In this document: piece after piece, positions 1 to 64,000 of the stretch | Numbering within the stretch: position 1 is the first letter of the stretch | Layout of the letters: every line of letters begins with the position of its first letter | From: Mycolicibacterium porcinum | Lineage (GTDB): Bacteria > Actinomycetota > Actinomycetes > Mycobacteriales > Mycobacteriaceae | NCBI GenBank assembly: GCA_002086835.1 | Contig: MVIG01000021.1 | Coordinates: 1-64,000, forward strand | Length of the DNA stretch: 64,000 nt | Direction: 5' to 3' | The notes under the pieces: model-generated | The model's database searches: none | Told to the model about the DNA's origin: nothing | Seen by the model: the letters and a program-made list of their open reading frames with translations, nothing else | Translations under genes and position numbers: made by a program

Positions 1-129
1 GCAGAGGTATCAGGTGAACTACCCCCAGGTTTCTTCCTATGTATTCCTGTGTGGTTGCCAGGGTCGGCGGCCGGCTGCGGCTCGTCAGACCCGGGCGGGT
101 TTGATCGCTCGTCGGTCATGCCTGTGAGG
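1..129. other. Window start, downstream flank of cydC
   Basis: No gene can be supported in this short stretch. It follows the cydC stop codon on the minus strand and may hold the end of the neighbouring transcription unit. I see no convincing hairpin terminator and no reading frame with family features. Confidence 0.4.
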
Positions 130-1662
130 CTACTCGCCGATCGCCGTGCCGGGTTGAGGACAACGGACGACGGGGCAGTCGAGCGTGTCCGGTAGGTGGT
201 GGGTGGCCACTACGACGGCCCGCTCGGCGGCGAACCAATCGCCCGGAGTGAGGATTTCGGTCAGGATCCGTTGGCCGTCGGCGGCGTCGAGGTTCTCGGT
301 GGGCTCATCGAGCAGCACGACGGAGAAATCCGACAACAGCACCCTGGCCAGCAGCAGACGGCGGCGTTGTCCGGCCGACATCGCGGTCTGGCCGCCTTCC
401 AGTACCGTCGACAGCCCCTCGGGCAGGCCCGCCAGCCACGTGGCGAGACCGACGCGCTCGATGGCGGCAAGCATTTCGGCATCGGTGGCGTCCCCGCGGA
501 CCACGAGCAGATTGTCTCGCAGCGTGGTTTCGAAGATGTGCGCGTCTTCGGCGAAAAATGCGGCACGCCTGGATTTTCCGTTGAGCTGCTCGGCCATCGC
601 CATCAGCAGCGTGGTCTTGCCCGACCCGCTCGGGCCGACGACGGCGAGCCGGCCGCCGGCAGGTAGATCGACCGGGGTAACCGTGGGACGCCGACGGGCC
701 GCGGAGTCGTTCTCGACGACCTCGCGGAGGCGCCGGGCTGCGATGCGGGACTTGGTGAGTCCGACCGCAGCGTCGGGGAGGGCGGTGGTGGCCTCGAAGG
801 CGGACAGCGGTAACAGCATGAGGATGGCCAGGGTCGTCGGTGCGGTGGTGGGGGCCAGGGCGATGCCTGCGACGACAGCGCCCAAGACACTGGCCCCGAT
901 GGCGATGCTGGGCAGGGCGGCAGCCAGCGCTGCGGGTGCCGCGGCCCGGTCGGTGGCCTGTCCCCAATCGCGGTGGTGGCGTTCCGCGGAGGCGATCACC
1001 GCATCGAGGCGTCCGCTGACCCTCAACTCCGGGGCGTACTCGAGAGCCAGCATCGTCGCGGCATCGCGGTCACTGCGGTATTGAACCGCAACGGATTCCG
1101 CGGCGGCCACGGCGCGGGCAGTCATCGCCGGGGCCAGCGCTCCGGCGATCAGCAGACACACGCCGAGTACCGCGCCGGCGCCCGGCGAGATGAGCGCGAT
1201 CACACCGACGGATACGCAGCCGAGCACTGTCGCCACCACGATCGGCAGCACCGAGCGCACCACCACGTCGGCGAGTTCATCGACCGAGCTGCCGACCCGG
1301 GCCACCAATTCACCGCTGGGCAGCCGCATCGCGTCGTCGTCCGGTCCGGTGGCGAGCTTGCGATACAACCCGGTGCGGGCGTTGGCCGCCGCACGCAATG
1401 CCGTGTCGTGGGCAGCCAATCGCTGGCAGTACCCCAGCACGCCGCGCGAGATGCCCAGCGCCCGTACCGCAACGACGGCCACCGACAAGTCCAGGATGGG
1501 CGGCATCTGCCAGGCCCGGGTGATCAACCATGCCGAGACACCCGCCAGGGCCAGCGCGCTGCCCAGTGACAGGACTCCCAGGACGCTGGCCAGAATCAGT
1601 CGACTCAACCGGGGCCGCAGCAGCTCCAGTGTCAGCTGCAGGAGGGGATCACGACGAAACAT
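130..1662 (-). CDS. cydC: Thiol reductant ABC exporter subunit CydC
   Basis: This is one half of the heterodimeric CydDC ABC exporter, which in other bacteria exports glutathione/cysteine and is needed to assemble cytochrome bd. The protein is about 510 aa. An N-terminal six-helix transmembrane domain covers roughly residues 15-290. The nucleotide-binding domain follows, with Walker A GPSGSGKTT, an ABC signature read as MSAGQRRR, and Walker B VVLLDEPTENLD. I chose the ATG at 1662, which overlaps the end of cydD by 14 nt; TTG at 1674 and GTG at 1671 are in-frame alternatives. It is the last gene of the cydABDC run, the same order as Rv1623c-Rv1620c of M. tuberculosis. Confidence 0.93.
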   Translation of the reverse strand: MFRRDPLLQLTLELLRPRLSRLILASVLGVLSLGSALALAGVSAWLITRAWQMPPILDLSVAVVAVRALGISRGVLGYCQRLAAHDTALRAAANARTGLYRKLATGPDDDAMRLPSGELVARVGSSVDELADVVVRSVLPIVVATVLGCVSVGVIALISPGAGAVLGVCLLIAGALAPAMTARAVAAAESVAVQYRSDRDAATMLALEYAPELRVSGRLDAVIASAERHHRDWGQATDRAAAPAALAAALPSIAIGASVLGAVVAGIALAPTTAPTTLAILMLLPLSAFEATTALPDAAVGLTKSRIAARRLREVVENDSAARRRPTVTPVDLPAGGRLAVVGPSGSGKTTLLMAMAEQLNGKSRRAAFFAEDAHIFETTLRDNLLVVRGDATDAEMLAAIERVGLATWLAGLPEGLSTVLEGGQTAMSAGQRRRLLLARVLLSDFSVVLLDEPTENLDAADGQRILTEILTPGDWFAAERAVVVATHHLPDTLDCPVVRCPQPGTAIGE

Positions 1663-3256
1663 GTGCGGCACCAATCGTGATCACCCGGTCGCCAATGGCC
1701 AGCACGGGATCCCGGTGCCCGACGACCACCACGGTGGCGCCTGCCCGGGCCCGTGCGACAACGGTTCGCAGCACCCGTTGCTCCAAGGCGGCGTCCAGGT
1801 GGGCTGTGGGTTCATCGAGGAGGAGTAACCGCGCGGACGATCCGAGGGCGCGGGCCAGCCCGAGTCGTTGTCGTTGCCCCAGGGACAGGCCGACGCCGCT
1901 ACGGCCGATCCGGGTGTTCAGACCGTCCGGAAGATCGTCGAGAACATCGTCGAATCCGGCGTCGCGGCAGGCCTGTTCGACATCGTCCAGCGGCCCGAGC
2001 AGCTCCAGGTTCTCGAGGACGGTGCCCGGGATCAAGACGGGGCGGTGGGGAAGCCAGGCGATGTTGTGCCACCACTCCCGCAGATCCAGATCCGCGACAT
2101 CGACACCGTCGACGCGTACCGGGCCCGAGGGCAGCGAGGCCAATCCGAGAATAGCTTGCAGCGCAGTCGATTTCCCGGCTCCATTCGGTCCGGTCAGCAC
2201 TGTGACCCGGCCGGGTTCGATCGCGGGCCCGTGACCGTCCAACTGGATCGTCGGCGCGGAATTCGACACCCGGATGCCGCCCTCGGTGGCAGGCTGCCCC
2301 TCACACAACCGGAAGGCCTGTTCTGCTGCCGTTTTGCCGTCCTGCGCGGCATGAAAGGCGGCTCCTACCCGGCGCAGCGGCCAGAACACTTCCGGGGCCA
2401 GCAGCAGGACCGTCAGCCCGGCCGTCAGGGTGATCTCGCCGTACACCAGTCGCAGGCCGACACTTACCGCCACGAGGGCCACGCCCAGGGTGGCGAGTAG
2501 TTCGAGCACCAGCGAGGACAGGAATGCGATCCGCAGCGTCGCCATGGCCGAACGGCGATGCGCGGCGGCCAGTTCGGTGATGCGCTGTACTGACCCGGCG
2601 GCTCGGCCGACGGCCCGCAGGGTCGGGATTCCCGCCACCAGATCGAGCAGGCGGGCCTGCAGCGTCGTCATCGCGGCCAGCGCCGCCGCCGAGCGCTCGG
2701 CAGTGACCAGGCCGATCAACACCATGAAGATCGGGATCAACGGCAGCGCGATCACGACGATCGCCGCGGCTTGCGGGTCGTAGAAGGCCATCGCCAGCAC
2801 CGCCACCGGCGTGAGGACCGCGGCCTGCACCACAGCGGGCACATAGCTGGTGAAGTACGGGCGCAGGCCGTCCAGACCACGGGTCACCACTGCCGCGGCC
2901 GCGTCGCGGTCGGTGGCCAATCTCCTTGGCGGCAAGGAGGTCACGGTGTGCAGAACCTGGCTCGACACTTCTCCTATCACCGCGGTCGCGCCGCGTTGCG
3001 ACAGGCGGCCCTGGAGCCAGTGCGCGGCCGCACGCAACAACCACAGCGCAGACAGCGCGACGATGGCCGGGCGGGGGCCGGCCGCCGCACTGGGTTCGGT
3101 GATGATGGCCGCGACGATGTGCGCCAGCACGACAGCCGCGGCAATGGTGCTGGCGCTGATGGTCACGCCGCAGGCCACGGTCGCCAGGAGATGACGTCGC
3201 AGCGCCGAGGTCGAGCCGGTGGCGCCGCGGACGCCGAGTGCGCGCCAGAGGTTCAG
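1649..3256 (-). CDS. cydD: Thiol reductant ABC exporter subunit CydD
   Basis: This is the partner subunit of CydC in the inner-membrane ABC exporter required for cytochrome bd maturation. It has a transmembrane domain and a nucleotide-binding domain with Walker A GPNGAGKST, signature LSLGQRQRLGLARAL and Walker B LLLLDEPTAHLD. The start is unresolved. The reading frame runs far back into cydB without a suitable ATG. The first internal GTG (3178) would begin inside the first membrane helix, giving 509 aa. A CTG at 3256 overlaps the cydB stop as CTGA and gives 535 aa, close to the usual family length, so I used it as an inferred non-canonical start. Translation is probably coupled to cydB. Confidence 0.9.
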   Translation of the reverse strand: MNLWRALGVRGATGSTSALRRHLLATVACGVTISASTIAAAVVLAHIVAAIITEPSAAAGPRPAIVALSALWLLRAAAHWLQGRLSQRGATAVIGEVSSQVLHTVTSLPPRRLATDRDAAAAVVTRGLDGLRPYFTSYVPAVVQAAVLTPVAVLAMAFYDPQAAAIVVIALPLIPIFMVLIGLVTAERSAAALAAMTTLQARLLDLVAGIPTLRAVGRAAGSVQRITELAAAHRRSAMATLRIAFLSSLVLELLATLGVALVAVSVGLRLVYGEITLTAGLTVLLLAPEVFWPLRRVGAAFHAAQDGKTAAEQAFRLCEGQPATEGGIRVSNSAPTIQLDGHGPAIEPGRVTVLTGPNGAGKSTALQAILGLASLPSGPVRVDGVDVADLDLREWWHNIAWLPHRPVLIPGTVLENLELLGPLDDVEQACRDAGFDDVLDDLPDGLNTRIGRSGVGLSLGQRQRLGLARALGSSARLLLLDEPTAHLDAALEQRVLRTVVARARAGATVVVVGHRDPVLAIGDRVITIGAAHVSS

Positions 3257-4293
3257 GCCGACCGCCGGGAGAGTCCGATGGAGGCCGGGATGCGTTCCGC
3301 TGAAATCCGTTTGCGGAACACCCAGTACGTCCAACCCTGGTACGCCAGAACCAGAGGCAGCAATGTCAACGATGCCCAGGTCATGATCTTCAACGTGTAC
3401 GGCGTCGACGAACCGTTGTAGATCGTCACGCCCCAGTCGGGATTGAGGGTGGATGGCAGCAGGTGCGGGTACATCGACCCGAACAGCAGGACGACGACGG
3501 CCGCCACGGCCACCACGGTGGCGACGAACGCCCAGCCTTCCCGTGACCGTGACCACATGAGCGCCACCGAGATCAGCAGCGCGACCACCGCGACCGCCAA
3601 CGGCGCCCAGGTCCAGGGCTTGCCGTGAGCCAGCTGCGTCCACAGACCGAAGCCGCCGGCCAACACGATCACCGGGACCGTCAGTACCCGGGCGAAGCGG
3701 AAGGCGTCGTCGCGCACGGGCCCAGCGGTTTTCAGGGCGATGAACACTGAACCGTAGAAAGCGAACAACGACGCCGTGGCCAGTCCACCGAGCAGGGTGT
3801 ACGCGTTGAGCACGTCACCGACGGCGGCATCGACTCGGTGGTCGGCGTCAATCGGCAATCCGCGCACCAGGATTGCGAAGGCGACGCCCCACAGAATCGC
3901 GGGCAACCACGATCCCGCGGCGATGCCGACGTCTGCCCACTTGCGCCATTTGGGGTCATCGATCTTGCCGCGCCACTCGATACCCACGACGCGCAGGATC
4001 ATCCCGAACAGGATCGCCAGCAGCGGTAGGTACAGCGCCGAGAACATGGTGGCGTACCAGTTCGGAAACGCGGCGAACATCGCTGCGCCAGCGGTGATGA
4101 GCCACACCTCGTTGCCGTCCCACACCGGGCCGATGGTGTTGAGCACCGCCCGCCTGCGGCTTTCCGGATCGCCCTCGCCCGCGCTGCCCAGCGGTGCCAT
4201 CAGCATCCCGACGCCGAAGTCAAAGCCTTCCAGGACCACGAAACCGAGGAACAGAGCGGCGATGAGTAGGAACCAGAGTTCTTGGAGTCCCAT
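3253..4293 (-). CDS. cydB: Cytochrome bd ubiquinol oxidase subunit II
   Basis: CydB is the second membrane subunit of the cytochrome bd terminal oxidase, which reduces oxygen to water with quinol as donor and has high oxygen affinity. The 346-aa protein is almost entirely membrane helices. It carries the typical N-terminal segment with FLGFVVLEGFDFGVGML and the conserved GPVWDGNEVWLITAG stretch near residue 55. It starts 15 nt downstream of the cydA stop, so the two are cotranscribed, and it probably couples to cydD at its 3' end. Confidence 0.96.
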   Translation of the reverse strand: MGLQELWFLLIAALFLGFVVLEGFDFGVGMLMAPLGSAGEGDPESRRRAVLNTIGPVWDGNEVWLITAGAAMFAAFPNWYATMFSALYLPLLAILFGMILRVVGIEWRGKIDDPKWRKWADVGIAAGSWLPAILWGVAFAILVRGLPIDADHRVDAAVGDVLNAYTLLGGLATASLFAFYGSVFIALKTAGPVRDDAFRFARVLTVPVIVLAGGFGLWTQLAHGKPWTWAPLAVAVVALLISVALMWSRSREGWAFVATVVAVAAVVVLLFGSMYPHLLPSTLNPDWGVTIYNGSSTPYTLKIMTWASLTLLPLVLAYQGWTYWVFRKRISAERIPASIGLSRRSA

Positions 4294-4308
4294 CTGAGAT
4301 CAGTCCTC

Positions 4309-5802
4309 TCAGTACGCGAACGACAACGGCGCGGATTCGTCGTCGCCAGGTGGTGTGGGCGGTGCCGGCTCGGAATCGTGTTCCTGGGGCCCTTCCGTCA
4401 CATAGCGCCGCATGAGCCAGAACCAGACGACCGCGAGGGCGCCGTAGAGCAGGGTGAAGACCGCGAGTGAGAAGAACACCGTGCCCGCCGAATGATCCGA
4501 TACACCTTGTTGGACGGTGAGTCGCACCATCTGGTCACCGGTCGGGTTGGGGACGACGACCCAGGGTTGCCGGCCCATCTCGGTGAATACCCAGCCTGCG
4601 GAATTGGCGAGGAACGGCGTCGGCAGGGTGATCAACGCGAAGATGCCGAACCACCGCTGATCGGGAAGCCGACGACCGCGGGTGAGCCACAGGGCGAGCA
4701 GGGCGAACGCCAGCGGCACCGCCATGAGGCCGATCATGGCCCGGAACGACCAGTAGGTGACGAACAGGTTCGGCCGGTAGTCGCCGGGCCCGAACTTGGC
4801 TTCGTACTTCCGCTGCAGGTCGTTGACGCCTTCGAGGGTGACGCCGCTGAACTTGCCTTCAGCCAGGAAGGGCAGCACGTAGGGAACTTCGATGACATGG
4901 TTCACGCTGGCGCAGTTGTTGTGCGTGCCGACGGTCAGTACGGAGAAGTCCGGATCGGTCTGCGTGTCGCACAGTGATTCGGCCGAGGCCATTTTCATGG
5001 GTTGCTGGACGAACATCAGCTTGCCCTGAATATCGCCGGTGAAGAACAACACGGCCACCGCCGCCAGTGCGACCAGGCTGCCGAGAATCGTTGCCGGCCG
5101 GTACATCCCGGCGGAATCGGTCGCGGTTTCCGCAGCCGGACCGTCCAGCCCTTCACCGCGCGCGGCCCTGCGCCGGTCCCGCACCATCAGCCAGGCGCTC
5201 ACGGTCGCGACGAATGTGCCTGCGGTGAGCAGAGCTCCGGCGACGACGTGCAGGAAGGCCCAGATCGCGGTGTTGTTGGTCAGGAGGGCGCCGAAGTCGA
5301 TCAGCTCGGCGCGCCCGCTTTCCGGGTTGAACTTGGCGCCGACCGGGTGCTGCATGAACGAGTTCGCCGCGATGATGAAGAAGGCGGAGGCGTTGACGGC
5401 GAAGGCAACCATCCAGATGCAGATCAGGTGGATCACCCGAGGCAGGCGGGTCCAGCCGAATATCCACAACCCGATGAACGTGGACTCGACGAAGAAGGCG
5501 ACCAGCCCTTCGAAGGCCAGCGGAGCACCGAATATGTCGCCGACGAATCGGGAGTATTCGCTCCAGTTCATGCCGAACTGGAATTCCTGCACGATGCCGG
5601 TCGCCACACCGATCGCGAAGTTGATCAGGAACAGCTTGCCGAAGAAGCGCGTGAGGCGGTACCAGCTGTCATTGCCGGTGACCACCCACGCCGTCTGCAT
5701 CACGGCGATCAGCGGCGCCAACCCGATGGTCAGCGGAACGAAAATGAAGTGATAGACGGTGGTGATACCGAACTGCCACCGCGATACATCCAAAGCGTCC
5801 AT
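4309..5802 (-). CDS. cydA: Cytochrome bd ubiquinol oxidase subunit I
   Basis: CydA is the haem-carrying subunit of cytochrome bd and binds hemes b558, b595 and d. At 497 aa it is the short-Q-loop form usual in actinobacteria. Visible landmarks are the N-terminal haem-ligand region VYHFIFVPLTIGLAPL (about residues 17-32), the quinol-site region around GDYRPN, and the signature GWVFTEMGRQPW near residue 405. The C-terminal tail is acidic and proline-rich. It is the first gene of the cydABDC run and has its own upstream promoter region with a palindrome at 5831-5853. Confidence 0.97.
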   Translation of the reverse strand: MDALDVSRWQFGITTVYHFIFVPLTIGLAPLIAVMQTAWVVTGNDSWYRLTRFFGKLFLINFAIGVATGIVQEFQFGMNWSEYSRFVGDIFGAPLAFEGLVAFFVESTFIGLWIFGWTRLPRVIHLICIWMVAFAVNASAFFIIAANSFMQHPVGAKFNPESGRAELIDFGALLTNNTAIWAFLHVVAGALLTAGTFVATVSAWLMVRDRRRAARGEGLDGPAAETATDSAGMYRPATILGSLVALAAVAVLFFTGDIQGKLMFVQQPMKMASAESLCDTQTDPDFSVLTVGTHNNCASVNHVIEVPYVLPFLAEGKFSGVTLEGVNDLQRKYEAKFGPGDYRPNLFVTYWSFRAMIGLMAVPLAFALLALWLTRGRRLPDQRWFGIFALITLPTPFLANSAGWVFTEMGRQPWVVVPNPTGDQMVRLTVQQGVSDHSAGTVFFSLAVFTLLYGALAVVWFWLMRRYVTEGPQEHDSEPAPPTPPGDDESAPLSFAY

Positions 5803-5830
5803 CTGGCCCTACTTCCGAGGTCTCAGACCA

Positions 5831-5853
5831 ATCTACGACGGAGTGTAGTAGAT
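5831..5853 (-). promoter_or_regulatory. Candidate cydA promoter/operator palindrome
   Basis: The inverted repeat ATCTAC-N11-GTAGAT lies 29-51 nt upstream of the cydA ATG. On the minus strand it contains TACACT (5842-5847), a plausible -10 box. The arms are only 6 bp, so this is a candidate only. The regulator is unknown; I did not find a clean CRP-type TGTGA-N6-TCACA site here. Confidence 0.3.
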
Positions 5854-5892
5854 ACTCGGGAACCAGCCACTGGCCATGACCGGTGTGTTACG

Positions 5893-6477
5893 TCACGCGG
5901 GACCCTCGGGTGAGACGGCCGCCGCGAGTTTCTTGGCGTCGCTGCGGATTCCGAAGGCCGAGATCACCTCGAACACGCCAACGACGATCAGGATGATGCC
6001 GGTGACCTGAGTCAGGGCGACCAAACCCTCCAGGGGAGCGACGAACATGATGATGCCGGCGATGACGCTGACGATGCCGACGATGATCTCCCAGATGCGA
6101 CCCGGCAGTAACGGATCTCCGATGGCCGACATGGCCGTTGCGACGCCGCGGAAGATGAACCCGACGCCGATCCAGATCGCCAGCAGCTCGATCGAATTCT
6201 GCAGGTTGACGAAGCACAGCACGGCGAGTACGAGTGCCGCGGCGCCGCCGATGAACAGCAACACCCGGCCGCCGACCGAGGACCGGATGCTGAATGCCAG
6301 GACGAGCTGCGAGATGCCCGTGATCAACAGATAGGCGCCGAAAAAGATGGCGGTGACGAAGATTGCCGCTCCCGGGCGGATGAAGACGAGGACGCCCAGG
6401 AGGATTGCGAGGATGCCGCCGACCAATGCTGACTTCCAGAGGTGCGGCAACAGGCTTGGGGCAGCGGTGCTTTCCAT
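5893..6477 (-). CDS. HdeD family (DUF308) membrane protein, Rv1624c-like
   Basis: This is a small integral membrane protein of 194 aa with six predicted hydrophobic segments in the repeated DUF308 pattern (for example LVGGILAILLGVLVFIRPG near the start and VGIVSVIAGIIMFVAPL later). The Escherichia coli relative HdeD is linked to acid resistance, but the role in mycobacteria is not established. Position next to cydA matches Rv1624c in M. tuberculosis. ATG 6477 was preferred to an upstream GTG at 6495 because it leaves a normal short cytoplasmic N-terminus. The gene ends 90 nt before cydA on the same strand. Confidence 0.85.
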   Translation of the reverse strand: MESTAAPSLLPHLWKSALVGGILAILLGVLVFIRPGAAIFVTAIFFGAYLLITGISQLVLAFSIRSSVGGRVLLFIGGAAALVLAVLCFVNLQNSIELLAIWIGVGFIFRGVATAMSAIGDPLLPGRIWEIIVGIVSVIAGIIMFVAPLEGLVALTQVTGIILIVVGVFEVISAFGIRSDAKKLAAAVSPEGPA

Positions 6478-6549
6478 GCTCGCAGTGTGGCACACACAGA
6501 GGCCCTGAACACGGATTTTACGGTACGGCTGTGGCGCCGAAGCATGCTC

Positions 6550-6565
6550 GTTAAGGTTCCGTTAC
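6550..6565. promoter_or_regulatory. Candidate GlnR-type binding site
   Basis: Read on the minus strand, the sequence is GTAAC, six bases, then TTAAC. This fits the actinobacterial GlnR half-site layout (GTnAC-n6-GnAAC) except for one base. It sits about 90 nt upstream of an amino-acid importer, a plausible nitrogen-control target. A further GTTAAC occurs at 6592-6597. The assignment is inference from a degenerate motif. Confidence 0.3.
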
Positions 6566-6652
6566 CGGTGCTGCATCCCTGCCCGGGGGCCGTTAACGTC
6601 TCCGATTTGGGATAGCCCGACCACAGCCGCAGACGAAAGAGAAGAGGCAACC

Positions 6653-7573
6653 GTGACTGTTGGATGTCGTCCCCGACGAAGCAAGATGTGGCGTTTCGCG
6701 GTGGTGGTTGCCGCGAGCGGTGCGCTCGCCATGTCGGGTTGCGCGAACAATACCGAATCCGGTGGATCCGAAACCAAGACGACGACCGCGGCAAAGGTCG
6801 AGAAGGTGGACTCGATCGCCAACACCGTGCCGGAGCCCATCAAGTCGAGCGGCAAGCTCATCGTCGGTACCGATCCGTCCTATCCGCCCAACGAGTTCAA
6901 GGATCCGGCCGGCAAGATCATCGGCTTCGACGTCGATTTGATGAACGCGATCGCCGCCACCCTGGGTCTGACTCCGGAGTACCGGGCGTCGTTGTTCGAC
7001 AAGATCATCCCGTCGGTCCAGGGCGGAAACTACAACCTCGGCATGTCCTCGTTCACCGACTCGAAGAAGCGCGAAGAGCAGGTCGACTTCGTGACGTACT
7101 TCAGTGCCGGCTCGGCATGGGCCCAGAAGGTCGGTGCCGGGATCAATCCCGAGGACGCCTGCGGTAAGAAGATCGCGGTCCAGACGGCAACGGTTCAGGA
7201 CACCGACGAGCTCCCGGCCCGCAACGAGAAATGCCTCAAGGACGGCAAGCCCGGGATCCAGGTGGTCAAGTTCGACGACCAGACCGCCGCCACCAGCGCG
7301 GTCATGCTCGGGCAGGCAGACGCCATGTCGGCCGACTCGCCGGTGACGGCGTACGCGATCAAACAGAGCAACGGAAAACTTGAGGCGGCTGGGGAGATCT
7401 TCGATTCCGCCCCGTACGGCTGGGCCGTGCAGAAGGGTTCGCCGCTCGCGGCGTCCCTGCAGCAGGCGCTTCAGCACCTCATCGACAACGGTGTCTACAA
7501 GCAGGTGGCTGCAAACTGGGGTGCCGAGAACGGGATGATCGACAAGCCGGTCGTCAACGGTGCGATCAACTGA
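6653..7573 (+). CDS. Polar amino-acid ABC transporter, substrate-binding lipoprotein
   Basis: This is a periplasmic-type solute-binding protein of the SBP_bac_3 family, 306 aa, which captures an amino acid (glutamine, glutamate or a basic residue cannot be distinguished) and delivers it to the adjacent permease. The N-terminus has a hydrophobic segment ending in a possible lipobox MSGC, so it is probably membrane-anchored. The mature domain shows typical family blocks, including GTDPSYPPNEF, GFDVDLMNAIA and the late segment YGWAVQKGSPL. The GTG start is supported by an AGAAGAGG ribosome-binding site; ATG 6686 is an alternative. First gene of a three-gene importer operon. Confidence 0.9.
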   Translation: MTVGCRPRRSKMWRFAVVVAASGALAMSGCANNTESGGSETKTTTAAKVEKVDSIANTVPEPIKSSGKLIVGTDPSYPPNEFKDPAGKIIGFDVDLMNAIAATLGLTPEYRASLFDKIIPSVQGGNYNLGMSSFTDSKKREEQVDFVTYFSAGSAWAQKVGAGINPEDACGKKIAVQTATVQDTDELPARNEKCLKDGKPGIQVVKFDDQTAATSAVMLGQADAMSADSPVTAYAIKQSNGKLEAAGEIFDSAPYGWAVQKGSPLAASLQQALQHLIDNGVYKQVAANWGAENGMIDKPVVNGAIN

Positions 7574-7580
7574 GCCGCCG

Positions 7581-8480
7581 ATGACCGATGCTTCGCCGCC
7601 TGCCGCCATCGATGCTGTTCCACTGCGACATCCCTGGCGGTGGGTGGCGGCGATCGTCATCCTCGTCTTGCTCGGGCTGTTCGTCTATGGCGCGGCCACC
7701 AATGAGGCCTACGGGTGGAGTACATACGCCAAGTACCTCTTCGACCAACGCATTTCGGAAGCGGCGTGGAACACGCTGCAGCTGACCATCTACTCGATGG
7801 TGCTGGCGCTGGTTCTTGGCGTCCTGCTCGCGGTGATGCGGCTGTCGCCGAACCCGGTCCTCAAGGCCGTGGCGTGGACGTATCTGTGGATCTTCCGTGG
7901 CACGCCGATCTATGTGCAGTTGGTGCTGTGGGGCCTGGTCCCGGTGATCTATAAGAACATTCAGATCGGCGTGCCGTTCGGACCGCGGCTCTTCGAGTTC
8001 AGTCTGTCGGATCCGAATGTGTTCTGGCTGGCGGTTCTCGGGCTGGGGCTCAACGAGGCCGCCTATATGGCCGAGATCATCCGCGGCGGCCTGATCTCGG
8101 TGCCCGAAGGCCAGACCGAGGCCTCGGTGGCACTGGGCATGTCGTGGGGAATGACGATGCGCCGCACTGTCCTTCCCCAGGCCATGCGGGTCATCATTCC
8201 GCCGACGGGCAACGAGTTCATCAGCATGCTCAAGACCACATCGCTGGTCACGGCCGTCCCGTACAGCTTCGAGTTGTACGGCCGCTCAAAAGATATCGGG
8301 GTCGCGTTGTTCGAACCAGTTCCACTGCTGCTGGTGGCCTCCACCTGGTACCTGGCCATCACCAGCGTCCTGATGGTGGGGCAGTACTACCTCGAGCGGC
8401 ACTTCTCGCGGGGTGCCTCGCGCAAGCTGACCTCGAAACAACTTGAGGCCCTGGCCAAAGCCCAGACGGTGGCGAAATGA
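7581..8480 (+). CDS. Polar amino-acid ABC transporter permease
   Basis: This is an inner-membrane permease of the His/Glu/Gln/Arg/opine family, 299 aa, with about five membrane helices. The EAA loop region reads [21 protein letters not shown] (near residue 200), the site that docks with the ATPase. It appears to be the only permease of the system and so may form a homodimer. ATG 7581 lies 8 nt after the binding-protein stop and its end overlaps the ATPase start as ATGA. Confidence 0.92.
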
Positions 8481-9250
8481 CCGCCGCCGTCGAACCGATG
8501 GTGCGCGCGGAGAGCGTGTGCAAGAACTTCGGTGCCCTGCACGTGCTGAAGGGCGTCACGCTGGACGTCGGCCGGGGCGAAGTGCTGTGCATGGTCGGCC
8601 CGTCGGGCTCGGGCAAGTCCACGTTCCTGCGGTGTATCAACCACCTTGAGCAGGTCAACGCCGGCCGTCTCTATGTCGACGGCGAGCTGATCGGCTATCG
8701 CGAACGCGGCGGCAAACTGCACGAGATGGCCCCGCGGGATGCCGCGCGGCAGCGCCGTGACATCGGCATGGTGTTCCAGCATTTCAACCTGTTCCCGCAC
8801 CGCACCGCCCTGGAGAACATCATCGAGGCTCCCATCCGCGTCAAGCGGGTGAAGAAGGACGCCGCACTGGCCCGCGCCAAGGATCTGCTCGACCAGGTGG
8901 GCCTGGCCGCCAAGACCGATGCCTACCCCGCACAGTTGTCGGGCGGTCAGCAGCAGCGGGTCGCCATCGCGCGGGCCCTGGCGATGAACCCGAAGCTGAT
9001 GTTGTTCGACGAGCCGACCTCGGCGCTGGATCCCGAGCTGGTGGGTGAGGTGCTGGCGGTGATCAAGAAGCTGGCGGGCGAGGGGATGACCATGGTGGTG
9101 GTCACCCACGAGATGGGCTTCGCCCGTGAGGTCGCCGACAAGCTGGTGTTCATGGACGGTGGCGTCATCGTCGAGAGCGGCAACCCGCGCGAGGTGATGG
9201 CCAACCCGAAACATGAACGTACAAAGGAGTTTCTGTCGAAGGTGATGTAG
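8477..9250 (+). CDS. Amino-acid ABC transporter ATP-binding protein
   Basis: This is the 257-aa ATPase that powers the upstream importer. It has Walker [10 protein letters not shown] near residue 39, signature [16 protein letters not shown], Walker [15 protein letters not shown], and a switch histidine in VVTHEMGFA, all typical of the GlnQ/HisP group. The start codon overlaps the permease stop (ATGA), which indicates translational coupling. Confidence 0.94.
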
Positions 9251-9260
9251 CGTCGATGGC

Positions 9261-10121
9261 GTGGTTTCCGCGCGTGAAGACGTCTTCGTCACTGTCGGTG
9301 AGCTTCGGGAGCTGATCGCCTCGGGGAGTCCCGTCACCGTGCTGGACGTGCGCTGGTCACTGGCCGAGCCCGACGGCGAGCAGGCCTATCTGGCGGGGCA
9401 TCTGCCCGGCGCCGTCTATGTCTCGCTGGACGACGAACTGTCCGACCACGGTATCGCCGGGCGCGGACGCCATCCGCTGCCGACGGGAGCCGATCTGCAG
9501 GCCGCGGCACGCCGTTGGGGACTGCGGACGGGTGTACCCACGGTCGTGTACGACGACTGGAACCGCGCCGGGTCGGCAAGGGCCTGGTGGGTGCTGACCA
9601 CGGCCGGCATCGACGGGGTCCGCATCCTCGACGGAGGTCTTCCGGCCTGGACCGCCGCGGGAGAAGCGCTGCAATCCGGCCCGGTCACGCCCGAGCCCGG
9701 CGACGTCGACGTCGTTCACGACGACCTGTACCACGGGGCGTTGCGTACTCTGACCGCCGAACAGACGCACTCCGGCGTGGACCTGCTGCTGGACGCCCGG
9801 GCGCCCGAACGGTTCCGCGGCGAGGTGGAACCCGTCGACCCGGTCGCCGGCCATATCCCCGGGGCGGTCAATCTGCCCAGCACCCAGCTGCTCTCCGCAG
9901 ACGGCACGCTGCTCCCGGAGGCTCGGCTCCGCGCATTGCTGTCCGATCGCGGCGTAGCCGCCGACGGTGCGGACGTCGGCGCCTACTGCGGCTCGGGAGT
10001 CACCGCGGCGCTCGCGGTGGCCGGCCTGGCCGCAGTCGGAGTGGACGCGGCGCTGTACCCCGGGTCGTGGTCGGAATGGGCATCGAACCCGGACCGTCCC
10101 GTCGCCACGGGCGAGCACTGA
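9261..10121 (+). CDS. Sulfurtransferase with two rhodanese domains
   Basis: This is a 286-aa thiosulfate/3-mercaptopyruvate sulfurtransferase. It has two rhodanese folds: residues about 8-130, where the catalytic position reads DDWNRAGSA and lacks cysteine, and residues about 155-280, with the active loop CGSGVTA. The loss of cysteine in the first domain is normal for this family. It would move sulfane sulfur to cyanide or other thiophiles. GTG was taken as start; it lies only 10 nt after the importer ATPase, so readthrough is likely, though a functional link is not obvious. Confidence 0.88.
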   Translation: MVSAREDVFVTVGELRELIASGSPVTVLDVRWSLAEPDGEQAYLAGHLPGAVYVSLDDELSDHGIAGRGRHPLPTGADLQAAARRWGLRTGVPTVVYDDWNRAGSARAWWVLTTAGIDGVRILDGGLPAWTAAGEALQSGPVTPEPGDVDVVHDDLYHGALRTLTAEQTHSGVDLLLDARAPERFRGEVEPVDPVAGHIPGAVNLPSTQLLSADGTLLPEARLRALLSDRGVAADGADVGAYCGSGVTAALAVAGLAAVGVDAALYPGSWSEWASNPDRPVATGEH

Positions 10122-10177
10122 CCCGACCCGCGAATTCGCTGCGGCCGGGCGCCGGTCGGCAACTTTATGCTGGGCGA

Positions 10178-11332
10178 ATGCAGCGGCATCCGGACCCCGT
10201 CACGCCATTGTGGCGCGCCGCGCAGATCTTTCGGCTGCTGAGCTGCCTGTACGCGCTCGGGTTTCAGATCGCGATCAACGACGACCTGACCCGTCCCGTA
10301 CTCGCCGGGGTGCTGTGCGCGGTACTGATCGCGTGGAGCATCGCCTGCGCGATCGCCTACCTACAGGGTTTCGGCCGCCGCCCGTCCTGGGTGATCGCCG
10401 AGATCGTGGTGGTCCTGGCCCTCATGATGTCCACCGAATTGGTCGCGTCCGACCACTGGATCGCCGACAACCAGTCGTGGCCCACCACCCTGTGGGCCAC
10501 CAATGCCACCATCTCGGCGGCACTGCAGTTCGGCCCGGTCGGTGGCATGGGGGCCGGGCTGGCGGTGATGGCCGCGGCAGCCGCGCTGAAGGGCTATGTC
10601 AGCGTCAATCTGGGCCGCAACGCCACCATCGTCATCGAACTGGCGGTGGGCTTGGCGGTGGGGATGGCCGCCCAGACGGCACGTCGCGCGCATGCCGAGT
10701 TGGAGCGCGCCGTGCGGCTGGCCGCCTCGTTGGAGGAGCGGGAGCGTTTGTCCCGCCGGGTGCACGACGGGGCCATCCAGGTGCTGGCGCTGGTGTCGCG
10801 GCGGGGCCGTGAGATCGGCGGCGAGACAGCCCAATTGGCTGAACTGGCCGGCGAACAGGAGCGCGCACTGCGCAGGCTGGTCAGCGCGCCCGATCCGGAA
10901 GCACATTCCGGCGGGGCCACCGACATCGGGGCGTTGCTGCGCGCCAGGGCCTCGGATCGGGTCTCGGTCAGCCTGCCGGCAGAGCCGGTGCTGCTCGATT
11001 CCGAAGCCGCCCATGAATTGTTCGCCGCAGCGGGCAACGCCCTCGACAACGCGGCAGCGCACGCCGGGCCTGACGCCAGGGTTTTCGTCCTGCTCGAAGA
11101 CCTGGGAGATTCGGTGACCGTGAGCATCCGTGACGACGGGGTGGGCATCGGCGAAGGCAGGCTGGCCGAGGCCGCCCGAGAAGGCCACGTGGGCATCGCG
11201 AAATCGATTGTGGGCCGGATGGATTGGCTGGGCGGGCAGGCGGAGCTGCACACCGCGCCGGGATGTGGCACGGAATGGGAGCTGACGCTGCCTCGCCGGG
11301 GCCGCACCGCGACCGAGAAGGGACAGGCATGA
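10178..11332 (+). CDS. MacS-type sensor histidine kinase
   Basis: This is a 384-aa membrane sensor kinase. The N-terminal half carries several membrane helices (residues about 15-165, the DUF5931-type sensor region). A dimerisation segment with the likely phosphoacceptor His196 in RRVHDGAIQVLA follows, then an HATPase domain with an N-box around GNALDNAAAHAG and a G-box with DDGVGIG. It would phosphorylate the response regulator immediately downstream, with which it overlaps by 4 nt. The stimulus is unknown; membrane-embedded sensing is suggested because there is no large extracytoplasmic domain. Confidence 0.87.
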   Translation: MQRHPDPVTPLWRAAQIFRLLSCLYALGFQIAINDDLTRPVLAGVLCAVLIAWSIACAIAYLQGFGRRPSWVIAEIVVVLALMMSTELVASDHWIADNQSWPTTLWATNATISAALQFGPVGGMGAGLAVMAAAAALKGYVSVNLGRNATIVIELAVGLAVGMAAQTARRAHAELERAVRLAASLEERERLSRRVHDGAIQVLALVSRRGREIGGETAQLAELAGEQERALRRLVSAPDPEAHSGGATDIGALLRARASDRVSVSLPAEPVLLDSEAAHELFAAAGNALDNAAAHAGPDARVFVLLEDLGDSVTVSIRDDGVGIGEGRLAEAAREGHVGIAKSIVGRMDWLGGQAELHTAPGCGTEWELTLPRRGRTATEKGQA

Positions 11333-11982
11333 CGGAGACCACACTGACGGTGATGGTCGTCGATGATCATCCGATCTGGCGCGACGCGGTGGCACGTGAC
11401 CTTGCCGACGAGGGATTCGATGTGGTGGCCACCGCCGACGGGGTGGCCACGGCGCGCAGGCGGGCCGGGGTGGTGCTGCCCGACGTGGTGGTGATGGACA
11501 TGAGCCTGTCCGACGGAAGTGGCGCCACGGCCACCGCTGAAGTGCTCACGGTGTCACCGTCGTCGCGGGTGCTTGTGCTCTCGGCATCCGACGAGCGCGA
11601 CGACGTCCTGGAGGCGGTAAAAGCCGGAGCCACCGGGTATCTGGTCAAGAGCGCGTCGAAAGCCGAACTGACCGCGGCGGTACGGGCCACCGCGGAGGGG
11701 CGTGCGGTGTTCACCCCGGGTCTGGCCGGCCTGGTGCTCGGCGAGTACCGGCGCATCGCGCAGCGGCCCGACGACGGACCGGCGACTCCGAGTCTGACCG
11801 AGCGGGAGACCGAGGTGCTGCGCTACGTGGCAAAAGGACTGACGGCCAAGCAGATCGCCAACCGCTTGTCGTTGAGCCACCGCACGGTGGAGAACCACGT
11901 GCAGGCCACGTTCCGCAAACTTCAGGTCGCCAACCGGGTCGAATTGGCCCGCTACGCCATCGAACACGGCCTCGACGAGTAG
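11329..11982 (+). CDS. LuxR/NarL-family response regulator
   Basis: This is a 217-aa DNA-binding response regulator. The receiver domain has the acidic pair Asp12-Asp13, phosphoacceptor Asp57 (VVVMD) and the conserved lysine in YLVKSASK. The C-terminal LuxR helix-turn-helix includes LTERETEVLRYVAKGLTAKQ and HRTVENHVQ. Its ATG overlaps the kinase stop (ATGA), which makes it the cognate partner. Targets are unknown. Confidence 0.92.
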   Translation: MTETTLTVMVVDDHPIWRDAVARDLADEGFDVVATADGVATARRRAGVVLPDVVVMDMSLSDGSGATATAEVLTVSPSSRVLVLSASDERDDVLEAVKAGATGYLVKSASKAELTAAVRATAEGRAVFTPGLAGLVLGEYRRIAQRPDDGPATPSLTERETEVLRYVAKGLTAKQIANRLSLSHRTVENHVQATFRKLQVANRVELARYAIEHGLDE

Positions 11983-12025
11983 TCCTACTCATCACGGCAG
12001 CGGGTTTTGTTGCCACGATCACCAT

Positions 12026-13804
12026 ATGAGCGAACCTCATCGCATCGTGATCGCCCGGATGTCGTCGGATCTCGCCGCGATCTCGGCATATATGAACCGG
12101 GTGTCGGCGGACCTGGGGGAGTTGGGCCGCATGCTCGACCAACCCCCGGCACCTGCGCCCGCACCACTGGCCGCGCCTCCCGCGCCGTGGCGACCGGCTG
12201 TGCCGGTTGCCGCTCCGGTTCCGCCCCGGCCGGCGCCCTCATCCCGTCCGGAACGGTCAGAAGGCTGGATCGGCAAGGCCCTCGCGGTGGCCGGCGTGAC
12301 CGTGACTCTCACCGGTGTGGTGTTGCTGCTGGTTCTCGCGGCGCAGGCCGGGATTCTACGGCCGGAGTTCCGGGTTGCCGCAGGTGCGATTCTGGCCGCG
12401 GGACTGGTCGGCGCCGGAGGGTGGCTCAATCGCAGACCAGGAGGCCGGGTCGGGGCGGTCGCGCTGGCCGCGACCGGTGTTGCCGCCGCGTACATGGACG
12501 TGATCGCCGTGACGACAATCTATGACTGGGTATCGCCGCCGGTCGGTCTGGCATTGGCCGCGGCGTTCGGTGGCGGTGGCCTGATGCTGGCGCGACGGTG
12601 GGACTCCGAACAGCTCGGCTTGCTGGTCCTGGTGCCGCTGATCGCCCTGGCGCCGGTCGTGACCGACGGGGTGACCCTGCTGCTGATCGGGTTCATGCTG
12701 GCCTTGTCGGCCGCGGCCCTGCCCCTCCAGTTCGGTCGGGACTGGCTCTGGTTGTTCGCGGCACGTGTCGCGGCGCCCACCCTGCCACTGCTTTTCGCGC
12801 TGGTGGCTGCCTCGGTCGATGGCCGGGACGACCTGGTGCTCGCGCTGACCTGCGGGCTCGCGGCCGTGCTGGCCTTGGTGGGCGGCGTGCTGGTGCTGCG
12901 CGGGACCACCCGGCCGGCGGCAACCGCGGTGCTGACCGCGGCCGGCGTGCTCCCGGTGCTCTGTGTGGCGGCTGCCGTCGATCGCGTCATCGCGGCGCTC
13001 ATGGTGGCGGCGCTGGCCGCGGCCCTGGTGGGGATCATTGCCCTCGGTGACCGCGTGCCGGGGATGACCGTCGCGGTCCGCCAGGTGTGGTCGGTGCTCG
13101 CAGCTGCCGCCGCGCTGATCACGGTGCTGGTGGCCTTCGACGGGCCGGTGGCCGGGCCGGTGGTGTTGGCGATGGCCGCGGCGGTTGCCGTGGCGGCGCG
13201 TCGCCTGGGCGTGACGCGGTGGATCGCCGTCGGTCTTGCCGCGGTCGGGGGCATGATCTACCTCGACTCGGCCGCTCCCGAGATCCTGGTTCGTGCCACG
13301 AAACTATCTGCAGGGCTTACTGTTTCGGTGCTGATCGGTAGCGTCCTGGCGATCGCTGCGGCTGCCGCGATCTCGTGGGCGTGGTCGTCCGATGACGAGG
13401 CGGACCGAGAGCTGGTCCGGTTGGTGTGGGTGGCCGCAGCTGCGGCCGGCGGATATGCCGTCACGGTGTTCACCGTCACGGCCGGCGTGGCTGTCGGCGG
13501 GACCGGCGCCGGCTTCTTCGGCGGGCACATGACGGCGACCATCTGCTGGATCGCCGTCGCGGCCGGACTGCTCGGCTATGCGGCGCGACGCCCGAGGGCG
13601 CAGCGGTCGCTGCCGATCGGCGGCGGGATGGCACTCGTCGCCGCCGCGATGGCGAAACTGTTCCTGTTCGACCTGGGAACCCTCGACGGGATGTTCCGGG
13701 TCGCGGTGTTCATCGTCGTCGGGTTGGCGCTGCTGGGCATGGGTGCCGGATATGCGCGCCTGCTCAATCAGCAGGACCAGGTGGTCGGCAGGCAGCTGAC
13801 GTGA
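12026..13804 (+). CDS. DUF2339 polytopic membrane protein
   Basis: This is a 592-aa membrane protein of unknown function. It begins with a cytoplasmic region with a coiled-coil-like start and an Ala/Pro-rich linker (residues 1-80), then about fourteen or more hydrophobic helices to the C-terminus, the layout of the DUF2339 family. It starts 43 nt after the response-regulator stop. No catalytic motif is visible. The long run of Ala/Val/Leu-rich helices makes it hard to say more. Confidence 0.8.
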   Translation: MSEPHRIVIARMSSDLAAISAYMNRVSADLGELGRMLDQPPAPAPAPLAAPPAPWRPAVPVAAPVPPRPAPSSRPERSEGWIGKALAVAGVTVTLTGVVLLLVLAAQAGILRPEFRVAAGAILAAGLVGAGGWLNRRPGGRVGAVALAATGVAAAYMDVIAVTTIYDWVSPPVGLALAAAFGGGGLMLARRWDSEQLGLLVLVPLIALAPVVTDGVTLLLIGFMLALSAAALPLQFGRDWLWLFAARVAAPTLPLLFALVAASVDGRDDLVLALTCGLAAVLALVGGVLVLRGTTRPAATAVLTAAGVLPVLCVAAAVDRVIAALMVAALAAALVGIIALGDRVPGMTVAVRQVWSVLAAAAALITVLVAFDGPVAGPVVLAMAAAVAVAARRLGVTRWIAVGLAAVGGMIYLDSAAPEILVRATKLSAGLTVSVLIGSVLAIAAAAAISWAWSSDDEADRELVRLVWVAAAAAGGYAVTVFTVTAGVAVGGTGAGFFGGHMTATICWIAVAAGLLGYAARRPRAQRSLPIGGGMALVAAAMAKLFLFDLGTLDGMFRVAVFIVVGLALLGMGAGYARLLNQQDQVVGRQLT

Positions 13805-13821
13805 CGGTGGCCACAGATTCT

Positions 13822-13846
13822 CTAATCTGGATTTATTCCAGTTTAG
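13822..13846. promoter_or_regulatory. Palindromic operator candidate upstream of dps2
   Basis: The arms CTAATCTGGA and TCCAGTTTAG match at 9 of 10 positions around a 5-nt AT-only centre. The palindrome ends 17 nt before the dps2 ATG, so a bound repressor would block initiation. The AT-rich, 25-bp layout resembles sites of Fur/PerR-type metal or peroxide regulators, but the regulator is not identified. Confidence 0.5.
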
Positions 13847-13863
13847 GTGCCGTTGTCTATGAC

Positions 13864-14349
13864 ATGAGTACACGTCGAAACGAATCCGATATCCAGGGTT
13901 ACCAGGCCGCACCGGAGCTCGGCGGTCATCTGCAACAGGTCCTCGTCGACCTGATCGAGCTCGGTTCACAGGGTAAGCAGGCGCATTGGAACGTCGTAGG
14001 CACCAACTTCCGGGACCTGCATCTGCAACTCGACGAGGTCGTCGATTTCGCCAGGGAGGGCAGCGACACAATCGCCGAACGGATGCGCGCGCTGGACGCC
14101 GTCCCCGACGGACGGTCGGACACCGTCGTGGCGAGCACGACACTCCCCGAGTTTCCCGCCTATGAGCGCAGCACCGGTGAGGTGGTCGACCTGATCGCCG
14201 CGCGGATCTACGCGACGGTCGGCACGTTGCGCCGGGTCCACGATTCTGTCGACGCGCACGATCCGACCACCGCCGACATCCTGCACCAGCTGATCGAGGG
14301 GCTGGAGAAGCTGGCGTGGCTGATCAAGTCGGAGAACCGGAAGGTCTAG
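13864..14349 (+). CDS. dps: DNA-binding ferritin-like protein Dps2
   Basis: This 161-aa Dps-family mini-ferritin oxidises and stores iron in a dodecamer and protects DNA from Fenton chemistry. Ferroxidase ligands are visible in KQAHWNVVG (His of the first helix), the acidic stretch HLQLDEVVDFAREGSD and the following helix. The protein closely resembles M. smegmatis Dps2 in length and sequence (remembered, not searched). ATG 13864 fits that length; no good Shine-Dalgarno precedes it, so the transcript may be leaderless. Its TAG stop and that of the converging cyclase share the palindrome CTAG. Confidence 0.95.
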   Translation: MSTRRNESDIQGYQAAPELGGHLQQVLVDLIELGSQGKQAHWNVVGTNFRDLHLQLDEVVDFAREGSDTIAERMRALDAVPDGRSDTVVASTTLPEFPAYERSTGEVVDLIAARIYATVGTLRRVHDSVDAHDPTTADILHQLIEGLEKLAWLIKSENRKV

Positions 14350-15632
14350 ACCCCGGCCGGCGGCACGACGGAGGTGGTACGCATCGGACCGGCATCCTCC
14401 AGCCGGGTGCGTACCGCCTCGTCGTCTCGACGCCCGACCAGGTACCAGGTGTGCATCAGGCCTTTGCCCTTGACGTCGACATCGCCGCGTTCCTCGAGCA
14501 CGAAATTGTGACTGATGCGCTCATACACATTGTGCGGCACCTGAATTCGCCCCGCCACATCTGTGGTCTCCATACGTGAGGCGACGTTGACCGCGTCACC
14601 CCAGACGTCGTAGAAGAACTTGCGGGCCCCGACGACCCCGGCCACCACGGGCCCGGCGGCCAGGCCGATGCGCAACGGCACCGCCCGGCCCCGCGGATCC
14701 TTGAGGTCGGCGACGGCCTCGGCCAGATCGAGGGCCAGGCAGGCGAGCGCCTCGATGTGATCGGAGCGCGGCTTGGGCACCCCGGCGACCACCATGTAGG
14801 AGTCGCCGCTGGTCTTGACCTTCTCCAGGCCATGCCGGTCCACCAGCGCATCGAGATCGGTGTACAGCCGGTCCAGAAACCGCACCAGCTCGGTTGGGGT
14901 GATGTCGCTGGCCCGTTCGGTGTATCCCGCGATATCGGCGAACAGGATCGAGGCGTCGTCGTATTTGTCGGCGATGATCGTGCGCGACGGCTCCTTGAGT
15001 CGCTGGGCGATCGTGGCCGGCAGAATATTGGCCAGCAGTTGCTCGGACCGCTGATATTCGGCTTCCATCGCCTCTTCCGCGCGGGCCATCTCACGTAACG
15101 ACAACCAGACTGTGGCAAACACCATTACTCCGGCTGAAACCGCCGAAAGGACGAAGCCCGCGGTCAGTGCCCATGGAGGTCCCAGCCCCCGATCGTTGGG
15201 CACCAGAACTTCCAGCACGATCGCGGCAGCCACCGCCAGCGCGGTCAGCGTGCCCGCCAGCACGATGCGCTCGATGCCCAGCACCAGCACCGCAAGCGAC
15301 GCCGCCACGATGAAGTAGAACTGCAGCCCCGAACCGGTCCCGACGACGAAGCACATCGTCGAGACCGACACGTAGGCGAACAGGAAGAACGCCAGGGGCG
15401 CGATCAGTTCGCCGAACCGGTACAGCAGCGGCACCAACAGGAACAACGCGGCAGATCCGAGGTTGACGAAGCCGAACCGCCACATCGGTCCGCCGAGGAC
15501 CAGCTGGAAGACCCCGAATCCACCGGATACCGCAGCCGCGAGGCACGTCGCAATGGTCAACACCCGCAGTCGGCTCGACACGCTCTCGGCATAGTGCCGG
15601 GTGCGGGCCGGAACGCGGTTGTTCAACGCCAT
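14346..15632 (-). CDS. cya: Membrane class III adenylate cyclase, Rv1625c-type
   Basis: This protein makes cAMP from ATP. It has six membrane helices (residues about 22-180), a short coiled-coil/HAMP-like transducer, and one catalytic class III domain (about 220-400). Key residues, numbered from ATG 15632, are metal Asp233 (FADIAGYTER) and Asp277, adenine-selecting Lys273 (KTSGDS), and the transition-state pair Asn349 and Arg353 (GDAVNVASRME). One set per chain means it works as a homodimer, as in Rv1625c. Upstream starts (GTG 15647, TTG 15680) would add 5 or 16 residues. It faces dps2 with overlapping stops. Confidence 0.95.
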   Translation of the reverse strand: MALNNRVPARTRHYAESVSSRLRVLTIATCLAAAVSGGFGVFQLVLGGPMWRFGFVNLGSAALFLLVPLLYRFGELIAPLAFFLFAYVSVSTMCFVVGTGSGLQFYFIVAASLAVLVLGIERIVLAGTLTALAVAAAIVLEVLVPNDRGLGPPWALTAGFVLSAVSAGVMVFATVWLSLREMARAEEAMEAEYQRSEQLLANILPATIAQRLKEPSRTIIADKYDDASILFADIAGYTERASDITPTELVRFLDRLYTDLDALVDRHGLEKVKTSGDSYMVVAGVPKPRSDHIEALACLALDLAEAVADLKDPRGRAVPLRIGLAAGPVVAGVVGARKFFYDVWGDAVNVASRMETTDVAGRIQVPHNVYERISHNFVLEERGDVDVKGKGLMHTWYLVGRRDDEAVRTRLEDAGPMRTTSVVPPAGV

Positions 15633-15839
15633 CTCGGGAATGCACACTGACCGGCGGAACTCGCTGACCACCACGGACAAAGGGTATCGCCGTAAGCGAC
15701 CGGGTTGGCCGACATTGACGCGGCCGCTATTTCGAAACGCGGTCCAGCAAATCCAGCGGACTGTCCGTATGTCACAATGGGAACTTGTTCCAGTGCGTGC
15801 GGCGATATCTGCCGCGATCTCTTGTGGGGGGATCTTTTC

Positions 15840-16829
15840 GTGGACCGGTCATGGGTGCGTAACACCGCTGCTGGCTGTGCAATCGCTTGTGGTGCCATGG
15901 TGGCGGGGCCGGGTGTGCTCGGCACCGCCGTGGCCTCGGCCGATCTGTTCGGAATCGACATCGACGTCCTTCACATCTTCGATCACAAGGACAAGAAGAA
16001 AAAGTCCGACCGCAAAGCCAAGGTCGGCAACCAGCGCGGCAGCGGAGCGAAGAATTCCGGCGGCGGCCTCACCGGGCCGAACGCGTCAACCGGGCCGAAG
16101 GCCAAAGTCGGTGCGAGTGGGTCATCGGGGTCGAGCGGCCCTACGGCAAAAGTGGGCGCCAGTCAGTCATCCGCTCCGACATCTCGGTCGGCATCGACCG
16201 ACGAGGCCCCGCAATCGGCGGGCGTGACGGGCACGACGGGACAGGCCCCCACCGCCGCGACCGTGACAGGCGGCACTGCCGAGGTGCCCTCGGCAGTCGT
16301 GTCCGGCGGCGGAGGAGGCGGCGGTGGCGGTGGAGGTGCACCGACCAACGGAAACATCGGCAGGGCGCCCAATTTGGCCCCCGTCCCCATCGCGCCGAGC
16401 AGCCGGCCGATCGTGATTCGGTCATCCCCGCCGAAAGCCCCGGCCGCGCCGGCCCCGGCGGCACCCGCGGCGCCGGTAGCGCCCGTCGCACCGGCACCCG
16501 TGGTGGTTCCGCCGGTCGTCCCGGCTCCGGTACCCGCGGCACCTCCCGCGATCACGCCGCCTGCAGCCCCGAGTGCACCGAGCGTTCCCGCACCACGGTC
16601 TGAACCGCCGGCGGCACAGCCACTTTCGGTCCCCGCGATACCGGAGTCATTCCGGATCGGCTACGCCGACTATCTCCGGGTGGCCAGCACCTCCGACCTT
16701 CTGTTCGCGGTGCTGCCCGGTCTCGGCGGCATGGTGTTGATGACGGCGGCCGGCGGTGTGGTCGGTTTCCGGCAGGCCCGGGCTGCGCAGACCCTGCCGT
16801 CGCCGCAGATCGCCAGGTTCCTGCCCTAG
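15840..16829 (+). CDS. Secreted Pro/Ala-rich protein with C-terminal membrane anchor
   Basis: This is a 329-aa protein of unknown function. A signal peptide (residues about 1-34, ending near VASA) is followed by a basic segment DHKDKKKKSDRK and a Ser/Gly/Thr-rich region with two copies of a (A)KVGAS motif. Next come a run of 11 glycines and a Pro/Ala/Val-rich low-complexity stretch of about 100 residues. A hydrophobic segment near the C-terminus (LLFAVLPGLGGMVLM) ends in a basic tail. The GTG start is supported by a GGGGGGAT ribosome-binding site. It is probably a cell-envelope protein spanning the wall, which is inferred from composition only. Confidence 0.7.
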   Translation: MDRSWVRNTAAGCAIACGAMVAGPGVLGTAVASADLFGIDIDVLHIFDHKDKKKKSDRKAKVGNQRGSGAKNSGGGLTGPNASTGPKAKVGASGSSGSSGPTAKVGASQSSAPTSRSASTDEAPQSAGVTGTTGQAPTAATVTGGTAEVPSAVVSGGGGGGGGGGGAPTNGNIGRAPNLAPVPIAPSSRPIVIRSSPPKAPAAPAPAAPAAPVAPVAPAPVVVPPVVPAPVPAAPPAITPPAAPSAPSVPAPRSEPPAAQPLSVPAIPESFRIGYADYLRVASTSDLLFAVLPGLGGMVLMTAAGGVVGFRQARAAQTLPSPQIARFLP

Positions 16830-16836
16830 CACGTCG

Positions 16837-17616
16837 ATGCGGGGCGAGCACGATCGCAGTAGATCGGCTGCGGTGGTGTACCGGGCCGGGCCATTGGTCT
16901 GGATGTTCACCGCCGCGGCGGTGACCTCCGTCGCCGGCGGAGTGTTGACAGTGGTCGGTTGGGCTCGCGGAGAGCTGACGGGGTCATTGTGGGGCCCCGT
17001 GCTGGGGCCGCTGTTTCTGGCGGCAGGGTTCGGGGTCGTCGCCTACCGCGTGTCCACGACGGCAGAACCCGAAGGCGAGGCTCCAGATCCGGTCGACGCC
17101 GTTGTCGTGGTACGAAATCCGCTGGGCATCGTGTTCTGGTTGTCCGCTGCACTGGCGCTGGCGGTCATTGCCATGGTGGCATCCGGCGCGACGAGATTCG
17201 TTCGTCGGGCCGTCCGCGCGGGCGGCCTCGACATGGTCGACGTCACCGGGCTCGCCGCGGCCGGTGTGACGGTGTTGATCGCAATGACCCTGCTGGCGAC
17301 GGTGCTGGTCGCCGTCGCGATACCGATGCGCATCATCCGGGCGCACGGGCGTACCCACCTGTGGGTGTCCCGGGAGGGGATCGGCTACCCACCGCCATCC
17401 GACCGCGATTCCGGCTTCCGGCCCTGGGGCAGCGTCACTGCCGTCAGGCACTCATCGCGCGATGTCCGGGGCGTGGTGTACACCCACGAATGGACCATCC
17501 ACGTCACCAACCCGATCTCACGGATCGTGGTGGTCTACCCGGCGGGCGCGACACCGCGTCCGCGTGCCATCCGTCAGACCATCGAGGATCTGGCGCCAGA
17601 TGTTGAGCTGGGCTGA
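16837..17616 (+). CDS. Hypothetical four-helix membrane protein
   Basis: This 259-aa protein has four predicted membrane helices arranged as two pairs (residues about 17-75 and 95-168). A C-terminal soluble domain of about 90 residues begins at THLWVSREGIGY and resembles the PH-like tails seen in many actinobacterial membrane proteins. No family is recognised with confidence. It starts 8 nt after the preceding gene and is probably cotranscribed with it. Confidence 0.7.
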   Translation: MRGEHDRSRSAAVVYRAGPLVWMFTAAAVTSVAGGVLTVVGWARGELTGSLWGPVLGPLFLAAGFGVVAYRVSTTAEPEGEAPDPVDAVVVVRNPLGIVFWLSAALALAVIAMVASGATRFVRRAVRAGGLDMVDVTGLAAAGVTVLIAMTLLATVLVAVAIPMRIIRAHGRTHLWVSREGIGYPPPSDRDSGFRPWGSVTAVRHSSRDVRGVVYTHEWTIHVTNPISRIVVVYPAGATPRPRAIRQTIEDLAPDVELG

Positions 17617-17629
17617 AATTCCAGCGTGG

Positions 17630-17703
17630 TGCCCTCGGTGAGATTCGAACTCACACTGTACGGGTTTTGAATCCGTTTCCTCTGCCAGTTGGGATACGAG
17701 GGC
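17630..17703 (-). tRNA. tRNA-Leu (anticodon CAA), short variable loop
   Basis: A 74-nt cloverleaf is followed by an encoded CCA (17627-17629). The acceptor stem GCCCTCG/CGAGGGC pairs perfectly. The T arm is GTGAG-TTCGAAT-CTCAC and the discriminator is A. The D arm (AACTGGCAGA loop, three-pair stem) looks leucine-like. The anticodon loop TTCAAAA gives anticodon CAA, which reads the Leu codon UUG. The variable region is only 5 nt (ACAGT), while leucine tRNAs normally carry a long variable arm, and the anticodon stem has an A-C mismatch at its base. It could be an unusual functional tRNA or a degraded copy. Confidence 0.8.
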
Positions 17704-17786
17704 GTCCCGATCTGTACTGCGGCCTACCACCTTAGAGGATGGCCCCGCGCTCGCCGAACGGCGGCCTCCACGACACAATGTCTCCC

Positions 17787-18413
17787 ATGACCGGGTCACC
17801 GAAAGACGCTGACAGCCCCCGCCGCGTGCTCATCGCCGAGGATGAGGCGCTCATTCGCCTCGACCTCGCGGAGATGCTTCGCGAGGAGGGCTACGAGGTC
17901 GTCGGGGAGGCCGGGGACGGCCAGGAGGCCGTCGAGCTCGCCGAATCGCTGCGCCCGGACCTGGTGATCATGGACGTGAAGATGCCGCGCCGCGACGGCA
18001 TCGACGCCGCCTCCGAGATCGCCAGCAAGCGCATCGCCCCGATCGTCATCCTGACCGCGTTCAGCCAGCGAGAGCTGGTGGAGCGAGCGCGGGATGCGGG
18101 CGCGATGGCGTACCTGGTCAAGCCGTTCAGCATCACCGATCTGGTGCCGGCCATCGAGGTCGCGGTCAGCCGGTTCAGCGAGATCGCGGCGCTGGAAAAT
18201 GAAGTGGCGTCGCTGGGGGACCGGCTCGAGACCCGCAAGCTGGTGGAGCGGGCCAAGGGTTTGCTGCAGAGCAAACACCAGATGACCGAGCCCGAGGCGT
18301 TCAAGTGGATTCAGCGGGCCGCCATGGACCGCCGCACCACCATGAAACGGGTGGCCGAGGTGGTGCTGGAGACTCTCGAGGACTCCGAGGCGCCGCCCGC
18401 TCAAGAGAACTGA
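17787..18413 (+). CDS. pdtaR: Response regulator PdtaR with ANTAR RNA-binding domain
   Basis: This is a 208-aa homologue of Rv1626. An N-terminal receiver domain (Glu/Asp pocket in IAEDEALIR, phosphoacceptor Asp63 in IMDVKMPRRDG, lysine in YLVKPFS) is followed by a coiled coil and a C-terminal ANTAR domain (AKGLLQSKHQMTEPEAFKWI). In M. tuberculosis it is phosphorylated by PdtaS and acts on RNA as an antiterminator-type regulator. ATG 17787 matches the known N-terminus best; ATG 17778 is in frame. The orphan position, away from its kinase gene, is normal. Confidence 0.96.
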   Translation: MTGSPKDADSPRRVLIAEDEALIRLDLAEMLREEGYEVVGEAGDGQEAVELAESLRPDLVIMDVKMPRRDGIDAASEIASKRIAPIVILTAFSQRELVERARDAGAMAYLVKPFSITDLVPAIEVAVSRFSEIAALENEVASLGDRLETRKLVERAKGLLQSKHQMTEPEAFKWIQRAAMDRRTTMKRVAEVVLETLEDSEAPPAQEN

Positions 18414-18419
18414 TCGGCG

Positions 18420-18453
18420 GGCCCGGTTGTTAATTGTGGGTTTCCACCGGGCC
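18420..18453 (+). terminator. Weak hairpin after pdtaR
   Basis: The inverted repeat GGCCCGGT/ACCGGGCC (8 bp) with an 18-nt loop begins 7 nt after the pdtaR stop. There is no T-rich tract, so termination strength is uncertain. Confidence 0.4.
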
Positions 18454-18544
18454 GAAATTCCGCGTTCAGCCAGGACCCGTGGAAGAACCATTCACTCAAC
18501 ATCCCGCACTCGGGCCGGTGGTTGGCTATGTTCTACCCGAAGCT

Positions 18545-18577
18545 CCGGCGCCCACCATCCCAAGGTCAGGGCGCCGG
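18545..18577 (+). promoter_or_regulatory. Hairpin in the livJ leader
   Basis: A perfect 9-bp inverted repeat, CCGGCGCCC/GGGCGCCGG, encloses a 15-nt loop and ends 33 nt before the livJ start codon. It would form in the 5' untranslated RNA if transcription begins upstream. No regulator is known; the loop does not match the hexanucleotide-loop pairs bound by ANTAR proteins. Confidence 0.4.
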
Positions 18578-18609
18578 TGCCGCTGACAACTCTGACCCGG
18601 AGGTGAAGC

Positions 18610-19821
18610 GTGCGCGGTCGCGTGGCACGGAAAGCATTTGCTCTCGGAAGCGCGGGTGTGGTTGCCCTGGCGATTGCCGGTTGCAACCAATCCTCGCCGG
18701 AAGGCGAGACATCCCAGACCAACCTGAAGATCGTCGAGAAGGTTCAGATCGACGAGAACGGTGCTGAGGTCAAAGCCGCCCAGGACGTCACTCCCGCCGA
18801 TCCTGCCGGCGACGGCAAGGCGACCTGCCCGCCGGTGATGATCGGCATGATGGGCGCGCTCAACGGACCGGACGCCGCTCTGGGCATCAACATCAAGAAC
18901 GGCGTGCAACTGGCGATCGACAAGCACAACGCCGCCAACGCCGGCTGCCAGGTGCAGCTGAAGAGCTATGACACCGAAGGTGATCCGCAGAAGGCGACCG
19001 GTGTGGCGCCGCAGATCGTCGATGAGGCGTTCATCATCGGCCTGATCGGTCCCGCGTTCTCCGGCGAGACCAAGGCCACCGGCGACGTCTTCAACCAGGC
19101 CGGTCTGGTCGCGGCCACCGCATCGGCCACCAACGTCACGTTGAGCGAGAACGGCTGGCGGACTTTCTTCCGTGGTCTGGCCAATGACGGTGTGCAGGGT
19201 CCCTCGGTTGCCAACTACCTCAAGAACACGCTGGGCAACAAGAAGGTGTGTGTGGTCGACGACAGCACCGACTACGGCCTCGGCCTGGCCGAGGCCGTGC
19301 GTGAAACCCTTGGCCCGGTTGCCGATTCGTCGTGCAACATCTCGGTGAAGAAGGGAGACAAGGAGTTCTCGGCCGCGGTCACCCAGATCAAGGGAGCCGC
19401 TCCCGATTCGGTGTTCTACAGCGGTTACTACTCCGAGGCCGCACCGTTCGTGCAGCAGCTCAAGGACGGCGGCGTGACGGCAACCTTCGTCAGCGCCGAC
19501 GGCACCAAGGACCAGCAGTTCGTCAACCAGGCGGGCGAATCGTCGAAGGGCGCGTTGCTGTCCTGCCCGTGCGGCCCGGCCACCGGGTCGTTCGCCGACG
19601 AGTACACGAAGAAGTTCGGCCAGGCACCGGGCACGTACAGCACCGAGGGCTATGACCTGGGCACCATCCTGCTCAAGGGCATCGACTCCGGTGCCATCAC
19701 CCGGCCGGCCCTGCTCGACTTCGTCCGCAAGTACGAGGGCCAGGGGGTGGCCCGCAAGTACCAGTGGACCGACAAGGGCGAGCTGACCACCAACTTGATC
19801 TGGATGTACGAAGTCAAGTAG
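18610..19821 (+). CDS. livJ: Branched-chain amino-acid ABC transporter substrate-binding lipoprotein
   Basis: This is a 403-aa solute-binding protein of the Leu/Ile/Val (Peripla_BP_6) family. The signal segment ends in lipobox IAGC (Cys at about residue 22), so it is lipid-anchored. The mature part has the family pattern MIGMMGALNGPDAALGINIKN at the start and an FYSGYYSEAAPF ligand-site segment. GTG is preceded by a strong GGAGGTGA ribosome-binding site. It heads the livJHMGF operon; a very strong hairpin follows the gene and probably lowers expression of the membrane subunits relative to the binding protein. Confidence 0.92.
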   Translation: MRGRVARKAFALGSAGVVALAIAGCNQSSPEGETSQTNLKIVEKVQIDENGAEVKAAQDVTPADPAGDGKATCPPVMIGMMGALNGPDAALGINIKNGVQLAIDKHNAANAGCQVQLKSYDTEGDPQKATGVAPQIVDEAFIIGLIGPAFSGETKATGDVFNQAGLVAATASATNVTLSENGWRTFFRGLANDGVQGPSVANYLKNTLGNKKVCVVDDSTDYGLGLAEAVRETLGPVADSSCNISVKKGDKEFSAAVTQIKGAAPDSVFYSGYYSEAAPFVQQLKDGGVTATFVSADGTKDQQFVNQAGESSKGALLSCPCGPATGSFADEYTKKFGQAPGTYSTEGYDLGTILLKGIDSGAITRPALLDFVRKYEGQGVARKYQWTDKGELTTNLIWMYEVK

Positions 19822-19831
19822 TCCGCTGACG

Positions 19832-19870
19832 AAACGCGTCCGAGACCGTAGCCCGGACTCGGACGCGTTT
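19832..19870 (+). terminator. Intra-operon terminator between livJ and livH
   Basis: The perfect 13-bp arms AAACGCGTCCGAG and CTCGGACGCGTTT, with a 13-nt loop, begin 10 nt after the livJ stop. The arm ends in TTT followed by a mixed T-rich stretch. It is likely a partial terminator or an mRNA-stabilising hairpin that sets a high binding-protein to permease ratio. Confidence 0.75.
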
Positions 19871-19904
19871 GTCTTCACATCACGAAGTCAGGAGCCGCCG
19901 CCGG

Positions 19905-20957
19905 ATGATCCACCAGTGCGTCGAGCAATCCGCCTGCCTGGCAGCCAACATCAACTTCGACCTGCACGGACTGCAAGACCGATTTCTCCAACTGACGATC
20001 GACGGATTGTCCTGGGGAGCGATCTATGCACTGGTGGCGGTGGGCTACACCCTGGTGTTCGGCGTGCTGCGCCTGATCAACTTCGCCCACTCCGAGATCT
20101 TCATGCTCGGCATGTTCGGAGCGTACTTCTGCCTCGACGTCGTTCTCGGCTTTACTCCCGGCGGCACGACGTACGACAAGGGCGTCGCGCTGACCGTGCT
20201 CTATCTCGGCGTCGCCATGCTGTTCGCGATGCTCGTGTCGGGATCGGCGGCGGTCGGCCTGGAGTTCATCGCCTACCGGCCGCTGCGCAAGCGCAATGCA
20301 CGCTCCCTGACTTTTCTCATCACAGCCATCGGCATGTCGTTCGTGCTGCAGGAATTCGTGCATTTCGTGCTGCCGAAAATCCTGAAGGGGTACGGCGGTA
20401 GTAATGCCCAGCAGCCGATCAAGCTGGTCAGACCGACGGTTCAGTTCACGCTGTTCGAAGGCACCAAGTTCGAAGCGGTCGTCACCAACGTCACGCTGGT
20501 GATCATCGGCGCGGCGTTGGTGATCGCGCTCCTGACCGACATCGCCATCAACCGGACCAAGTTCGGCCGCGGCATCCGTGCGGTCGCACAGGACCCGACC
20601 ACCGCGACCCTGATGGGTGTGTCGCGGGAGCGAATCATCATGCGGACCTTCCTCATCGGCGGCCTGCTCGCCGGTGTCGCGGCGCTGCTATTCACGCTCA
20701 AGGTGCCTCAGGGCATCATCTACTCGGGCGGTTTCCTGCTCGGCATCAAGGCATTCTCGGCGGCGGTGCTCGGCGGCATCGGAAATCTTCGCGGCGCCCT
20801 GCTGGGCGGGCTGCTGCTGGGCATCATGGAGAACTACGGGCAGGCGGTATTCGGAACGCAGTGGCGCGACGTCGTGGCGTTCGTTCTGCTGGTGCTGGTC
20901 CTGCTGTTCCGGCCGACCGGCATACTCGGTGAGAGCCTCGGGAAGGCGCGGGTATGA
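19905..20957 (+). CDS. livH: Branched-chain amino-acid ABC transporter permease LivH
   Basis: This is a 350-aa inner-membrane permease with about eight helices. Family landmarks are GLSWGAIYALVAVGYTLVFGVLRLINFAH near residue 40 and the late segment with FSAAVLGGIGNLRGALLGG. It pairs with LivM to form the channel. ATG 19905 was chosen because the AGGAG at 19889-19893 precedes it by 11 nt; an in-frame start at 19869 would lie inside the terminator hairpin. Its end overlaps livM by 4 nt. Confidence 0.92.
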   Translation: MIHQCVEQSACLAANINFDLHGLQDRFLQLTIDGLSWGAIYALVAVGYTLVFGVLRLINFAHSEIFMLGMFGAYFCLDVVLGFTPGGTTYDKGVALTVLYLGVAMLFAMLVSGSAAVGLEFIAYRPLRKRNARSLTFLITAIGMSFVLQEFVHFVLPKILKGYGGSNAQQPIKLVRPTVQFTLFEGTKFEAVVTNVTLVIIGAALVIALLTDIAINRTKFGRGIRAVAQDPTTATLMGVSRERIIMRTFLIGGLLAGVAALLFTLKVPQGIIYSGGFLLGIKAFSAAVLGGIGNLRGALLGGLLLGIMENYGQAVFGTQWRDVVAFVLLVLVLLFRPTGILGESLGKARV

Positions 20958-22156
20958 GCGAGCAACACGGTTCACGGTCCGCCGGGTCATTTGCCAAGAC
21001 GCTGTTGGCCCCCGGCGACGCACTTCGTGACTGGTGGTCCAGCCTGCCGCGGGCAGCCAAATGGCTTGTCGGGGTGGTGGGTTTCGGATTGCTGGCCCTG
21101 CTGCCGTTGTTCACTCCCAGCTTCCTCAACACCACCGGCATCAGTTTCGGCGGCACCATGGCCCAGTTCGCGATGGTGGCCATCATCGCGATCGGGCTCA
21201 ACGTCGTCGTCGGGCAGGCCGGTCTCCTCGACCTCGGCTACGTCGGCTTCTACGCGGTCGGCGCCTACACGGTCGCGCTGCTCACCAGCCCCGACAGTCC
21301 GTGGAACAAGGTGGGGCCCAACGGGTTCTTCAGCAAGGACTGGGCCTGGCTGTCGTGCGTACCGCTGGCCATGGCCGTCACCGCACTGGCCGGGCTCATC
21401 CTGGGCACTCCCACCCTGCGGTTGCGCGGGGACTATCTGGCCATCGTCACCCTCGGATTCGGTGAGATCATCCGACTGCTCGCCGACAACCTGTCCGATA
21501 TCACCAACGGTTCCCGTGGGCTCAACCAGGTGGCCTATCCGCGACTGGGGGAGAGCGAGACCCTGCCCAACGGGGTGTTCTCCAGCGGCAACTCGGCGGG
21601 CACCGCGAACTACGGCACCTGGTGGTTCTGGCTGGGCCTGATCCTGATGGTCGGCATCCTGCTGTTGGTCGGCAACCTGGAGCGCAGCCGGGTCGGGCGC
21701 GCGTGGGTGGCGGTCCGCGAGGACGAGGACGCCGCAGAGGTGATGGGCGTCAACACCTTCCGGTTCAAGCTGTGGGCTTTCGTGATCGGCGCCGCGATCG
21801 GCGGCCTTTCGGGTGCGCTCTACGCCGGCCAGGTCCAGTACGTCGCGCCGCCGACGTTCAACATCATCAACTCGATGTTGTTCCTGTGCGCGGTGGTGCT
21901 CGGCGGGCAGGGCAACAAACTCGGGGTGATCTTCGGGGCCTTCGTCGTGGTGTATCTGCCCAACCGGCTGCTTGGTGTCGAATTCCTCGGGATCAACCTC
22001 GGGGACCTGAAGTACCTGTTCTTCGGTCTGGCGCTGGTGGTGCTGATGATCTTCCGTCCGCAGGGGCTGTTCCCGGTGCGCCAGCAGCTGTTGACCTACG
22101 GCAGATCGGCGCGGGAATTGTTGCGCGGCAGCACGGAAAAGGAGCCGGCGCGATGA
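20954..22156 (+). CDS. livM: Branched-chain amino-acid ABC transporter permease LivM
   Basis: This is the second permease of the Liv importer, 400 aa, with about ten hydrophobic segments. The hallmark [20 protein letters not shown] is near residue 80, and [20 protein letters not shown] follows. It forms a heterodimer with LivH. The start overlaps the livH stop (ATGA), and the end overlaps the livG start in the same way. Confidence 0.94.
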
Positions 22157-23007
22157 GCGAGCCCATGCCCGGCGTGACCGAGAGCGTCGAAGAACTGGCC
22201 GGGGTACACCGCGAGATCCAGGCCGCCGAGGGGGAGACCCTGCTGGAGACACGGGATGTCACCGTCAAGTTCGGCGGCCTGGTCGCCTTGGACTCGGTCA
22301 GCTTCAACATCCGCCGCGGTGAGATCCTCGGGCTGATCGGACCCAACGGGGCGGGCAAGACCACCTGCTTCAACGCGATCACCGGGGTCTACCGGCCGAG
22401 CTCGGGGTCGGTGATCTTCGACGGCGCCCCGCTGGGCCGGATCAAGCGCCACCAGATCACGCGTCGCGGTATCGCCCGTACGTTCCAGAACATCCGCTTG
22501 TTCGGCGAGATGACCGCGCTGGAGAACGTGATGGTGGGAACCGATGCGCGACACAAGACCTCGGTGCCGGGTGCCCTGGTGCGGTCCCCGCGGCATCGGC
22601 GCGAGGAGCGGTCGGCCATCGAACGCGCCGCGGCGCTGCTGCACTTCGTCGGGATCGCCCACCGCGGTGAGGAGAAGGCCAAGAATCTGCCCTACGGGGA
22701 CCAGCGCCGTCTTGAGATCGCCCGGGCCCTGGCCACCGAGCCCAAGCTGCTGTGTCTGGACGAGCCGGCGGCGGGGTTCAATCCGGCGGAGAAGGCCTCG
22801 CTCATCGAACTGATCCGCAAGATCCGCGACGACGGCTACACCGTGCTGCTGATCGAGCACGACATGCGTCTGGTCATGGGTGTGACCGACCGCATCGTGG
22901 TGCTGGAATTCGGCCGCAAGATCGCCGACGGGTTGCCGCACGACATCCGCGAGGACCCGAAGGTCATCGCCGCCTACTTGGGGGTACCCGATGACGAGCT
23001 CGGTTGA
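22153..23007 (+). CDS. livG: Branched-chain amino-acid ABC transporter ATPase LivG
   Basis: This is a 284-aa nucleotide-binding subunit. After an N-terminal extension of about 35 residues it has Walker [10 protein letters not shown], a signature region reading [17 protein letters not shown] (the relaxed signature usual for LivG), and Walker [16 protein letters not shown]. It works with LivF on the LivHM channel. It overlaps livF by 17 nt. Confidence 0.94.
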
Positions 23008-23737
23008 GACCAGCCGCCCCGTGCTGCTCGAGGTGCGTGACGTGGTGGTGCACTACGGCAGAATCAAAGCGCTGCACGGGGTTTCGCTGGTGGTGCACGA
23101 GGGCGAACTGGTGACGCTGCTGGGGTCCAACGGGGCCGGCAAGACCACGATGATGCGCGCGATCTCGGGGCTGCGGCCACTGAGCTCGGGTTCGGTCTGG
23201 TTCGAAGGTCGTGACATCTCCCGGATGAAAGCACACCAGCGGGTGATCGACGGGCTGATCCAGGCTCCCGAGGGTCGTGGCGTGTTCCCCGGGATGACCG
23301 TGCTGGAGAACCTCGAGATGGGGTGCTACGGACGCAAATTCGATTCGCGTGGGGAGCACGACGAGCGGTTGGACTGGGTGTTCACGACTTTTCCGCGGCT
23401 GGCCGAGCGGCGTACCCAGGTGGGCGGCACGCTGTCCGGCGGGGAACAGCAGATGTTGGCGATCGGCCGGGCGCTCATGGCCCGGCCCAGGGTGCTGCTG
23501 CTCGACGAACCCTCGATGGGGCTGGCGCCGATGGTGATCTCGCAAATCTTCAAGATCATCTCCGAGATCAACTCGCAGGGCACCACAGTGCTGCTGGTGG
23601 AACAGAATGCCCAGCAGGCGCTGAGCCGGTCCGACCGTGCCTACATCCTGGAGACCGGCAATGTCACCCGCACCGGTGACGCGCGGGAACTGTTGGCAGA
23701 CGACAGTATTCGCGCCGCCTACCTGGGAGTCGCGTAA
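22991..23737 (+). CDS. livF: Branched-chain amino-acid ABC transporter ATPase LivF
   Basis: This is the second ATPase of the Liv importer, 248 aa. It has Walker A GSNGAGKTT near residue 43, signature LSGGEQQMLAIGRALMA and Walker B LLLDEPSMGLAP, all characteristic of LivF. It is the last gene of the transporter operon; a YnfA-like gene starts 3 nt after its stop and may be cotranscribed. Confidence 0.94.
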   Translation: MTSSVETSRPVLLEVRDVVVHYGRIKALHGVSLVVHEGELVTLLGSNGAGKTTMMRAISGLRPLSSGSVWFEGRDISRMKAHQRVIDGLIQAPEGRGVFPGMTVLENLEMGCYGRKFDSRGEHDERLDWVFTTFPRLAERRTQVGGTLSGGEQQMLAIGRALMARPRVLLLDEPSMGLAPMVISQIFKIISEINSQGTTVLLVEQNAQQALSRSDRAYILETGNVTRTGDARELLADDSIRAAYLGVA

Positions 23738-23740
23738 CCG

Positions 23741-24067
23741 ATGGTCGGAAAATCGATCGCCCTGTTCGTCCTGGCGGCCGTGCTGGAGATCGGTGGGGCC
23801 TGGCTGGTATGGCAGGGAGTGCGCGAGCACCGCGGCTGGTTGTGGATGGGCGCCGGAGTGATCGCGCTCGGTGCCTACGGATTTGTCGCCGCGTTCCAGC
23901 CCGACGCCCACTTCGGCCGCGTCCTGGCCGCCTACGGCGGCGTGTTCATCGCCGGATCGTTGCTGTGGGGCATGGCCGCCGACGGTTTCCGCCCCGACCG
24001 ATGGGACGTCTCCGGCGCACTGGTGGCTCTCGCCGGCGTCGGGCTGATCATGTACGCCCCGCGCTGA
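23741..24067 (+). CDS. YnfA family small membrane protein
   Basis: This 108-aa protein has four membrane helices and matches the UPF0060/YnfA family, with the conserved N-terminal [18 protein letters not shown] and central [24 protein letters not shown]. YnfA proteins resemble small multidrug-resistance pumps and some export quaternary compounds; the substrate here is unknown. It immediately follows livF and faces a convergent gene only 3 nt away, so no terminator fits between them. Confidence 0.9.
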
Positions 24068-24070
24068 CCC

Positions 24071-24958
24071 TCAGCCCAGATCGGCGCTGTCATCGTCGAG
24101 GTTGTCGCGATTCAGACCCATCGGTGTGGCAGCCGGAACGTCACCGGCGGCCACCACCAGCCGGGTGATCGGCGTCAGCACCCGGAACAGGGTGGTGATC
24201 TCGTCGTCGCTCAGCTCACCCAGCGCACCGAGGGCCAGGACATCGGTCCGGTCCTCGATCGCCTGCTTGATGTCGCGCCCAGCGTCGGTGAGTTCGCCCC
24301 GGGCGTCGAGCCAGCCGCGCGACCGCAATTGTTCGACGTAGCCCGTCCATTGCTCGTCGTCGTAGTCGCGACTGCGCATGATCATCTCGCGTGGCACCCG
24401 GCCTGCCGCGGCGTGCAGCACATTGCTTTGTCTGCCGCTGATCCCTTCGGCGACCAGCACCGCGATGTGGGCGTCGCCGCGTTGTTCGCGCAGCAGGGTG
24501 ACGGCGTGCCAGAGCTTGGCGATCGGATCCTCCGGCCACGGCAGGGCCCGGTTGGCGGCATACAGCGGTCGGCCGTCCAGAGGAGCCGTGCGTGCGGCCT
24601 TGGCGGTCAGCTCAGCGGCCAGTCGGGTGTCCTCGGAGTCGGTCACCCCGGTCCGACGCAGCGCCGCAACGGCGGAATCGGACCGGACCTGCAGAAGGGT
24701 TGCCGGGCTTGCCTTGTCCCAGACTGCGGGGAGCGCCTTGGCCACCCGCTCGGTGGTGAAGTTGTAGAACGCCGCGGCGACGACCTCGGCGGGCACGATG
24801 CCCAGCGGCGCCGAGCGGGCGGCGAAGTAGCCCATCCAGAATCCGCGGTAGCCGAGCGCGTCGAGGGCCGCGCGCGGCTCGGGGGCGAAGTAGGTGACCG
24901 CGTGGACCGGCTCCAGCCGGTCGAAGAAACGACGTGCCAATGCCGGAGAGCGTCCCAT
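24071..24958 (-). CDS. SCO6745-family hypothetical protein
   Basis: This 295-aa soluble protein matches the actinobacterial SCO6745 family as I remember it. It is mostly helical, with the recognisable opening RFFDRLEPVHAVTYFAPE and a C-terminal winged-helix-like part (RSRGWLDARGELTDAGRDIKQAIEDRTD) resembling MarR/HTH tails. The molecular function is not established. ATG 24958 is preferred over the adjacent TTG. It lies 8 nt after the stop of the FCD regulator on the same strand. Confidence 0.75.
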   Translation of the reverse strand: MGRSPALARRFFDRLEPVHAVTYFAPEPRAALDALGYRGFWMGYFAARSAPLGIVPAEVVAAAFYNFTTERVAKALPAVWDKASPATLLQVRSDSAVAALRRTGVTDSEDTRLAAELTAKAARTAPLDGRPLYAANRALPWPEDPIAKLWHAVTLLREQRGDAHIAVLVAEGISGRQSNVLHAAAGRVPREMIMRSRDYDDEQWTGYVEQLRSRGWLDARGELTDAGRDIKQAIEDRTDVLALGALGELSDDEITTLFRVLTPITRLVVAAGDVPAATPMGLNRDNLDDDSADLG

Positions 24959-24966
24959 CAAGCTAG

Positions 24967-25683
24967 TTAAGCACCGGGCCCGTCGCCGTCGGTCACCGCG
25001 GTGGCGGCCTCATCGATGATGGCGCGCATCGCTCGTTCGGCGGAGTCCTCGTCGCGCAGCCGGATGGCCCGGGCCACCTCGTCGTGCAACTCGATGGCCG
25101 CGGGGTTGGGGGTGTGAGGCATCAGGCCGTGCTGGGTGCGGCCGGCCAGGATCTCGGCCACCACGTCGTTGAGGGCGCGGAACATCTCGTTGCCGCTGGC
25201 GTCCAGGAGGGTCTGATGGAAGACCTTGTCCGCCAACAGGTATGCGTCGAGGTTGCCGGAGCGGCCGTGCACCACCATGTCCGAGACGGCGGCGGCCAGG
25301 ATCCGGCATTGGTCGGGGTTGGCCCGCCGGGCGGCGAGCGCGGCGGCGGCCGGCTCGAAACCTCGCCGTAGCTCCGACAGCGACGCGAGAAGTGCGGCAC
25401 GATCGCCGGCCTGCAGGCGCCAGCGAATCAGTCTGGGGTCGAACACATTCCATTTGCGCGAAGGCTGGACGGTGATGCCGACCCGGCGCCGCGATTCCAC
25501 CATGCCCATCGACTCGAGCACCCGGATCACCTCGCGCGCGACGCTGCGGGACACCTCGTGCTCGGCGCTGAGCCGGTCCAGGGTCAGCACCTGGTCGGCC
25601 GCCAGCTCGCCGGACACGATGCCGGTGCCGAGCGAAGTCAGCAGGCTGTCATGCAGCGCGCCGACGTTTGAGGGCGAGGACAC
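24967..25683 (-). CDS. GntR-family regulator with FCD domain
   Basis: This is a 238-aa transcriptional regulator. The N-terminal winged helix (residues about 8-72) contains LDRLSAEHEVSRSVAREVIRVLESMGMV, and a C-terminal FCD ligand domain (about 95-230) carries putative metal-ligand histidines in ADKVFHQTLLDASGN and ELHDEVARAI. It is divergent from gntK-gntP, so it very probably represses gluconate use with gluconate or a phosphorylated derivative as inducer. That is inferred from position and family. GTG start. Confidence 0.88.
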   Translation of the reverse strand: MSSPSNVGALHDSLLTSLGTGIVSGELAADQVLTLDRLSAEHEVSRSVAREVIRVLESMGMVESRRRVGITVQPSRKWNVFDPRLIRWRLQAGDRAALLASLSELRRGFEPAAAALAARRANPDQCRILAAAVSDMVVHGRSGNLDAYLLADKVFHQTLLDASGNEMFRALNDVVAEILAGRTQHGLMPHTPNPAAIELHDEVARAIRLRDEDSAERAMRAIIDEAATAVTDGDGPGA

Positions 25684-25806
25684 GGTTACATCCTGTCATA
25701 CCTCCTGGATGGTCAGGAAACAACAGATGTAATCGTGATGCCATTGCAAACGTATGATTTTTACGCCATGATATGTGACGGCAGACACACATTGTGAGGC
25801 GGATGT
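25684..25806. promoter_or_regulatory. Divergent gntR/gntK control region
   Basis: This 123-nt region must hold promoters for both directions. It contains TGTCATACC (GT-N3-AC core, similar to FadR/FCD-type operators) just upstream of the regulator start, the separated inverted pair TTACATC (25686-25692) and GATGTAA (25726-25732), and an AT-rich stretch near 25755. Which of these binds the regulator cannot be decided by eye. Confidence 0.4.
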
Positions 25807-26322
25807 ATGGGTTCACCAGTCGTGGTCATGGGCGTATCGGGTTCGGGAAAGTCGACCATCGGCGCGGCGCTGGCGCAGCGGATGCGGGTGCCGTTCGCCG
25901 ACGCCGACGACTTCCATCCCGCCGCCAACATCGCCAAGATGTCCGCGGGCCACGCCCTCGACGACGCGGATCGGTATCCGTGGCTGGAATCGATCGGTGA
26001 ATGGCTCGCCAAGCACCACGACGGCGGCGTGATGAGCTGCTCGGCGCTCAAACACAAGTACCGCGACCAACTGCGTCGGCACTGCGCCGAGGTCGTGTTC
26101 CTCTATCTGAGCGGGTCACCCGAGGTGATCCGCCGGCGCCAGGCCAGCCGGCCGGGGCATTTCATGCCGGCGGCCCTGCTGGACTCCCAATTTGCGACGC
26201 TTGAGCCGCTCGGCCCCGACGAGGCCGGTGTCGCCATCGACGTGGATCAGAGCGTCGACGCCATCGTCGACGAATACATGGCCGAATCCGACAACGCGAC
26301 AACAGAACAGGAGAACCGATGA
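25807..26322 (+). CDS. gntK: Gluconokinase
   Basis: This 171-aa thermoresistant-type gluconokinase phosphorylates D-gluconate to 6-phosphogluconate for the pentose phosphate pathway. It has a P-loop GVSGSGKST (residues 9-17), the substrate segment DADDFHPAANIAKM, DRYPWLESIGEW and the lid region RQASRPGHFMPAALLDSQ. It overlaps gntP by 4 nt, giving a minimal uptake-plus-kinase operon opposite its likely repressor. Confidence 0.95.
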   Translation: MGSPVVVMGVSGSGKSTIGAALAQRMRVPFADADDFHPAANIAKMSAGHALDDADRYPWLESIGEWLAKHHDGGVMSCSALKHKYRDQLRRHCAEVVFLYLSGSPEVIRRRQASRPGHFMPAALLDSQFATLEPLGPDEAGVAIDVDQSVDAIVDEYMAESDNATTEQENR

Positions 26323-27761
26323 CCTCGGCGCTCACCCACCTTGCGGCCGGCACCGAGCTGGTCGAACCGGTCGCAGGCGGAGCACAGCTGGTCCTGGCCG
26401 CACTGGCCGGTATCGGCCTGATCGTCGTGCTCATCACGATCGTCAAGCTGCATCCCTTCCTGGCCTTGATCTTCGGCGCACTCACCGTCGGGATGGCCGC
26501 GGGGGAGAACATCAGCGACGTCCTCGCCTCGTTCTCCAGTGGGTTCGGCTCCACTGCCGCCAGCGTCGGGATACTGATCGCCCTTGGTGCGATGTTCGCC
26601 AAGCTGCTGGCCGACTCCGGGGGAGCGGACGAGATCGTGGACACGATCGTCGGGCATGCGTCGCCGCGGGCGTTGCCGTGGGCAATGGCGTTGGTGGGCG
26701 CGATCATCGGCCTACCGATGTTCTTCGAGATCGGTCTGGTGCTGCTGATGCCGGTGATCTACCTGGTGGCCCGCCGTTCGCAACTGTCCTTGATCACGGT
26801 CGGCATTCCCGCACTGGCAGGCCTTTCGGCCATGCACGGATTCGTCCCACCGCATCCGGGACCCGTCGCCGCGATCTCACTGCTCAACGCCGACCTGGGT
26901 GTCACGCTGGCGCTTGGTGTGTTGGTGGCAATCCCGACGATCGTGGTGGCGGGACCGTTGTTCGGCAAGTTGGCCGGCCGCTGGGTGGTCCTCGAGGTTC
27001 CCGACCGGTTCGACGCCGCCGACCCCACGGGCGGGACCTCGAACGGCAGCGGCAGCGCCGGCACGACGGGAACGGCGACCGCTACGAAGACGCGACCGAC
27101 GTTCGGCCTCACCATGTTCAGCGTGCTGCTACCGGTGGCATTGATGATGGGCAAGGCATTGGTCGACATCTTCGTCGACGACAAGTCGCACCTGCTGCGT
27201 CAGACGTTCGACATTCTCGGCCAGCCGTTGATGGCGCTGCTGATCGCGGTGGTGGTCGGAATGTTCACCCTCGGTGGCGGCGCGAAGATGACGCGCGACC
27301 AGATCGTGAAGTGCATTGAATCGTCACTGCCTCCGGTGGCCGGGATCATCCTGATCGTCGCGGCCGGTGGAGGGTTCAAGCAGGTGCTGGTCGACACCGG
27401 GATCGGCACCCTGCTCGCCGAATGGGCCAAGGGCGCCAACCTGTCGGTGGTCCTGCTGGCGTGGGTGCTGGCCGTACTGATCCGACTGGCGACAGGATCG
27501 GCCACCGTGGCCACCATCACCGCATCGTCGCTGATGCTCGGCCTGGTCGAGGGAATGAGCACCGGCGAGGTCTCCCTGGTGGTGCTGGCCGTCGGCGCCG
27601 GCTCGTTGTTCTTCTCACACGTCAACGACGCCGGATTCTGGCTCGTGAAGGAGTATTTCGGGATGACCGTCGGCCAGACGATCAAATCGTGGTCACTGAT
27701 GGAGACGGCGCTGTCGGTGGCCGGTCTGGTTTTCGTCCTGCTGCTGGGGCTGGTGATCTGA
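26319..27761 (+). CDS. gntP: GntP-family gluconate:proton symporter
   Basis: This 480-aa permease of the gluconate transporter family has about twelve to fourteen membrane helices. Conserved stretches include KLHPFLALIFGAL, the FFEIGLVLLMPVIYLVARR segment, GFVPPHPGPVAAI, and the late FFSHVNDAGFWLVKEYFGM. A Gly/Ser/Thr-rich cytoplasmic linker sits near residue 245. It imports gluconate for the kinase encoded just upstream. Confidence 0.95.
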   Translation: MTSALTHLAAGTELVEPVAGGAQLVLAALAGIGLIVVLITIVKLHPFLALIFGALTVGMAAGENISDVLASFSSGFGSTAASVGILIALGAMFAKLLADSGGADEIVDTIVGHASPRALPWAMALVGAIIGLPMFFEIGLVLLMPVIYLVARRSQLSLITVGIPALAGLSAMHGFVPPHPGPVAAISLLNADLGVTLALGVLVAIPTIVVAGPLFGKLAGRWVVLEVPDRFDAADPTGGTSNGSGSAGTTGTATATKTRPTFGLTMFSVLLPVALMMGKALVDIFVDDKSHLLRQTFDILGQPLMALLIAVVVGMFTLGGGAKMTRDQIVKCIESSLPPVAGIILIVAAGGGFKQVLVDTGIGTLLAEWAKGANLSVVLLAWVLAVLIRLATGSATVATITASSLMLGLVEGMSTGEVSLVVLAVGAGSLFFSHVNDAGFWLVKEYFGMTVGQTIKSWSLMETALSVAGLVFVLLLGLVI

Positions 27762-27779
27762 GCGGGTAACCGAGGCCGC

Positions 27780-27813
27780 GCGTGCGGTGCCCGATCGAAC
27801 GGGCACCGCACGC
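27780..27813. terminator. Bidirectional terminator between gntP and RDD gene
   Basis: Perfect 14-bp arms GCGTGCGGTGCCCG and CGGGCACCGCACGC enclose the 6-nt loop ATCGAA. The hairpin lies between two convergent genes, so it can end transcription from both sides. U-tracts are short, as is common in mycobacteria. Confidence 0.88.
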
Positions 27814-27821
27814 AACGGGTT

Positions 27822-28352
27822 TCAGCCCCGGACCACCTGGGTGCCGCCGGCGAGTTCGTCGTGCTTGCCCTGCTTGGTCGGGCTGGAACTGATGGTCACC
27901 GCGATCACGATCATCGCGATGATGCCCAGGAAGCCGCCCACGAACGGGATGATCGGCAGCAGGGTGAACGCGTTGCGGATCGCCGATTCTTTGGCCGTCG
28001 GCTTGGGTGTGTTGCCCGCACCGTGTACCGCCAGCCCGAGCAACTTCTTGCCGGGTGTCGCACCGGTCGCCACCTCGAGACCGACGAAGTAGACGAACAT
28101 CAGCAATCCGCTGAACAGTCCGGTGACCCAGTAACTCGACAGCGAATCGGTGAGGAACGACAGGAAGAACGCCACGATCCCGACGAGGATCCCGTCGATC
28201 ACCCGGGCAAGCCAACGCCGGCCCAAGCCGCCAGGGGTCTGCGTGCCATAGGGCGGGGGATAACCACCCGGCACCTGCCCGCCGTAGGGCGGCGGATAGC
28301 CGCCCGGTTGTCCGTACTGCCCGAATTCCGGTTGATAGTCACCCGTGCTCAT
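27822..28352 (-). CDS. RDD family membrane protein
   Basis: This 176-aa protein has a Gly/Tyr/Pro-rich cytoplasmic N-terminus with repeated GGYPPPYG motifs (residues 1-40) and then an RDD domain with three to four helices. The family signature is seen as RWLARVIDGILVG, and the second block as GATPGKKLLGLAV. RDD proteins are proposed transporters or membrane-organisation factors; the function here is unknown. It lies 9 nt downstream of a DoxX-like gene on the same strand. Confidence 0.88.
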   Translation of the reverse strand: MSTGDYQPEFGQYGQPGGYPPPYGGQVPGGYPPPYGTQTPGGLGRRWLARVIDGILVGIVAFFLSFLTDSLSSYWVTGLFSGLLMFVYFVGLEVATGATPGKKLLGLAVHGAGNTPKPTAKESAIRNAFTLLPIIPFVGGFLGIIAMIVIAVTISSSPTKQGKHDELAGGTQVVRG

Positions 28353-28361
28353 GCCACAACG

Positions 28362-29156
28362 CTACCGATCAAGGCGCTGGTCGAGTTGGGTTCGTGCGAG
28401 ATCGGCCAGCGCAGCGGAGCGTTCACGAGCCGCCTCGGCCAGCTCAGGAGCGCGCTCGCGGGCCACGAGCGCCAATTCACCGGCGCGGGCACGGGCGGCA
28501 TCGGCCACCTCGGGCCCGTGTTCACGCGCGAGCTGGGCCAGCTCGGTGGCCAATTCACTGGCCCGCTCGACCGCGGCGTCGGCCAGTTCGCGGCCGCGCT
28601 CGGCCCCGACGGCCAGGCCGTGCCCGATCTTCTCGGCGATCGCGCTGTCGGCGAGCGCGTCACCACCGGCCGACACACCGGGAACGGCAGCCGCGATGCT
28701 GGCCGAGACCTGCTGCGCGGCACGGCGTCCGCGCCAGGCCAGCGACGGTTTGCCCGCGGTGTCGGCGGCCGCGATGATCAGCCCGCCCAGCAGACTCACG
28801 TCGGTGAAGAACTCCCGGCGCTGTGCCGCGGCACGTTCCGGGTCGGAATCCTTCAGGAAGGCCTGTGAGCCAATGCTTCTTGGCAGCATCGTCACGGCCA
28901 GTGCCGCCGCGGTCAGCCTGGGTGCGCGGCCGAGAGCCAGGAGCAGCCCACCTGCCACCTGAACGGCCGCGTTGACCCGTGCCACCGCCTCGGCGTTGTT
29001 CGGAACCCCGGATCCCACCGGACCGGGGAGGGCACTGAGCGCACCGAGTGTTCGGCGGGTCGTCTCGGTGGAGGTGCTCGGATCGCGCAGGGTGTCGACA
29101 CCTCGGGCGATGAAGGTCGCAGACAACATGGGACGGGCGATTCGTCTGATCAACAT
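28362..29156 (-). CDS. DoxX family membrane protein with long helical tail
   Basis: This 264-aa protein has an N-terminal DoxX-like membrane domain (residues about 1-150, including IARGVDTLRDP, AAVQVAGGLLLALGRAPRL and FFTDVSLLGGLIIAAADT). A charged, Ala/Glu/Arg-rich helical tail of about 95 residues follows, with heptad-like repeats such as AREHGPEVADAARARAGELA. DoxX proteins are often part of redox-related membrane complexes. The extended tail is unusual compared with the usual 130-150 aa length and may mediate oligomerisation. Confidence 0.82.
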   Translation of the reverse strand: MLIRRIARPMLSATFIARGVDTLRDPSTSTETTRRTLGALSALPGPVGSGVPNNAEAVARVNAAVQVAGGLLLALGRAPRLTAAALAVTMLPRSIGSQAFLKDSDPERAAAQRREFFTDVSLLGGLIIAAADTAGKPSLAWRGRRAAQQVSASIAAAVPGVSAGGDALADSAIAEKIGHGLAVGAERGRELADAAVERASELATELAQLAREHGPEVADAARARAGELALVARERAPELAEAARERSAALADLARTQLDQRLDR

Positions 29157-29203
29157 GGGCTAGGAGTTCCCGCAGCCCGCCGCGGCAAACCTCTGTGGTC
29201 AGG

Positions 29204-30025
29204 TCACCGGCGTCCGGCCAGCAGGACTTCGCTGAGGTGGGTGGTGGTCTGGACACCGTCGTCGTAGCCGCCCTCGTCGCCGAGCGCGTTCATGATCGCC
29301 AATGTGTAGCGCTGCTGTGGTCCGGCGAAGCCGACGCTGTTGACCACCCAGCCGCCCTGCTCGAGCGACCAACCGTCCTTGTTGCCGGGATTCATCGCAG
29401 GTCCGGCACCCCAAACGCCCCACTGCTGATTGGTGTCCACGTGCCGAAGCGCATCCACGATGCCGGCCGTCTCGGAGGGGGTGAGGCCGGTCAGGGTGTA
29501 GTTGATCAGCCGGTCCAGATCCTCGGGCGTGGCCTTCTGGAAGCCCCAATAGGGGTAGGTCCGGCTGAATCCGCGCTGCGGTTGCAGCCCGGTCATCCCG
29601 TAGGCCGGGAAATCGGCGTTGAACGCCTGGTGATCGGCACCGCTGTACCGGGTCCACAGGGTGTCGGCGGCATCATCGTCCGACGAGTGCAGCATCGCCG
29701 TCATCAGGGCCCGGTCGGAGTCGGTCAGCGTCACGGTGCCGGCGCGTTGTCTGGTCAGCAGGTCGACCACCATGGCGAGTTTGATCGTGGACGCCGTCCA
29801 CACCTGTTCGCCCGCGTGCGCATTTCGGTAGACGGCGCCCGTGGTGCGGTCCCGCAGGACGTAGCCGACCGTGCCCGGGCGGGAGGTCAGATAGGCGTCG
29901 GCGGCGGCGATGCGTTCGGCGACGTCGCAATCCGTTCCGGCCGTGCAGGCCGCGTGCGCCGATGGAGTGGTGATGCCGCAGGCGGTGACGACGAGCACAC
30001 AAATGCAGAACAGGAGGCGGCGCAT
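29204..30025 (-). CDS. Serine beta-lactamase-like lipoprotein
   Basis: This 273-aa exported serine hydrolase belongs to the class A beta-lactamase/penicillin-binding fold. The signal segment has a lipobox VTAC (Cys16), so it is probably lipid-anchored. The SxxK catalytic motif is S79-T-I-K82. A possible KxG equivalent is NKDGW near residue 213. The canonical SDN and Omega-loop glutamate motifs are not obvious, so it may be a peptidoglycan-related hydrolase rather than a true beta-lactamase. It is divergent from the MBL-fold gene across 50 nt. Confidence 0.82.
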   Translation of the reverse strand: MRRLLFCICVLVVTACGITTPSAHAACTAGTDCDVAERIAAADAYLTSRPGTVGYVLRDRTTGAVYRNAHAGEQVWTASTIKLAMVVDLLTRQRAGTVTLTDSDRALMTAMLHSSDDDAADTLWTRYSGADHQAFNADFPAYGMTGLQPQRGFSRTYPYWGFQKATPEDLDRLINYTLTGLTPSETAGIVDALRHVDTNQQWGVWGAGPAMNPGNKDGWSLEQGGWVVNSVGFAGPQQRYTLAIMNALGDEGGYDDGVQTTTHLSEVLLAGRR

Positions 30026-30075
30026 GAGAGTAGCTTCGCAGGCGTGCGTCGCATTGTCGGCATCGACGGTGGGCG

Positions 30076-30774
30076 ATGAACTACGACTGGGAAGAGTTGG
30101 GCGCGGGTGTATGGCGCACCCGCCTCCCGTTTTTGGATGTGACGGTCGGACTCGTCAGCGGCGGTGATCAAGCCCTGTTGGTCGATTCCGGCACCACCCT
30201 GGCCGAAGCCCGCGGGATCGAGTCCGACGTGGCGGCCCTCGCCGGTCAACCCGTCGGACATGTCGTCCTGACACACAATCACTTTGACCATGTGCTGGGC
30301 TGCTCATGGTTCGAAGACGCCCAAATCCTCTGCGCACCAGAGGTTGTCGATACCTTGGCATCCGGTCGCGCGCATCTGCGCGCAGACGCGATAGGACACG
30401 GGGCCGATGTCGACGAAGTCGATCAGGCGATCTCGGCGCTGCCGGTGCCGACGCACGCGGTGTCCGGCGGCGATCTCGATCTCGGTGACCGGACGGTGCG
30501 CATCTGCCGTCCCGGCCGAGGCCACACCAGCCACGACCTGATCGTCACAGTGCCGGGCAAACACCCGGTGGTGTTCTGCGGCGATCTCGTCGAACAGTCC
30601 GGTGATCCGGTCATCGACGCCGATTCAGATCTCGAGGCATGGCCGGCGACGCTGGAGGCGGTGCTCGCCGAAGGTGGGCCGGACGGAGTGTTCGTTCCCG
30701 GCCACGGCGCTGTGGTCGACGCCCATTTCATCCGGCTGCAGCAGCGCTGGCTGAGCGCCAGGCGGACTTGCTGA
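30076..30774 (+). CDS. MBL-fold metallo-hydrolase
   Basis: This 232-aa metallo-beta-lactamase-fold hydrolase has the zinc motif HNHFDH at residues 67-72, the further ligands GRGHTSHD (His near residue 157) and FCGDLVEQS (bridging Asp), and a terminal VPGHG histidine. The family includes glyoxalase-II-type thioesterases and lactonases; the substrate cannot be told. It is transcribed away from the serine hydrolase gene. Confidence 0.9.
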   Translation: MNYDWEELGAGVWRTRLPFLDVTVGLVSGGDQALLVDSGTTLAEARGIESDVAALAGQPVGHVVLTHNHFDHVLGCSWFEDAQILCAPEVVDTLASGRAHLRADAIGHGADVDEVDQAISALPVPTHAVSGGDLDLGDRTVRICRPGRGHTSHDLIVTVPGKHPVVFCGDLVEQSGDPVIDADSDLEAWPATLEAVLAEGGPDGVFVPGHGAVVDAHFIRLQQRWLSARRTC

Positions 30775-30818
30775 TCCCCGCCGCCGGATTTACTTAGCCC
30801 ATATGCGACGATTCGCCG

Positions 30819-31637
30819 ATGACCGAGGTTGACGCCCATTTCGTGCAGTCCGAGCAGGACAGATTCCAGCCGACCCGCTTCGCGCAGAGCCACTGGGGTG
30901 AGGACCACCTCAACGGCCCCGCGCTGGTCGGACTGGCGGCACGCGCCCTCGAGTCGGCCTTCGGACTGCCCGAATTTCTGCCGGCCCGCCTGACGGTGGA
31001 CCTCTTCAAGGCCGCGCGTGGGCTTCCCACCACGACGAAGGTGGCGTTGGTCCGGGATGGGCGGCGGGTCCGCAACTCCGAATGCGAGCTGGTGCAGGAC
31101 GGCGTGACCGTGGCGCGGGCGACGTTGGTGCAATACCGGTTGAGCGCGCCTCCGCGTGGTGAGGAGTGGACTGCGCCCACCCGGTTCGAACCCCCGACCG
31201 CACTCGACGGGGACCGGACCACGTACATGGGCAGCGACGAGGGCGGTTGGAGTCGCGCCATCGCCGAGCACCAGAATGCGTCCCGCAAGCGGTTCATGAA
31301 CCGCACCATCACGGTAGTGCACGGGCAGCCGAACTCGCCGTTCGTGCGGGCGGCGATGGCCGCGGAGGGCACCAGCCTGGTGACGAATCTCGGCACCGCA
31401 GGCGTCGGCTACATCAACGGTGACCTGACCGTCGCATTGTCGCGGTTGCCCGGTGACGAGTGGATCGGCGTTCAGGCGGATTCGCACTGGGCCGCGGAGG
31501 GCGTCGCGGTAGGGGCCTCAACGCTGTTCGACAGTGCCGGAGCATTCGGTACCGGTCTCGTCACGGCCATCAGCAACCCCGCGGCTCAGATCGACTTCTC
31601 CGACGACCCGTTTCCGGAGCGCACCGCTCCGAGGTGA
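30819..31637 (+). CDS. Acyl-CoA thioesterase-like double-hotdog protein
   Basis: This 272-aa protein of the TesB/4HBT_3-like family has two hotdog folds in tandem. The N-terminal half contains WGEDHLNGPALVGLAARALE and the C-terminal half contains GYINGDLTVALSRLPGDEWIG and the catalytic-region DSHWAAEGVAVGASTLFD. It probably hydrolyses or binds acyl-CoA esters. It starts 44 nt after the MBL gene. Confidence 0.85.
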   Translation: MTEVDAHFVQSEQDRFQPTRFAQSHWGEDHLNGPALVGLAARALESAFGLPEFLPARLTVDLFKAARGLPTTTKVALVRDGRRVRNSECELVQDGVTVARATLVQYRLSAPPRGEEWTAPTRFEPPTALDGDRTTYMGSDEGGWSRAIAEHQNASRKRFMNRTITVVHGQPNSPFVRAAMAAEGTSLVTNLGTAGVGYINGDLTVALSRLPGDEWIGVQADSHWAAEGVAVGASTLFDSAGAFGTGLVTAISNPAAQIDFSDDPFPERTAPR

Positions 31638-31687
31638 GCATCTGAGTTCGAGGTTTCCGGGCGGCCACCCGCGGCAATTCAGCAGAC

Positions 31688-32758
31688 ATGGCCGAGCTGG
31701 ATGACGGGTTAGAACGTGCGCTGTTACAGGAACTCCTCTCGGCGTACGGTCCTTGCGGCCAGGAGGACGAGGTTCGCGAGATCTGCCGCCGGGAGCTGCA
31801 AGACCTCGTCGACGAACTGTCGACCGATGCCGCAGGCAACCTCGTCGCTCTGATCAAGGGGGCGAAGCCGGGCGCCGCAAGCACCCGGATACTGGCCCAT
31901 CTCGACGAGCTGTCCATGCTCGTCAAGCGAATCGAGCCGGACGGCACGTTGCGGCTCACCCCGCTGGGCACGATGTACCCGGCCAACTTCGGGCTGGGCC
32001 CCGTCGCGATCCTCGGCGACGACGAAACCCTGTGCGGGGTACTCGCATTGGGTTCCGAGCACACCACCCAGGAAACCCCTCATGTCTGGCAGACCAAGCC
32101 CGACCAAGGTGACAAGGCGCTCGATTGGCCAGACGTCTATGTGTTCACCGGTCTGGAGCCCGAACAGTTGGGAAAGGCCGGTATCGGGCCGGGCACCCGG
32201 GTGTGTGTCGACCGCAGCAAGCGTGAGCTCATCGAGATCGGCGACTACCTCGGGTGCTACTTCATGGACGACCGGGCCGCAGTGCTGGCGTTGTTACGCC
32301 TTGCCCGGCGGGTGCATGAAACCGGTCGACGACCGGCCGGGGACCTCTATCTGGTGTTCACGACGAACGAAGAGGTCGGCGGGGTGGGGGCGGCTCATGC
32401 GTGCCGGACATTGCCCGGTGATCTCACGCTTGCGGTGGAAGTCGGACCGACGGAGGCGGAGTACGGCACCACAGTGACGGGCGGGCCGATCGTTGCGTAC
32501 AGCGATGCGCAATGCGTGTACGACAAGGGCGTTGCCGACCGCCTGTGTGAGGTAGCCCGAAACCTCGGATACTCGCCGCAGGCCGCGGTGCTCGGCGCCT
32601 TCGAGTCCGATGCGTCGCACACGAAAGCCTCCGGACTGTCGCCCCGGGCCGGGTTGCTGTGTCTGCCGACCCTCAGCACCCACGGCTACGAAGTGATTTC
32701 GCGCACCGCGATCACAGAGGTGACGGACGTACTGGTCGATTTTGTAGTCCATTTTTGA
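31688..32758 (+). CDS. M42 family metallopeptidase
   Basis: This 356-aa zinc/cobalt aminopeptidase-like enzyme is of the M42 (FrvX/glutamyl aminopeptidase) family. Likely metal ligands and catalytic residues are His71 and Asp73 (ILAHLDE), the Asp in FMDDRAA, the glutamate pair in TNEEVGG, the acid in LAVEVGPTE, and the late histidine in STHGYE. M42 enzymes form tetrahedral dodecamers. No partner is obvious; the next operon begins about 180 nt downstream. Confidence 0.88.
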   Translation: MAELDDGLERALLQELLSAYGPCGQEDEVREICRRELQDLVDELSTDAAGNLVALIKGAKPGAASTRILAHLDELSMLVKRIEPDGTLRLTPLGTMYPANFGLGPVAILGDDETLCGVLALGSEHTTQETPHVWQTKPDQGDKALDWPDVYVFTGLEPEQLGKAGIGPGTRVCVDRSKRELIEIGDYLGCYFMDDRAAVLALLRLARRVHETGRRPAGDLYLVFTTNEEVGGVGAAHACRTLPGDLTLAVEVGPTEAEYGTTVTGGPIVAYSDAQCVYDKGVADRLCEVARNLGYSPQAAVLGAFESDASHTKASGLSPRAGLLCLPTLSTHGYEVISRTAITEVTDVLVDFVVHF

Positions 32759-32936
32759 TCGACCCGATTTGATCTCTTGTATCCGTCCGTCGGGTTGGGC
32801 ATCGTGGCGAGGCTTCTGTACCACCCCTTGAACCCCTGATCAGCGCTCACTCACCACCGATCGGCACGGTCACGTCAACCGCACCCTCGGCCACCCGGTG
32901 CTCGACGCTCTTCGACCGACCGAAAGAACGCATGAC

Positions 32937-34601
32937 ATGCCTCGTACTGCCCTCCGCCATGTCCTGATGACGTCCGCCGCAACCTTGACGGTTGCGGCGG
33001 TGGCCGCCGGCTGCGGAAGCGGGGCGCAGAACGGATCCTCGGGCGACGGCGGCACGCCGGTGAGCGGCGGGTCCATCGTGTACGGCGCCGACCGTGAGCC
33101 GACCTGCCTCGACCCGCACAATTTTGGTGACATGCCGCAGACGTACGTCGCCAGACAGTATCTGGACTCACTGGTCTCCGAACGTCCCGACGGCTCGGTC
33201 GTACCGTGGCTGGCCGATTCGTGGAAGGTGTCCCCGGACGGGCTGGTCTACACCTTTGTGATCCGTTCCGGGGTGAAATTCCACGATGGCACCCCACTGG
33301 ATGCCGCTGCGGTACAGGCCAACTTCGAGCAGATCCTGGATCCGGCCACGCAGTCACAGACCGATACGGGATACCTCCGGCCGTACTACAAGGCGTCTCG
33401 CGCGGTGGATCCGTCCACCTTCGAGCTCACCTTGTCCTCACCGTATTCCGCTCTGCTGCCGGTGCTTTCGCAGGCGTTCTTCGGCATCGAGTCACCCAAG
33501 GCGATGGCCCGCGGGTTGGAGGCCAACTGCCAGTCCCCGGTCGGCACCGGACCGTTCATCGTCAAGCAGTGGATCCGCGGCCAGAGCGTCGAACTGGACC
33601 GCAATCCTGACTACAACTCGGCGCCCCAGGACGCCAAGCATCAGGGACCGGCGTATCTCGAGCACGTCAGCTGGAAGTTCCTCGAAGACGGTTCGGTCCG
33701 GTTCGCGGCGGTGCAGGGTCGCGACGCCGACATCATCTTCAACCCGCCGCCCCAGCAGAAAGCCGCACTGGAAGCCGATCGCAACCTGGTCCTGCAGTCC
33801 TTCACCCATACCGGGCTGCCCAACGGTATTGCGCTGAACACCAGCCACAAGCCGTTCGACGACAAGGCGGTGCGGCAGGCCTTCATCCACGGCGCCAACG
33901 CCGAAGCGGCCGTTCGCAGCGCTTATCTCGGTGTATTCGACTGGGAGCCGGGCCCGCTGTCGTCAACGACGCCCTACCTGCGCGAAGATCTGCGCGACCA
34001 CTACGCACACGACCCGGACAAGGCCAACGCGCTCCTGGATTCCGCGGGATGGACCCAGCGCGATGCCGACGGCTACCGCACCAAGGACGGCCGGCGGCTG
34101 ACCGCACAACTGGTGTACTCGTCGGATCCGGGAGACACGCCGCCCGCCGATGTCACCCTGTTCCAGAACATTCAGGCTGCCGAGAAGCAGATCGGGTTCG
34201 ACGTCGTGCTCAAGCCGCTTCCGGCCGACCAGTACTACGCGGCATTTACGAACAAGGATGCCTACGACGGACTGACCGGCGCGTACTGGAACAGCCCGAC
34301 GCCCGCCGTGCTCTCGATCGTGTACTCCAGCGATTCGCTGAAAGCTGCTCCGGGCAACAACATGTCGTGGGTTTCGGATCCCACGATCGACGATCTGCTG
34401 CACCAGGCAGCAGCGTCGATCGACGTGGAACAGCAGAAGAAACTCTATGGCGAGGTCGAGCAGATCGTTGCCGAGAACGCCTATCACCTCGGGCTGTATC
34501 CGCAGACCACGCGGCTGGTCACCAAGAAACGACTGAAGGACGTCTGGATCGAGCCTTCGGAGGGTGAGCCCGTGCTGCACGACGCCTGGCTGGCGCCGTG
34601 A
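32937..34601 (+). CDS. Peptide/nickel-type ABC transporter substrate-binding lipoprotein
   Basis: This 554-aa solute-binding protein belongs to the SBP_bac_5 (DppA/OppA/NikA) family. The signal peptide ends in lipobox VAAGC (Cys about residue 26). The mature domain has the family start GSIVYGADREPTCLDPHN and the block ADSWKVSPDGLVYTFVIRSG. ATG 32937 was selected because it directly opens the signal peptide. It heads a six-gene operon with two flavin-type monooxygenase genes, which points to uptake of an organosulfur compound or small peptide-like molecule rather than dipeptides. The 178-nt upstream gap holds the inverted pair ACCCGA/TCGGGT. Confidence 0.9.
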   Translation: MPRTALRHVLMTSAATLTVAAVAAGCGSGAQNGSSGDGGTPVSGGSIVYGADREPTCLDPHNFGDMPQTYVARQYLDSLVSERPDGSVVPWLADSWKVSPDGLVYTFVIRSGVKFHDGTPLDAAAVQANFEQILDPATQSQTDTGYLRPYYKASRAVDPSTFELTLSSPYSALLPVLSQAFFGIESPKAMARGLEANCQSPVGTGPFIVKQWIRGQSVELDRNPDYNSAPQDAKHQGPAYLEHVSWKFLEDGSVRFAAVQGRDADIIFNPPPQQKAALEADRNLVLQSFTHTGLPNGIALNTSHKPFDDKAVRQAFIHGANAEAAVRSAYLGVFDWEPGPLSSTTPYLREDLRDHYAHDPDKANALLDSAGWTQRDADGYRTKDGRRLTAQLVYSSDPGDTPPADVTLFQNIQAAEKQIGFDVVLKPLPADQYYAAFTNKDAYDGLTGAYWNSPTPAVLSIVYSSDSLKAAPGNNMSWVSDPTIDDLLHQAAASIDVEQQKKLYGEVEQIVAENAYHLGLYPQTTRLVTKKRLKDVWIEPSEGEPVLHDAWLAP

Positions 34602-35521
34602 GGCGCGCGCTCCTCCGGATCGCCGGGATGCTCGGAGTGCTTTGGGGTGCAGCGACTTTGACCTTCTTGGCGCAGCACCTGATGCCGGGTGATCCGGCGC
34701 AGACGATTCTCGGCGGCGCGGGCTCCAAACCCAGCCCCGAGCAACTGGCAGCGGTCAACGCGCAGTACGGGTTCGACCGGCCACTACTGGTGCAGTACGT
34801 CGACTATCTCGGTGGGCTGCTGCGTGGCGATCTGGGGACCTCGTATGTGCTCAAGCAACCGGTGGCCGACATCATCGGGCAACAGGTGGGACCCACCTTG
34901 GTGCTGACGATCACCGCACTGGTGGCCTCGTGGGCGATTGCGGTGGTGATCACGCTGCTCACCGCGCATCGCAGTCGGCTGCTGGCTGCGGTCGGTTCGG
35001 GTGTGGAGATCGTTTTGGCCGCGTTGCCGCAATATTGGCTCGGCATCGTGCTGTTGGTGGTCTTCGCGTTCCAACTGCACCTGTTCCCGGTCGTCGGCGA
35101 CGACGGGGTCGCCGGCCTGGTGCTGCCGGCGTTGACTCTGGCGCTGCCGCTGGCAGGGTTCCTCGGCCAGGTGACCCGCGACGAGTTCTCCACCGCCATG
35201 GAGCAGCCATTCGCCGTGTCGGCACGCGCGCGCGGAATGAGCGACTGGGGTGTGCGCTGGCGACATGCGTTGCGGCACGCCGTGTTACCTGGTCTGTCCC
35301 TTTCCGGTTGGGCCCTGGGGTCGTTGTTCTCCACGGCTGTGATCGTCGAGATCGTATTCGTGCGACCCGGTTTGGGGCGCATCCTGGTCGACGCCGTCTC
35401 CAAGCAGGACATGCCGGTGGTGGTGGGCGTGACGCTGCTGGTGGCGTTGGTCTACGTGGTGGCCAATCTCTTGGTGGACATCGCGTTCGTCCGGGTCGAT
35501 CCCCGCCTCAGGAGGGCCTGA
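34598..35521 (+). CDS. ABC transporter permease (DppB/OppB type)
   Basis: This is a 307-aa inner-membrane permease. It has the N-terminal family block TFLAQHLMPGDPAQTILGG, YGFDRPLLVQYVDYLGGLLRGDLGTSY, and the EAA loop ARARGMSDWGVRWRHALRHA. GTG start overlaps the binding-protein stop by 4 nt (GTGA). It works with the next gene as a heterodimer. Confidence 0.92.
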   Translation: MRRALLRIAGMLGVLWGAATLTFLAQHLMPGDPAQTILGGAGSKPSPEQLAAVNAQYGFDRPLLVQYVDYLGGLLRGDLGTSYVLKQPVADIIGQQVGPTLVLTITALVASWAIAVVITLLTAHRSRLLAAVGSGVEIVLAALPQYWLGIVLLVVFAFQLHLFPVVGDDGVAGLVLPALTLALPLAGFLGQVTRDEFSTAMEQPFAVSARARGMSDWGVRWRHALRHAVLPGLSLSGWALGSLFSTAVIVEIVFVRPGLGRILVDAVSKQDMPVVVGVTLLVALVYVVANLLVDIAFVRVDPRLRRA

Positions 35522-35522
35522 C

Positions 35523-36389
35523 ATGGCAGTGCGGATCATCGACCGGCCCACCCCAGGATCGGGGCAGAGCGTCTGGGCGGGCGGATGGTTTCGGCCGGCG
35601 GTGTGGATCGCCGGGGCTTACCTCGCGCTGATGCTGGCCTGGGCGCTGGCCCCGTCGCTGTTCACCAGTGAGTCGCCCTATGACACCGATATCGAGGCAC
35701 CACTGCAGGTTCCGTCCTGGGAGCACTGGTTCGGTACCGATGCCTCCGGGCGCGACATCTACACCCGTGTCGTCTACGGCACGCAGAGCTCACTGGCCAT
35801 CGGGGTAGGGGCCACCGCGTTGGCGCTGAGCGTCGCGATCGTGTTCGGCCTGGCTTCCGGGCTGGGTGGCCGACTCACCGACGGCACGATCAGCCGGCTC
35901 CTCGAAGTCGTGCTCGCCCTGCCCGGCATGCTGGTCGCGCTGCTGTTCATCGCGATGCTGGGCCCGGGTGCGGCCACCCAGATCGTGGCTGTCGCGATCG
36001 GTTCGGCCGCCGGGTACGCGCGGATGATCCGGGGGCAGGTGCTGGCAGTGAAGGACTCCGGATATGTCAGCGCGGCAGTCGCTCTCGGGCATCCACCACA
36101 TCGCATCGTCAGCCGCCACATCTTCCCGAACGCGATGCGCCCCCTGGTGGTGCTGGGAACCATGGGCGTGGGTCAGTCGATCGTATGGGCGTCCTCACTG
36201 AGCTTCCTGGGGCTGGGCGTCGCCCCACCGGCACCCGAGTGGGGCGCCATGCTCAACGCCGGACGCGACTTCGTGTCCACCGCGTGGTGGCTGGAAGTGT
36301 TTCCGGGCCTGGCGATCGTCGGCTGCACCCTCGCAGTCACCGTCGTCGGCCGCTACCTGCAGCAACGTCTGGAAGGACGGCTGACATGA
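35523..36389 (+). CDS. ABC transporter permease (DppC/OppC type)
   Basis: This is the second permease, 288 aa. Landmarks are HWFGTDASGRDIYTRVVYG near residue 62, EVVLALPGMLVALLFIAMLGPG, and the EAA region AAVALGHPPHRIVSRHIFPNA. It starts 1 nt after the preceding stop and overlaps the ATPase by 4 nt. Confidence 0.93.
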   Translation: MAVRIIDRPTPGSGQSVWAGGWFRPAVWIAGAYLALMLAWALAPSLFTSESPYDTDIEAPLQVPSWEHWFGTDASGRDIYTRVVYGTQSSLAIGVGATALALSVAIVFGLASGLGGRLTDGTISRLLEVVLALPGMLVALLFIAMLGPGAATQIVAVAIGSAAGYARMIRGQVLAVKDSGYVSAAVALGHPPHRIVSRHIFPNAMRPLVVLGTMGVGQSIVWASSLSFLGLGVAPPAPEWGAMLNAGRDFVSTAWWLEVFPGLAIVGCTLAVTVVGRYLQQRLEGRLT

Positions 36390-38092
36390 CCGAGGTATTG
36401 CCCGCTCGGGCTGCCGGCGGCGAGCAGCAGCCGACTGACCGGCTGGTGGAAGTCTCCGGTCTCGAAGTCGCCTTCGGCGCCGGCCGCCACTGCCACCAGG
36501 TGGTCCACGGGATCTCCCTGCACGTCGATGCCGGGGAATGCCTGGCTCTGGTCGGCGAATCCGGGTCCGGCAAGAGCGTGACCGCACGCACCCTGCTGGG
36601 CCTGACCGGTGCGGGTCCGGCATCCTCGGTGCAGGTGCGCGCGGACCGCCTTGACGTCGGGGGCGAATCGGTACTGGGATACCGCGACCGCGACTGGCGT
36701 GCGGTGCGCGGCAAGAAGGTCGGTTTCGTGCTGCAGGACGCCCTGGTATCGCTGGATCCGCTGCGCAGCGTGGGCCGCGAGATCGCCGAGACGCTGCGAC
36801 TGCACCGGTTCGGCAACCGCGCCCGACGCTCGGAGCGGGTGATCGAACTGCTTACCGCCGTGGGTGTTCCGGATCCATCGCTACGAGCCCGGCAGCTGCC
36901 GCACGAACTGTCCGGCGGCCAACGCCAACGTGCGTTGATCGCATCGGCGATCGCGCTGGATCCGCCGCTGCTCATCGCCGATGAGCCCACCACCGCGCTG
37001 GATGTCACCGTGCAGGCCCAGATCCTCGATCTGCTGTCGGACATGAAAGACCGTGGCACCGGCCTTCTCGTGATCAGCCATGACCTCGCTGTGGTGAGCC
37101 GATTGGCCGACCGGGTGGCGGTGATGCGCGACGGCCGTGTGGTGGAGCAGGGTCCCGTGGCCCAGGTGCTCTCGGCGCCGGCGCATCCTTATACGCAGTC
37201 ACTGCTCGATGCGGTACCCGCGGCCCACCGCAAGGGCACTCGATTGTCGACCACGTCGCCGCGACCGGCGCATCCGGTGACCCGCAAAGCCCCGCCCGCC
37301 GACGGGATTCTTTTGCGGGCAGAGGGTTTGGTGAAGAGGTTCACCGGGCCCGACGGCGTGTCCCGCACCGCGGTGGACGAGGTGTCGTTCACTCTCGGGG
37401 TCGGCGAGACGTTGGGCATCGTCGGCGAGTCGGGATCGGGTAAGACCACCACGGCGCGTCTGGCTCTGGCCCTGCTCGAGCCCGACGAAGGCAGCGTGCT
37501 CCTGGCAGGGGAGCCATGGAGTCAGGCACCTGAATCTGAACGAAGGCCCCGGCGTCGCCGGATCTCAGTGGTGTACCAGGATCCGCTGGGTTCCTTCGAC
37601 CCGCGCTGGACGGTGCGCCGGATCATCTCCGACGCGCTTCCCGCCGAACGGTTCTCGGACCCCGAAGCGCGTCGGCGTCGCACCGAGGAGCTGCTCACCG
37701 ACGTGGGACTGGCTCCAGAGCATCTGGAGCGCCGGCCGCTGTCGCTGTCCGGCGGTCAGCGGCAGCGGGTTGCGATCGCCCGGGCGCTGGCTCCCGAGCC
37801 GGATGTGATCGTCTGCGACGAGCCGGTTTCCGCACTCGACGTGACCATTCAGGCGCAAGTGCTGGATCTGCTGACCGACCTGCAGGACCGGCTTCGACTG
37901 TCCTACCTGTTCATCTCGCACGACCTCGGGGTCATCCATCACATGGCCGACCGGGTTCTGGTGATGCGGCAGGGCCGCGTCGTCGAATCCGGGCCGGCCG
38001 CAGATATCTTCGCCGATCCGCAGGATCCCTACACCCGTGAACTGCTCGCCAGTCTGCCGACCGGCGAGCCCGAACCCGTGGCCGGAGGCTGA
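36386..38092 (+). CDS. Fused double ABC ATPase (DppD-DppF type)
   Basis: This 568-aa protein carries both nucleotide-binding domains of the importer in one chain. Domain 1 (about residues 20-270) has Walker A GESGSGKSV, signature LSGGQRQRALIASAIAL and Walker B LLIADEPTTALDV. Domain 2 (about 310-560) has [25 protein letters not shown] and VIVCDEPVSALDV. Each ends with the C-terminal peptide-transporter extension around HPYTQSLLDAVP and DPYTRELLASLP. Fusion of the two ATPases is common in this transporter class in actinobacteria. Confidence 0.94.
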   Translation: MTEVLPARAAGGEQQPTDRLVEVSGLEVAFGAGRHCHQVVHGISLHVDAGECLALVGESGSGKSVTARTLLGLTGAGPASSVQVRADRLDVGGESVLGYRDRDWRAVRGKKVGFVLQDALVSLDPLRSVGREIAETLRLHRFGNRARRSERVIELLTAVGVPDPSLRARQLPHELSGGQRQRALIASAIALDPPLLIADEPTTALDVTVQAQILDLLSDMKDRGTGLLVISHDLAVVSRLADRVAVMRDGRVVEQGPVAQVLSAPAHPYTQSLLDAVPAAHRKGTRLSTTSPRPAHPVTRKAPPADGILLRAEGLVKRFTGPDGVSRTAVDEVSFTLGVGETLGIVGESGSGKTTTARLALALLEPDEGSVLLAGEPWSQAPESERRPRRRRISVVYQDPLGSFDPRWTVRRIISDALPAERFSDPEARRRRTEELLTDVGLAPEHLERRPLSLSGGQRQRVAIARALAPEPDVIVCDEPVSALDVTIQAQVLDLLTDLQDRLRLSYLFISHDLGVIHHMADRVLVMRQGRVVESGPAADIFADPQDPYTRELLASLPTGEPEPVAGG

Positions 38093-38094
38093 CC

Positions 38095-39465
38095 ATGACC
38101 CGACAGATTGTGCTCAACGCGTTCGACATGAACTGTGTCGCCCACATCGTGGCAGGCACCTGGCGACACCCCGAATCGCAGGCAGTGCGCTACAAGGACA
38201 TCGATTACTGGCTGGATCTGGCCAAAGTGCTCGAGCGCGGACTGTTCGACGGGTTGTTCATCGCCGACGTGCTCGGGATCTACGACGTGTACGGGGGTGG
38301 CCCGGCGGCGGCCCTGCGCTCGGGCGCCCAGGTGCCGGTGAACGACCCGCTGCTGGTGGTGCCCGCAATGGCCACTGTCACGAAGCACCTCGGCTTCGGC
38401 GTCACCGCCGCCACTTCCTTCGAACACCCGTATTCGTTTGCCCGCCGGATGTCGACCCTGGACCACCTCACGAAGGGCCGGGTGGGGTGGAACATCGTCA
38501 CCGGGTATCTGGAGAGCGCCGCGCAGAATCACGGCCTCGACACGATCACCCCGCACGCCGATCGCTATGACATCGCCGATGAGTACACCGAGGTGTTGTA
38601 CAAGCTGTGGGAGGGTTCGTGGGAGGACGACGCGGTCGGTGCCGCGCCGGACCGGGCCCACTACGCCGATCCGGCCAAGGTGCACCCGATCGCACATGAC
38701 GGCAGGCATTTTCGAGTCCCAGGCATCCATCTGTGCGAGCCATCGCTGCAGCGGACGCCGGTGTTGTACCAGGCGGGGGCGTCGAGCCGCGGCCGGCAGT
38801 TCGGTGCCGAGAACGCCGAGGTGATCTTCATCGGCGCCCCCACCAAGGAGATCCTGCGCGAGGCAGTGGCCGACATCAGAGCCCGTGCCGCGGCGGCCGG
38901 ACGCGACCCGTACGACGTGAAGATCGTCAACGGCCACGTGGTGGTCACCGGATCGAGCGAGCAGGCCGCACAGGCCCGCTATGACGAGTTCCGCCGCTAC
39001 ACAGATCCCGAAGGTGCCCTGGCACTGTGGTCCGGATGGCTGGGAACCGACCTGTCCCGCTTCGATCTCGATGATCCGGTCGCGGTCACCGACAACGAGT
39101 TCCTGAAGTCCTCGGTGGAGATGTTCGGCCAGGGGCAGTGGACTCTCCGCGACTTCATCGACGCGAAAGCCATCGACGCCGAGGGCGGCTTCACCGTCGG
39201 CTCGCCGAGCCAGGTGGCCGACGAGTTGCAGGAGTGGGTGGAGGAGACCGACGTCGACGGGTTCAACCTGACCAATGTGATCACCCCGGGCTCCTTCGTC
39301 GACTTCGTCGATCACGTGGTGCCGGAACTGCAGCGGCGCGGCGTGTACAAGACCGCGTATGACGAGGGGACCCTGCGCCACAAGCTGTTCGGGCGCGGGG
39401 CCCGACTGCCCGAGACCCACCGCGCCGCCCGCTATCGCCACGCCAACCAGGAGGCAATCCGATGA
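38095..39465 (+). CDS. FMN-dependent monooxygenase, NtaA/SnaA/DszA family
   Basis: This 456-aa luciferase-like flavin monooxygenase uses reduced FMN supplied by a separate reductase. The family pattern is visible in GTWRHPESQA, FIADVLGIYDVYGG, and AATSFEHPYSFARRMSTLDHLTKGRVGWNIVTG near residue 110 (cut by domain, not contiguous catalytic sites). Relatives desulfurise sulfones or cleave EDTA/NTA. It starts 2 nt after the ABC ATPase and overlaps the next gene by 4 nt, so uptake and oxidation are one operon; the substrate is probably a sulfur- or nitrogen-containing organic compound. Confidence 0.9.
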   Translation: MTRQIVLNAFDMNCVAHIVAGTWRHPESQAVRYKDIDYWLDLAKVLERGLFDGLFIADVLGIYDVYGGGPAAALRSGAQVPVNDPLLVVPAMATVTKHLGFGVTAATSFEHPYSFARRMSTLDHLTKGRVGWNIVTGYLESAAQNHGLDTITPHADRYDIADEYTEVLYKLWEGSWEDDAVGAAPDRAHYADPAKVHPIAHDGRHFRVPGIHLCEPSLQRTPVLYQAGASSRGRQFGAENAEVIFIGAPTKEILREAVADIRARAAAAGRDPYDVKIVNGHVVVTGSSEQAAQARYDEFRRYTDPEGALALWSGWLGTDLSRFDLDDPVAVTDNEFLKSSVEMFGQGQWTLRDFIDAKAIDAEGGFTVGSPSQVADELQEWVEETDVDGFNLTNVITPGSFVDFVDHVVPELQRRGVYKTAYDEGTLRHKLFGRGARLPETHRAARYRHANQEAIR

Positions 39466-40679
39466 CATCGACCACTGTTCAGCCCGTCACATACGGATCC
39501 GAGCGGCTGGCCAAGCTGATCGCGGCGATCGGCGAGGGTGCGCTCGAGCGCGAGCGCACCGGTGAACGGCCCTTTGCCGCAATCGAACTCATCCGGGCCG
39601 AACGGCTGGGAGCCCTGCGGGTTCCCAGTGCCGACGGTGGCGGCGGGGCGACACTGCGCGAATTGTTCGCTCTGGTGATCGAATTGGCGACCGCCGACGT
39701 GAACGTCGCCCACATCCTGCGCGGCCATTTCTCTCATGTGGAGGAGCGGCTGCGACTCGATGCCGAGCAGCGTCGCCGGGTGACCGAGCTGGCGCTGTCC
39801 GGTGCCATCGTGGGCAACGCGTCGACCGAACTGGGCTCCACTCCGGCCGGCGGATTCACCTGGCAGACCAAACTGACCCGCGACGGTGACGGGTACCGGC
39901 TCAACGGACGGAAGTTCTTCACCACGGGCACGCTGTACGCGGACTACGCCGAGGTGCTGGCCAGCAATCCGGAGGGCGCGTCGGTGATCGCCCTGATTCC
40001 CACCGACCGGCCCGGCTTCACGGTGATCGACGACTGGGACGGCATGGGCCAGCGTGCCACCGGGACGGGGACCGCGACATTCCAGGACATCGCGGTGTCC
40101 GCCGATGAGGTACTGGAGTTCGCCCCGCCGAACGCCGACGACGAAGAACAGGCGCTGTACCTGTCCGGCGCGTTCTTCCAGCTGTACGTCACGGCGCTGG
40201 AAGTCGGTGTGCTGCACGCGCTCCGCGACGACGCGGTGGCGCATGTCCTGCAACGTCCACGCAGCTTCGCCTGGGCGCCCAACCCCACGGCGGCCGATGA
40301 CCCGCTGCTGCAGCGGGAGATCGGTGAGATCGCGGCCGCGGCCTACGCCGGACAGGCCACGGTGCTGGCCGCCGCCGACGCACTCGCGACGGCCTTCGAA
40401 GCCGACACCGCGGGGACCGATCCGGGGCTCGAACTGGCCCACGAGGCGTCCGCGCAGGCCGCGGCGGCGAAGATCGTCGTGGACGGGCTGGCGCAGAAGG
40501 CTGCGTCGCAGATCTTCGATGTCGGCGGCGCGTCGGTGGTGCGGCAGTCGTATCTGCTCGATCGGCACTGGCGCAACATCCGGACGCTAGCCTCACACAA
40601 CCCGGCGTCATACAAGGCCCAGGCGCTCGGTGCTCTGCACGTGCGGGGCACCCGACTGCCGGGCAGCGGCTATTTCTGA
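39462..40679 (+). CDS. Acyl-CoA dehydrogenase-like flavin monooxygenase (SfnB/DszC type)
   Basis: This 405-aa protein has the acyl-CoA dehydrogenase fold. The N-terminal helical part has IRAERLGALRVPSADGGGG, the middle part has GNASTELGSTP and KLTRDGDGYRLNGRKFFTTG, and the C-terminal helices include QIFDVGGASVV and DRHWRNIRTLASHNP. That terminal HWRNIRTLASHNP pattern is typical of DszC/SfnB-like monooxygenases rather than true dehydrogenases. It probably oxygenates the substrate brought in by the operon's importer, alongside the FMN monooxygenase. No flavin reductase gene is adjacent. Confidence 0.88.
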   Translation: MTSTTVQPVTYGSERLAKLIAAIGEGALERERTGERPFAAIELIRAERLGALRVPSADGGGGATLRELFALVIELATADVNVAHILRGHFSHVEERLRLDAEQRRRVTELALSGAIVGNASTELGSTPAGGFTWQTKLTRDGDGYRLNGRKFFTTGTLYADYAEVLASNPEGASVIALIPTDRPGFTVIDDWDGMGQRATGTGTATFQDIAVSADEVLEFAPPNADDEEQALYLSGAFFQLYVTALEVGVLHALRDDAVAHVLQRPRSFAWAPNPTAADDPLLQREIGEIAAAAYAGQATVLAAADALATAFEADTAGTDPGLELAHEASAQAAAAKIVVDGLAQKAASQIFDVGGASVVRQSYLLDRHWRNIRTLASHNPASYKAQALGALHVRGTRLPGSGYF

Positions 40680-40703
40680 CCCGGCCGCGGTGTCGCGTCG
40701 GTG

Positions 40704-41171
40704 TCAGCGGCGAAACACCACCCAGCGCATCGCGCTGTACATGAAGAGCGCCTCGCAGCCACCGGCGACGATCCGGGCCAGGCGGTACTCGACCCCCAAC
40801 GCCGCCAGCCCGCTGGAGACCCCGAGGATGAACGCCAGGTAGTTGATCACGACCGCCAGGACGTACACCGTCAGCTGGGGACCCACCGCGGCGTGCGAGC
40901 GGAAGTTCAAGGTCCGGTTCAGGTAGTACGCCAGGCCGAAGGCGACGGCGTATCCGACGGTCACCGCGACCGGTAGGGGTATCCGGAGCGCGCCGTGGAG
41001 GGCGGTCAGGATCGCCAGGTCGACGCCGAAGGTGAAGGTGTTGATCACCACGAAGCCGAGAAAGGTCGGGGCCACAAGAGAATCGAGCGGCGACGGCAGG
41101 CGCCGAACCACCTGGACGCAGATCCGGTGAAACCGGTCCGCCGTCGACACCCGGACGGGTTCGCTCCGCAC
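40704..41171 (-). CDS. GtrA family membrane protein
   Basis: This 155-aa protein has four membrane helices and the GtrA pattern: FLGFVVINTFTFGVDLAILTAL near residue 38, the YLNRTLNFRS motif after helix 2, and a conserved end MRWVVFRR. GtrA proteins are thought to flip polyprenyl-linked sugars or help transfer them in cell-wall glycan assembly. GTG start. It converges on the sulfur operon with 24 nt between stops. Confidence 0.87.
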   Translation of the reverse strand: MRSEPVRVSTADRFHRICVQVVRRLPSPLDSLVAPTFLGFVVINTFTFGVDLAILTALHGALRIPLPVAVTVGYAVAFGLAYYLNRTLNFRSHAAVGPQLTVYVLAVVINYLAFILGVSSGLAALGVEYRLARIVAGGCEALFMYSAMRWVVFRR

Positions 41172-41233
41172 CTGACCACCGTGCCATCGGAAGGTGTCAG
41201 AACCGTGAGCACAGAGCGAACGGCACTCGATGC

Positions 41234-41740
41234 TTACTCCGATATCTCGACTCCCTGGTAGCTGGTCAGCATGTCGGTGCTCGGCAACGCCATCTGCAGG
41301 TACAGGTCGATATGGCGGATCTTGTCGTCGGCGGTGAACTCGTATACCGAGATCGAGTTGACGACCGACTCCAAGTCGCCCATCTTGGTGCGTTCCTCCA
41401 GCTCGAGGTACACCACCCCGTCAACCTCGTTGACGCGCTTGAACAATCCGTCCCATTCGGAGGCTGAAGCCCAGGTGGTCATGAAATCGAGGTACTGATC
41501 CCAGTTCATCACCTCTTTGAAGTTGCCGATCCGCTCGAACTCATCGGTAGCGACCAGTGATGCCAGAGGTGCCCAGTCCGCCACCCCGAACCCTGGCCGC
41601 TTGGCGCCGTCCACGAGTTGCTTGGTGGTGACTGCGTACTGGACCACCGCCCGACAGCGGCCGGTGTAATCGTCGACAACCTCGCTGACATGTCTCAACG
41701 GAAAACCTCTTCTGTAGTGGTTCGAGACGGGGTCGGTCAT
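41234..41740 (-). CDS. NTF2-fold (SnoaL-like) protein next to Rieske oxygenase
   Basis: This is a 168-aa cone-shaped NTF2-like protein. It is coupled to the oxygenase alpha subunit (4-nt overlap) and has the size and fold class of ring-hydroxylating dioxygenase beta subunits, so it is probably the structural partner. The sequence is closer to SnoaL-type proteins than to classical beta subunits. The core shows FTADDKIRHIDLYLQ near the C-terminus. It lies under the operator between the oxygenase and the TetR gene. Confidence 0.8.
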   Translation of the reverse strand: MTDPVSNHYRRGFPLRHVSEVVDDYTGRCRAVVQYAVTTKQLVDGAKRPGFGVADWAPLASLVATDEFERIGNFKEVMNWDQYLDFMTTWASASEWDGLFKRVNEVDGVVYLELEERTKMGDLESVVNSISVYEFTADDKIRHIDLYLQMALPSTDMLTSYQGVEISE

Positions 41741-43095
41741 GAGTTCAGGCCGGCCGATCCCAGATATTTGTCGACGACCGAGTGGAAGTGCGCGATCACG
41801 ACTTCTTCCTTGACCAGCGCCATGTGGTCCAGCGCGGTGTTGCGCAACCCGATCTGCTGGCGTGGCATCTGTTCGTAATCTTGTTGCAGTGCTTCGAAAT
41901 ACTTGTAGCTGCCGGCCTCGTCGACCACAATCGGCTCGGCAGTGAACGCGGCCTTCATCTCATCGGGCAGCCACATGTAGCTGGCGACGTGCCAGATGCA
42001 CCGGTTGGGGTCACCGTCGGGGTGGGGGAGCGCCATGATGATGGTCGCCTCACCGGCGCGGATGGTCATGAAGAAGTTCGGGAACCACACCCACCCGTGG
42101 TTGTCGCTCATCTGGGCATCGGTCAGCCCACTGACGTCAAGGCCCATGCCGGTCAACGTATCTCGCGTTGCCCTCTGGAGCAGCATGCGTGCCGTCACTC
42201 CCTCCGGGAAGTTCAACGAGCCGTCATCGGCGCGGTACTCGGCGACCAGTTCCTGGAACCGGGGGAGCACCGCGACGGTGGACGGGAAGGTCTCGGGCAG
42301 GTCCATGATTCCGTCGACTTGATGCTCCGGCGTGGCGCCCACGACATCGAAGGGCGCCATCGACACACTATGCCGCTCGAAGAACCGGTACCGGCTCGTG
42401 GCGGGGTCGATGTTGATCACCCGCAACAGCTGCGGGTGGATGCCGTCGATGTGGTAGCCCTCTTGGAAGGCATCGAGGACGACCTTCCAGTTGCAGTCGA
42501 TGGCCTCGGTCACGTCCATCACGGTGACCATTTCTTCGAGGTGGTAGGGCGCGAGCATGTTCGCGACCTCCGCGCCGATGAAGTCGGCCAACGGCGCCGC
42601 ATCCGGATCGGGATTGAGGAAGACGAAACCGGCGAACGTATCGACCGCGACCTCGATCAACCCGTGCGTTTGCTTGTCTATCGGCCCGGCCAGAGCCTCG
42701 CGGAGCATGCCCTTGAGGCGCCCGTCCAGGTCGTAGGACCACAGGTGGTACTGACACAGGAAGCCGCGCTTGGCATTTCCGCGCGCTTCTCGGCACAGCA
42801 CGTTGCCGCGGTGCCGGCAGGCATTGACAAACGCGCGAAGCCTCTCGTCCTTGCCGCGCACGACGATGTAGGACTGATCGAAGATCCGGTACTGCTTCCA
42901 ATCGCCCGCCTTGGTCAACTCGTCGACCCGGCCGACCACCTGCCAGACCTTCTTCCAGATCGAATCACGTTCCTGGTCAACGAATTCCGGAGCGATATAG
43001 CGACTGGTCGGAATCTCCATCCGATACGCGTCGGGGGCGATGTCATCCAGGGCGGTGGCGTACTCGACCCAATCTCCGGGGCGTGCTGTCTGCAC
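41737..43095 (-). CDS. Rieske non-haem iron oxygenase, alpha subunit
   Basis: This 452-aa aromatic-ring-hydroxylating oxygenase catalytic subunit has a Rieske [2Fe-2S] site at Cys93-x-His95 and Cys114-x2-His117 (NACRHRGN and FLCQYHLWS). The mononuclear iron site has the histidines in DAFQEGYHIDGIHPQ near residue 210. It would hydroxylate an aromatic or cyclic substrate, with electrons from a reductase not encoded nearby. GTG start. It heads the operon opposite a TetR regulator with a strong tandem palindrome between them. Confidence 0.93.
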   Translation of the reverse strand: MQTARPGDWVEYATALDDIAPDAYRMEIPTSRYIAPEFVDQERDSIWKKVWQVVGRVDELTKAGDWKQYRIFDQSYIVVRGKDERLRAFVNACRHRGNVLCREARGNAKRGFLCQYHLWSYDLDGRLKGMLREALAGPIDKQTHGLIEVAVDTFAGFVFLNPDPDAAPLADFIGAEVANMLAPYHLEEMVTVMDVTEAIDCNWKVVLDAFQEGYHIDGIHPQLLRVINIDPATSRYRFFERHSVSMAPFDVVGATPEHQVDGIMDLPETFPSTVAVLPRFQELVAEYRADDGSLNFPEGVTARMLLQRATRDTLTGMGLDVSGLTDAQMSDNHGWVWFPNFFMTIRAGEATIIMALPHPDGDPNRCIWHVASYMWLPDEMKAAFTAEPIVVDEAGSYKYFEALQQDYEQMPRQQIGLRNTALDHMALVKEEVVIAHFHSVVDKYLGSAGLNS

Positions 43096-43156
43096 GGGCG
43101 GACCTCCTCGATCGAAATGTGGGCGGTGACGTGTCAGTTGTGACTGCGGTCACTAC

Positions 43157-43191
43157 TATACATATCTGTATTTCCAATACAACTATGTATA
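43157..43191. promoter_or_regulatory. Tandem palindromic operator between TetR gene and oxygenase operon
   Basis: Two 14-bp palindromes, ATACATATCTGTAT (43158-43171) and ATACAACTATGTAT (43177-43190), each fit ATACA-N4-TGTAT, with centres 19 bp apart. The whole 35-bp block is itself symmetric about 43174. It lies 62 nt upstream of the oxygenase start and 69 nt upstream of the TetR start, the right place for a repressor acting on both. A matching pair is at 56830-56862. Confidence 0.7.
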
Positions 43192-43259
43192 TCGGCGCGG
43201 TGAGGCGCGCAGAAAGGCCATGTCAACACAAGCGCGCAGACCTTTGACAGGATGGATCC

Positions 43260-43877
43260 ATGGCCGAACGTTGGACCAAGCAACGCCGCTTGGAGCACAC
43301 CCGGAACGTCCTGCTGGACGCCGCCGAGGAAGTGTTCGCACGCAAGGGGTTCGAAGGGGCCGCACTCGAAGACATCGCCGAGGTCGGGGGTTACACGCGC
43401 GGTGCCATCTACTCGCATTTCGGGAGCAAGGCCGAGCTGTTCCTCGCGGTGGTCGAACGGCAACGCGAGCAGTTCCTCGACGGATTCGCCGACGTCATCG
43501 CGACCTTTCACCGGCTTGAGGACCTCGACGCCGACGAACTCGGTGACCGCTGGCGCGACCTGGTCGCCGCCGAAGGACCCGACCGGGCGGTACTGGGGTC
43601 CGAGTACACGCTGTTCCTGCTGCGCAATCCCGACGCGCGTGAGCGCGTGGCCGCACAGCGGGAGGAGACGGTGCGAGCCCTGGCCGATTACATCTCCAAG
43701 GGCGCTGCACGGTTGGGCGGGCAGGTGAGCATCCCGGCGGTGGATCTGGCCCGGGTCATTCTGGCCGCCAACGACGGCGTCACTCTCAACAGCTTGCTCG
43801 ACGATCAGGCGGTCTACCGGCCGTTCCTCCGGATGGTTCTGGCCAATATCGTTGTCCCCAAGGGGAACAACTTGTGA
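43260..43877 (+). CDS. TetR-family transcriptional regulator
   Basis: This 205-aa regulator has an N-terminal TetR helix-turn-helix (residues about 13-60, including [26 protein letters not shown]) and a variable ligand-binding C-terminal domain. It is divergent from the Rieske oxygenase operon and probably binds the tandem ATACA-N4-TGTAT sites between them. It overlaps the downstream EamA transporter gene (GTGA), so regulator and exporter are cotranscribed. Confidence 0.92.
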
Positions 43878-44746
43878 CGAAGTCCGGACATCCCGCGCGC
43901 ACCGGCGCGCTGATGGCCATGGCCTCGATGCTGTGCGTGCAGATCGGTCTGGCAGTGGCCGTCGGTCTGATCGACCAGGTGGGCGCCGAGGGCGCGGCGT
44001 GGCTGCGGCTGGCGTGGGCAGGCGTGCTGATGCTGCTGATCGTGCGGCCCCGCCCCTCGGCATTCACCAGGTCCGCGTTCTGGACCTGCGTCGCACTCGG
44101 TGTCGTCACCGCCGGGGTCACGATGCTCTTCATGGCGGCACTGTCGCGGATTCCGCTCGGCACGGCCAGCGCGCTGGAATTTCTCGGCCCGCTCGGGGTT
44201 GCCGTCGCACACGGGAAGGGCCGCAACCGGATTCTGTGGCCGGGGCTGGCGGCCGCGGGTGTCGTGCTGCTCACCGAGCCCTGGACCGGCGACGTCGACC
44301 TCATCGGCGTGCTCTACGCACTGAGCGCCGCGCTGTGCTGGGCCTGCTACATCCTGCTGACCCAGCGGGTCGGCGACGAGGTCGCCGGGATCAAAGGCCT
44401 AGGGGTGTCCATGCCCGTAGCCGGACTGGTCGGCACCGCGGTTGTGGGGCCGTCGGTATTTCCGCAGTTGACCCCGCAGCTGCTGCTGATCGGGGTGGGA
44501 TTGGCGATCCTGCTTCCGGTGGTGCCGTTCGCCCTGGAGATGTCCGCGCTGCGCTATCTGAGCACCGCGGCCTTCGGCACGCTGATGGCGCTCGAGCCGG
44601 CGTTCGCGATGCTGGTTGGTCTTGTCCTGCTGCACCAGATTCCGGCGCCGGCCGCCGTGGTCGGCATCTGCCTCGTGGTGGCTGCCGGAATCGGCGCGGC
44701 GCGTACGGGGGCGAGGGCCACACCGATCCCGGCAGAGGTCGGCTGA
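43874..44746 (+). CDS. EamA/RhtA-like drug-metabolite transporter
   Basis: This 290-aa membrane protein has ten helices in two EamA repeats (about residues 8-140 and 150-285). Conserved pieces are [16 protein letters not shown] and [27 protein letters not shown]-like ends of the repeats. RhtA relatives export amino acids such as threonine and homoserine; the substrate here is unknown. GTG start overlaps the TetR stop. Confidence 0.87.
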
Positions 44747-44765
44747 ACGAACTACGCTGGCGCCA

Positions 44766-45122
44766 ATGGCACGTGGAATCTTCAATTCACCGATCAGCCG
44801 GTGGTTCAATGCGGCCGCCGTGGGCCTCACCCGGGTCCCGGTGCTCGGCGGGTGGATCGGACACGGCGTGGTGGTCATCCGTTACACGGGTCGCCGGTCG
44901 GGCCGCACGTTCGAGACCCCGGTTTCCGTGACGCGCGACGGCAACGAGGTCACCATCAACGTGATGGCACCGGACAGCAAGAACTGGTGGCGCAATTTCC
45001 TCGGTGAGGGCGGTCAGCTCACCTTGCTGAACCTGGACGGCAGCGATGTGACCGGGCACGCCGTCGCGCACCGTGACGGCCAGGGCAAAGTGGCCGTCAC
45101 GGTGCGCCTCGACGCGCCCTGA
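44766..45122 (+). CDS. Deazaflavin-dependent nitroreductase-family protein
   Basis: This 118-aa protein belongs to the split-barrel family of F420-binding (Ddn-like, DUF385) proteins common in mycobacteria. Family landmarks are VVVIRYTGRRSGRTFETPVSV and APDSKNWWRNFLGEGGQLTL. Members reduce quinones or nitro compounds with F420H2; the native substrate is unknown. It starts 19 nt after the EamA gene. Confidence 0.8.
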   Translation: MARGIFNSPISRWFNAAAVGLTRVPVLGGWIGHGVVVIRYTGRRSGRTFETPVSVTRDGNEVTINVMAPDSKNWWRNFLGEGGQLTLLNLDGSDVTGHAVAHRDGQGKVAVTVRLDAP

Positions 45123-45124
45123 CG

Positions 45125-45970
45125 TCAGACGTCGATGCGCTTGCGCCGGTAGAGCGTTCCGGCCATGAGCAGTAGCAGGCTCACCACCAGGATCGCCGTG
45201 GCCAGCACGTTGATCTGCGGCGGTACCGCAGCCTTGACCGCGGCGTTGACATACAACGGATAGGTGACCGTGGAGCCGCTGACGAAGTAGGTGATGATGA
45301 AGTCGTCGAGGGACAGCGCGAACGACAGCATCGCCGCGGCGACGATGCCCGGGACGATCAGTGGCAGAGTCACTTTGAAGAACGTCCTGGTCGGGCTGGC
45401 GCCCAGATCCATCGAGGCGTCCTCAAGCGTCCAGTCGAATCCGCGGACCCGGGCCCGCACCGTCATCGCGATGAAGCTGACCTGGAAGGCGATGTGGGCC
45501 AGCACGATCGTGGTGTAGCCGGTGGCCCAGCCCAGATCGAGGAACAGCGTCAGCAGCGAGGCACCCATGACCACCTCCGGGGCGGTCAGGGGCAACACGA
45601 GAAACGTGTCGACGGCTTTCTGACCCCGGAATCGCTGACGCACCAAGGCGATCGCCACCAACGTGCCCAGCACCAAGGCGACGGCGGTCGATACCGCGGC
45701 GACGTTGAGGCTCAGCTTCAACGCCTCGGTGAGCGCCGGGTACTTGAACGGGTTCGCCCAGTTGTCGAGGGTGAACCCCTGCCAGGTGTAGTTGAACTTG
45801 CCTGCCGGCTTGTTGAACGAGAACAGCACGATCACGAAGATCGGCAGGAACAGGTACAACAGCACGAGCCCGGCCACGAGGCGGAGTACCAGGTCGCCCC
45901 ACTTCGGACTGCCCTTGACGGACGTGGGCACCGGCTGGTCGAGCGCCTCGGTCATGGCCTGAGTGGTCAC
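45125..45970 (-). CDS. potC: Spermidine/putrescine-type ABC permease PotC
   Basis: This is a 281-aa inner-membrane permease with six helices. It has the PotC pattern YLFLPIFVIVLFSFN near residue 40 and an EAA loop EDASMDLGASPTRTFFKVTLP. GTG start overlaps the potB stop by 4 nt. It is the last gene of the potA-potD-potB-potC run. The solute could be a polyamine or a related cation such as mycobacterial choline-like compounds. Confidence 0.9.
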   Translation of the reverse strand: MTTQAMTEALDQPVPTSVKGSPKWGDLVLRLVAGLVLLYLFLPIFVIVLFSFNKPAGKFNYTWQGFTLDNWANPFKYPALTEALKLSLNVAAVSTAVALVLGTLVAIALVRQRFRGQKAVDTFLVLPLTAPEVVMGASLLTLFLDLGWATGYTTIVLAHIAFQVSFIAMTVRARVRGFDWTLEDASMDLGASPTRTFFKVTLPLIVPGIVAAAMLSFALSLDDFIITYFVSGSTVTYPLYVNAAVKAAVPPQINVLATAILVVSLLLLMAGTLYRRKRIDV

Positions 45971-46842
45971 ACCAGATCCTCCGTCCCCAATGCGCGGGTG
46001 TACAGGAGCACGCCCACCAGGATGATGGCCATCAGCACCATGCTCAGCGCGGCGGCCGCCGGATAGTCCTTGACCACCAGGAACTGCTTCTGGATCACGT
46101 TGCCGATCATGCTGGTCTGCGTGCTGCCCAGATAGTCGGCATTGATGAAGTCGCCGACCGCCGGGATGAACACCAGCATGCTGCCGGCCAACACACCCGG
46201 CATCGACAGCGGCAGAATCACTTTGGTGAAGCTGCGCCGATTGGACGAATACAGGTCCTTGGATGCCTCGATCAGGCGCGGATCGATCTTCTCCAGGCTC
46301 ACGTACAGCGGCAGGATCATGAAGATGATCCAGTTGTAGACCAGGCCGCCGATCACCGCCCAGCTCGTCGACAGCAGCCGTCCCTCGCTGGGCAGCAGGC
46401 CGATCGAGCCGAGCGCACTGACCACGATGCCGTCATCCGCCAGGATCGTCTTCCAGGCGATGGTGCGGATCAGGAAGGTCACGAAGAACGGCAGGATGAC
46501 CAGTCCGAGGATGAGGTTCTTGTATCGGCCTGCCTTGAAAGCGATCACGTACGCCAAGGGAAATGCCAGCATCGCGCACACGACGGTCGCCACCAGTGCG
46601 TAGCCGAAGGACCGGAGTATCTGATCCTGATACACACTGAATGCGTGCGCGTAGTTGCCGAAGTTCCAATCGAACTCCAGCGTCGGTAAGTACACCGAGC
46701 CGCCTGATGTCGACAACGAGGTGCGCGCCAGGGAGAAGAACGGCACCACGAAGAAGATCCCGAGGTACACCAATGCCGGCAGGATCATCAGGTACGGAGC
46801 GATCTTGCTCCGCTGCCGGCTGCTGGTGGCCACACCTGCCAT
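45967..46842 (-). CDS. potB: Spermidine/putrescine-type ABC permease PotB
   Basis: This is a 291-aa permease partner of PotC. Landmarks are YLMILPALVYLGIFFVVPFFSL at the first helix and the EAA region EASKDLYSSNRRSFTKVILP. It starts 5 nt after the stop of the binding-protein gene, so the operon is tight. Confidence 0.92.
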   Translation of the reverse strand: MAGVATSSRQRSKIAPYLMILPALVYLGIFFVVPFFSLARTSLSTSGGSVYLPTLEFDWNFGNYAHAFSVYQDQILRSFGYALVATVVCAMLAFPLAYVIAFKAGRYKNLILGLVILPFFVTFLIRTIAWKTILADDGIVVSALGSIGLLPSEGRLLSTSWAVIGGLVYNWIIFMILPLYVSLEKIDPRLIEASKDLYSSNRRSFTKVILPLSMPGVLAGSMLVFIPAVGDFINADYLGSTQTSMIGNVIQKQFLVVKDYPAAAALSMVLMAIILVGVLLYTRALGTEDLV

Positions 46843-46847
46843 CGGCG

Positions 46848-48041
46848 TCAGCCCCCGGTCACTGCGGCGTAGAGAGTGTTGAACTCCTGGGTCTTCTCAT
46901 CGGAGAGCGCCGGCCATGACTTCAGCTTTGCCAGCATGTCGGCGGGCGGGTTGATCAGGGGGTTGCTCGCGATCTTGGGGTCGATCTTGGCGAGCTCGTC
47001 GGTCATGTCCGACAACACGGGCACGAACTGGGTGAACGCGATGAGCTTGGCGTAGTTGGCCCGGTCGTAGACGTAGTCGATCCAGGCCTCTGCGGCCTTC
47101 TGGTTCTGTGTGGTGTAGGGGATCACCATGGTGTCGATGAACCAGTCGCCGCCGGTCTCCGGAACGATGAACTTCAGGTCCGGGTTGTCCGCCTGCAGCT
47201 GCACCACGTCACCCGAATACGCCTGGGCCACCGCGATGTTGCCGGCGGCGAGATCGTCGGCGTAGTCGTTGCCGGTGAAGCGGCGGATCTGGCCCTTCTC
47301 CTTCTGCTCGCGGATGAAATCGACCGCCTTCGTGATGGATTCGGTGGTCGGGTCCTCGACCGAGTTGCCCTGCCACTGCATGATCATGCCGAGTCCGTCC
47401 TGGACATCGGACAGCAGGCTGACCCGGCCCTTGAAGGCGGGATCCCAGAGATCGTCGATCTTGGTGATATCGCGTCCGGTGGCGGCCCGGTTGTAGGCCA
47501 GACCGACCATGCCCGTCATGTACGGAGCGGTGTACTTGCGTCCGGGATCGGCCTTCGAGTTCAGCAGGTCGTCGCGCAGGTTCTTCTTGTTGGGGACGCG
47601 CGATTCACGGATCTCGTTGAGCCAGTTGAGTCCGGCGAGCCGCACCGCCATGAACTCGGTGGGTACCACGAGGTCGGCACCGATGTCCTGCTTGCGCGAC
47701 AGCGGTTCCTTCGCCTTGGCGAACCACTGCTCGTTGTCGTTGAAGTCTTCCTTGTAGTCGACAGTCAGACTGGATTTGGTCTGGAATCCCGCGACGAACC
47801 CGTCCGCCATGTACAGCGGCCAGTTCGAGATGCGGACGGTGCCGGTGGCAGGCGAACCGTCGTCGGGGGCAGCCGAGGTGGTTGGGGCACTGGACTTCTC
47901 ACCCGAACTACAGGCAGCCAGGACCGAGGGTCCCAATGCCAGTGCGGCGGCGGCAGCGGCGCCGCCACCGAGGAATCGGCGGCGCGACGTGCGGTTCGCA
48001 GTCAGCCGGGCGAGCAGTCGGGGATCGAGGTTGTCGGGCAT
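46848..48041 (-). CDS. potD: Spermidine/putrescine-type substrate-binding lipoprotein PotD
   Basis: This 397-aa solute-binding protein has a twin-arginine signal (TSRRRFLGGGAAA) followed by a lipobox LAAC, indicating Tat export in folded form and lipid anchoring. The mature domain begins with VRISNWPLYMADGF, the PotD/PotF pattern, and contains AVAQAYSGDVVQLQ and the hinge WFIDTMVIPYTTQNQKAAE. ATG 48041 was chosen because it opens the signal; an in-frame upstream extension would overlap potA. Confidence 0.92.
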   Translation of the reverse strand: MPDNLDPRLLARLTANRTSRRRFLGGGAAAAAALALGPSVLAACSSGEKSSAPTTSAAPDDGSPATGTVRISNWPLYMADGFVAGFQTKSSLTVDYKEDFNDNEQWFAKAKEPLSRKQDIGADLVVPTEFMAVRLAGLNWLNEIRESRVPNKKNLRDDLLNSKADPGRKYTAPYMTGMVGLAYNRAATGRDITKIDDLWDPAFKGRVSLLSDVQDGLGMIMQWQGNSVEDPTTESITKAVDFIREQKEKGQIRRFTGNDYADDLAAGNIAVAQAYSGDVVQLQADNPDLKFIVPETGGDWFIDTMVIPYTTQNQKAAEAWIDYVYDRANYAKLIAFTQFVPVLSDMTDELAKIDPKIASNPLINPPADMLAKLKSWPALSDEKTQEFNTLYAAVTGG

Positions 48042-48102
48042 GGGCGACCTTTCGGGGAATTCGGGCGCTTCCGTTACTGGGCGGGTGGCGGATCGAGACT
48101 GT

Positions 48103-49302
48103 CTAGGGGGTGTCGTCGTCGAGCATCTCTTCGAGGTCCTCGGCGGTGGGGATGTCCGCGGCCGGAAGAACCCGCGAAGCCTCCGGAGACCAGCTGACAT
48201 GCACCGCGTCGCCCGGACGCAGCAGGGGCAGGTCCTGCTCGGGCCCGACGTGGGCGATGATCGTCGAATCATCCGGTGCGGCAAGGGAAAGCCGTAGCAC
48301 CGGGCCCTGGAACGTCAGGTCCTTGACGGTGGCGGGCACCGTCGCGATGTCGCCCGACGGCTGGTCGAGCGAGACACGCACGCGCTCGGGCCGGATCATC
48401 AGGGTCGCATGTCCACCGGCTTCGATCGTGGTGTCACCGGGCTTGGCCTTGAGCGTGGTGCCGAGCACGTCGACCTCGACGAAGTCCCGGTTGGTGCGTC
48501 CCGTCTGCCGACCTGGCCAGAGATTGGCCTGACCGATGAAGCTGGCGACGAACACCGTTGCCGGACGGTCGTAGATCTCGGTGGGGCTACCGATCTGCTC
48601 GACATTGCCGTTGTTCATCACCGCGATCCGGTCGCTCATGGTGAGCGCCTCTTCCTGATCGTGGGTGACGTAGATGAACGTGATGCCGACCTCGCGCTGG
48701 ATGCGTTTCAGCTCGAACTGCATCGCGTGGCGCAGTTTGAGGTCGAGGGCGCCGAGCGGTTCGTCGAGCAGGAGCGCGCTGGGGTAGTTGACCAGAGCAC
48801 GGGCCAGCGCGACCCGCTGCTGCTGGCCGCCCGAGAGCTGGCCGGGCTTGCGCTTGGCGAAGTCGGTGAGCCGCACGATCTCCAGCAGCTCGTCGACGCT
48901 GCGTTTGATCTCCGCCTTGTCCTTCTTCTGGCTGCGCGGCCCGTAGGCGACGTTGTCCCACACGGTCATGTGTGGAAACAGCGCGTAGTGCTGGAAGACG
49001 GTGTTGACGTTGCGTTTGTGCGGTGGCACGCGCGAGACGTCGACGCCTTCGAGCCGGATCGCGCCTTCGGTGGGGCTCTCGAATCCGGCGATCATGCGCA
49101 GCGTGGTGGTCTTCCCACAGCCCGAGGGGCCGAGCATCGAGAAGAACTCTCCCGATGCGATGGAGAAGTCCGCGTCGGCCACGGCCACGTAGTCGGCGAA
49201 CCGTTTCGTGACGTGGTCGATCTCGATGACGGGCTCGCCACTACGTGGTGTGCCGTCCTGTCCCGTCGACTTGTCGACGGCGGTGATATCTGGGCCGGTC
49301 AG
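48103..49302 (-). CDS. potA: Spermidine/putrescine-type ABC ATPase PotA
   Basis: This is a 399-aa ATPase with a C-terminal TOBE domain. Walker A is GPSGCGKTT, signature [16 protein letters not shown] and Walker [16 protein letters not shown]. The first GTG in frame (49188) would remove the conserved N-terminal strand [15 protein letters not shown] at 49302 gives the full domain and is preceded by GGAGGAGG at ideal distance, so I infer a CTG start. It is the first gene of the pot operon. Confidence 0.9.
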
Positions 49303-49576
49303 CGGTCTCCTCCTCCGGTGCAGCCTGGAAGCTGTCGGTAAACAATCGCGGATTCCGGCGACCTTCGCAAGCGATTCCGCAATGAATTAACAATTTTTCA
49401 ATGGAATCCTTTGTTTGAAGCGGCTTGACAGCGCGATTCCATAGCGTGGCGGGCGAACGGCCACGGCGGGGTGTGGTCGGTCCACGGTCGGGAGGGCGGT
49501 GACTGGCTGAACTCAAGTTTCGCAGTTCAGCGGGCCATCCCGGCGGGAAAACCCGGGACTGGAGGAACTGGAGGAA
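49303..49576. promoter_or_regulatory. Upstream region of the pot operon
   Basis: This 274-nt region separates potA from the MFS gene and holds the pot promoter. GATTCC occurs at 49351, 49373 and 49435 and inverted (GGAATC) at 49403. ATGGAATC (49401-49408) and GATTCCAT (49435-49442) form an 8-bp inverted pair around an AT-rich core. A short 6-bp hairpin at 49538-49558 may end the MFS transcript. Confidence 0.4.
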
Positions 49577-51046
49577 TCAGCCCCACTCGTGATTCATCGC
49601 GCGGGACTCCGACATGGTGTGCACGGATTCGCCGTGGCGGTCCGGTGCGCGGGACACCGCGATGAGGACCATCGCCAGGGCAGCCGTCACCGCACCGGCG
49701 ACGAAGATCGTCACGAAGCTGCCCTCCGAGGGGACCATGCGATGCCCGAGCAGCACAGCGACGACGGCCGCTGCCACGGAGCTGCCGATGGTTCGAGCGA
49801 TCGCGTTCATGCTCGTGGCGATGCCCGTCTCGCTGGTGTCCACCTCGCTGACGACCAGTGCGGGCAACGCCCCATAGCCCAGGCTGATGTAGGCGTTCGC
49901 CAGCACGCCGGCGAGGACCACCTGCCACGGACGGTCATGCGCGACGGCCAGCATCACGAACCCGGCGATACCGGCGACGGCGGCCACCACCAAGACTCTG
50001 CGGGCGCCGTAGCGGTCGATGTACCGGCCGCTCATGAGCGCCACCAGAAATCCGGTGAGCGCACCGGGGAGCAAGAAGTAGACGCTGGCCTGCAGCACGG
50101 TCGCGCCGAATCCGTAACCGGCGGCCTGACGCGACATCTGAACGAACTGGGTGAGGCCGAGGAACGCGAAGTACAGGCCCATTCCGACCAGGATCGTGGC
50201 GAGATTGGTCAGCAAGATGGGCCGCCGGGCCAGCATCGCGGTCGAGACCAGGGGATCGGCGGCCCGGCGCTCCCACCACCACCAACCGATCAACACGCCG
50301 ACGCCGCCGATGAAGAATCCGAGAGTGCCCGGGTGGCGCCAACCCCACGAATTGCCCTGAGTGATCGCCAGCAGCACCGCCGACAGGCCGATCGCCAGGC
50401 CCGCCGCACCCAGCCAGTCGATGGCACCGCTGGCGTCCGGTCTGCGATTCGGCACCACCGCCAACGCCACCACGATGACGACGGCGGTGAAGGCGGTCGT
50501 GAGCCAGAAGACGCGGTGATATCCGGCGTCGCCGGACATCAGGAGACCGGTGACGACGAGGCCGACGCCGCCGCCGAAGCCCAGCGTCCCGGACAGCACC
50601 GACATCGCGCCGACCAGGCGGTCCTCGGCGAGTTCCTCGCGCAGGATCGCGATGCTGATGGGGTAGAGCGCGTACGAGGCGCCCTGCAGGATGCGCGCCG
50701 CCACCAGCAGCGGCACCGACGCGGTGACCGCGGCCAGCACCGAACCCGCCAGCACGACCAGCAGCACACCCAGCAGGACGCGTTTCTTGCTGTACAGGTC
50801 GGCGAGGCGGCCGATCAGCGGCGTCGACGCGGCGGCCGCCAGCAGGTTCGCGGTGACGGCCCAGCTCACGGCGACCGAGGAGGTGTTCAGCTGGCGGGCG
50901 ATGATGCCCAGGATCGGCACCACCGCGGTCTGCAGGATCGCCACGGTGAGAGCCACCAGGCTCAGGCCGGCGATCAGGACGCCGGGGCGACGGGCCATTC
51001 CGCGCCCGGCGGGGGAGGCGGACCGGTCGGTTTCGGTCCTGGCCAC
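49577..51046 (-). CDS. MFS transporter, DHA2-like
   Basis: This 489-aa major facilitator has about fourteen helices. The motif A-like loop reads LIGRLADLYSKKRVLLG (residues about 75-95), and ILQGASYALYPISIAILRE follows. The length and helix count fit the 14-TM drug:proton antiporter group, but substrate prediction is not safe. GTG start. It is transcribed away from the NCS1 permease gene, 94 nt apart. Confidence 0.88.
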   Translation of the reverse strand: MARTETDRSASPAGRGMARRPGVLIAGLSLVALTVAILQTAVVPILGIIARQLNTSSVAVSWAVTANLLAAAASTPLIGRLADLYSKKRVLLGVLLVVLAGSVLAAVTASVPLLVAARILQGASYALYPISIAILREELAEDRLVGAMSVLSGTLGFGGGVGLVVTGLLMSGDAGYHRVFWLTTAFTAVVIVVALAVVPNRRPDASGAIDWLGAAGLAIGLSAVLLAITQGNSWGWRHPGTLGFFIGGVGVLIGWWWWERRAADPLVSTAMLARRPILLTNLATILVGMGLYFAFLGLTQFVQMSRQAAGYGFGATVLQASVYFLLPGALTGFLVALMSGRYIDRYGARRVLVVAAVAGIAGFVMLAVAHDRPWQVVLAGVLANAYISLGYGALPALVVSEVDTSETGIATSMNAIARTIGSSVAAAVVAVLLGHRMVPSEGSFVTIFVAGAVTAALAMVLIAVSRAPDRHGESVHTMSESRAMNHEWG

Positions 51047-51140
51047 GTCCCGCTCCGATCCATAGGTAGTCTTTGTGTTTCTCGATTATGGCCATGGTGG
51101 GGCAGCTGCCCGCACACCGGGTGCGTGGTCGAATAGGCGA

Positions 51141-52529
51141 ATGGCCTTCGGAGTCAGCGCGCTCAACGCGTCCACGTTCATCGGGCGTCGTCCCACCGGC
51201 TCAGGTGATCTGACCGTGGAGACGCACGGGATCGCCCCGCTGGCCGCCGATCAGAGATACGGACATCCTGCCCGGTTGTTCACGGTGTGGTTCGCCCCGC
51301 AGGTGAACATGACCGGTGTTTTCACCGGGACCTTGGCCATCACCCTGGGCCTGGGTTTCTGGCTGGGTCTGCTGGCCATGGTCATCGGTACCGTGTTGGG
51401 CTCGGCCGTGGTCGCCTACCTGTCGACGTGGGGCCCGCGCACCGGGGCGGGTCAGCTTCCCAACGCGCGCATGGCATTCGGTGGTCTGGTGGTGCTACCC
51501 GGCATCTTGCAGTGGGGATCGTCGATCGCCTGGGACGCGTTGGTCGGATTGTTCGGCGGTGAGGCGCTCGCGGCCCTGCTGGGGATCCCGTTCTGGAGCG
51601 CCGTGATGATCGTGCTGGCGGTACAGGGGGTCGTCGGGTTCTTCGGCTACGAGTTGATCCACCGCCTGCAAGCGGTGTTGACAGTCGTCCTCTTGATCAC
51701 GTTCGCGGTCTTCACCGTCAAACTCGTAGCGGGCCACGACATCGTGGTGGCACCGTCGGTGGCCGGGGCCGATCTGGCAGGTGCCTTCGTTTTCGAGATC
51801 ACCATCGCTCTCAGCCTGGCGATCTCGTGGGCCAGTTACGCCGCCGATTTCAGCCGCTATCTCCCGAGCAACTCGTCGAGGCGGCAGGTGTTCGGGTACT
51901 CGTTCGCCGGGATCGTGTTGGGTTACGTGTTCGTTCAAGGCATCGGTATCGCGGCCGCATCGGTCATCGGTGAGCACACCGCAGACGGTGTGCACGCCGT
52001 CATGGGCGGCGGCGTCCTCGGCGGTCTGGCTTTGTTGGTGATCGCGCTCGCGGCGATCGGGTCGGGGGTGATGAACGACTACAGCGGCTCCCTGGCATTG
52101 CAGACCATCGGTGTGCGGGTGCGCCGGCCGGTGTCGGCGGTCATCGTGACGGCCCTGGCGTTCGGCTTGATCCTGTGGCTGCACGCCGCGGACACCGCGA
52201 CCCGATTCACCGATGTCCTGTTGCTGGTCAGCTACTGGATCCCGGCGTTTGTCGCAGTGGTCGTGGTCGATTGGGCGATCCGTATCCGCGGACGCGCCAG
52301 TATCGATCCGAGTGCCGAGATCACCCGGCGCCGCGACGCGGTGGCGGCGCTGATCACCTTCCTGCTGGCCTACGCCATCGCCGTGCCGTTCATGAACACC
52401 ACCCTGATCCAGGGCGCGGTCGCGACCGCGTGGCACGGAGCCGACATCGCCTACTTCGTCAATTTCGTTGTGGCTCTGGCGCTTTACGGCGGATACCGAC
52501 TTGTGACTGAGCGGTCCACTCGACCGTAG
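51141..52529 (+). CDS. NCS1 family purine/cytosine permease-like transporter
   Basis: This 462-aa symporter with about twelve helices matches the nucleobase:cation symporter-1 family. It shows RPTGSGDLTVETHGIAPL at the N-terminus, WFAPQVNMTGVFTGTLAI in the first helix, and ISWASYAADFSRYLPSN in the middle, a strong NCS1 motif. The substrate may be cytosine, a purine, or allantoin/hydantoin-like. Its stop faces the convergent dehydrogenase 4 nt away. Confidence 0.9.
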   Translation: MAFGVSALNASTFIGRRPTGSGDLTVETHGIAPLAADQRYGHPARLFTVWFAPQVNMTGVFTGTLAITLGLGFWLGLLAMVIGTVLGSAVVAYLSTWGPRTGAGQLPNARMAFGGLVVLPGILQWGSSIAWDALVGLFGGEALAALLGIPFWSAVMIVLAVQGVVGFFGYELIHRLQAVLTVVLLITFAVFTVKLVAGHDIVVAPSVAGADLAGAFVFEITIALSLAISWASYAADFSRYLPSNSSRRQVFGYSFAGIVLGYVFVQGIGIAAASVIGEHTADGVHAVMGGGVLGGLALLVIALAAIGSGVMNDYSGSLALQTIGVRVRRPVSAVIVTALAFGLILWLHAADTATRFTDVLLLVSYWIPAFVAVVVVDWAIRIRGRASIDPSAEITRRRDAVAALITFLLAYAIAVPFMNTTLIQGAVATAWHGADIAYFVNFVVALALYGGYRLVTERSTRP

Positions 52530-52533
52530 CGGT

Positions 52534-53598
52534 TCAGCGCAGTGCTGAGAGCACCTGCTCGGTGAACGCCGATGTGGACGCGGTGCCGCCGATGTCGGCG
52601 GTACCCACACCCGCATCGAGGGTCCACCGGGTCGCGTCCTCGATGCGATCGGCAGCGGCGCCGAGCGCCGGTACGCCACGTTCCCGGGCCGCCAGCCAGC
52701 GCAACAACATCGCGGTGGACAGGATCATGGCGACCGGGTTGGCGATGTCGCGTCCGGCGATGTCGGGCGCGGACCCGTGGGCTGCCTGCGCCATCGCGTG
52801 AGTGTGCGAGGCGTTGATCGACGGCGCCATCCCGAGCGAGCCGCTCAACTGGCCGGCGAGATCCGACAGAATGTCGCCGAACATGTTCTCGGCCACGATC
52901 ACATCGAAATCGCGCGGGTGGCTCACCAACCGCGCGGCCAGTGCGTCGATGTGCTCACCGTGGACTTCGACGTCGGGGTAACCCTCCGAGACCGTCAGGC
53001 ATACGTCGCGGAACAGGCCGGTGGTCTTGGCCAGGACATTGGCCTTGTGCGCGATGGTGACGGACCTGCGCCTGGTGGTCGCCAACTGGAACGCCTGATG
53101 GGCAATGCGCTCACAGGCGCTACGGGTGAACACGGCCACTGCCAGCGCGACGTCAGGTGTGGGCATGAATTCACCTGCGCCGTCATACATGTTGCGGTCG
53201 GCGTAGAAGCCCTCGGTGTTCTCCCTCACGATGACCACGTCGAGGTCGGGGCATGCGGCGGATACGGAAGCACTCAGCGCACGCGCGGGCCGGATGTTGG
53301 CGAACAGGTTGAAGCGCTTACGGATTGCTCCACCAGGGGACAGCATGCCTCGGAACTGCTGAGGGTATCCGGCGTTGTCGTGGGGCCCGAGGATCCATCC
53401 GGGCAGCCCGTCCAGGTCGGCCAGCGTCGGTTCGGGCAGCGGGGTGCCGAACTCACCGATCGCCTCCAGCCCGAACGGCAGCTCGCGCCACTGCACTTCG
53501 ACCGAAACGCTGGCCAACGCCCGTTCGGCGACCCTGGTCGCAGAGTCCACGATTTCCGGCCCGATTCCGTCGCCGAGGAGTACACCCAGGGTCAGCAT
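52534..53598 (-). CDS. Isopropylmalate/tartrate dehydrogenase-like enzyme
   Basis: This 354-aa NAD(P)-dependent beta-decarboxylating dehydrogenase belongs to the isocitrate/isopropylmalate family. It has the N-terminal LLGDGIGPEIV, the substrate-site FANIRPARAL, the catalytic VIVRENTEGFYADR, and the metal-binding AENMFGDILSDLAGQLSGSLG. Sequence features (location outside leu genes, ENTEGFY loop) favour a tartrate/malate-type or 3-isopropylmalate-like activity; exact substrate unknown. It lies 13 nt after the stop of a hydrolase gene on the same strand, so they form a unit. Confidence 0.88.
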   Translation of the reverse strand: MLTLGVLLGDGIGPEIVDSATRVAERALASVSVEVQWRELPFGLEAIGEFGTPLPEPTLADLDGLPGWILGPHDNAGYPQQFRGMLSPGGAIRKRFNLFANIRPARALSASVSAACPDLDVVIVRENTEGFYADRNMYDGAGEFMPTPDVALAVAVFTRSACERIAHQAFQLATTRRRSVTIAHKANVLAKTTGLFRDVCLTVSEGYPDVEVHGEHIDALAARLVSHPRDFDVIVAENMFGDILSDLAGQLSGSLGMAPSINASHTHAMAQAAHGSAPDIAGRDIANPVAMILSTAMLLRWLAARERGVPALGAAADRIEDATRWTLDAGVGTADIGGTASTSAFTEQVLSALR

Positions 53599-53611
53599 GC
53601 GTCTTCTCCGC

Positions 53612-54472
53612 TCAGATCGGATAGGTGGTGAACTGCTGCAGCAACATCTCCGCGACCTCTTCCGGTTTTTCCTCAGGGAGCCAGTGTGAGGCACCGCGCA
53701 GGGTTTCGAACCGGTAGGGACCGCTGACGTACTTCGCGGTGTCGTACGCGGGTTTGGCGGTGATCGCGATGTCGCGGTCGCTCCAGACGTACAGAGTCGG
53801 CACGGTGATCTTCTGGGCGGTGCCCCCGCCCGAGCCGCTCATCGGCATGGCCCGGTACCAGTTCAGCGCCGCGGTGAGGGCTCCTGCCTCGGTCATGGCC
53901 CGCGCATCACGTTCGGCCGCCTCGGCCGGCAACCCGCTGCGGATCAGGGATTTGGCGATGGCCCTGCCTGTGCCGTCGCGCCCGAGCATGAATCGTTCGG
54001 CCAGCCAAGGTAGTTGGTTGACGTACATGTACCAGGACGCCAGCCCCTGGCGGCTGGTGAGCATCGACCGCAGGAAGGCCCGCGGGTGCGGTACCGACAG
54101 CGCGGACAACGAGGCCAGCCGATCCGGCGCATGCTCGGCCACGCCCCACGCCACCGCGGCACCCCAGTCGTGGCCGACCAGATGCACTCGTTCGGCACCG
54201 CTGGCATCGATCAGCGCGAGGGTATCCTTCACCAGCTCCGATGCGCGGTAGTCCCGGCGGCGAGGCGGCCGTGCACCAGGGGAGTAACCGCGTTGGTTCG
54301 GGGTGAGGCACCGGTAGCCCGCGGCGGTCAGCCGCGACATGATCGGCATCCAGCTGCTGTTCTGCTGCGGGAAGCCGTGCAGCAGCACGACCACCGGGCC
54401 ATCAGCGGGGCCGTCATCGATGACATCGAACACCAGGGCCCCTCGGCGATACTGATCCATACGTTGCATCAT
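53612..54472 (-). CDS. Alpha/beta hydrolase, epoxide-hydrolase type
   Basis: This 286-aa alpha/beta hydrolase has the oxyanion motif HGFPQQ near residue 33, the nucleophile elbow GHDWGA with Asp as nucleophile (about residue 102), a late acid in WSDRDIA and a histidine in GASHWLPEE. An aspartate nucleophile indicates an epoxide hydrolase or haloalkane dehalogenase rather than an esterase. It is upstream of and close to the dehydrogenase gene, suggesting consecutive steps in a catabolic route. Confidence 0.88.
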   Translation of the reverse strand: MMQRMDQYRRGALVFDVIDDGPADGPVVVLLHGFPQQNSSWMPIMSRLTAAGYRCLTPNQRGYSPGARPPRRRDYRASELVKDTLALIDASGAERVHLVGHDWGAAVAWGVAEHAPDRLASLSALSVPHPRAFLRSMLTSRQGLASWYMYVNQLPWLAERFMLGRDGTGRAIAKSLIRSGLPAEAAERDARAMTEAGALTAALNWYRAMPMSGSGGGTAQKITVPTLYVWSDRDIAITAKPAYDTAKYVSGPYRFETLRGASHWLPEEKPEEVAEMLLQQFTTYPI

Positions 54473-54839
54473 GCCAAGCCCGGTGGTGCTGGCGGATCAG
54501 GCGTTGGTCTTTCCAGGAGATGTTGTTGAGCAGGGTCTGCGCCTGACGGTCCACCATTCCGGGGTGGTGACGCTCACCCCGTCCCCGGCGATGCCCGCCT
54601 TGAGTTCCGCACAAATCTGGGGCCCGGTCATGTGGTGCACTTCCCGCCGTACAGACTCCCGCATTGACGAGAGTGGTTGTTTGCCAGTCGATCCCGCCCG
54701 GCAACCCGCTTCAGCGCCCGTGATCTTCCGGTAGCCAAGTTGTGACAGCAACGTGGCGGCGGTCGGGCGCCTGACCGGTTGCAGCGCGTGGACAGATTGC
54801 TGTACCAATCTTCAGGTGGGCGCGGGAAGGATCATCTGA
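54473..54839. other. Gene-poor stretch, possible decayed coding sequence
   Basis: No intact gene is supported here. On the minus strand a 103-codon open frame (54497-54808) and a second frame overlapping its end give fragments, GPQICAELKAGIAGDGV followed by AQTLLNNISWKDQ in the other frame. These could be one frame broken by a single-base shift. The similarity to small secreted DUF732-type proteins is faint. It also holds the upstream region of the MerR-like gene. Confidence 0.3.
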
Positions 54840-55727
54840 ATGACCGGTATTGGGGCAGAAGATGTTCCGGGACATTGGCTGACGGCGGCGGAAGTCGCGC
54901 GGTCGTCACGGCTACGCGAGGATCTGGTCGAACGGTTCCTGCCGGCTGCACAACCGCAGGAGAACCTCTACGGGCGCGATCTCGTGTCGGTGGCCCGGTT
55001 CGTCAAGGTGCTCACCGATCTCGGTACGCCGACCGCGGCCGTCGAGGTGGCTGTCGCCGAACTGCGGGCCCGTCCGGACGCGGCGTTCAACGTCGCGCTC
55101 CGAGGTGCCGGTCACGGCAGTCGTCGGCGTTTCGATTCCAGGCTGAACACCGGACTGGTGCGGCGCCCCCGGACGCGAACGGTGATCGGCGTGACCACTG
55201 CCGCCGCGTTGCTCGTCGGTGGTGTCATGGCCATCAACCTGTCGAGGCATGACGCTCCGGCTACCACTGCCGCACCGACGCCGCCCACACCTGCGAAACC
55301 CGTCCCCGCCGAGGTGGTTGCATCGTCCATCCGTGACGACCCGGGCGCCAAGTCGGCTCAGGCGTTTGCCGCGGCGAAACCGGATCCCGTGTGTGCCCAG
55401 TGGCAGCGGGTCAGCGCGGGGTATGACGGCAAGCAGCAGGCCTGGGCCAAGACGGATCACCGCGTGGCCGTCGCGCGCTGGTCGCCCAAACAGCGATCGG
55501 TGACGATGGCGGTCATCCCTGTGATGCGGCAGGAAGCCGTCGACTTGCGCCGCCTGGCAGACGAATCCAGCGATCCGTTGCTGACGGGCCTGCTCCGGGC
55601 CCAGTCGCGGTATGTGGACAACTATGCCGCCAAGCTCCCGAAGTTCCAGCCGGCAGACCATGCCGGCTGGACTGCCGCCACCGCGTTGGACGGTGCGGTG
55701 AAGGCGGTGTGCTCAACACCCCGTTGA
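54840..55727 (+). CDS. Membrane-anchored MerR-like protein
   Basis: This 295-aa protein is not assigned to a named family. The N-terminal part (residues about 12-85) looks like a MerR-type winged helix: LTAAEVARSSRLREDLVERF, then LYGRDLVSVARFVKVLTDLG and a helix. A basic stretch and one membrane helix (about 118-138) follow, then an Ala/Pro/Thr linker and an extracytoplasmic helical domain with two cysteines (PVCAQWQ and the final AVCSTP). This layout suggests a one-component membrane regulator, which is inference. Strong terminator follows. Confidence 0.7.
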   Translation: MTGIGAEDVPGHWLTAAEVARSSRLREDLVERFLPAAQPQENLYGRDLVSVARFVKVLTDLGTPTAAVEVAVAELRARPDAAFNVALRGAGHGSRRRFDSRLNTGLVRRPRTRTVIGVTTAAALLVGGVMAINLSRHDAPATTAAPTPPTPAKPVPAEVVASSIRDDPGAKSAQAFAAAKPDPVCAQWQRVSAGYDGKQQAWAKTDHRVAVARWSPKQRSVTMAVIPVMRQEAVDLRRLADESSDPLLTGLLRAQSRYVDNYAAKLPKFQPADHAGWTAATALDGAVKAVCSTPR

Positions 55728-55737
55728 GCATCTCGTC

Positions 55738-55785
55738 CCGATTTCTGGTGGGGCGCTAGGGGATGAGCGCCCCACCAGAAATCGG
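55738..55785. terminator. Strong bidirectional terminator
   Basis: A perfect 20-bp stem has arms running from CCGATTTCTGG to the matching CCAGAAATCGG, with an 8-nt loop AGGGGATG. It lies between two convergent genes and carries TTT/AAA near the stem base, so it can serve both directions. Confidence 0.92.
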
Positions 55786-55790
55786 CTCGG

Positions 55791-56099
55791 CTACAGCGGA
55801 ATCCAGGTGCCGAGGAACCAGAAACCCCAGCCGCGTCCGTCACCGGCGGGCATCGGGGTGACCCGTTGGCCATTCCATTCGAACGGCTGGTGATCACGGC
55901 GTCCCGCGTCGATGTCGCGACCGTGCCAATCGTCGGGCCGCGAACCCCGGTCGTCGTGGCGGTCACACTGCGGCGCCCCCGGGCGATCGCAGCCCGGGCC
56001 CGGATCGGCACTGGCCGTGCCGAGGCCGAGACCCAGCAAGCCGGCCATGCCGATTCCCGCCGCCAACGCAGACGCGCCCACGGATTTCTTGAAACCCAT
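55791..56099 (-). CDS. Small secreted protein with terminal WGFWFLG motif
   Basis: This is a 102-aa exported protein of unknown function. The signal peptide (residues about 1-33, ending GTASA) is followed by a Cys/Arg/Asp/His-rich region (two Cys in GCDRPGAPQCD) and a C-terminal aromatic end GWGFWFLGTWIPL. ATG 56099 begins the signal; the AT-rich leader has a GGAG-like site. A similar aromatic end is seen in the 96-aa protein near 58 kb. Confidence 0.75.
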   Translation of the reverse strand: MGFKKSVGASALAAGIGMAGLLGLGLGTASADPGPGCDRPGAPQCDRHDDRGSRPDDWHGRDIDAGRRDHQPFEWNGQRVTPMPAGDGRGWGFWFLGTWIPL

Positions 56100-56234
56100 T
56101 GCTTTACTCCGTTTCTGAACGGTGCGACGCCGGTGCCGCACGGAGAGCAAAGCTATTTCGGCCGGATATGTTTGCCCTGTGTCCCGCGTGGGGGCGGGCT
56201 GTGGGATCGGTAACGAGTTGAAACCGGGCCGTAG

Positions 56235-56756
56235 TTACCAGGTCAGGTTGTGCTTTTCGAAGTGGCGGGCAAGTGCCTCCATGTATTCGTCACCGTGGAA
56301 GGGCCCGCGGGCGCCGATCGCCTTCTCCAGAAACGCCCCGTATTCCTCGTCGTTGACGTAGGTGGACCAGTGGGTTATCTGACCTTCGTCATTGGTGTCG
56401 ATGAAGCTGATCGAATAGAAGCCCATCGTCTCGCCGTCGGCTGTGGTGCCCTCCCAGCGGTAGCGCATGACGAGGCCGTTCTCGGCGGGCCAGAACTTGT
56501 GGTCGACGGGTTTCCAGTCGGGGAAGACCACCGAATAGGCCTTGGCCTCCACGGTGGCGGCCACGTCGAAGGAGGTCGCCACGTCCTTGAGGACGAGCTC
56601 CTGGCCGGCCACGAAGTAGGGCGAGGTGTATACGGCGTCGTCGGTGAATTCCCACTCGTCGTATGACTCGCCTTCCTGGACCTTCCGCAGCACGTACTTG
56701 TCGCGGTAGCTCTCCGCCATCCGGCGGTGTTTGGCGATTCGATCGACCAGATCCAT
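56235..56756 (-). CDS. NTF2-fold (SnoaL-like) protein under tandem operator
   Basis: This is a 173-aa NTF2-like polyketide-cyclase/dehydratase-fold protein. Conserved segments include DAVYTSPYFVAG near the start, VMRYRWEGTTADGE in the middle and ISFIDTNDEGQITHWSTYV. No catalytic residues can be assigned. The gene starts downstream of an ATACA-N4-TGTAT pair matching that of the TetR/oxygenase locus, so it is probably part of that regulon. It lies downstream of an HsaD-like hydrolase but with its own promoter gap. Confidence 0.82.
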   Translation of the reverse strand: MDLVDRIAKHRRMAESYRDKYVLRKVQEGESYDEWEFTDDAVYTSPYFVAGQELVLKDVATSFDVAATVEAKAYSVVFPDWKPVDHKFWPAENGLVMRYRWEGTTADGETMGFYSISFIDTNDEGQITHWSTYVNDEEYGAFLEKAIGARGPFHGDEYMEALARHFEKHNLTW

Positions 56757-56829
56757 TGCGGTCCTTATTCATTGAGGGAGCGACAGGGCCAGGCCGGGCG
56801 GATCATGTGGCGTGGCACACACGATCAAT

Positions 56830-56862
56830 ATACATACCTGTATCTCGGATTCAAGACTGAAT
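56830..56862. promoter_or_regulatory. Tandem palindromic operator upstream of NTF2-fold gene
   Basis: ATACATACCTGTAT (56830-56843) differs from the first site of the TetR locus at one base. A second palindrome, ATTCAAGACTGAAT (56849-56862), lies 19 bp away centre to centre, the same spacing. It forms part of the larger GGATTCA-AGAC-TGAATCC repeat. The pair is 74-106 nt upstream of the minus-strand gene start. Confidence 0.65.
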
Positions 56863-56870
56863 CCGAGCGT

Positions 56871-57716
56871 CTAGATCCGGGTCAAGAAGCCGAGCACGGT
56901 CTGCTCGAAGGCCTCCTTGGCCTCGATCATCGCCCAGTGTCCGCAGTTCGGGAACACGTGCAGTTCGGCATTGGGGATCGTCCGCATGGGGATCAGCGCC
57001 ATGTCGAGTGGGCTGACGCGGTCATCGCGGCCCCAGGTCAGCAGAGTGGGAGCGGCCACCTTGTGCATCTGCGCCCACGGCAACGGCGCGTCCGACGCGC
57101 GCATGGCCGCCATCATCCCGGCGAACGCCGCCTTTCCGTACATCCGCTTGGCCGCGGCCAGCGTCGCCGGGTCGGTCGCCAGCTCCCACCGTTGTTCGAT
57201 GAGTTCGTCGGTGACCAGTGCGGGATCGAACACCATCGAGTTCAGCCAATCGATCAGGCGCTGGCGGGTCGGGTCCTCGGTGAACTCCTGCAGCAGCCGG
57301 ATGCCTTCGCTGGGACCCGGGCTGAAGATATTGGTGCCGATGCCGCCGATGGTGACCAGCTTGCCGATTCGGTCCGGCTGGCGGATGGCGAAGTTGATGC
57401 CCACGCCGCCGCCCATCGAGTTTCCGACGATGTCCACGCGGTCGACACCCAAGGCATCGACGAACGGGCCTACCACACCCTGGGCGGTGACCATCGGATG
57501 CCCGCCGAGGTCGTCGGTGACGCCGAATCCCGGGAATTCCAGGATCAGGCAACGGAATTGCTGGGCGAAGGTGGGCAGTATGCCCCGGAAGTTGCGCCAG
57601 CCGGTCACCCCGGGCCCTGAGCCGTGCAGAAACAGCAGCGCCGGCCCCTCACCGGTGTCGTAGTACCGCAAGACGCCCGCGGATGTCTCGATCTCCCTCA
57701 GTTCCAGCTCGGTCAT
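56871..57716 (-). CDS. Alpha/beta hydrolase, meta-cleavage-product (HsaD/BphD) type
   Basis: This is a 281-aa hydrolase. The oxyanion block LFLHGSGPGVTGW (about residue 28), nucleophile elbow GNSMGGGV (Ser near 99), acid WGRDDRVSP and catalytic histidine NCGHWAMIE form a complete triad. These patterns, especially HGSGPG and GNSMGG, are typical of C-C bond hydrolases acting on ring-cleavage products of aromatic or steroid breakdown. It fits the nearby Rieske oxygenase functionally. No extradiol dioxygenase is visible in the window. Confidence 0.9.
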   Translation of the reverse strand: MTELELREIETSAGVLRYYDTGEGPALLFLHGSGPGVTGWRNFRGILPTFAQQFRCLILEFPGFGVTDDLGGHPMVTAQGVVGPFVDALGVDRVDIVGNSMGGGVGINFAIRQPDRIGKLVTIGGIGTNIFSPGPSEGIRLLQEFTEDPTRQRLIDWLNSMVFDPALVTDELIEQRWELATDPATLAAAKRMYGKAAFAGMMAAMRASDAPLPWAQMHKVAAPTLLTWGRDDRVSPLDMALIPMRTIPNAELHVFPNCGHWAMIEAKEAFEQTVLGFLTRI

Positions 57717-57801
57717 GCCGACAAACCTACGGGTGTCCGATCGGCGACTCGTCTACAGTCCCGGCCCGCGGAACAACATCACGCGTAGAGCCGCGACCGC
57801 C

Positions 57802-57831
57802 CCGCCACCGCAGAAAAATCTGCGGTGGCGG
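57802..57831 (-). terminator. Terminator after small secreted protein gene
   Basis: Perfect 13-bp arms CCGCCACCGCAGA and TCTGCGGTGGCGG enclose an AAAA loop. The hairpin begins 13 nt past the stop of the 96-aa minus-strand gene. Confidence 0.87.
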
Positions 57832-57844
57832 AGGTTCGGTCAGC

Positions 57845-58135
57845 TCAGAATGTCGGCACGAACACGCCGTTCATCCAGACGCCCCAGTGATGCCAGCCCT
57901 CATCCCAGACCTGGGGATTACCGGCTCCCCACATCGGTGGTGCCGGTGCGGGCGGTGCCCACGCAGGTGGCGAGCCCGGATTGGGCCCCCCTGGGATCGT
58001 CATCGCGATCATCGGCTGATTCGGTGCCGGCGCGTACGGTGGGGCGGCTCCGGCCGTGGCCGCGCTCATCGCGGCGGCGCCCGCCGCCATCCCGCCTGCA
58101 ATCGCTGCACCGGCAATGATCTTGGCGATCTTCAT
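57845..58135 (-). CDS. Small secreted Pro-rich protein
   Basis: This is a 96-aa exported protein of unknown function. An Ala/Gly-rich signal peptide (residues about 1-30, ending TAGAA) is followed by a proline-rich stretch (PPYAPAPNQP, PPAWAPPAPAPP) and an aromatic C-terminus WHHWGVWMNGVFVPTF. The end resembles the GWGFWFLGTWIPL tail of the 102-aa secreted protein 2 kb away. It has a good terminator. Confidence 0.75.
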   Translation of the reverse strand: MKIAKIIAGAAIAGGMAAGAAAMSAATAGAAPPYAPAPNQPMIAMTIPGGPNPGSPPAWAPPAPAPPMWGAGNPQVWDEGWHHWGVWMNGVFVPTF

Positions 58136-58439
58136 AGTCGTAGACCTCCAATCCGTATACGAATGAATTTCGCCGGACCTACTGGCTATCCAGCCTGAAA
58201 GAGCCGTAAACCTGATCCCGCCGACAAAACACGCTCGCTGCCGGCCACGCGCTTCGGTGATTCAAAAATGTTGATGGCCAGTGGCATTAGCTGGCAGCAA
58301 TAGACCTTGGGACTCGACTGTGCTGCCGCCGTTGGGATCCCGCCCCGTCGCCGCTGGGGGCACTCGCCGTGGCAAGCCGGTCTTTCACCGGCAGATGTCA
58401 CGTTCCGTTCGTATCATTGGGTAGTAGAGCGGACGGTCC
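58136..58439. other. Intergenic region before the DUF2156 gene
   Basis: This region divides the minus-strand secreted-protein gene from the plus-strand DUF2156 group, so it holds divergent promoters. I saw no clear operator or RNA gene. GAGCGGACGGTCCGTGCGCTC (split by a central palindrome CGGACGGTCCG) overlaps the start of the next gene and could be a regulator site. Confidence 0.35.
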
Positions 58440-59888
58440 GTGCGCTCCGCCAACACTGGGAAGACCGTAGATGTGAGTCCGTCACCGGCGCCGTCATCAC
58501 GCCCCCGTACCGGCGTGACGACGGACGCTGCCGGCGCCGCTCCCGGCCGCAAGCTGGCGCTGCGGATCTCACTGTGCGTGGTCGTGCTGATCCTCGCGGG
58601 CAGCGGTGCTGCGCTGGTGCTTGAGCACCACACGGGCCGCGTCGGTCACGAGTCGGTGTTGACGAGTCTGGTTGCGCTGTCGTTGGCGGCGACCATTCTG
58701 CTGCACGGTCTGCTCCTCGGACGCCCACTGACTTTCGCTCATGCAGCCACCGCCGCGGCAGCCCTGGTGCTGGCATCGTTCGCCGTGATACTCGGACATC
58801 CGGCAGATGCGTGGATCTGCCTCGTTCTGTCCGCTGCGATGTTGATCAGACCACGAGGGTCGACAGCTCAGCCAAATGCCTTGCGCGCGGTGGCATCTCT
58901 GGTCAACGACACCCGGGGCGACCCGCTCGCGCCCTTCGCCATGGCGGCGGGCAAGAGCTACGTGTTCTCCACGGATGGCAGAGCCGCACTGGCCTATCGC
59001 ACCGTCGGCGGCTTCGCGGTGGCCAGCGGTGATCCGATCGGAGACCAGGCTCGCTATCCGGAGGTGGTCGTTGCCTTCGCTGCCCTCTGCCGGAAACAGG
59101 GCTGGCGCATTCTGGTGCTGGGTGCGTCGGCGCGCAGCCTGGCACTGTGGCGCGATCGTTCGGTCGTCGGGACTGCGCTGCGTGCCATCCCGATCGGACG
59201 CGACGTGGTGGTGGAGGTGGACCGATTCGATCTGGCGGGCAGGTCCAGACGTAATCTTCGGCAAGCTGTCCAGCGGACCCGCAACGCCGGCGTGACGACC
59301 GCCGTGATCGCTGAGTCCGACGTAGACGATGCGCTCCGGGACGAGCTGCTCGACGTGATGCGCGCGTCGGGAAAGACGGTGGGCGCGGAGCGCGGGTTCT
59401 CGATGATGCTCGGGGACACCTTGTCCGGCCGGTATCCCGGGGTGTGGCTGGTCTATGGACGCGACCGTGCCGGACGGATACAAGCGTTCCAGCGCTTCGC
59501 CGGCGCGGGTGGCGGGACCGAACTGAGTCTCGACCTGCCGTGGCGCCGGGCCGACGCACCCAACGGAATCGACGAGCGGCTCACCGTGGACATGATCGAT
59601 TGGGCCCGGTCACGGGGCGCAGAACGCGTCTCGCTGGCTTTCGCCCCATTTCCCGACCTCTTCGACAGTGACCGCAGCGGCGAGGCCGCCGTCCGAGCGC
59701 TGCGAACACTGGCGCACATCGGGGATCGGCTGATCAAGCTGGAGTCGCTGTATCGATATGTGCGCAAGTTCGGCGCGATGGCTGAGTACCGGTACGTGCT
59801 ACTGCCGATGATCGACGTGCTGCCGGCGGCGGTCGTGCTCTTGATCCTCGAGCTCGCCCCGCACCGCAGGACTTCCGCGGGCAATTGA
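58440..59888 (+). CDS. DUF2156 (phosphatidylglycerol lysyltransferase-domain) membrane protein
   Basis: This is a 482-aa protein. The N-terminal third has about four membrane helices (residues 38-140), and the C-terminal two thirds form a double-GNAT-like domain related to MprF/LysX C-terminal aminoacyl-phosphatidylglycerol synthases. Landmarks are SLVNDTRGDPLAPFAM, KSYVFSTDGRAALAYRTVGGFAVASGDPIGD, and RFDLAGRSRRNLRQAVQRT. It resembles Rv1619 of M. tuberculosis. It may modify lipids with amino acids, but the shorter membrane part argues against full flippase activity. GTG 58440 is one of several possible starts; GTG 58473 is an alternative. Confidence 0.8.
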   Translation: MRSANTGKTVDVSPSPAPSSRPRTGVTTDAAGAAPGRKLALRISLCVVVLILAGSGAALVLEHHTGRVGHESVLTSLVALSLAATILLHGLLLGRPLTFAHAATAAAALVLASFAVILGHPADAWICLVLSAAMLIRPRGSTAQPNALRAVASLVNDTRGDPLAPFAMAAGKSYVFSTDGRAALAYRTVGGFAVASGDPIGDQARYPEVVVAFAALCRKQGWRILVLGASARSLALWRDRSVVGTALRAIPIGRDVVVEVDRFDLAGRSRRNLRQAVQRTRNAGVTTAVIAESDVDDALRDELLDVMRASGKTVGAERGFSMMLGDTLSGRYPGVWLVYGRDRAGRIQAFQRFAGAGGGTELSLDLPWRRADAPNGIDERLTVDMIDWARSRGAERVSLAFAPFPDLFDSDRSGEAAVRALRTLAHIGDRLIKLESLYRYVRKFGAMAEYRYVLLPMIDVLPAAVVLLILELAPHRRTSAGN

Positions 59889-59931
59889 CCAGCACATTTG
59901 AGTGCAGAATGGGTCGGTATGCTGGATCGCG

Positions 59932-60723
59932 ATGTTGTCGCGGGTATTGACCGGTCTGGGTCGGGTGCGGGTCACCCTGGCCTACGCGGCAGCACTGTTC
60001 ACCGTGGCGTCGCTACTTCTGATCCTGGGGCCCACGGTGCAGGACCGGGTAGTCAGCCATCTGAGCACCAACCTGCAGAACCTGGGGCAAGGGCGGCTGG
60101 GAACGCTGCTGGGCAGCGCCTTCGTCACCGCCGAGGGATACACGTACCTCCTGCTGCCCGGACTGGTGTGTCTACTGGCGTTGGCCGAGCTGCTCTGGTG
60201 CGGCAGGCGCCTGATCCAGGCCTTCACCTTCGGCCACGTCGGCGCCACCCTGATCGTGGCGGCCGGATTGGCCGCCGCGGTCCAGCTCGGTTGGCTGCCC
60301 CTCTCGGTCGCATACGCCAAAGACGTCGGGTTGAGCTACGGCGCCATCGCCGTTCTCGGCACCCTGAGCGCAGCCATCCCGACGCGGTGGCGCCCCGCCT
60401 GGATCGGCGGATGGGTGACGACCGCCCTGGTGGTCGCGGTGTCAGGGGCAGATTTCACTGCCACCGGGCACGCCATTGCGTTGATCATCGGCATCGTGTT
60501 GTCCACCCGGTTCAGCTCTGACTCGACCTGGACCCCGGCCAAGCTGGTGCTCCTGGGCGTAGGCATCGGTTTTGGTCTGCTGCTCCTCGTGGGGGTGGCG
60601 CTGCCGGTGGCGCCGATTGCGGTGCCCGCGGGACTCGCGGTGGCCACGATTGTGACCTGGGCCGGGCGGCGGCTCCGTACGTCGAAGGCCGGCGAAGCGA
60701 GCCTGACTACAGTGTCGGCATGA
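59932..60723 (+). CDS. Rhomboid-like membrane protein
   Basis: This is a 263-aa integral membrane protein with about six helices. It matches the actinobacterial rhomboid-like family in layout: a first helix, a long extracytoplasmic loop with STNLQNLGQGRLGTLLGSAFVTAEG, then helices with AFTFGHVGATLIVAAGL. The usual rhomboid Ser/His dyad (GxSx) is not evident: FGHVGAT may correspond to helix with histidine but no clear GxSG. ATG 59932 chosen; it ends overlapping the TrpB-like gene by 4 nt. Confidence 0.75.
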   Translation: MLSRVLTGLGRVRVTLAYAAALFTVASLLLILGPTVQDRVVSHLSTNLQNLGQGRLGTLLGSAFVTAEGYTYLLLPGLVCLLALAELLWCGRRLIQAFTFGHVGATLIVAAGLAAAVQLGWLPLSVAYAKDVGLSYGAIAVLGTLSAAIPTRWRPAWIGGWVTTALVVAVSGADFTATGHAIALIIGIVLSTRFSSDSTWTPAKLVLLGVGIGFGLLLLVGVALPVAPIAVPAGLAVATIVTWAGRRLRTSKAGEASLTTVSA

Positions 60724-62021
60724 CGCTGCACGCCGACACCGCCCACCCGGATCTGGTTACCGTCGGGGTGCCGACGCACTGGTACAACCTGGCGGCCGAG
60801 CTGGACCAGCCGATCCCTCCCCATCTGCACCCGGCCACCAAGGAACCGGTTGGCCCCGACGACCTCGCGGCGCTCTTCCCGAGCGGGCTGATCGCGCAGG
60901 AAGTATCGACCGAGCCGTACATCGAGATACCGCAGGCAGTGCGCGACATCTACGCGATGTGGCGTCCGTCGCCGCTGATCCGGGCGCGCCGGTTCGAGCA
61001 GGCGCTCAACACGGGTGCCCACATCTACGTCAAGTACGAAGGCGTCAGCCCTGTCGGCAGCCACAAGACCAATTCAGCTGTGGCGCAGGCGTATTACAAC
61101 AGCATCGACGGCGTCCGGAAGTTGACCACCGAGACGGGTGCCGGGCAGTGGGGTAGTGCACTGTCGTTCGCCGGAGCGCAATTCGGCCTCGAAATCGAGG
61201 TATGGCAGGTCCGCGCGTCCTACGAGTCGAAGCCCTACCGCGGTCATCTGATTCGCACGTACGGCGGCACCGTACACTCGAGCCCGTCGAACCTCACCGC
61301 GGCGGGTCGCGCCATTCTCGCCACGACTCCGGACACCACGGGCAGCCTCGGGATGGCGGTGAGTGAGGCCGTCGAGGTGGCCGCCGCCGATGCGGACACC
61401 CGGTACGCCCTCGGCAGCGTGCTCAACCACGTCGTGCTGCACCAGAGCGTGATCGGTCTGGAAGCCGTTGCTCAGCTTGCCGCCGTCGAGCCGGACGGTG
61501 CCGACGTGGTCTTCGGCTGCGCCGGTGGCGGATCCAATCTTGCGGGCCTGGCATTCCCGTTTCTGCGCGAGAAGATCCATGGACGATCGAATCCGAAGGT
61601 GATCGCCGCGGAGCCGGCCGCGTGCCCATCGATCACGCAGGGCGAGTACCGCTACGACCACGGCGACGTGGCGGGCCTTACCCCGCTGCTCAAGATGCAC
61701 ACCCTGGGGATGGACTTCGTACCCGACCCGATTCATGCGGGCGGGCTGCGCTACCACGGGATGGCGCCGGCGCTGAGCCACACCGTCGAGCTGGGCCTGG
61801 TCGAGGGCATTGCCGTCGGTCAGCACGACGCATTCTCTGCCGGGGTCCTGTTCGCCCGGACCCAGGGCATCGTGCCGGCGCCCGAGTCCACGCACGCGAT
61901 CGCGGCTGCCGCTGCGCATGTCGCCGACGATCCGGCCGAGCGGGTGGTCGTGATCGGGCTCTCGGGACACGGCCAACTCGACCTGCCGGCCTACGCGGAA
62001 TTCCTGGACGGGAACTTCTGA
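60720..62021 (+). CDS. TrpB2-like PLP-dependent enzyme
   Basis: This 433-aa protein belongs to the TrpB-like (TrpB2) branch of tryptophan synthase beta chains. The PLP lysine is Lys116 in GSHKTNSA. The phosphate loop is GCAGGGSNLAGL and the indole/serine region reads TETGAGQWGSALS. TrpB2 proteins often work without TrpA and can act as serine deaminase-like or indole-salvage enzymes. No trpA is adjacent; it is coupled to the rhomboid-like gene (ATGA), an odd pairing. Confidence 0.92.
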   Translation: MTLHADTAHPDLVTVGVPTHWYNLAAELDQPIPPHLHPATKEPVGPDDLAALFPSGLIAQEVSTEPYIEIPQAVRDIYAMWRPSPLIRARRFEQALNTGAHIYVKYEGVSPVGSHKTNSAVAQAYYNSIDGVRKLTTETGAGQWGSALSFAGAQFGLEIEVWQVRASYESKPYRGHLIRTYGGTVHSSPSNLTAAGRAILATTPDTTGSLGMAVSEAVEVAAADADTRYALGSVLNHVVLHQSVIGLEAVAQLAAVEPDGADVVFGCAGGGSNLAGLAFPFLREKIHGRSNPKVIAAEPAACPSITQGEYRYDHGDVAGLTPLLKMHTLGMDFVPDPIHAGGLRYHGMAPALSHTVELGLVEGIAVGQHDAFSAGVLFARTQGIVPAPESTHAIAAAAAHVADDPAERVVVIGLSGHGQLDLPAYAEFLDGNF

Positions 62022-62169
62022 GCCCGGCCTACGACCGGACGGCGATGAAGGACGCGACGAATCCGGCCTCGGCCTGACCGTTGGAGTCAAATCGGGTACA
62101 GCAAACTGGCCTGGCGGATTACGCTCCAATCATCCACTGGTGACCAACTGTGGGGGCAGCATCGATACG

Positions 62170-64000
62170 GTGACCGCGGGCCAGGCCGCATCAGCCCCGT
62201 TGTCGGAGCTGATGTCGACGCTGCGTACGCAATGTGAGGGTCTGTCGTCGGCGGAGGCATCCGCACGCCTGTCCCAGCACGGGCCCAACGTCATCCGCAC
62301 GCATCGTGTCAGTGCCTGGGCAGTGCTCAAACGGCAACTGAACAATGCTGTGCTGATCCTGCTGGCCGTGACCGCCGTGGCCTCGGCCTTTCTCGGCGAC
62401 GCCACGCAGTCGGTCATCATCGGAATCATCCTGGCGATCAGCATTGGGCTGGGGTTCGTCAATGAGTACCGGGCAGAACGGGCCACCGAAGCCTTGCATT
62501 CGCGGGTGCAGCACACCGCGGTCGCGCGCCGTGACGGCAAGGCCGTCAAGGTTGGTGTGACCGAGCTGGTGCCCGGCGACGTCATCCAACTCGCGCTGGG
62601 CGAGGCGGTACCCGCTGACGTACGGCTGTTCGACGTCAACGGTCTCGAGTGCAACGAAGGCATACTGACCGGTGAGTCGATGACCGCGGAGAAGTCGGCC
62701 GATGTGGTGGCAATGGACACCGCACTGGCCGATGCGACCGACCTTGCCTTCATGGGCACCATCGTGAGCGCGGGCACCGGAATCGGTGTCGTGTACGCGA
62801 CCGGCGCTGACGCCGAGTTCGGCCGGATCGCGGTCGGACTGAGCCGGAGTGCGCCGGAGACCGACTTCCAAGTGGGTCTGCGGAAGTTCTCCTATCTGCT
62901 GCTCTGCGTGGCGTTGACCCTGACCGTGTTCATCCTGCTGGCCAACGTGATGCTGCGCCGGCCGGTCATCGACTCCATACTGTTCGCGCTGGCCATCGCG
63001 GTCGGCATCACTCCGCAGCTGCTGCCGGCCGTGGTCAGCAGCAGCCTCGCGTCTGGGTCGCGGGAACTGGCCAAACGCAAGGTCCTGGTCAAGCGGTTGG
63101 TCAGCATCGAGGATCTGGGTGACATCGATGTCCTGATCACCGACAAGACCGGAACTCTGACCGACGGCCGGATCAGCTTCATCGATGCCGTTGACGCCAC
63201 GGGGGTCCATTCCGAGGATGTCCTGCGTGATGGGTTGCTGGCGACCGATGTGGACCCGGCGACCGGGGGAACCAGCGGCAACGAGATGGATGCTGCGCTA
63301 TGGCGGGCGGACGGTGTGGACGCCGGGGCGTTGACCGCGGGCGTCCGCCAGATCGCGGTTCTGCCGTTCGATCACACGCGACGGTCCACCACGACGCTTG
63401 TCGACGACCCTGGGAGCGACCAGCGGACGCTGATCACCAAGGGGGCACCCGAGCAGGTGCTGGCGAGGTGCGCCCAGGTGCCGGAATCGGCTCACGACAC
63501 GCTCGATCGGCTGTTCGCCGAAGGCCGGCGGGTCGTCGCGGTCGCGGTCAAGTCCGCGTCCGGACTCGAGGCCTTGACCCCATCCGATGAGGCCGACCTC
63601 GGCCTGGCCGGGTTTCTGTCATTTTCCGACAACCCGAAGTCGGCCGCGCGAGAGTCGCTGGCCAAATTGGCCGAACTGGAAATCGACGTGAAAGTTGCCA
63701 CCGGAGACAATCCGCGGGTGGCCGAAAAAGTCTGTACCGAACTCGGTTTGGCGTCGAAAGGCACGATCACCGGTGTCGAGATGGACAAACTCGACGACCA
63801 CGAATTCGATCGGATGGTCACCCAAACGACCATTTTCGCCCGGGTCAGCCCCGAGCAGAAGGCGCGGGTGATCGCTTCGGCACGCAAGCAGGGCCGTTCG
63901 GTCGGTTTCCTCGGCGACGGTGTGAACGACGCGCTGGCCCTACACGCGGCCGATGTCGGCATCTCGGTGGACTCGGCGACCGACGTCGCCAAAGACGCCG
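62170..64000 (+). CDS. MgtA-type magnesium P-type ATPase, 3' end outside window
   Basis: This is the first 610 codons of a P-type ATPase, cut by the window end. It has an N-terminal cation-ATPase domain (LSSAEASARLSQHGPNVI), the actuator motif LTGESMTAEKSAD, the M4 segment ITPQLLPAVVSSSLA, phosphorylation site DKTGTLTDG (Asp about 325), ATP-binding KGAPEQ, and the hinge GDGVNDALALHAADVGISVD. The M4 motif TPQLLP resembles MgtA (TPEMLP) rather than calcium pumps. GTG 62170 is taken as start; GTG 62140 is in frame. It would import magnesium. Confidence 0.88.
   Translation, partial: MTAGQAASAPLSELMSTLRTQCEGLSSAEASARLSQHGPNVIRTHRVSAWAVLKRQLNNAVLILLAVTAVASAFLGDATQSVIIGIILAISIGLGFVNEYRAERATEALHSRVQHTAVARRDGKAVKVGVTELVPGDVIQLALGEAVPADVRLFDVNGLECNEGILTGESMTAEKSADVVAMDTALADATDLAFMGTIVSAGTGIGVVYATGADAEFGRIAVGLSRSAPETDFQVGLRKFSYLLLCVALTLTVFILLANVMLRRPVIDSILFALAIAVGITPQLLPAVVSSSLASGSRELAKRKVLVKRLVSIEDLGDIDVLITDKTGTLTDGRISFIDAVDATGVHSEDVLRDGLLATDVDPATGGTSGNEMDAALWRADGVDAGALTAGVRQIAVLPFDHTRRSTTTLVDDPGSDQRTLITKGAPEQVLARCAQVPESAHDTLDRLFAEGRRVVAVAVKSASGLEALTPSDEADLGLAGFLSFSDNPKSAARESLAKLAELEIDVKVATGDNPRVAEKVCTELGLASKGTITGVEMDKLDDHEFDRMVTQTTIFARVSPEQKARVIASARKQGRSVGFLGDGVNDALALHAADVGISVDSATDVAKDA

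Follow-up and report, generated by a model that had tools for sequence, protein, structure and literature searches.

Genes at the Two Loci

The window, by which we mean the whole stretch of 64,000 nucleotides of Mycolicibacterium porcinum DNA that was analyzed, contains two loci that carry the same kind of tandem operator (Table 1). At the first, a gene for a TetR-family regulator, assigned by its TetR_N helix-turn-helix domain (PF00440), is divergent from a gene 164 bp away whose product has both the Rieske and the Ring_hydroxyl_A domains of Rieske ring-hydroxylating oxygenase alpha subunits. The regulator reached no equivalog cutoff of the named TetR subfamilies in NCBIfam (ScbR, FasR, MtrR, and others), the best score being 67.2 versus 150 bits for ScbR_bind_reg. 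At the second locus, the start of the N2 gene lies 73 bp downstream of the operator, in agreement with the earlier note, which had placed this site before a second NTF2-fold gene.

Table 1. Features of the two loci and their positions in the window
Feature	Position	Strand	Basis or remark
N1, predicted NTF2-fold protein, 168 aa	41234..41740	-	Downstream of Rieske gene; AlphaFold pLDDT 89.2
Rieske oxygenase alpha subunit, 452 aa	41737..43095	-	PF00355 56.6 bits, PF00848 84.0 bits, both above gathering
Putative Rieske promoter	43155..43182	-	TTGTAT (43177-43182), 16-bp spacer, TATAGT (43155-43160); read from sequence
Tandem operator between TetR and Rieske genes	43158..43190	.	Palindromes 43158-43171 and 43177-43190
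TetR-family regulator, 205 aa	43260..43877	+	PF00440 57.8 bits, cutoff 24
N2, predicted NTF2-fold protein, 173 aa	56235..56756	-	Putative target of second operator; AlphaFold pLDDT 92.7
Putative N2 promoter within operator	56827..56854	-	-35 TTGAAT (56849-56854), 16-bp spacer, -10 TATATT (56827-56832)
Tandem operator of N2 promoter	56830..56862	-	Proximal palindrome 56830-56843, distal palindrome 56849-56862, 19-bp period
HsaD-like alpha/beta hydrolase	56871..57716	-	NF045632 272.5 bits; upstream neighbor of operator; judged outside regulon

The structural models place both N1 and N2 in the NTF2-like fold. The top Foldseek matches of N1 are an OCP C-terminal homolog and the ketosteroid isomerase (KSI) and limonene epoxide hydrolase (LEH) folds, those of N2 are PhzA/B and SnoaL-like proteins, and the listed matches of the two have TM-scores of 0.38-0.75. 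Neither protein reached a curated family in Pfam or NCBIfam; at the Pfam gathering score N1 had no match, and N2 scored 16.5 versus 27 bits for SnoaL_2. A Ring_hydroxyl_B beta subunit was likewise not recognized beside the alpha subunit when N1 and N2 were held to the Pfam gathering score, and a profile of N2 matched a solved beta subunit with E = 0.58 at best. The two proteins are not close paralogs, BLASTP detecting no similarity between them.

A small same-strand ORF (55791-56150) follows N2 in the window. Among the ten closest relatives, the gene after N2 is on the same strand in seven (30-371 bp on) and convergent in three. The closest relatives in our searches were M. senegalense, M. septicum, and M. 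peregrinum, which we take to represent the M. fortuitum group. A block encoding a peptide-type ABC transporter, a luciferase-like monooxygenase, and an acyl-CoA dehydrogenase occupies 32767-40703. The transporter block (32.7-40.7 kb) was considered as part of the module and rejected: it is absent beside the Rieske gene at three loci (L251, L252, and L254), and it is therefore a variable block.

Tandem Operators

Each operator comprises two 14-bp palindromes with a period of 19 bp, and the two operators are 13,672 bp apart, so that the matching tandem operator at 13.7 kb with identical spacing described in the earlier note was found as claimed. The one-base difference reported there also holds: the N2-proximal palindrome is ATACATACCTGTAT, and its counterpart at 43158-43171 is ATACATATCTGTAT. 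The second unit at the TetR-Rieske locus, ATACAACTATGTAT, is a perfect ATAC/GTAT palindrome; that on the N2 side, ATTCAAGACTGAAT, is ATTC/GAAT and weaker. The N2-side operator thus matches at 14 of the 16 tandem positions, its distal palindrome being off at two of eight.

The motif is rare. With up to three mismatches the 14-mer has four matches in the window, a number reached in none of 100 shuffles. The genome (6,960,672 bases in 102 contigs, the window being in contig 17) contains just three copies of exact ATACA-N4-TGTAT, at 43158, 43177, and 56830, all within these two loci; one mismatch adds 10 places, against a reversed-pattern control of six in all per strand. The full tandem pattern with at most two of 16 mismatches is found at three places, namely 43158 (none), contig C92 at 95633 (one), and 56830 (two), and a third mismatch admits three more (control, two per strand).

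A matrix built from 42 Rieske-side operators of at least 13/16, with the M. fortuitum group excluded, scores 50.9 at 43158 and 39.3 at 56830, the next site in the window scoring 1.3. A wider matrix, restricted to sites of at least 15/16, gives 53.2 and 40.7, with -3.6 for the next site and a maximum of 5.4 over 100 Markov-3 windows. Since the sites for both matrices were picked by the tandem pattern itself, these scores measure likeness, not discovery. In a scan of 1.37 Mb, 45 of the 46 matches to the wider matrix fall in TetR, Rieske, or N2 promoters, the exception (L144) lying inside an apparently over-extended Rieske gene call.

Across 12 aligned rows of the M. fortuitum group, the 16 operator positions are identical in 11.9 of 12 on average, compared with 9.5 for the other operator positions (two positions in the -35 left out) and 8.7 downstream. 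Part of this conservation could be promoter conservation.

An inverted repeat at 56844-56867 (10-bp stem, 4-nt loop, -20.3 kcal/mol, z -2.3) has the distal palindrome as its core. It is strong when taken alone and was considered as a terminator or RNA element; no T tail was found after it, and its outer five stem pairs are peculiar to the window, with zero to two of them present in 11 related rows. Lacking a T tail, the hairpin does not account for the operator site.

Promoters within the Operators

The putative N2 promoter is the only promoter-like match that a scan found in 56700-57000. The putative Rieske promoter has the same geometry, at identical offsets to its operator, and was not reported by the generic promoter scan. 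Among the named loci, the -35 offset is occupied by TTG in 41/42 operators on the Rieske side and 19/26 on the N2 side, as compared with one of 35 operators read toward the TetR gene; the corresponding counts for TANNNT at the -10 offset are 22/42, 23/26, and 1/35, the -10 being away from the exact offset in about half of the Rieske-side operators. The structural-gene promoters thus appear, from these sequences, to be largely built into the tandem operator, an arrangement that fits repression by occlusion.

Distribution in Relatives

A scan of named genomes yielded 73 loci, with N2 called in 69 (none in L189, L192, L194, or L197) on gene maps from a home-made caller whose start sites can be off; locus L128 seems to come from the same record as genome G021. 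N2 lies behind a Rieske gene and/or N1 at 40 of the 69 loci, stands alone at 28, and follows an unlabeled gene at one (L195). In 34 of the 40 operons that include N2, the first gene is preceded by a tandem operator of at least 13/16. That leaves L144, whose operator falls within a gene call that seems over-extended, L153 at 12/16, and four Rhodococcus loci at which no such operator was found. Where N2 stands alone, an operator at this threshold lies upstream in 26 of 28 cases, the exceptions being distant metagenome-assembled genomes (L190 and L196). At eight loci (L136, L140, L141, L142, L145, L150, L152, and L155) a TetR gene lies between a Rieske-side and an N2-side operator.

In all ten of the closest named relatives (N2 97-98% identical), this TetR is present at 91-100% identity and the Rieske gene at 90-99%, and in nine of them TetR and N2 share one contig, roughly 10-15 kb apart. 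Homologs of TetR and of the Rieske protein are present in 18 of 18 genomes tested. Of 118 genomes of the genus, 26 have both TetR (counted at 60% identity or more) and N2, five have TetR only, five N2 only, and 82 neither, these being raw counts that ignore kinship. In the five N2-only genomes, N2 is 52-53% identical and there is no TetR of at least 60%.

The arrangement in Mycobacterium sp. ACS4331 (L136 and L257) is a compact form of the split arrangement in the window: one TetR gene (60%) separates N2 (88%) from a Rieske gene (84%), N1, and a P450 gene, and there are two operators.

One relative, G049, lacks both matching units. Its contig (C9:50000-66000 and 64001-84000 were compared, keeping pieces above 150 bp and 68% identity) is collinear with the window over approximately 24.8-57.7 kb except for 32767-43244, which holds the Rieske gene, N1, their operator, and the transporter block, itself variable, and 56229-56877, which holds N2 and its operator. 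Lesser gaps fall at 29194-30073 and 54461-54667, and there is no match past 57737. The TetR gene (93%) is retained, and no operator was found beside it. A further, more distant TetR-Rieske-N2-N1 operon (L176) means that G049 is not free of the system.

TetR Types and Operator Specificity

Related TetR sequences were collected at a minimum of 42% identity and 150 aligned residues; of these 122, a tree was built from 116, the remaining six being short or interrupted by stops. One branch (100/100) parts 82 proteins with an R-type recognition helix (GYTRGAIY) from 34 of K-type (GYTKGAIY-like). R-type genes are associated, with few exceptions, with ATACA-type operators, and K-type genes with ATACC or ATACT operators, often ending in GGTAT and having a weaker second unit. 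Recognition helix and operator type therefore co-vary. The second site in the window (56830) is ATACA, the kind associated with R-type regulators, and the TetR at 43260 is the only R-type protein among the matches listed from its own genome.

The only other close paralog among those matches (51%) is encoded on contig C92, is of K-type, and has its own operator; the next is just 33% identical. The C92 site (95633-95665; L069, L089, and L113) is a tandem operator of the ATACC...GGTAT class, and the TetR gene there has a divergent neighbor and a Rieske-like gene close by. This locus is a parallel system with changed specificity. Two further loci, L092 and L093 (genomes G043 and G004), have a recognition helix in which Y is changed to A (GYTRGAIASHF) together with shifted operators (ATACGA.. 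and ATCCG..), a possible natural specificity switch.

Probable Joint Control of the Rieske Unit and N2

The TetR at 43260 very probably controls both stretches jointly, as a ligand-relieved repressor of a two-unit regulon, given that one kind of paired site is present at the two promoters. The earlier note had proposed that this regulator may govern the Rieske oxygenase and the N2 gene and tie in the adjacent hydrolase. Its first two targets are upheld in silico by the operator and promoter geometry, the operon fusions, the TetR genes found between two operators, the co-occurrence, and the absence of both matching units from G049; its third is not.

In the mechanism that we propose, each tandem operator would hold two TetR dimers side by side, one per palindrome and perhaps bound cooperatively. 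With the -35 contained in the distal palindrome and the -10 running into the end of the proximal palindrome, bound repressor would shut out RNA polymerase. The operator at 43158 would in this way silence Rieske and N1, and probably TetR as well, and that at 56830 would silence N2 and perhaps also the ORF at 55791-56150. A substrate-like ligand would release both operators, so that N2 would be made together with the oxygenase and might act jointly with it. Co-regulation suggests that N2 works with the oxygenase, and many relatives carry N2 inside the Rieske operon.

The main rival to a shared regulon is that the operator at 56830 belongs to another TetR paralog that once stood beside N2 and has gone from the lineage of the window, leaving a site that is now either a relic or the target of some other TetR with its gene elsewhere. 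R-type paralogs of 59-62% identity do stand beside N2 in some relatives, and the operator may therefore have evolved for them: a paralog of 59-61% is divergent beside N2 at L131, L136, L137, L140, L145, and other loci, six such sequences form a supported clade, and strain CBMA 247 has an R-type TetR beside N2 in addition to the TetR of the window. These N2-side paralogs, however, share the GYTRGAIY helix of the window's TetR and the tandem architecture of its operators, so that cross-recognition by the window's TetR is expected. No such paralog was found in nine of the ten close relatives, yet the operator there is kept at 14/16, and among the own-genome matches listed nothing closer than the 33% protein stands behind the K-type C92 paralog. 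In genome G128 (L136), moreover, a single TetR of this kind is the only match, and the Rieske unit and the two operators adjoin it. We regard this explanation as improbable for the window; across lineages, these sequences suggest, the regulator in charge of N2 may have changed.

It is more doubtful still that the regulon also takes in the HsaD-like hydrolase, which scores below the NCBIfam HsaD equivalog cutoff (272.5 versus 400 bits for NF045632). The gene is adjacent to N2 and on the same strand, and some members of the M. fortuitum group keep the two close together (L126, L128, L129, L130, and L135, and, with a TetR between, L131). The hydrolase gene is, however, upstream of the operator and promoter and transcribed toward them, the operator lying between the hydrolase stop and the N2 start. 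In four of the ten closest relatives (L127, L132, L133, and L134) no such hydrolase was seen beside N2, though the operator is present, on gene maps that cover positions 4500-15500 of each locus and reach approximately 2 kb upstream of N2 for L132. G049, conversely, keeps the hydrolase (93%) without a matching N2 and operator. The suggestion that this gene is tied in is thus unsupported.

We give marginally less credence to the view that the site is conserved merely as a -35/-10 promoter, with incidental palindromes and N2 outside TetR control. Both hexamers do fall within the operator, but the ATACA of the proximal palindrome sits in the promoter spacer and is nearly invariant, and stand-alone and operon copies of N2 are split by operator position as a regulon predicts. 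Furthermore, Rieske-N2-N1 operons at L116, L117, and L118 lack the motif (at least 13/16) and occur in genomes without a close TetR match. A chance resemblance between two AT-rich palindromes, for which the degenerate second palindrome might speak, can be dismissed in view of the genome-wide rarity, the shuffles, and the conservation in relatives.

Comparison with Known Systems

As gene regulation the system is ordinary: TetR repressors with a local and one remote target are a known kind. M. tuberculosis Rv3161c is an oxygenase of the Rieske type. Its gene is repressed by the TetR-like Rv3160c, whose binding is inhibited by the small molecule C10 (PMC7810876). As far as the described features allow a comparison, Rv3160c resembles the window's TetR in binding palindromes such that the -10 would be blocked, and differs in that its sites are inner and outer inverted repeats of 12 and 8 bp within a 50-bp stretch at one operon, whereas the window has two equal 14-bp palindromes with a 19-bp period; the passages describing Rv3160c contain no second target (PMC7810876). 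AtuR and RdmA of Pseudomonas are likewise TetR-family repressors of a catabolic cluster, with two inverted-repeat sites beside the -10 in one divergent promoter region, but these sites are 13 bp long, 40-42 bp apart, and of other sequence, and the passages concerned describe no second remote locus (PMC9973270). Two TetR-family dimers bind DNA cooperatively in QacR, as proposed here, but as a tetramer on one 28-bp palindrome, not on two separate ones, according to the account in PMC4482099.

By a rule of thumb for the family, a divergent gene less than 200 bp away is a likely target (PMC3511530). The TetR-Rieske pair, at 164 bp, fits this rule, which does not predict a target 13.7 kb off. The words "tandem", "Rieske", and "ATAC" have no occurrences in the text of a survey of mycobacterial TetR regulators, the motif logos of which lie outside that text (PMC4482099). 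No paper on this regulon was found among the titles and abstract beginnings listed in searches of open-licence PMC papers, which is not proof of absence in print.

The shared operator links a gene without a curated family, N2, to a defined oxygenase system. The operator is also short and specific within the genome, where 7 Mb contain three exact palindromes, so that the prediction can be tested at little cost. Natural rearrangements among the relatives (fused, adjacent, split, and missing) are useful for asking how a regulon keeps its coherence as genes are relocated and the repressor is possibly exchanged. The practical weight of the system is limited for now.

N2 Lineages and Origin of the Set

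In the N2 tree, proteins from Rieske-N2-N1 operons (51-58% identical to N2 of the window) form one large clade. N2 of the window belongs to another (73-98%), with genes that stand alone or come last in Rieske-N1 operons. The Rieske protein of the window groups with those of M. palauense, Mycolicibacter, and ACS4331; the operons of the first two carry the first kind of N2, and ACS4331 has the second kind beside its own TetR. Taken together, the Rieske grouping and the kinds of N2 suggest that the N2 of the operon was replaced by one of another lineage.

A joint reading, which we offer tentatively and hold at somewhat less than even credence, is that mycobacteria and their relatives possess an undescribed oxygenase system, made up of a Rieske alpha subunit and two unrelated NTF2-fold proteins. 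The M. fortuitum group would have lost the operon N2 and would use a distant N2 lineage in trans, and the set would have stayed co-regulated, despite exchange of TetR paralogs, because all units keep one tandem-operator code.

Two records have lineage labels that may be at odds with their content. A 4.1-kb contig (L156) from a metagenome-assembled genome called Acidobacteria bears N2 (78%), N1, and a 14/16 operator, and is perhaps mis-binned mycobacterial DNA or a transfer. The other, L197, is titled Rhodococcus sp. JCM 9791 under the lineage Cyanobacteriota and encodes a Rieske protein nearly identical to that of L172; contamination or mislabeling is the probable cause.
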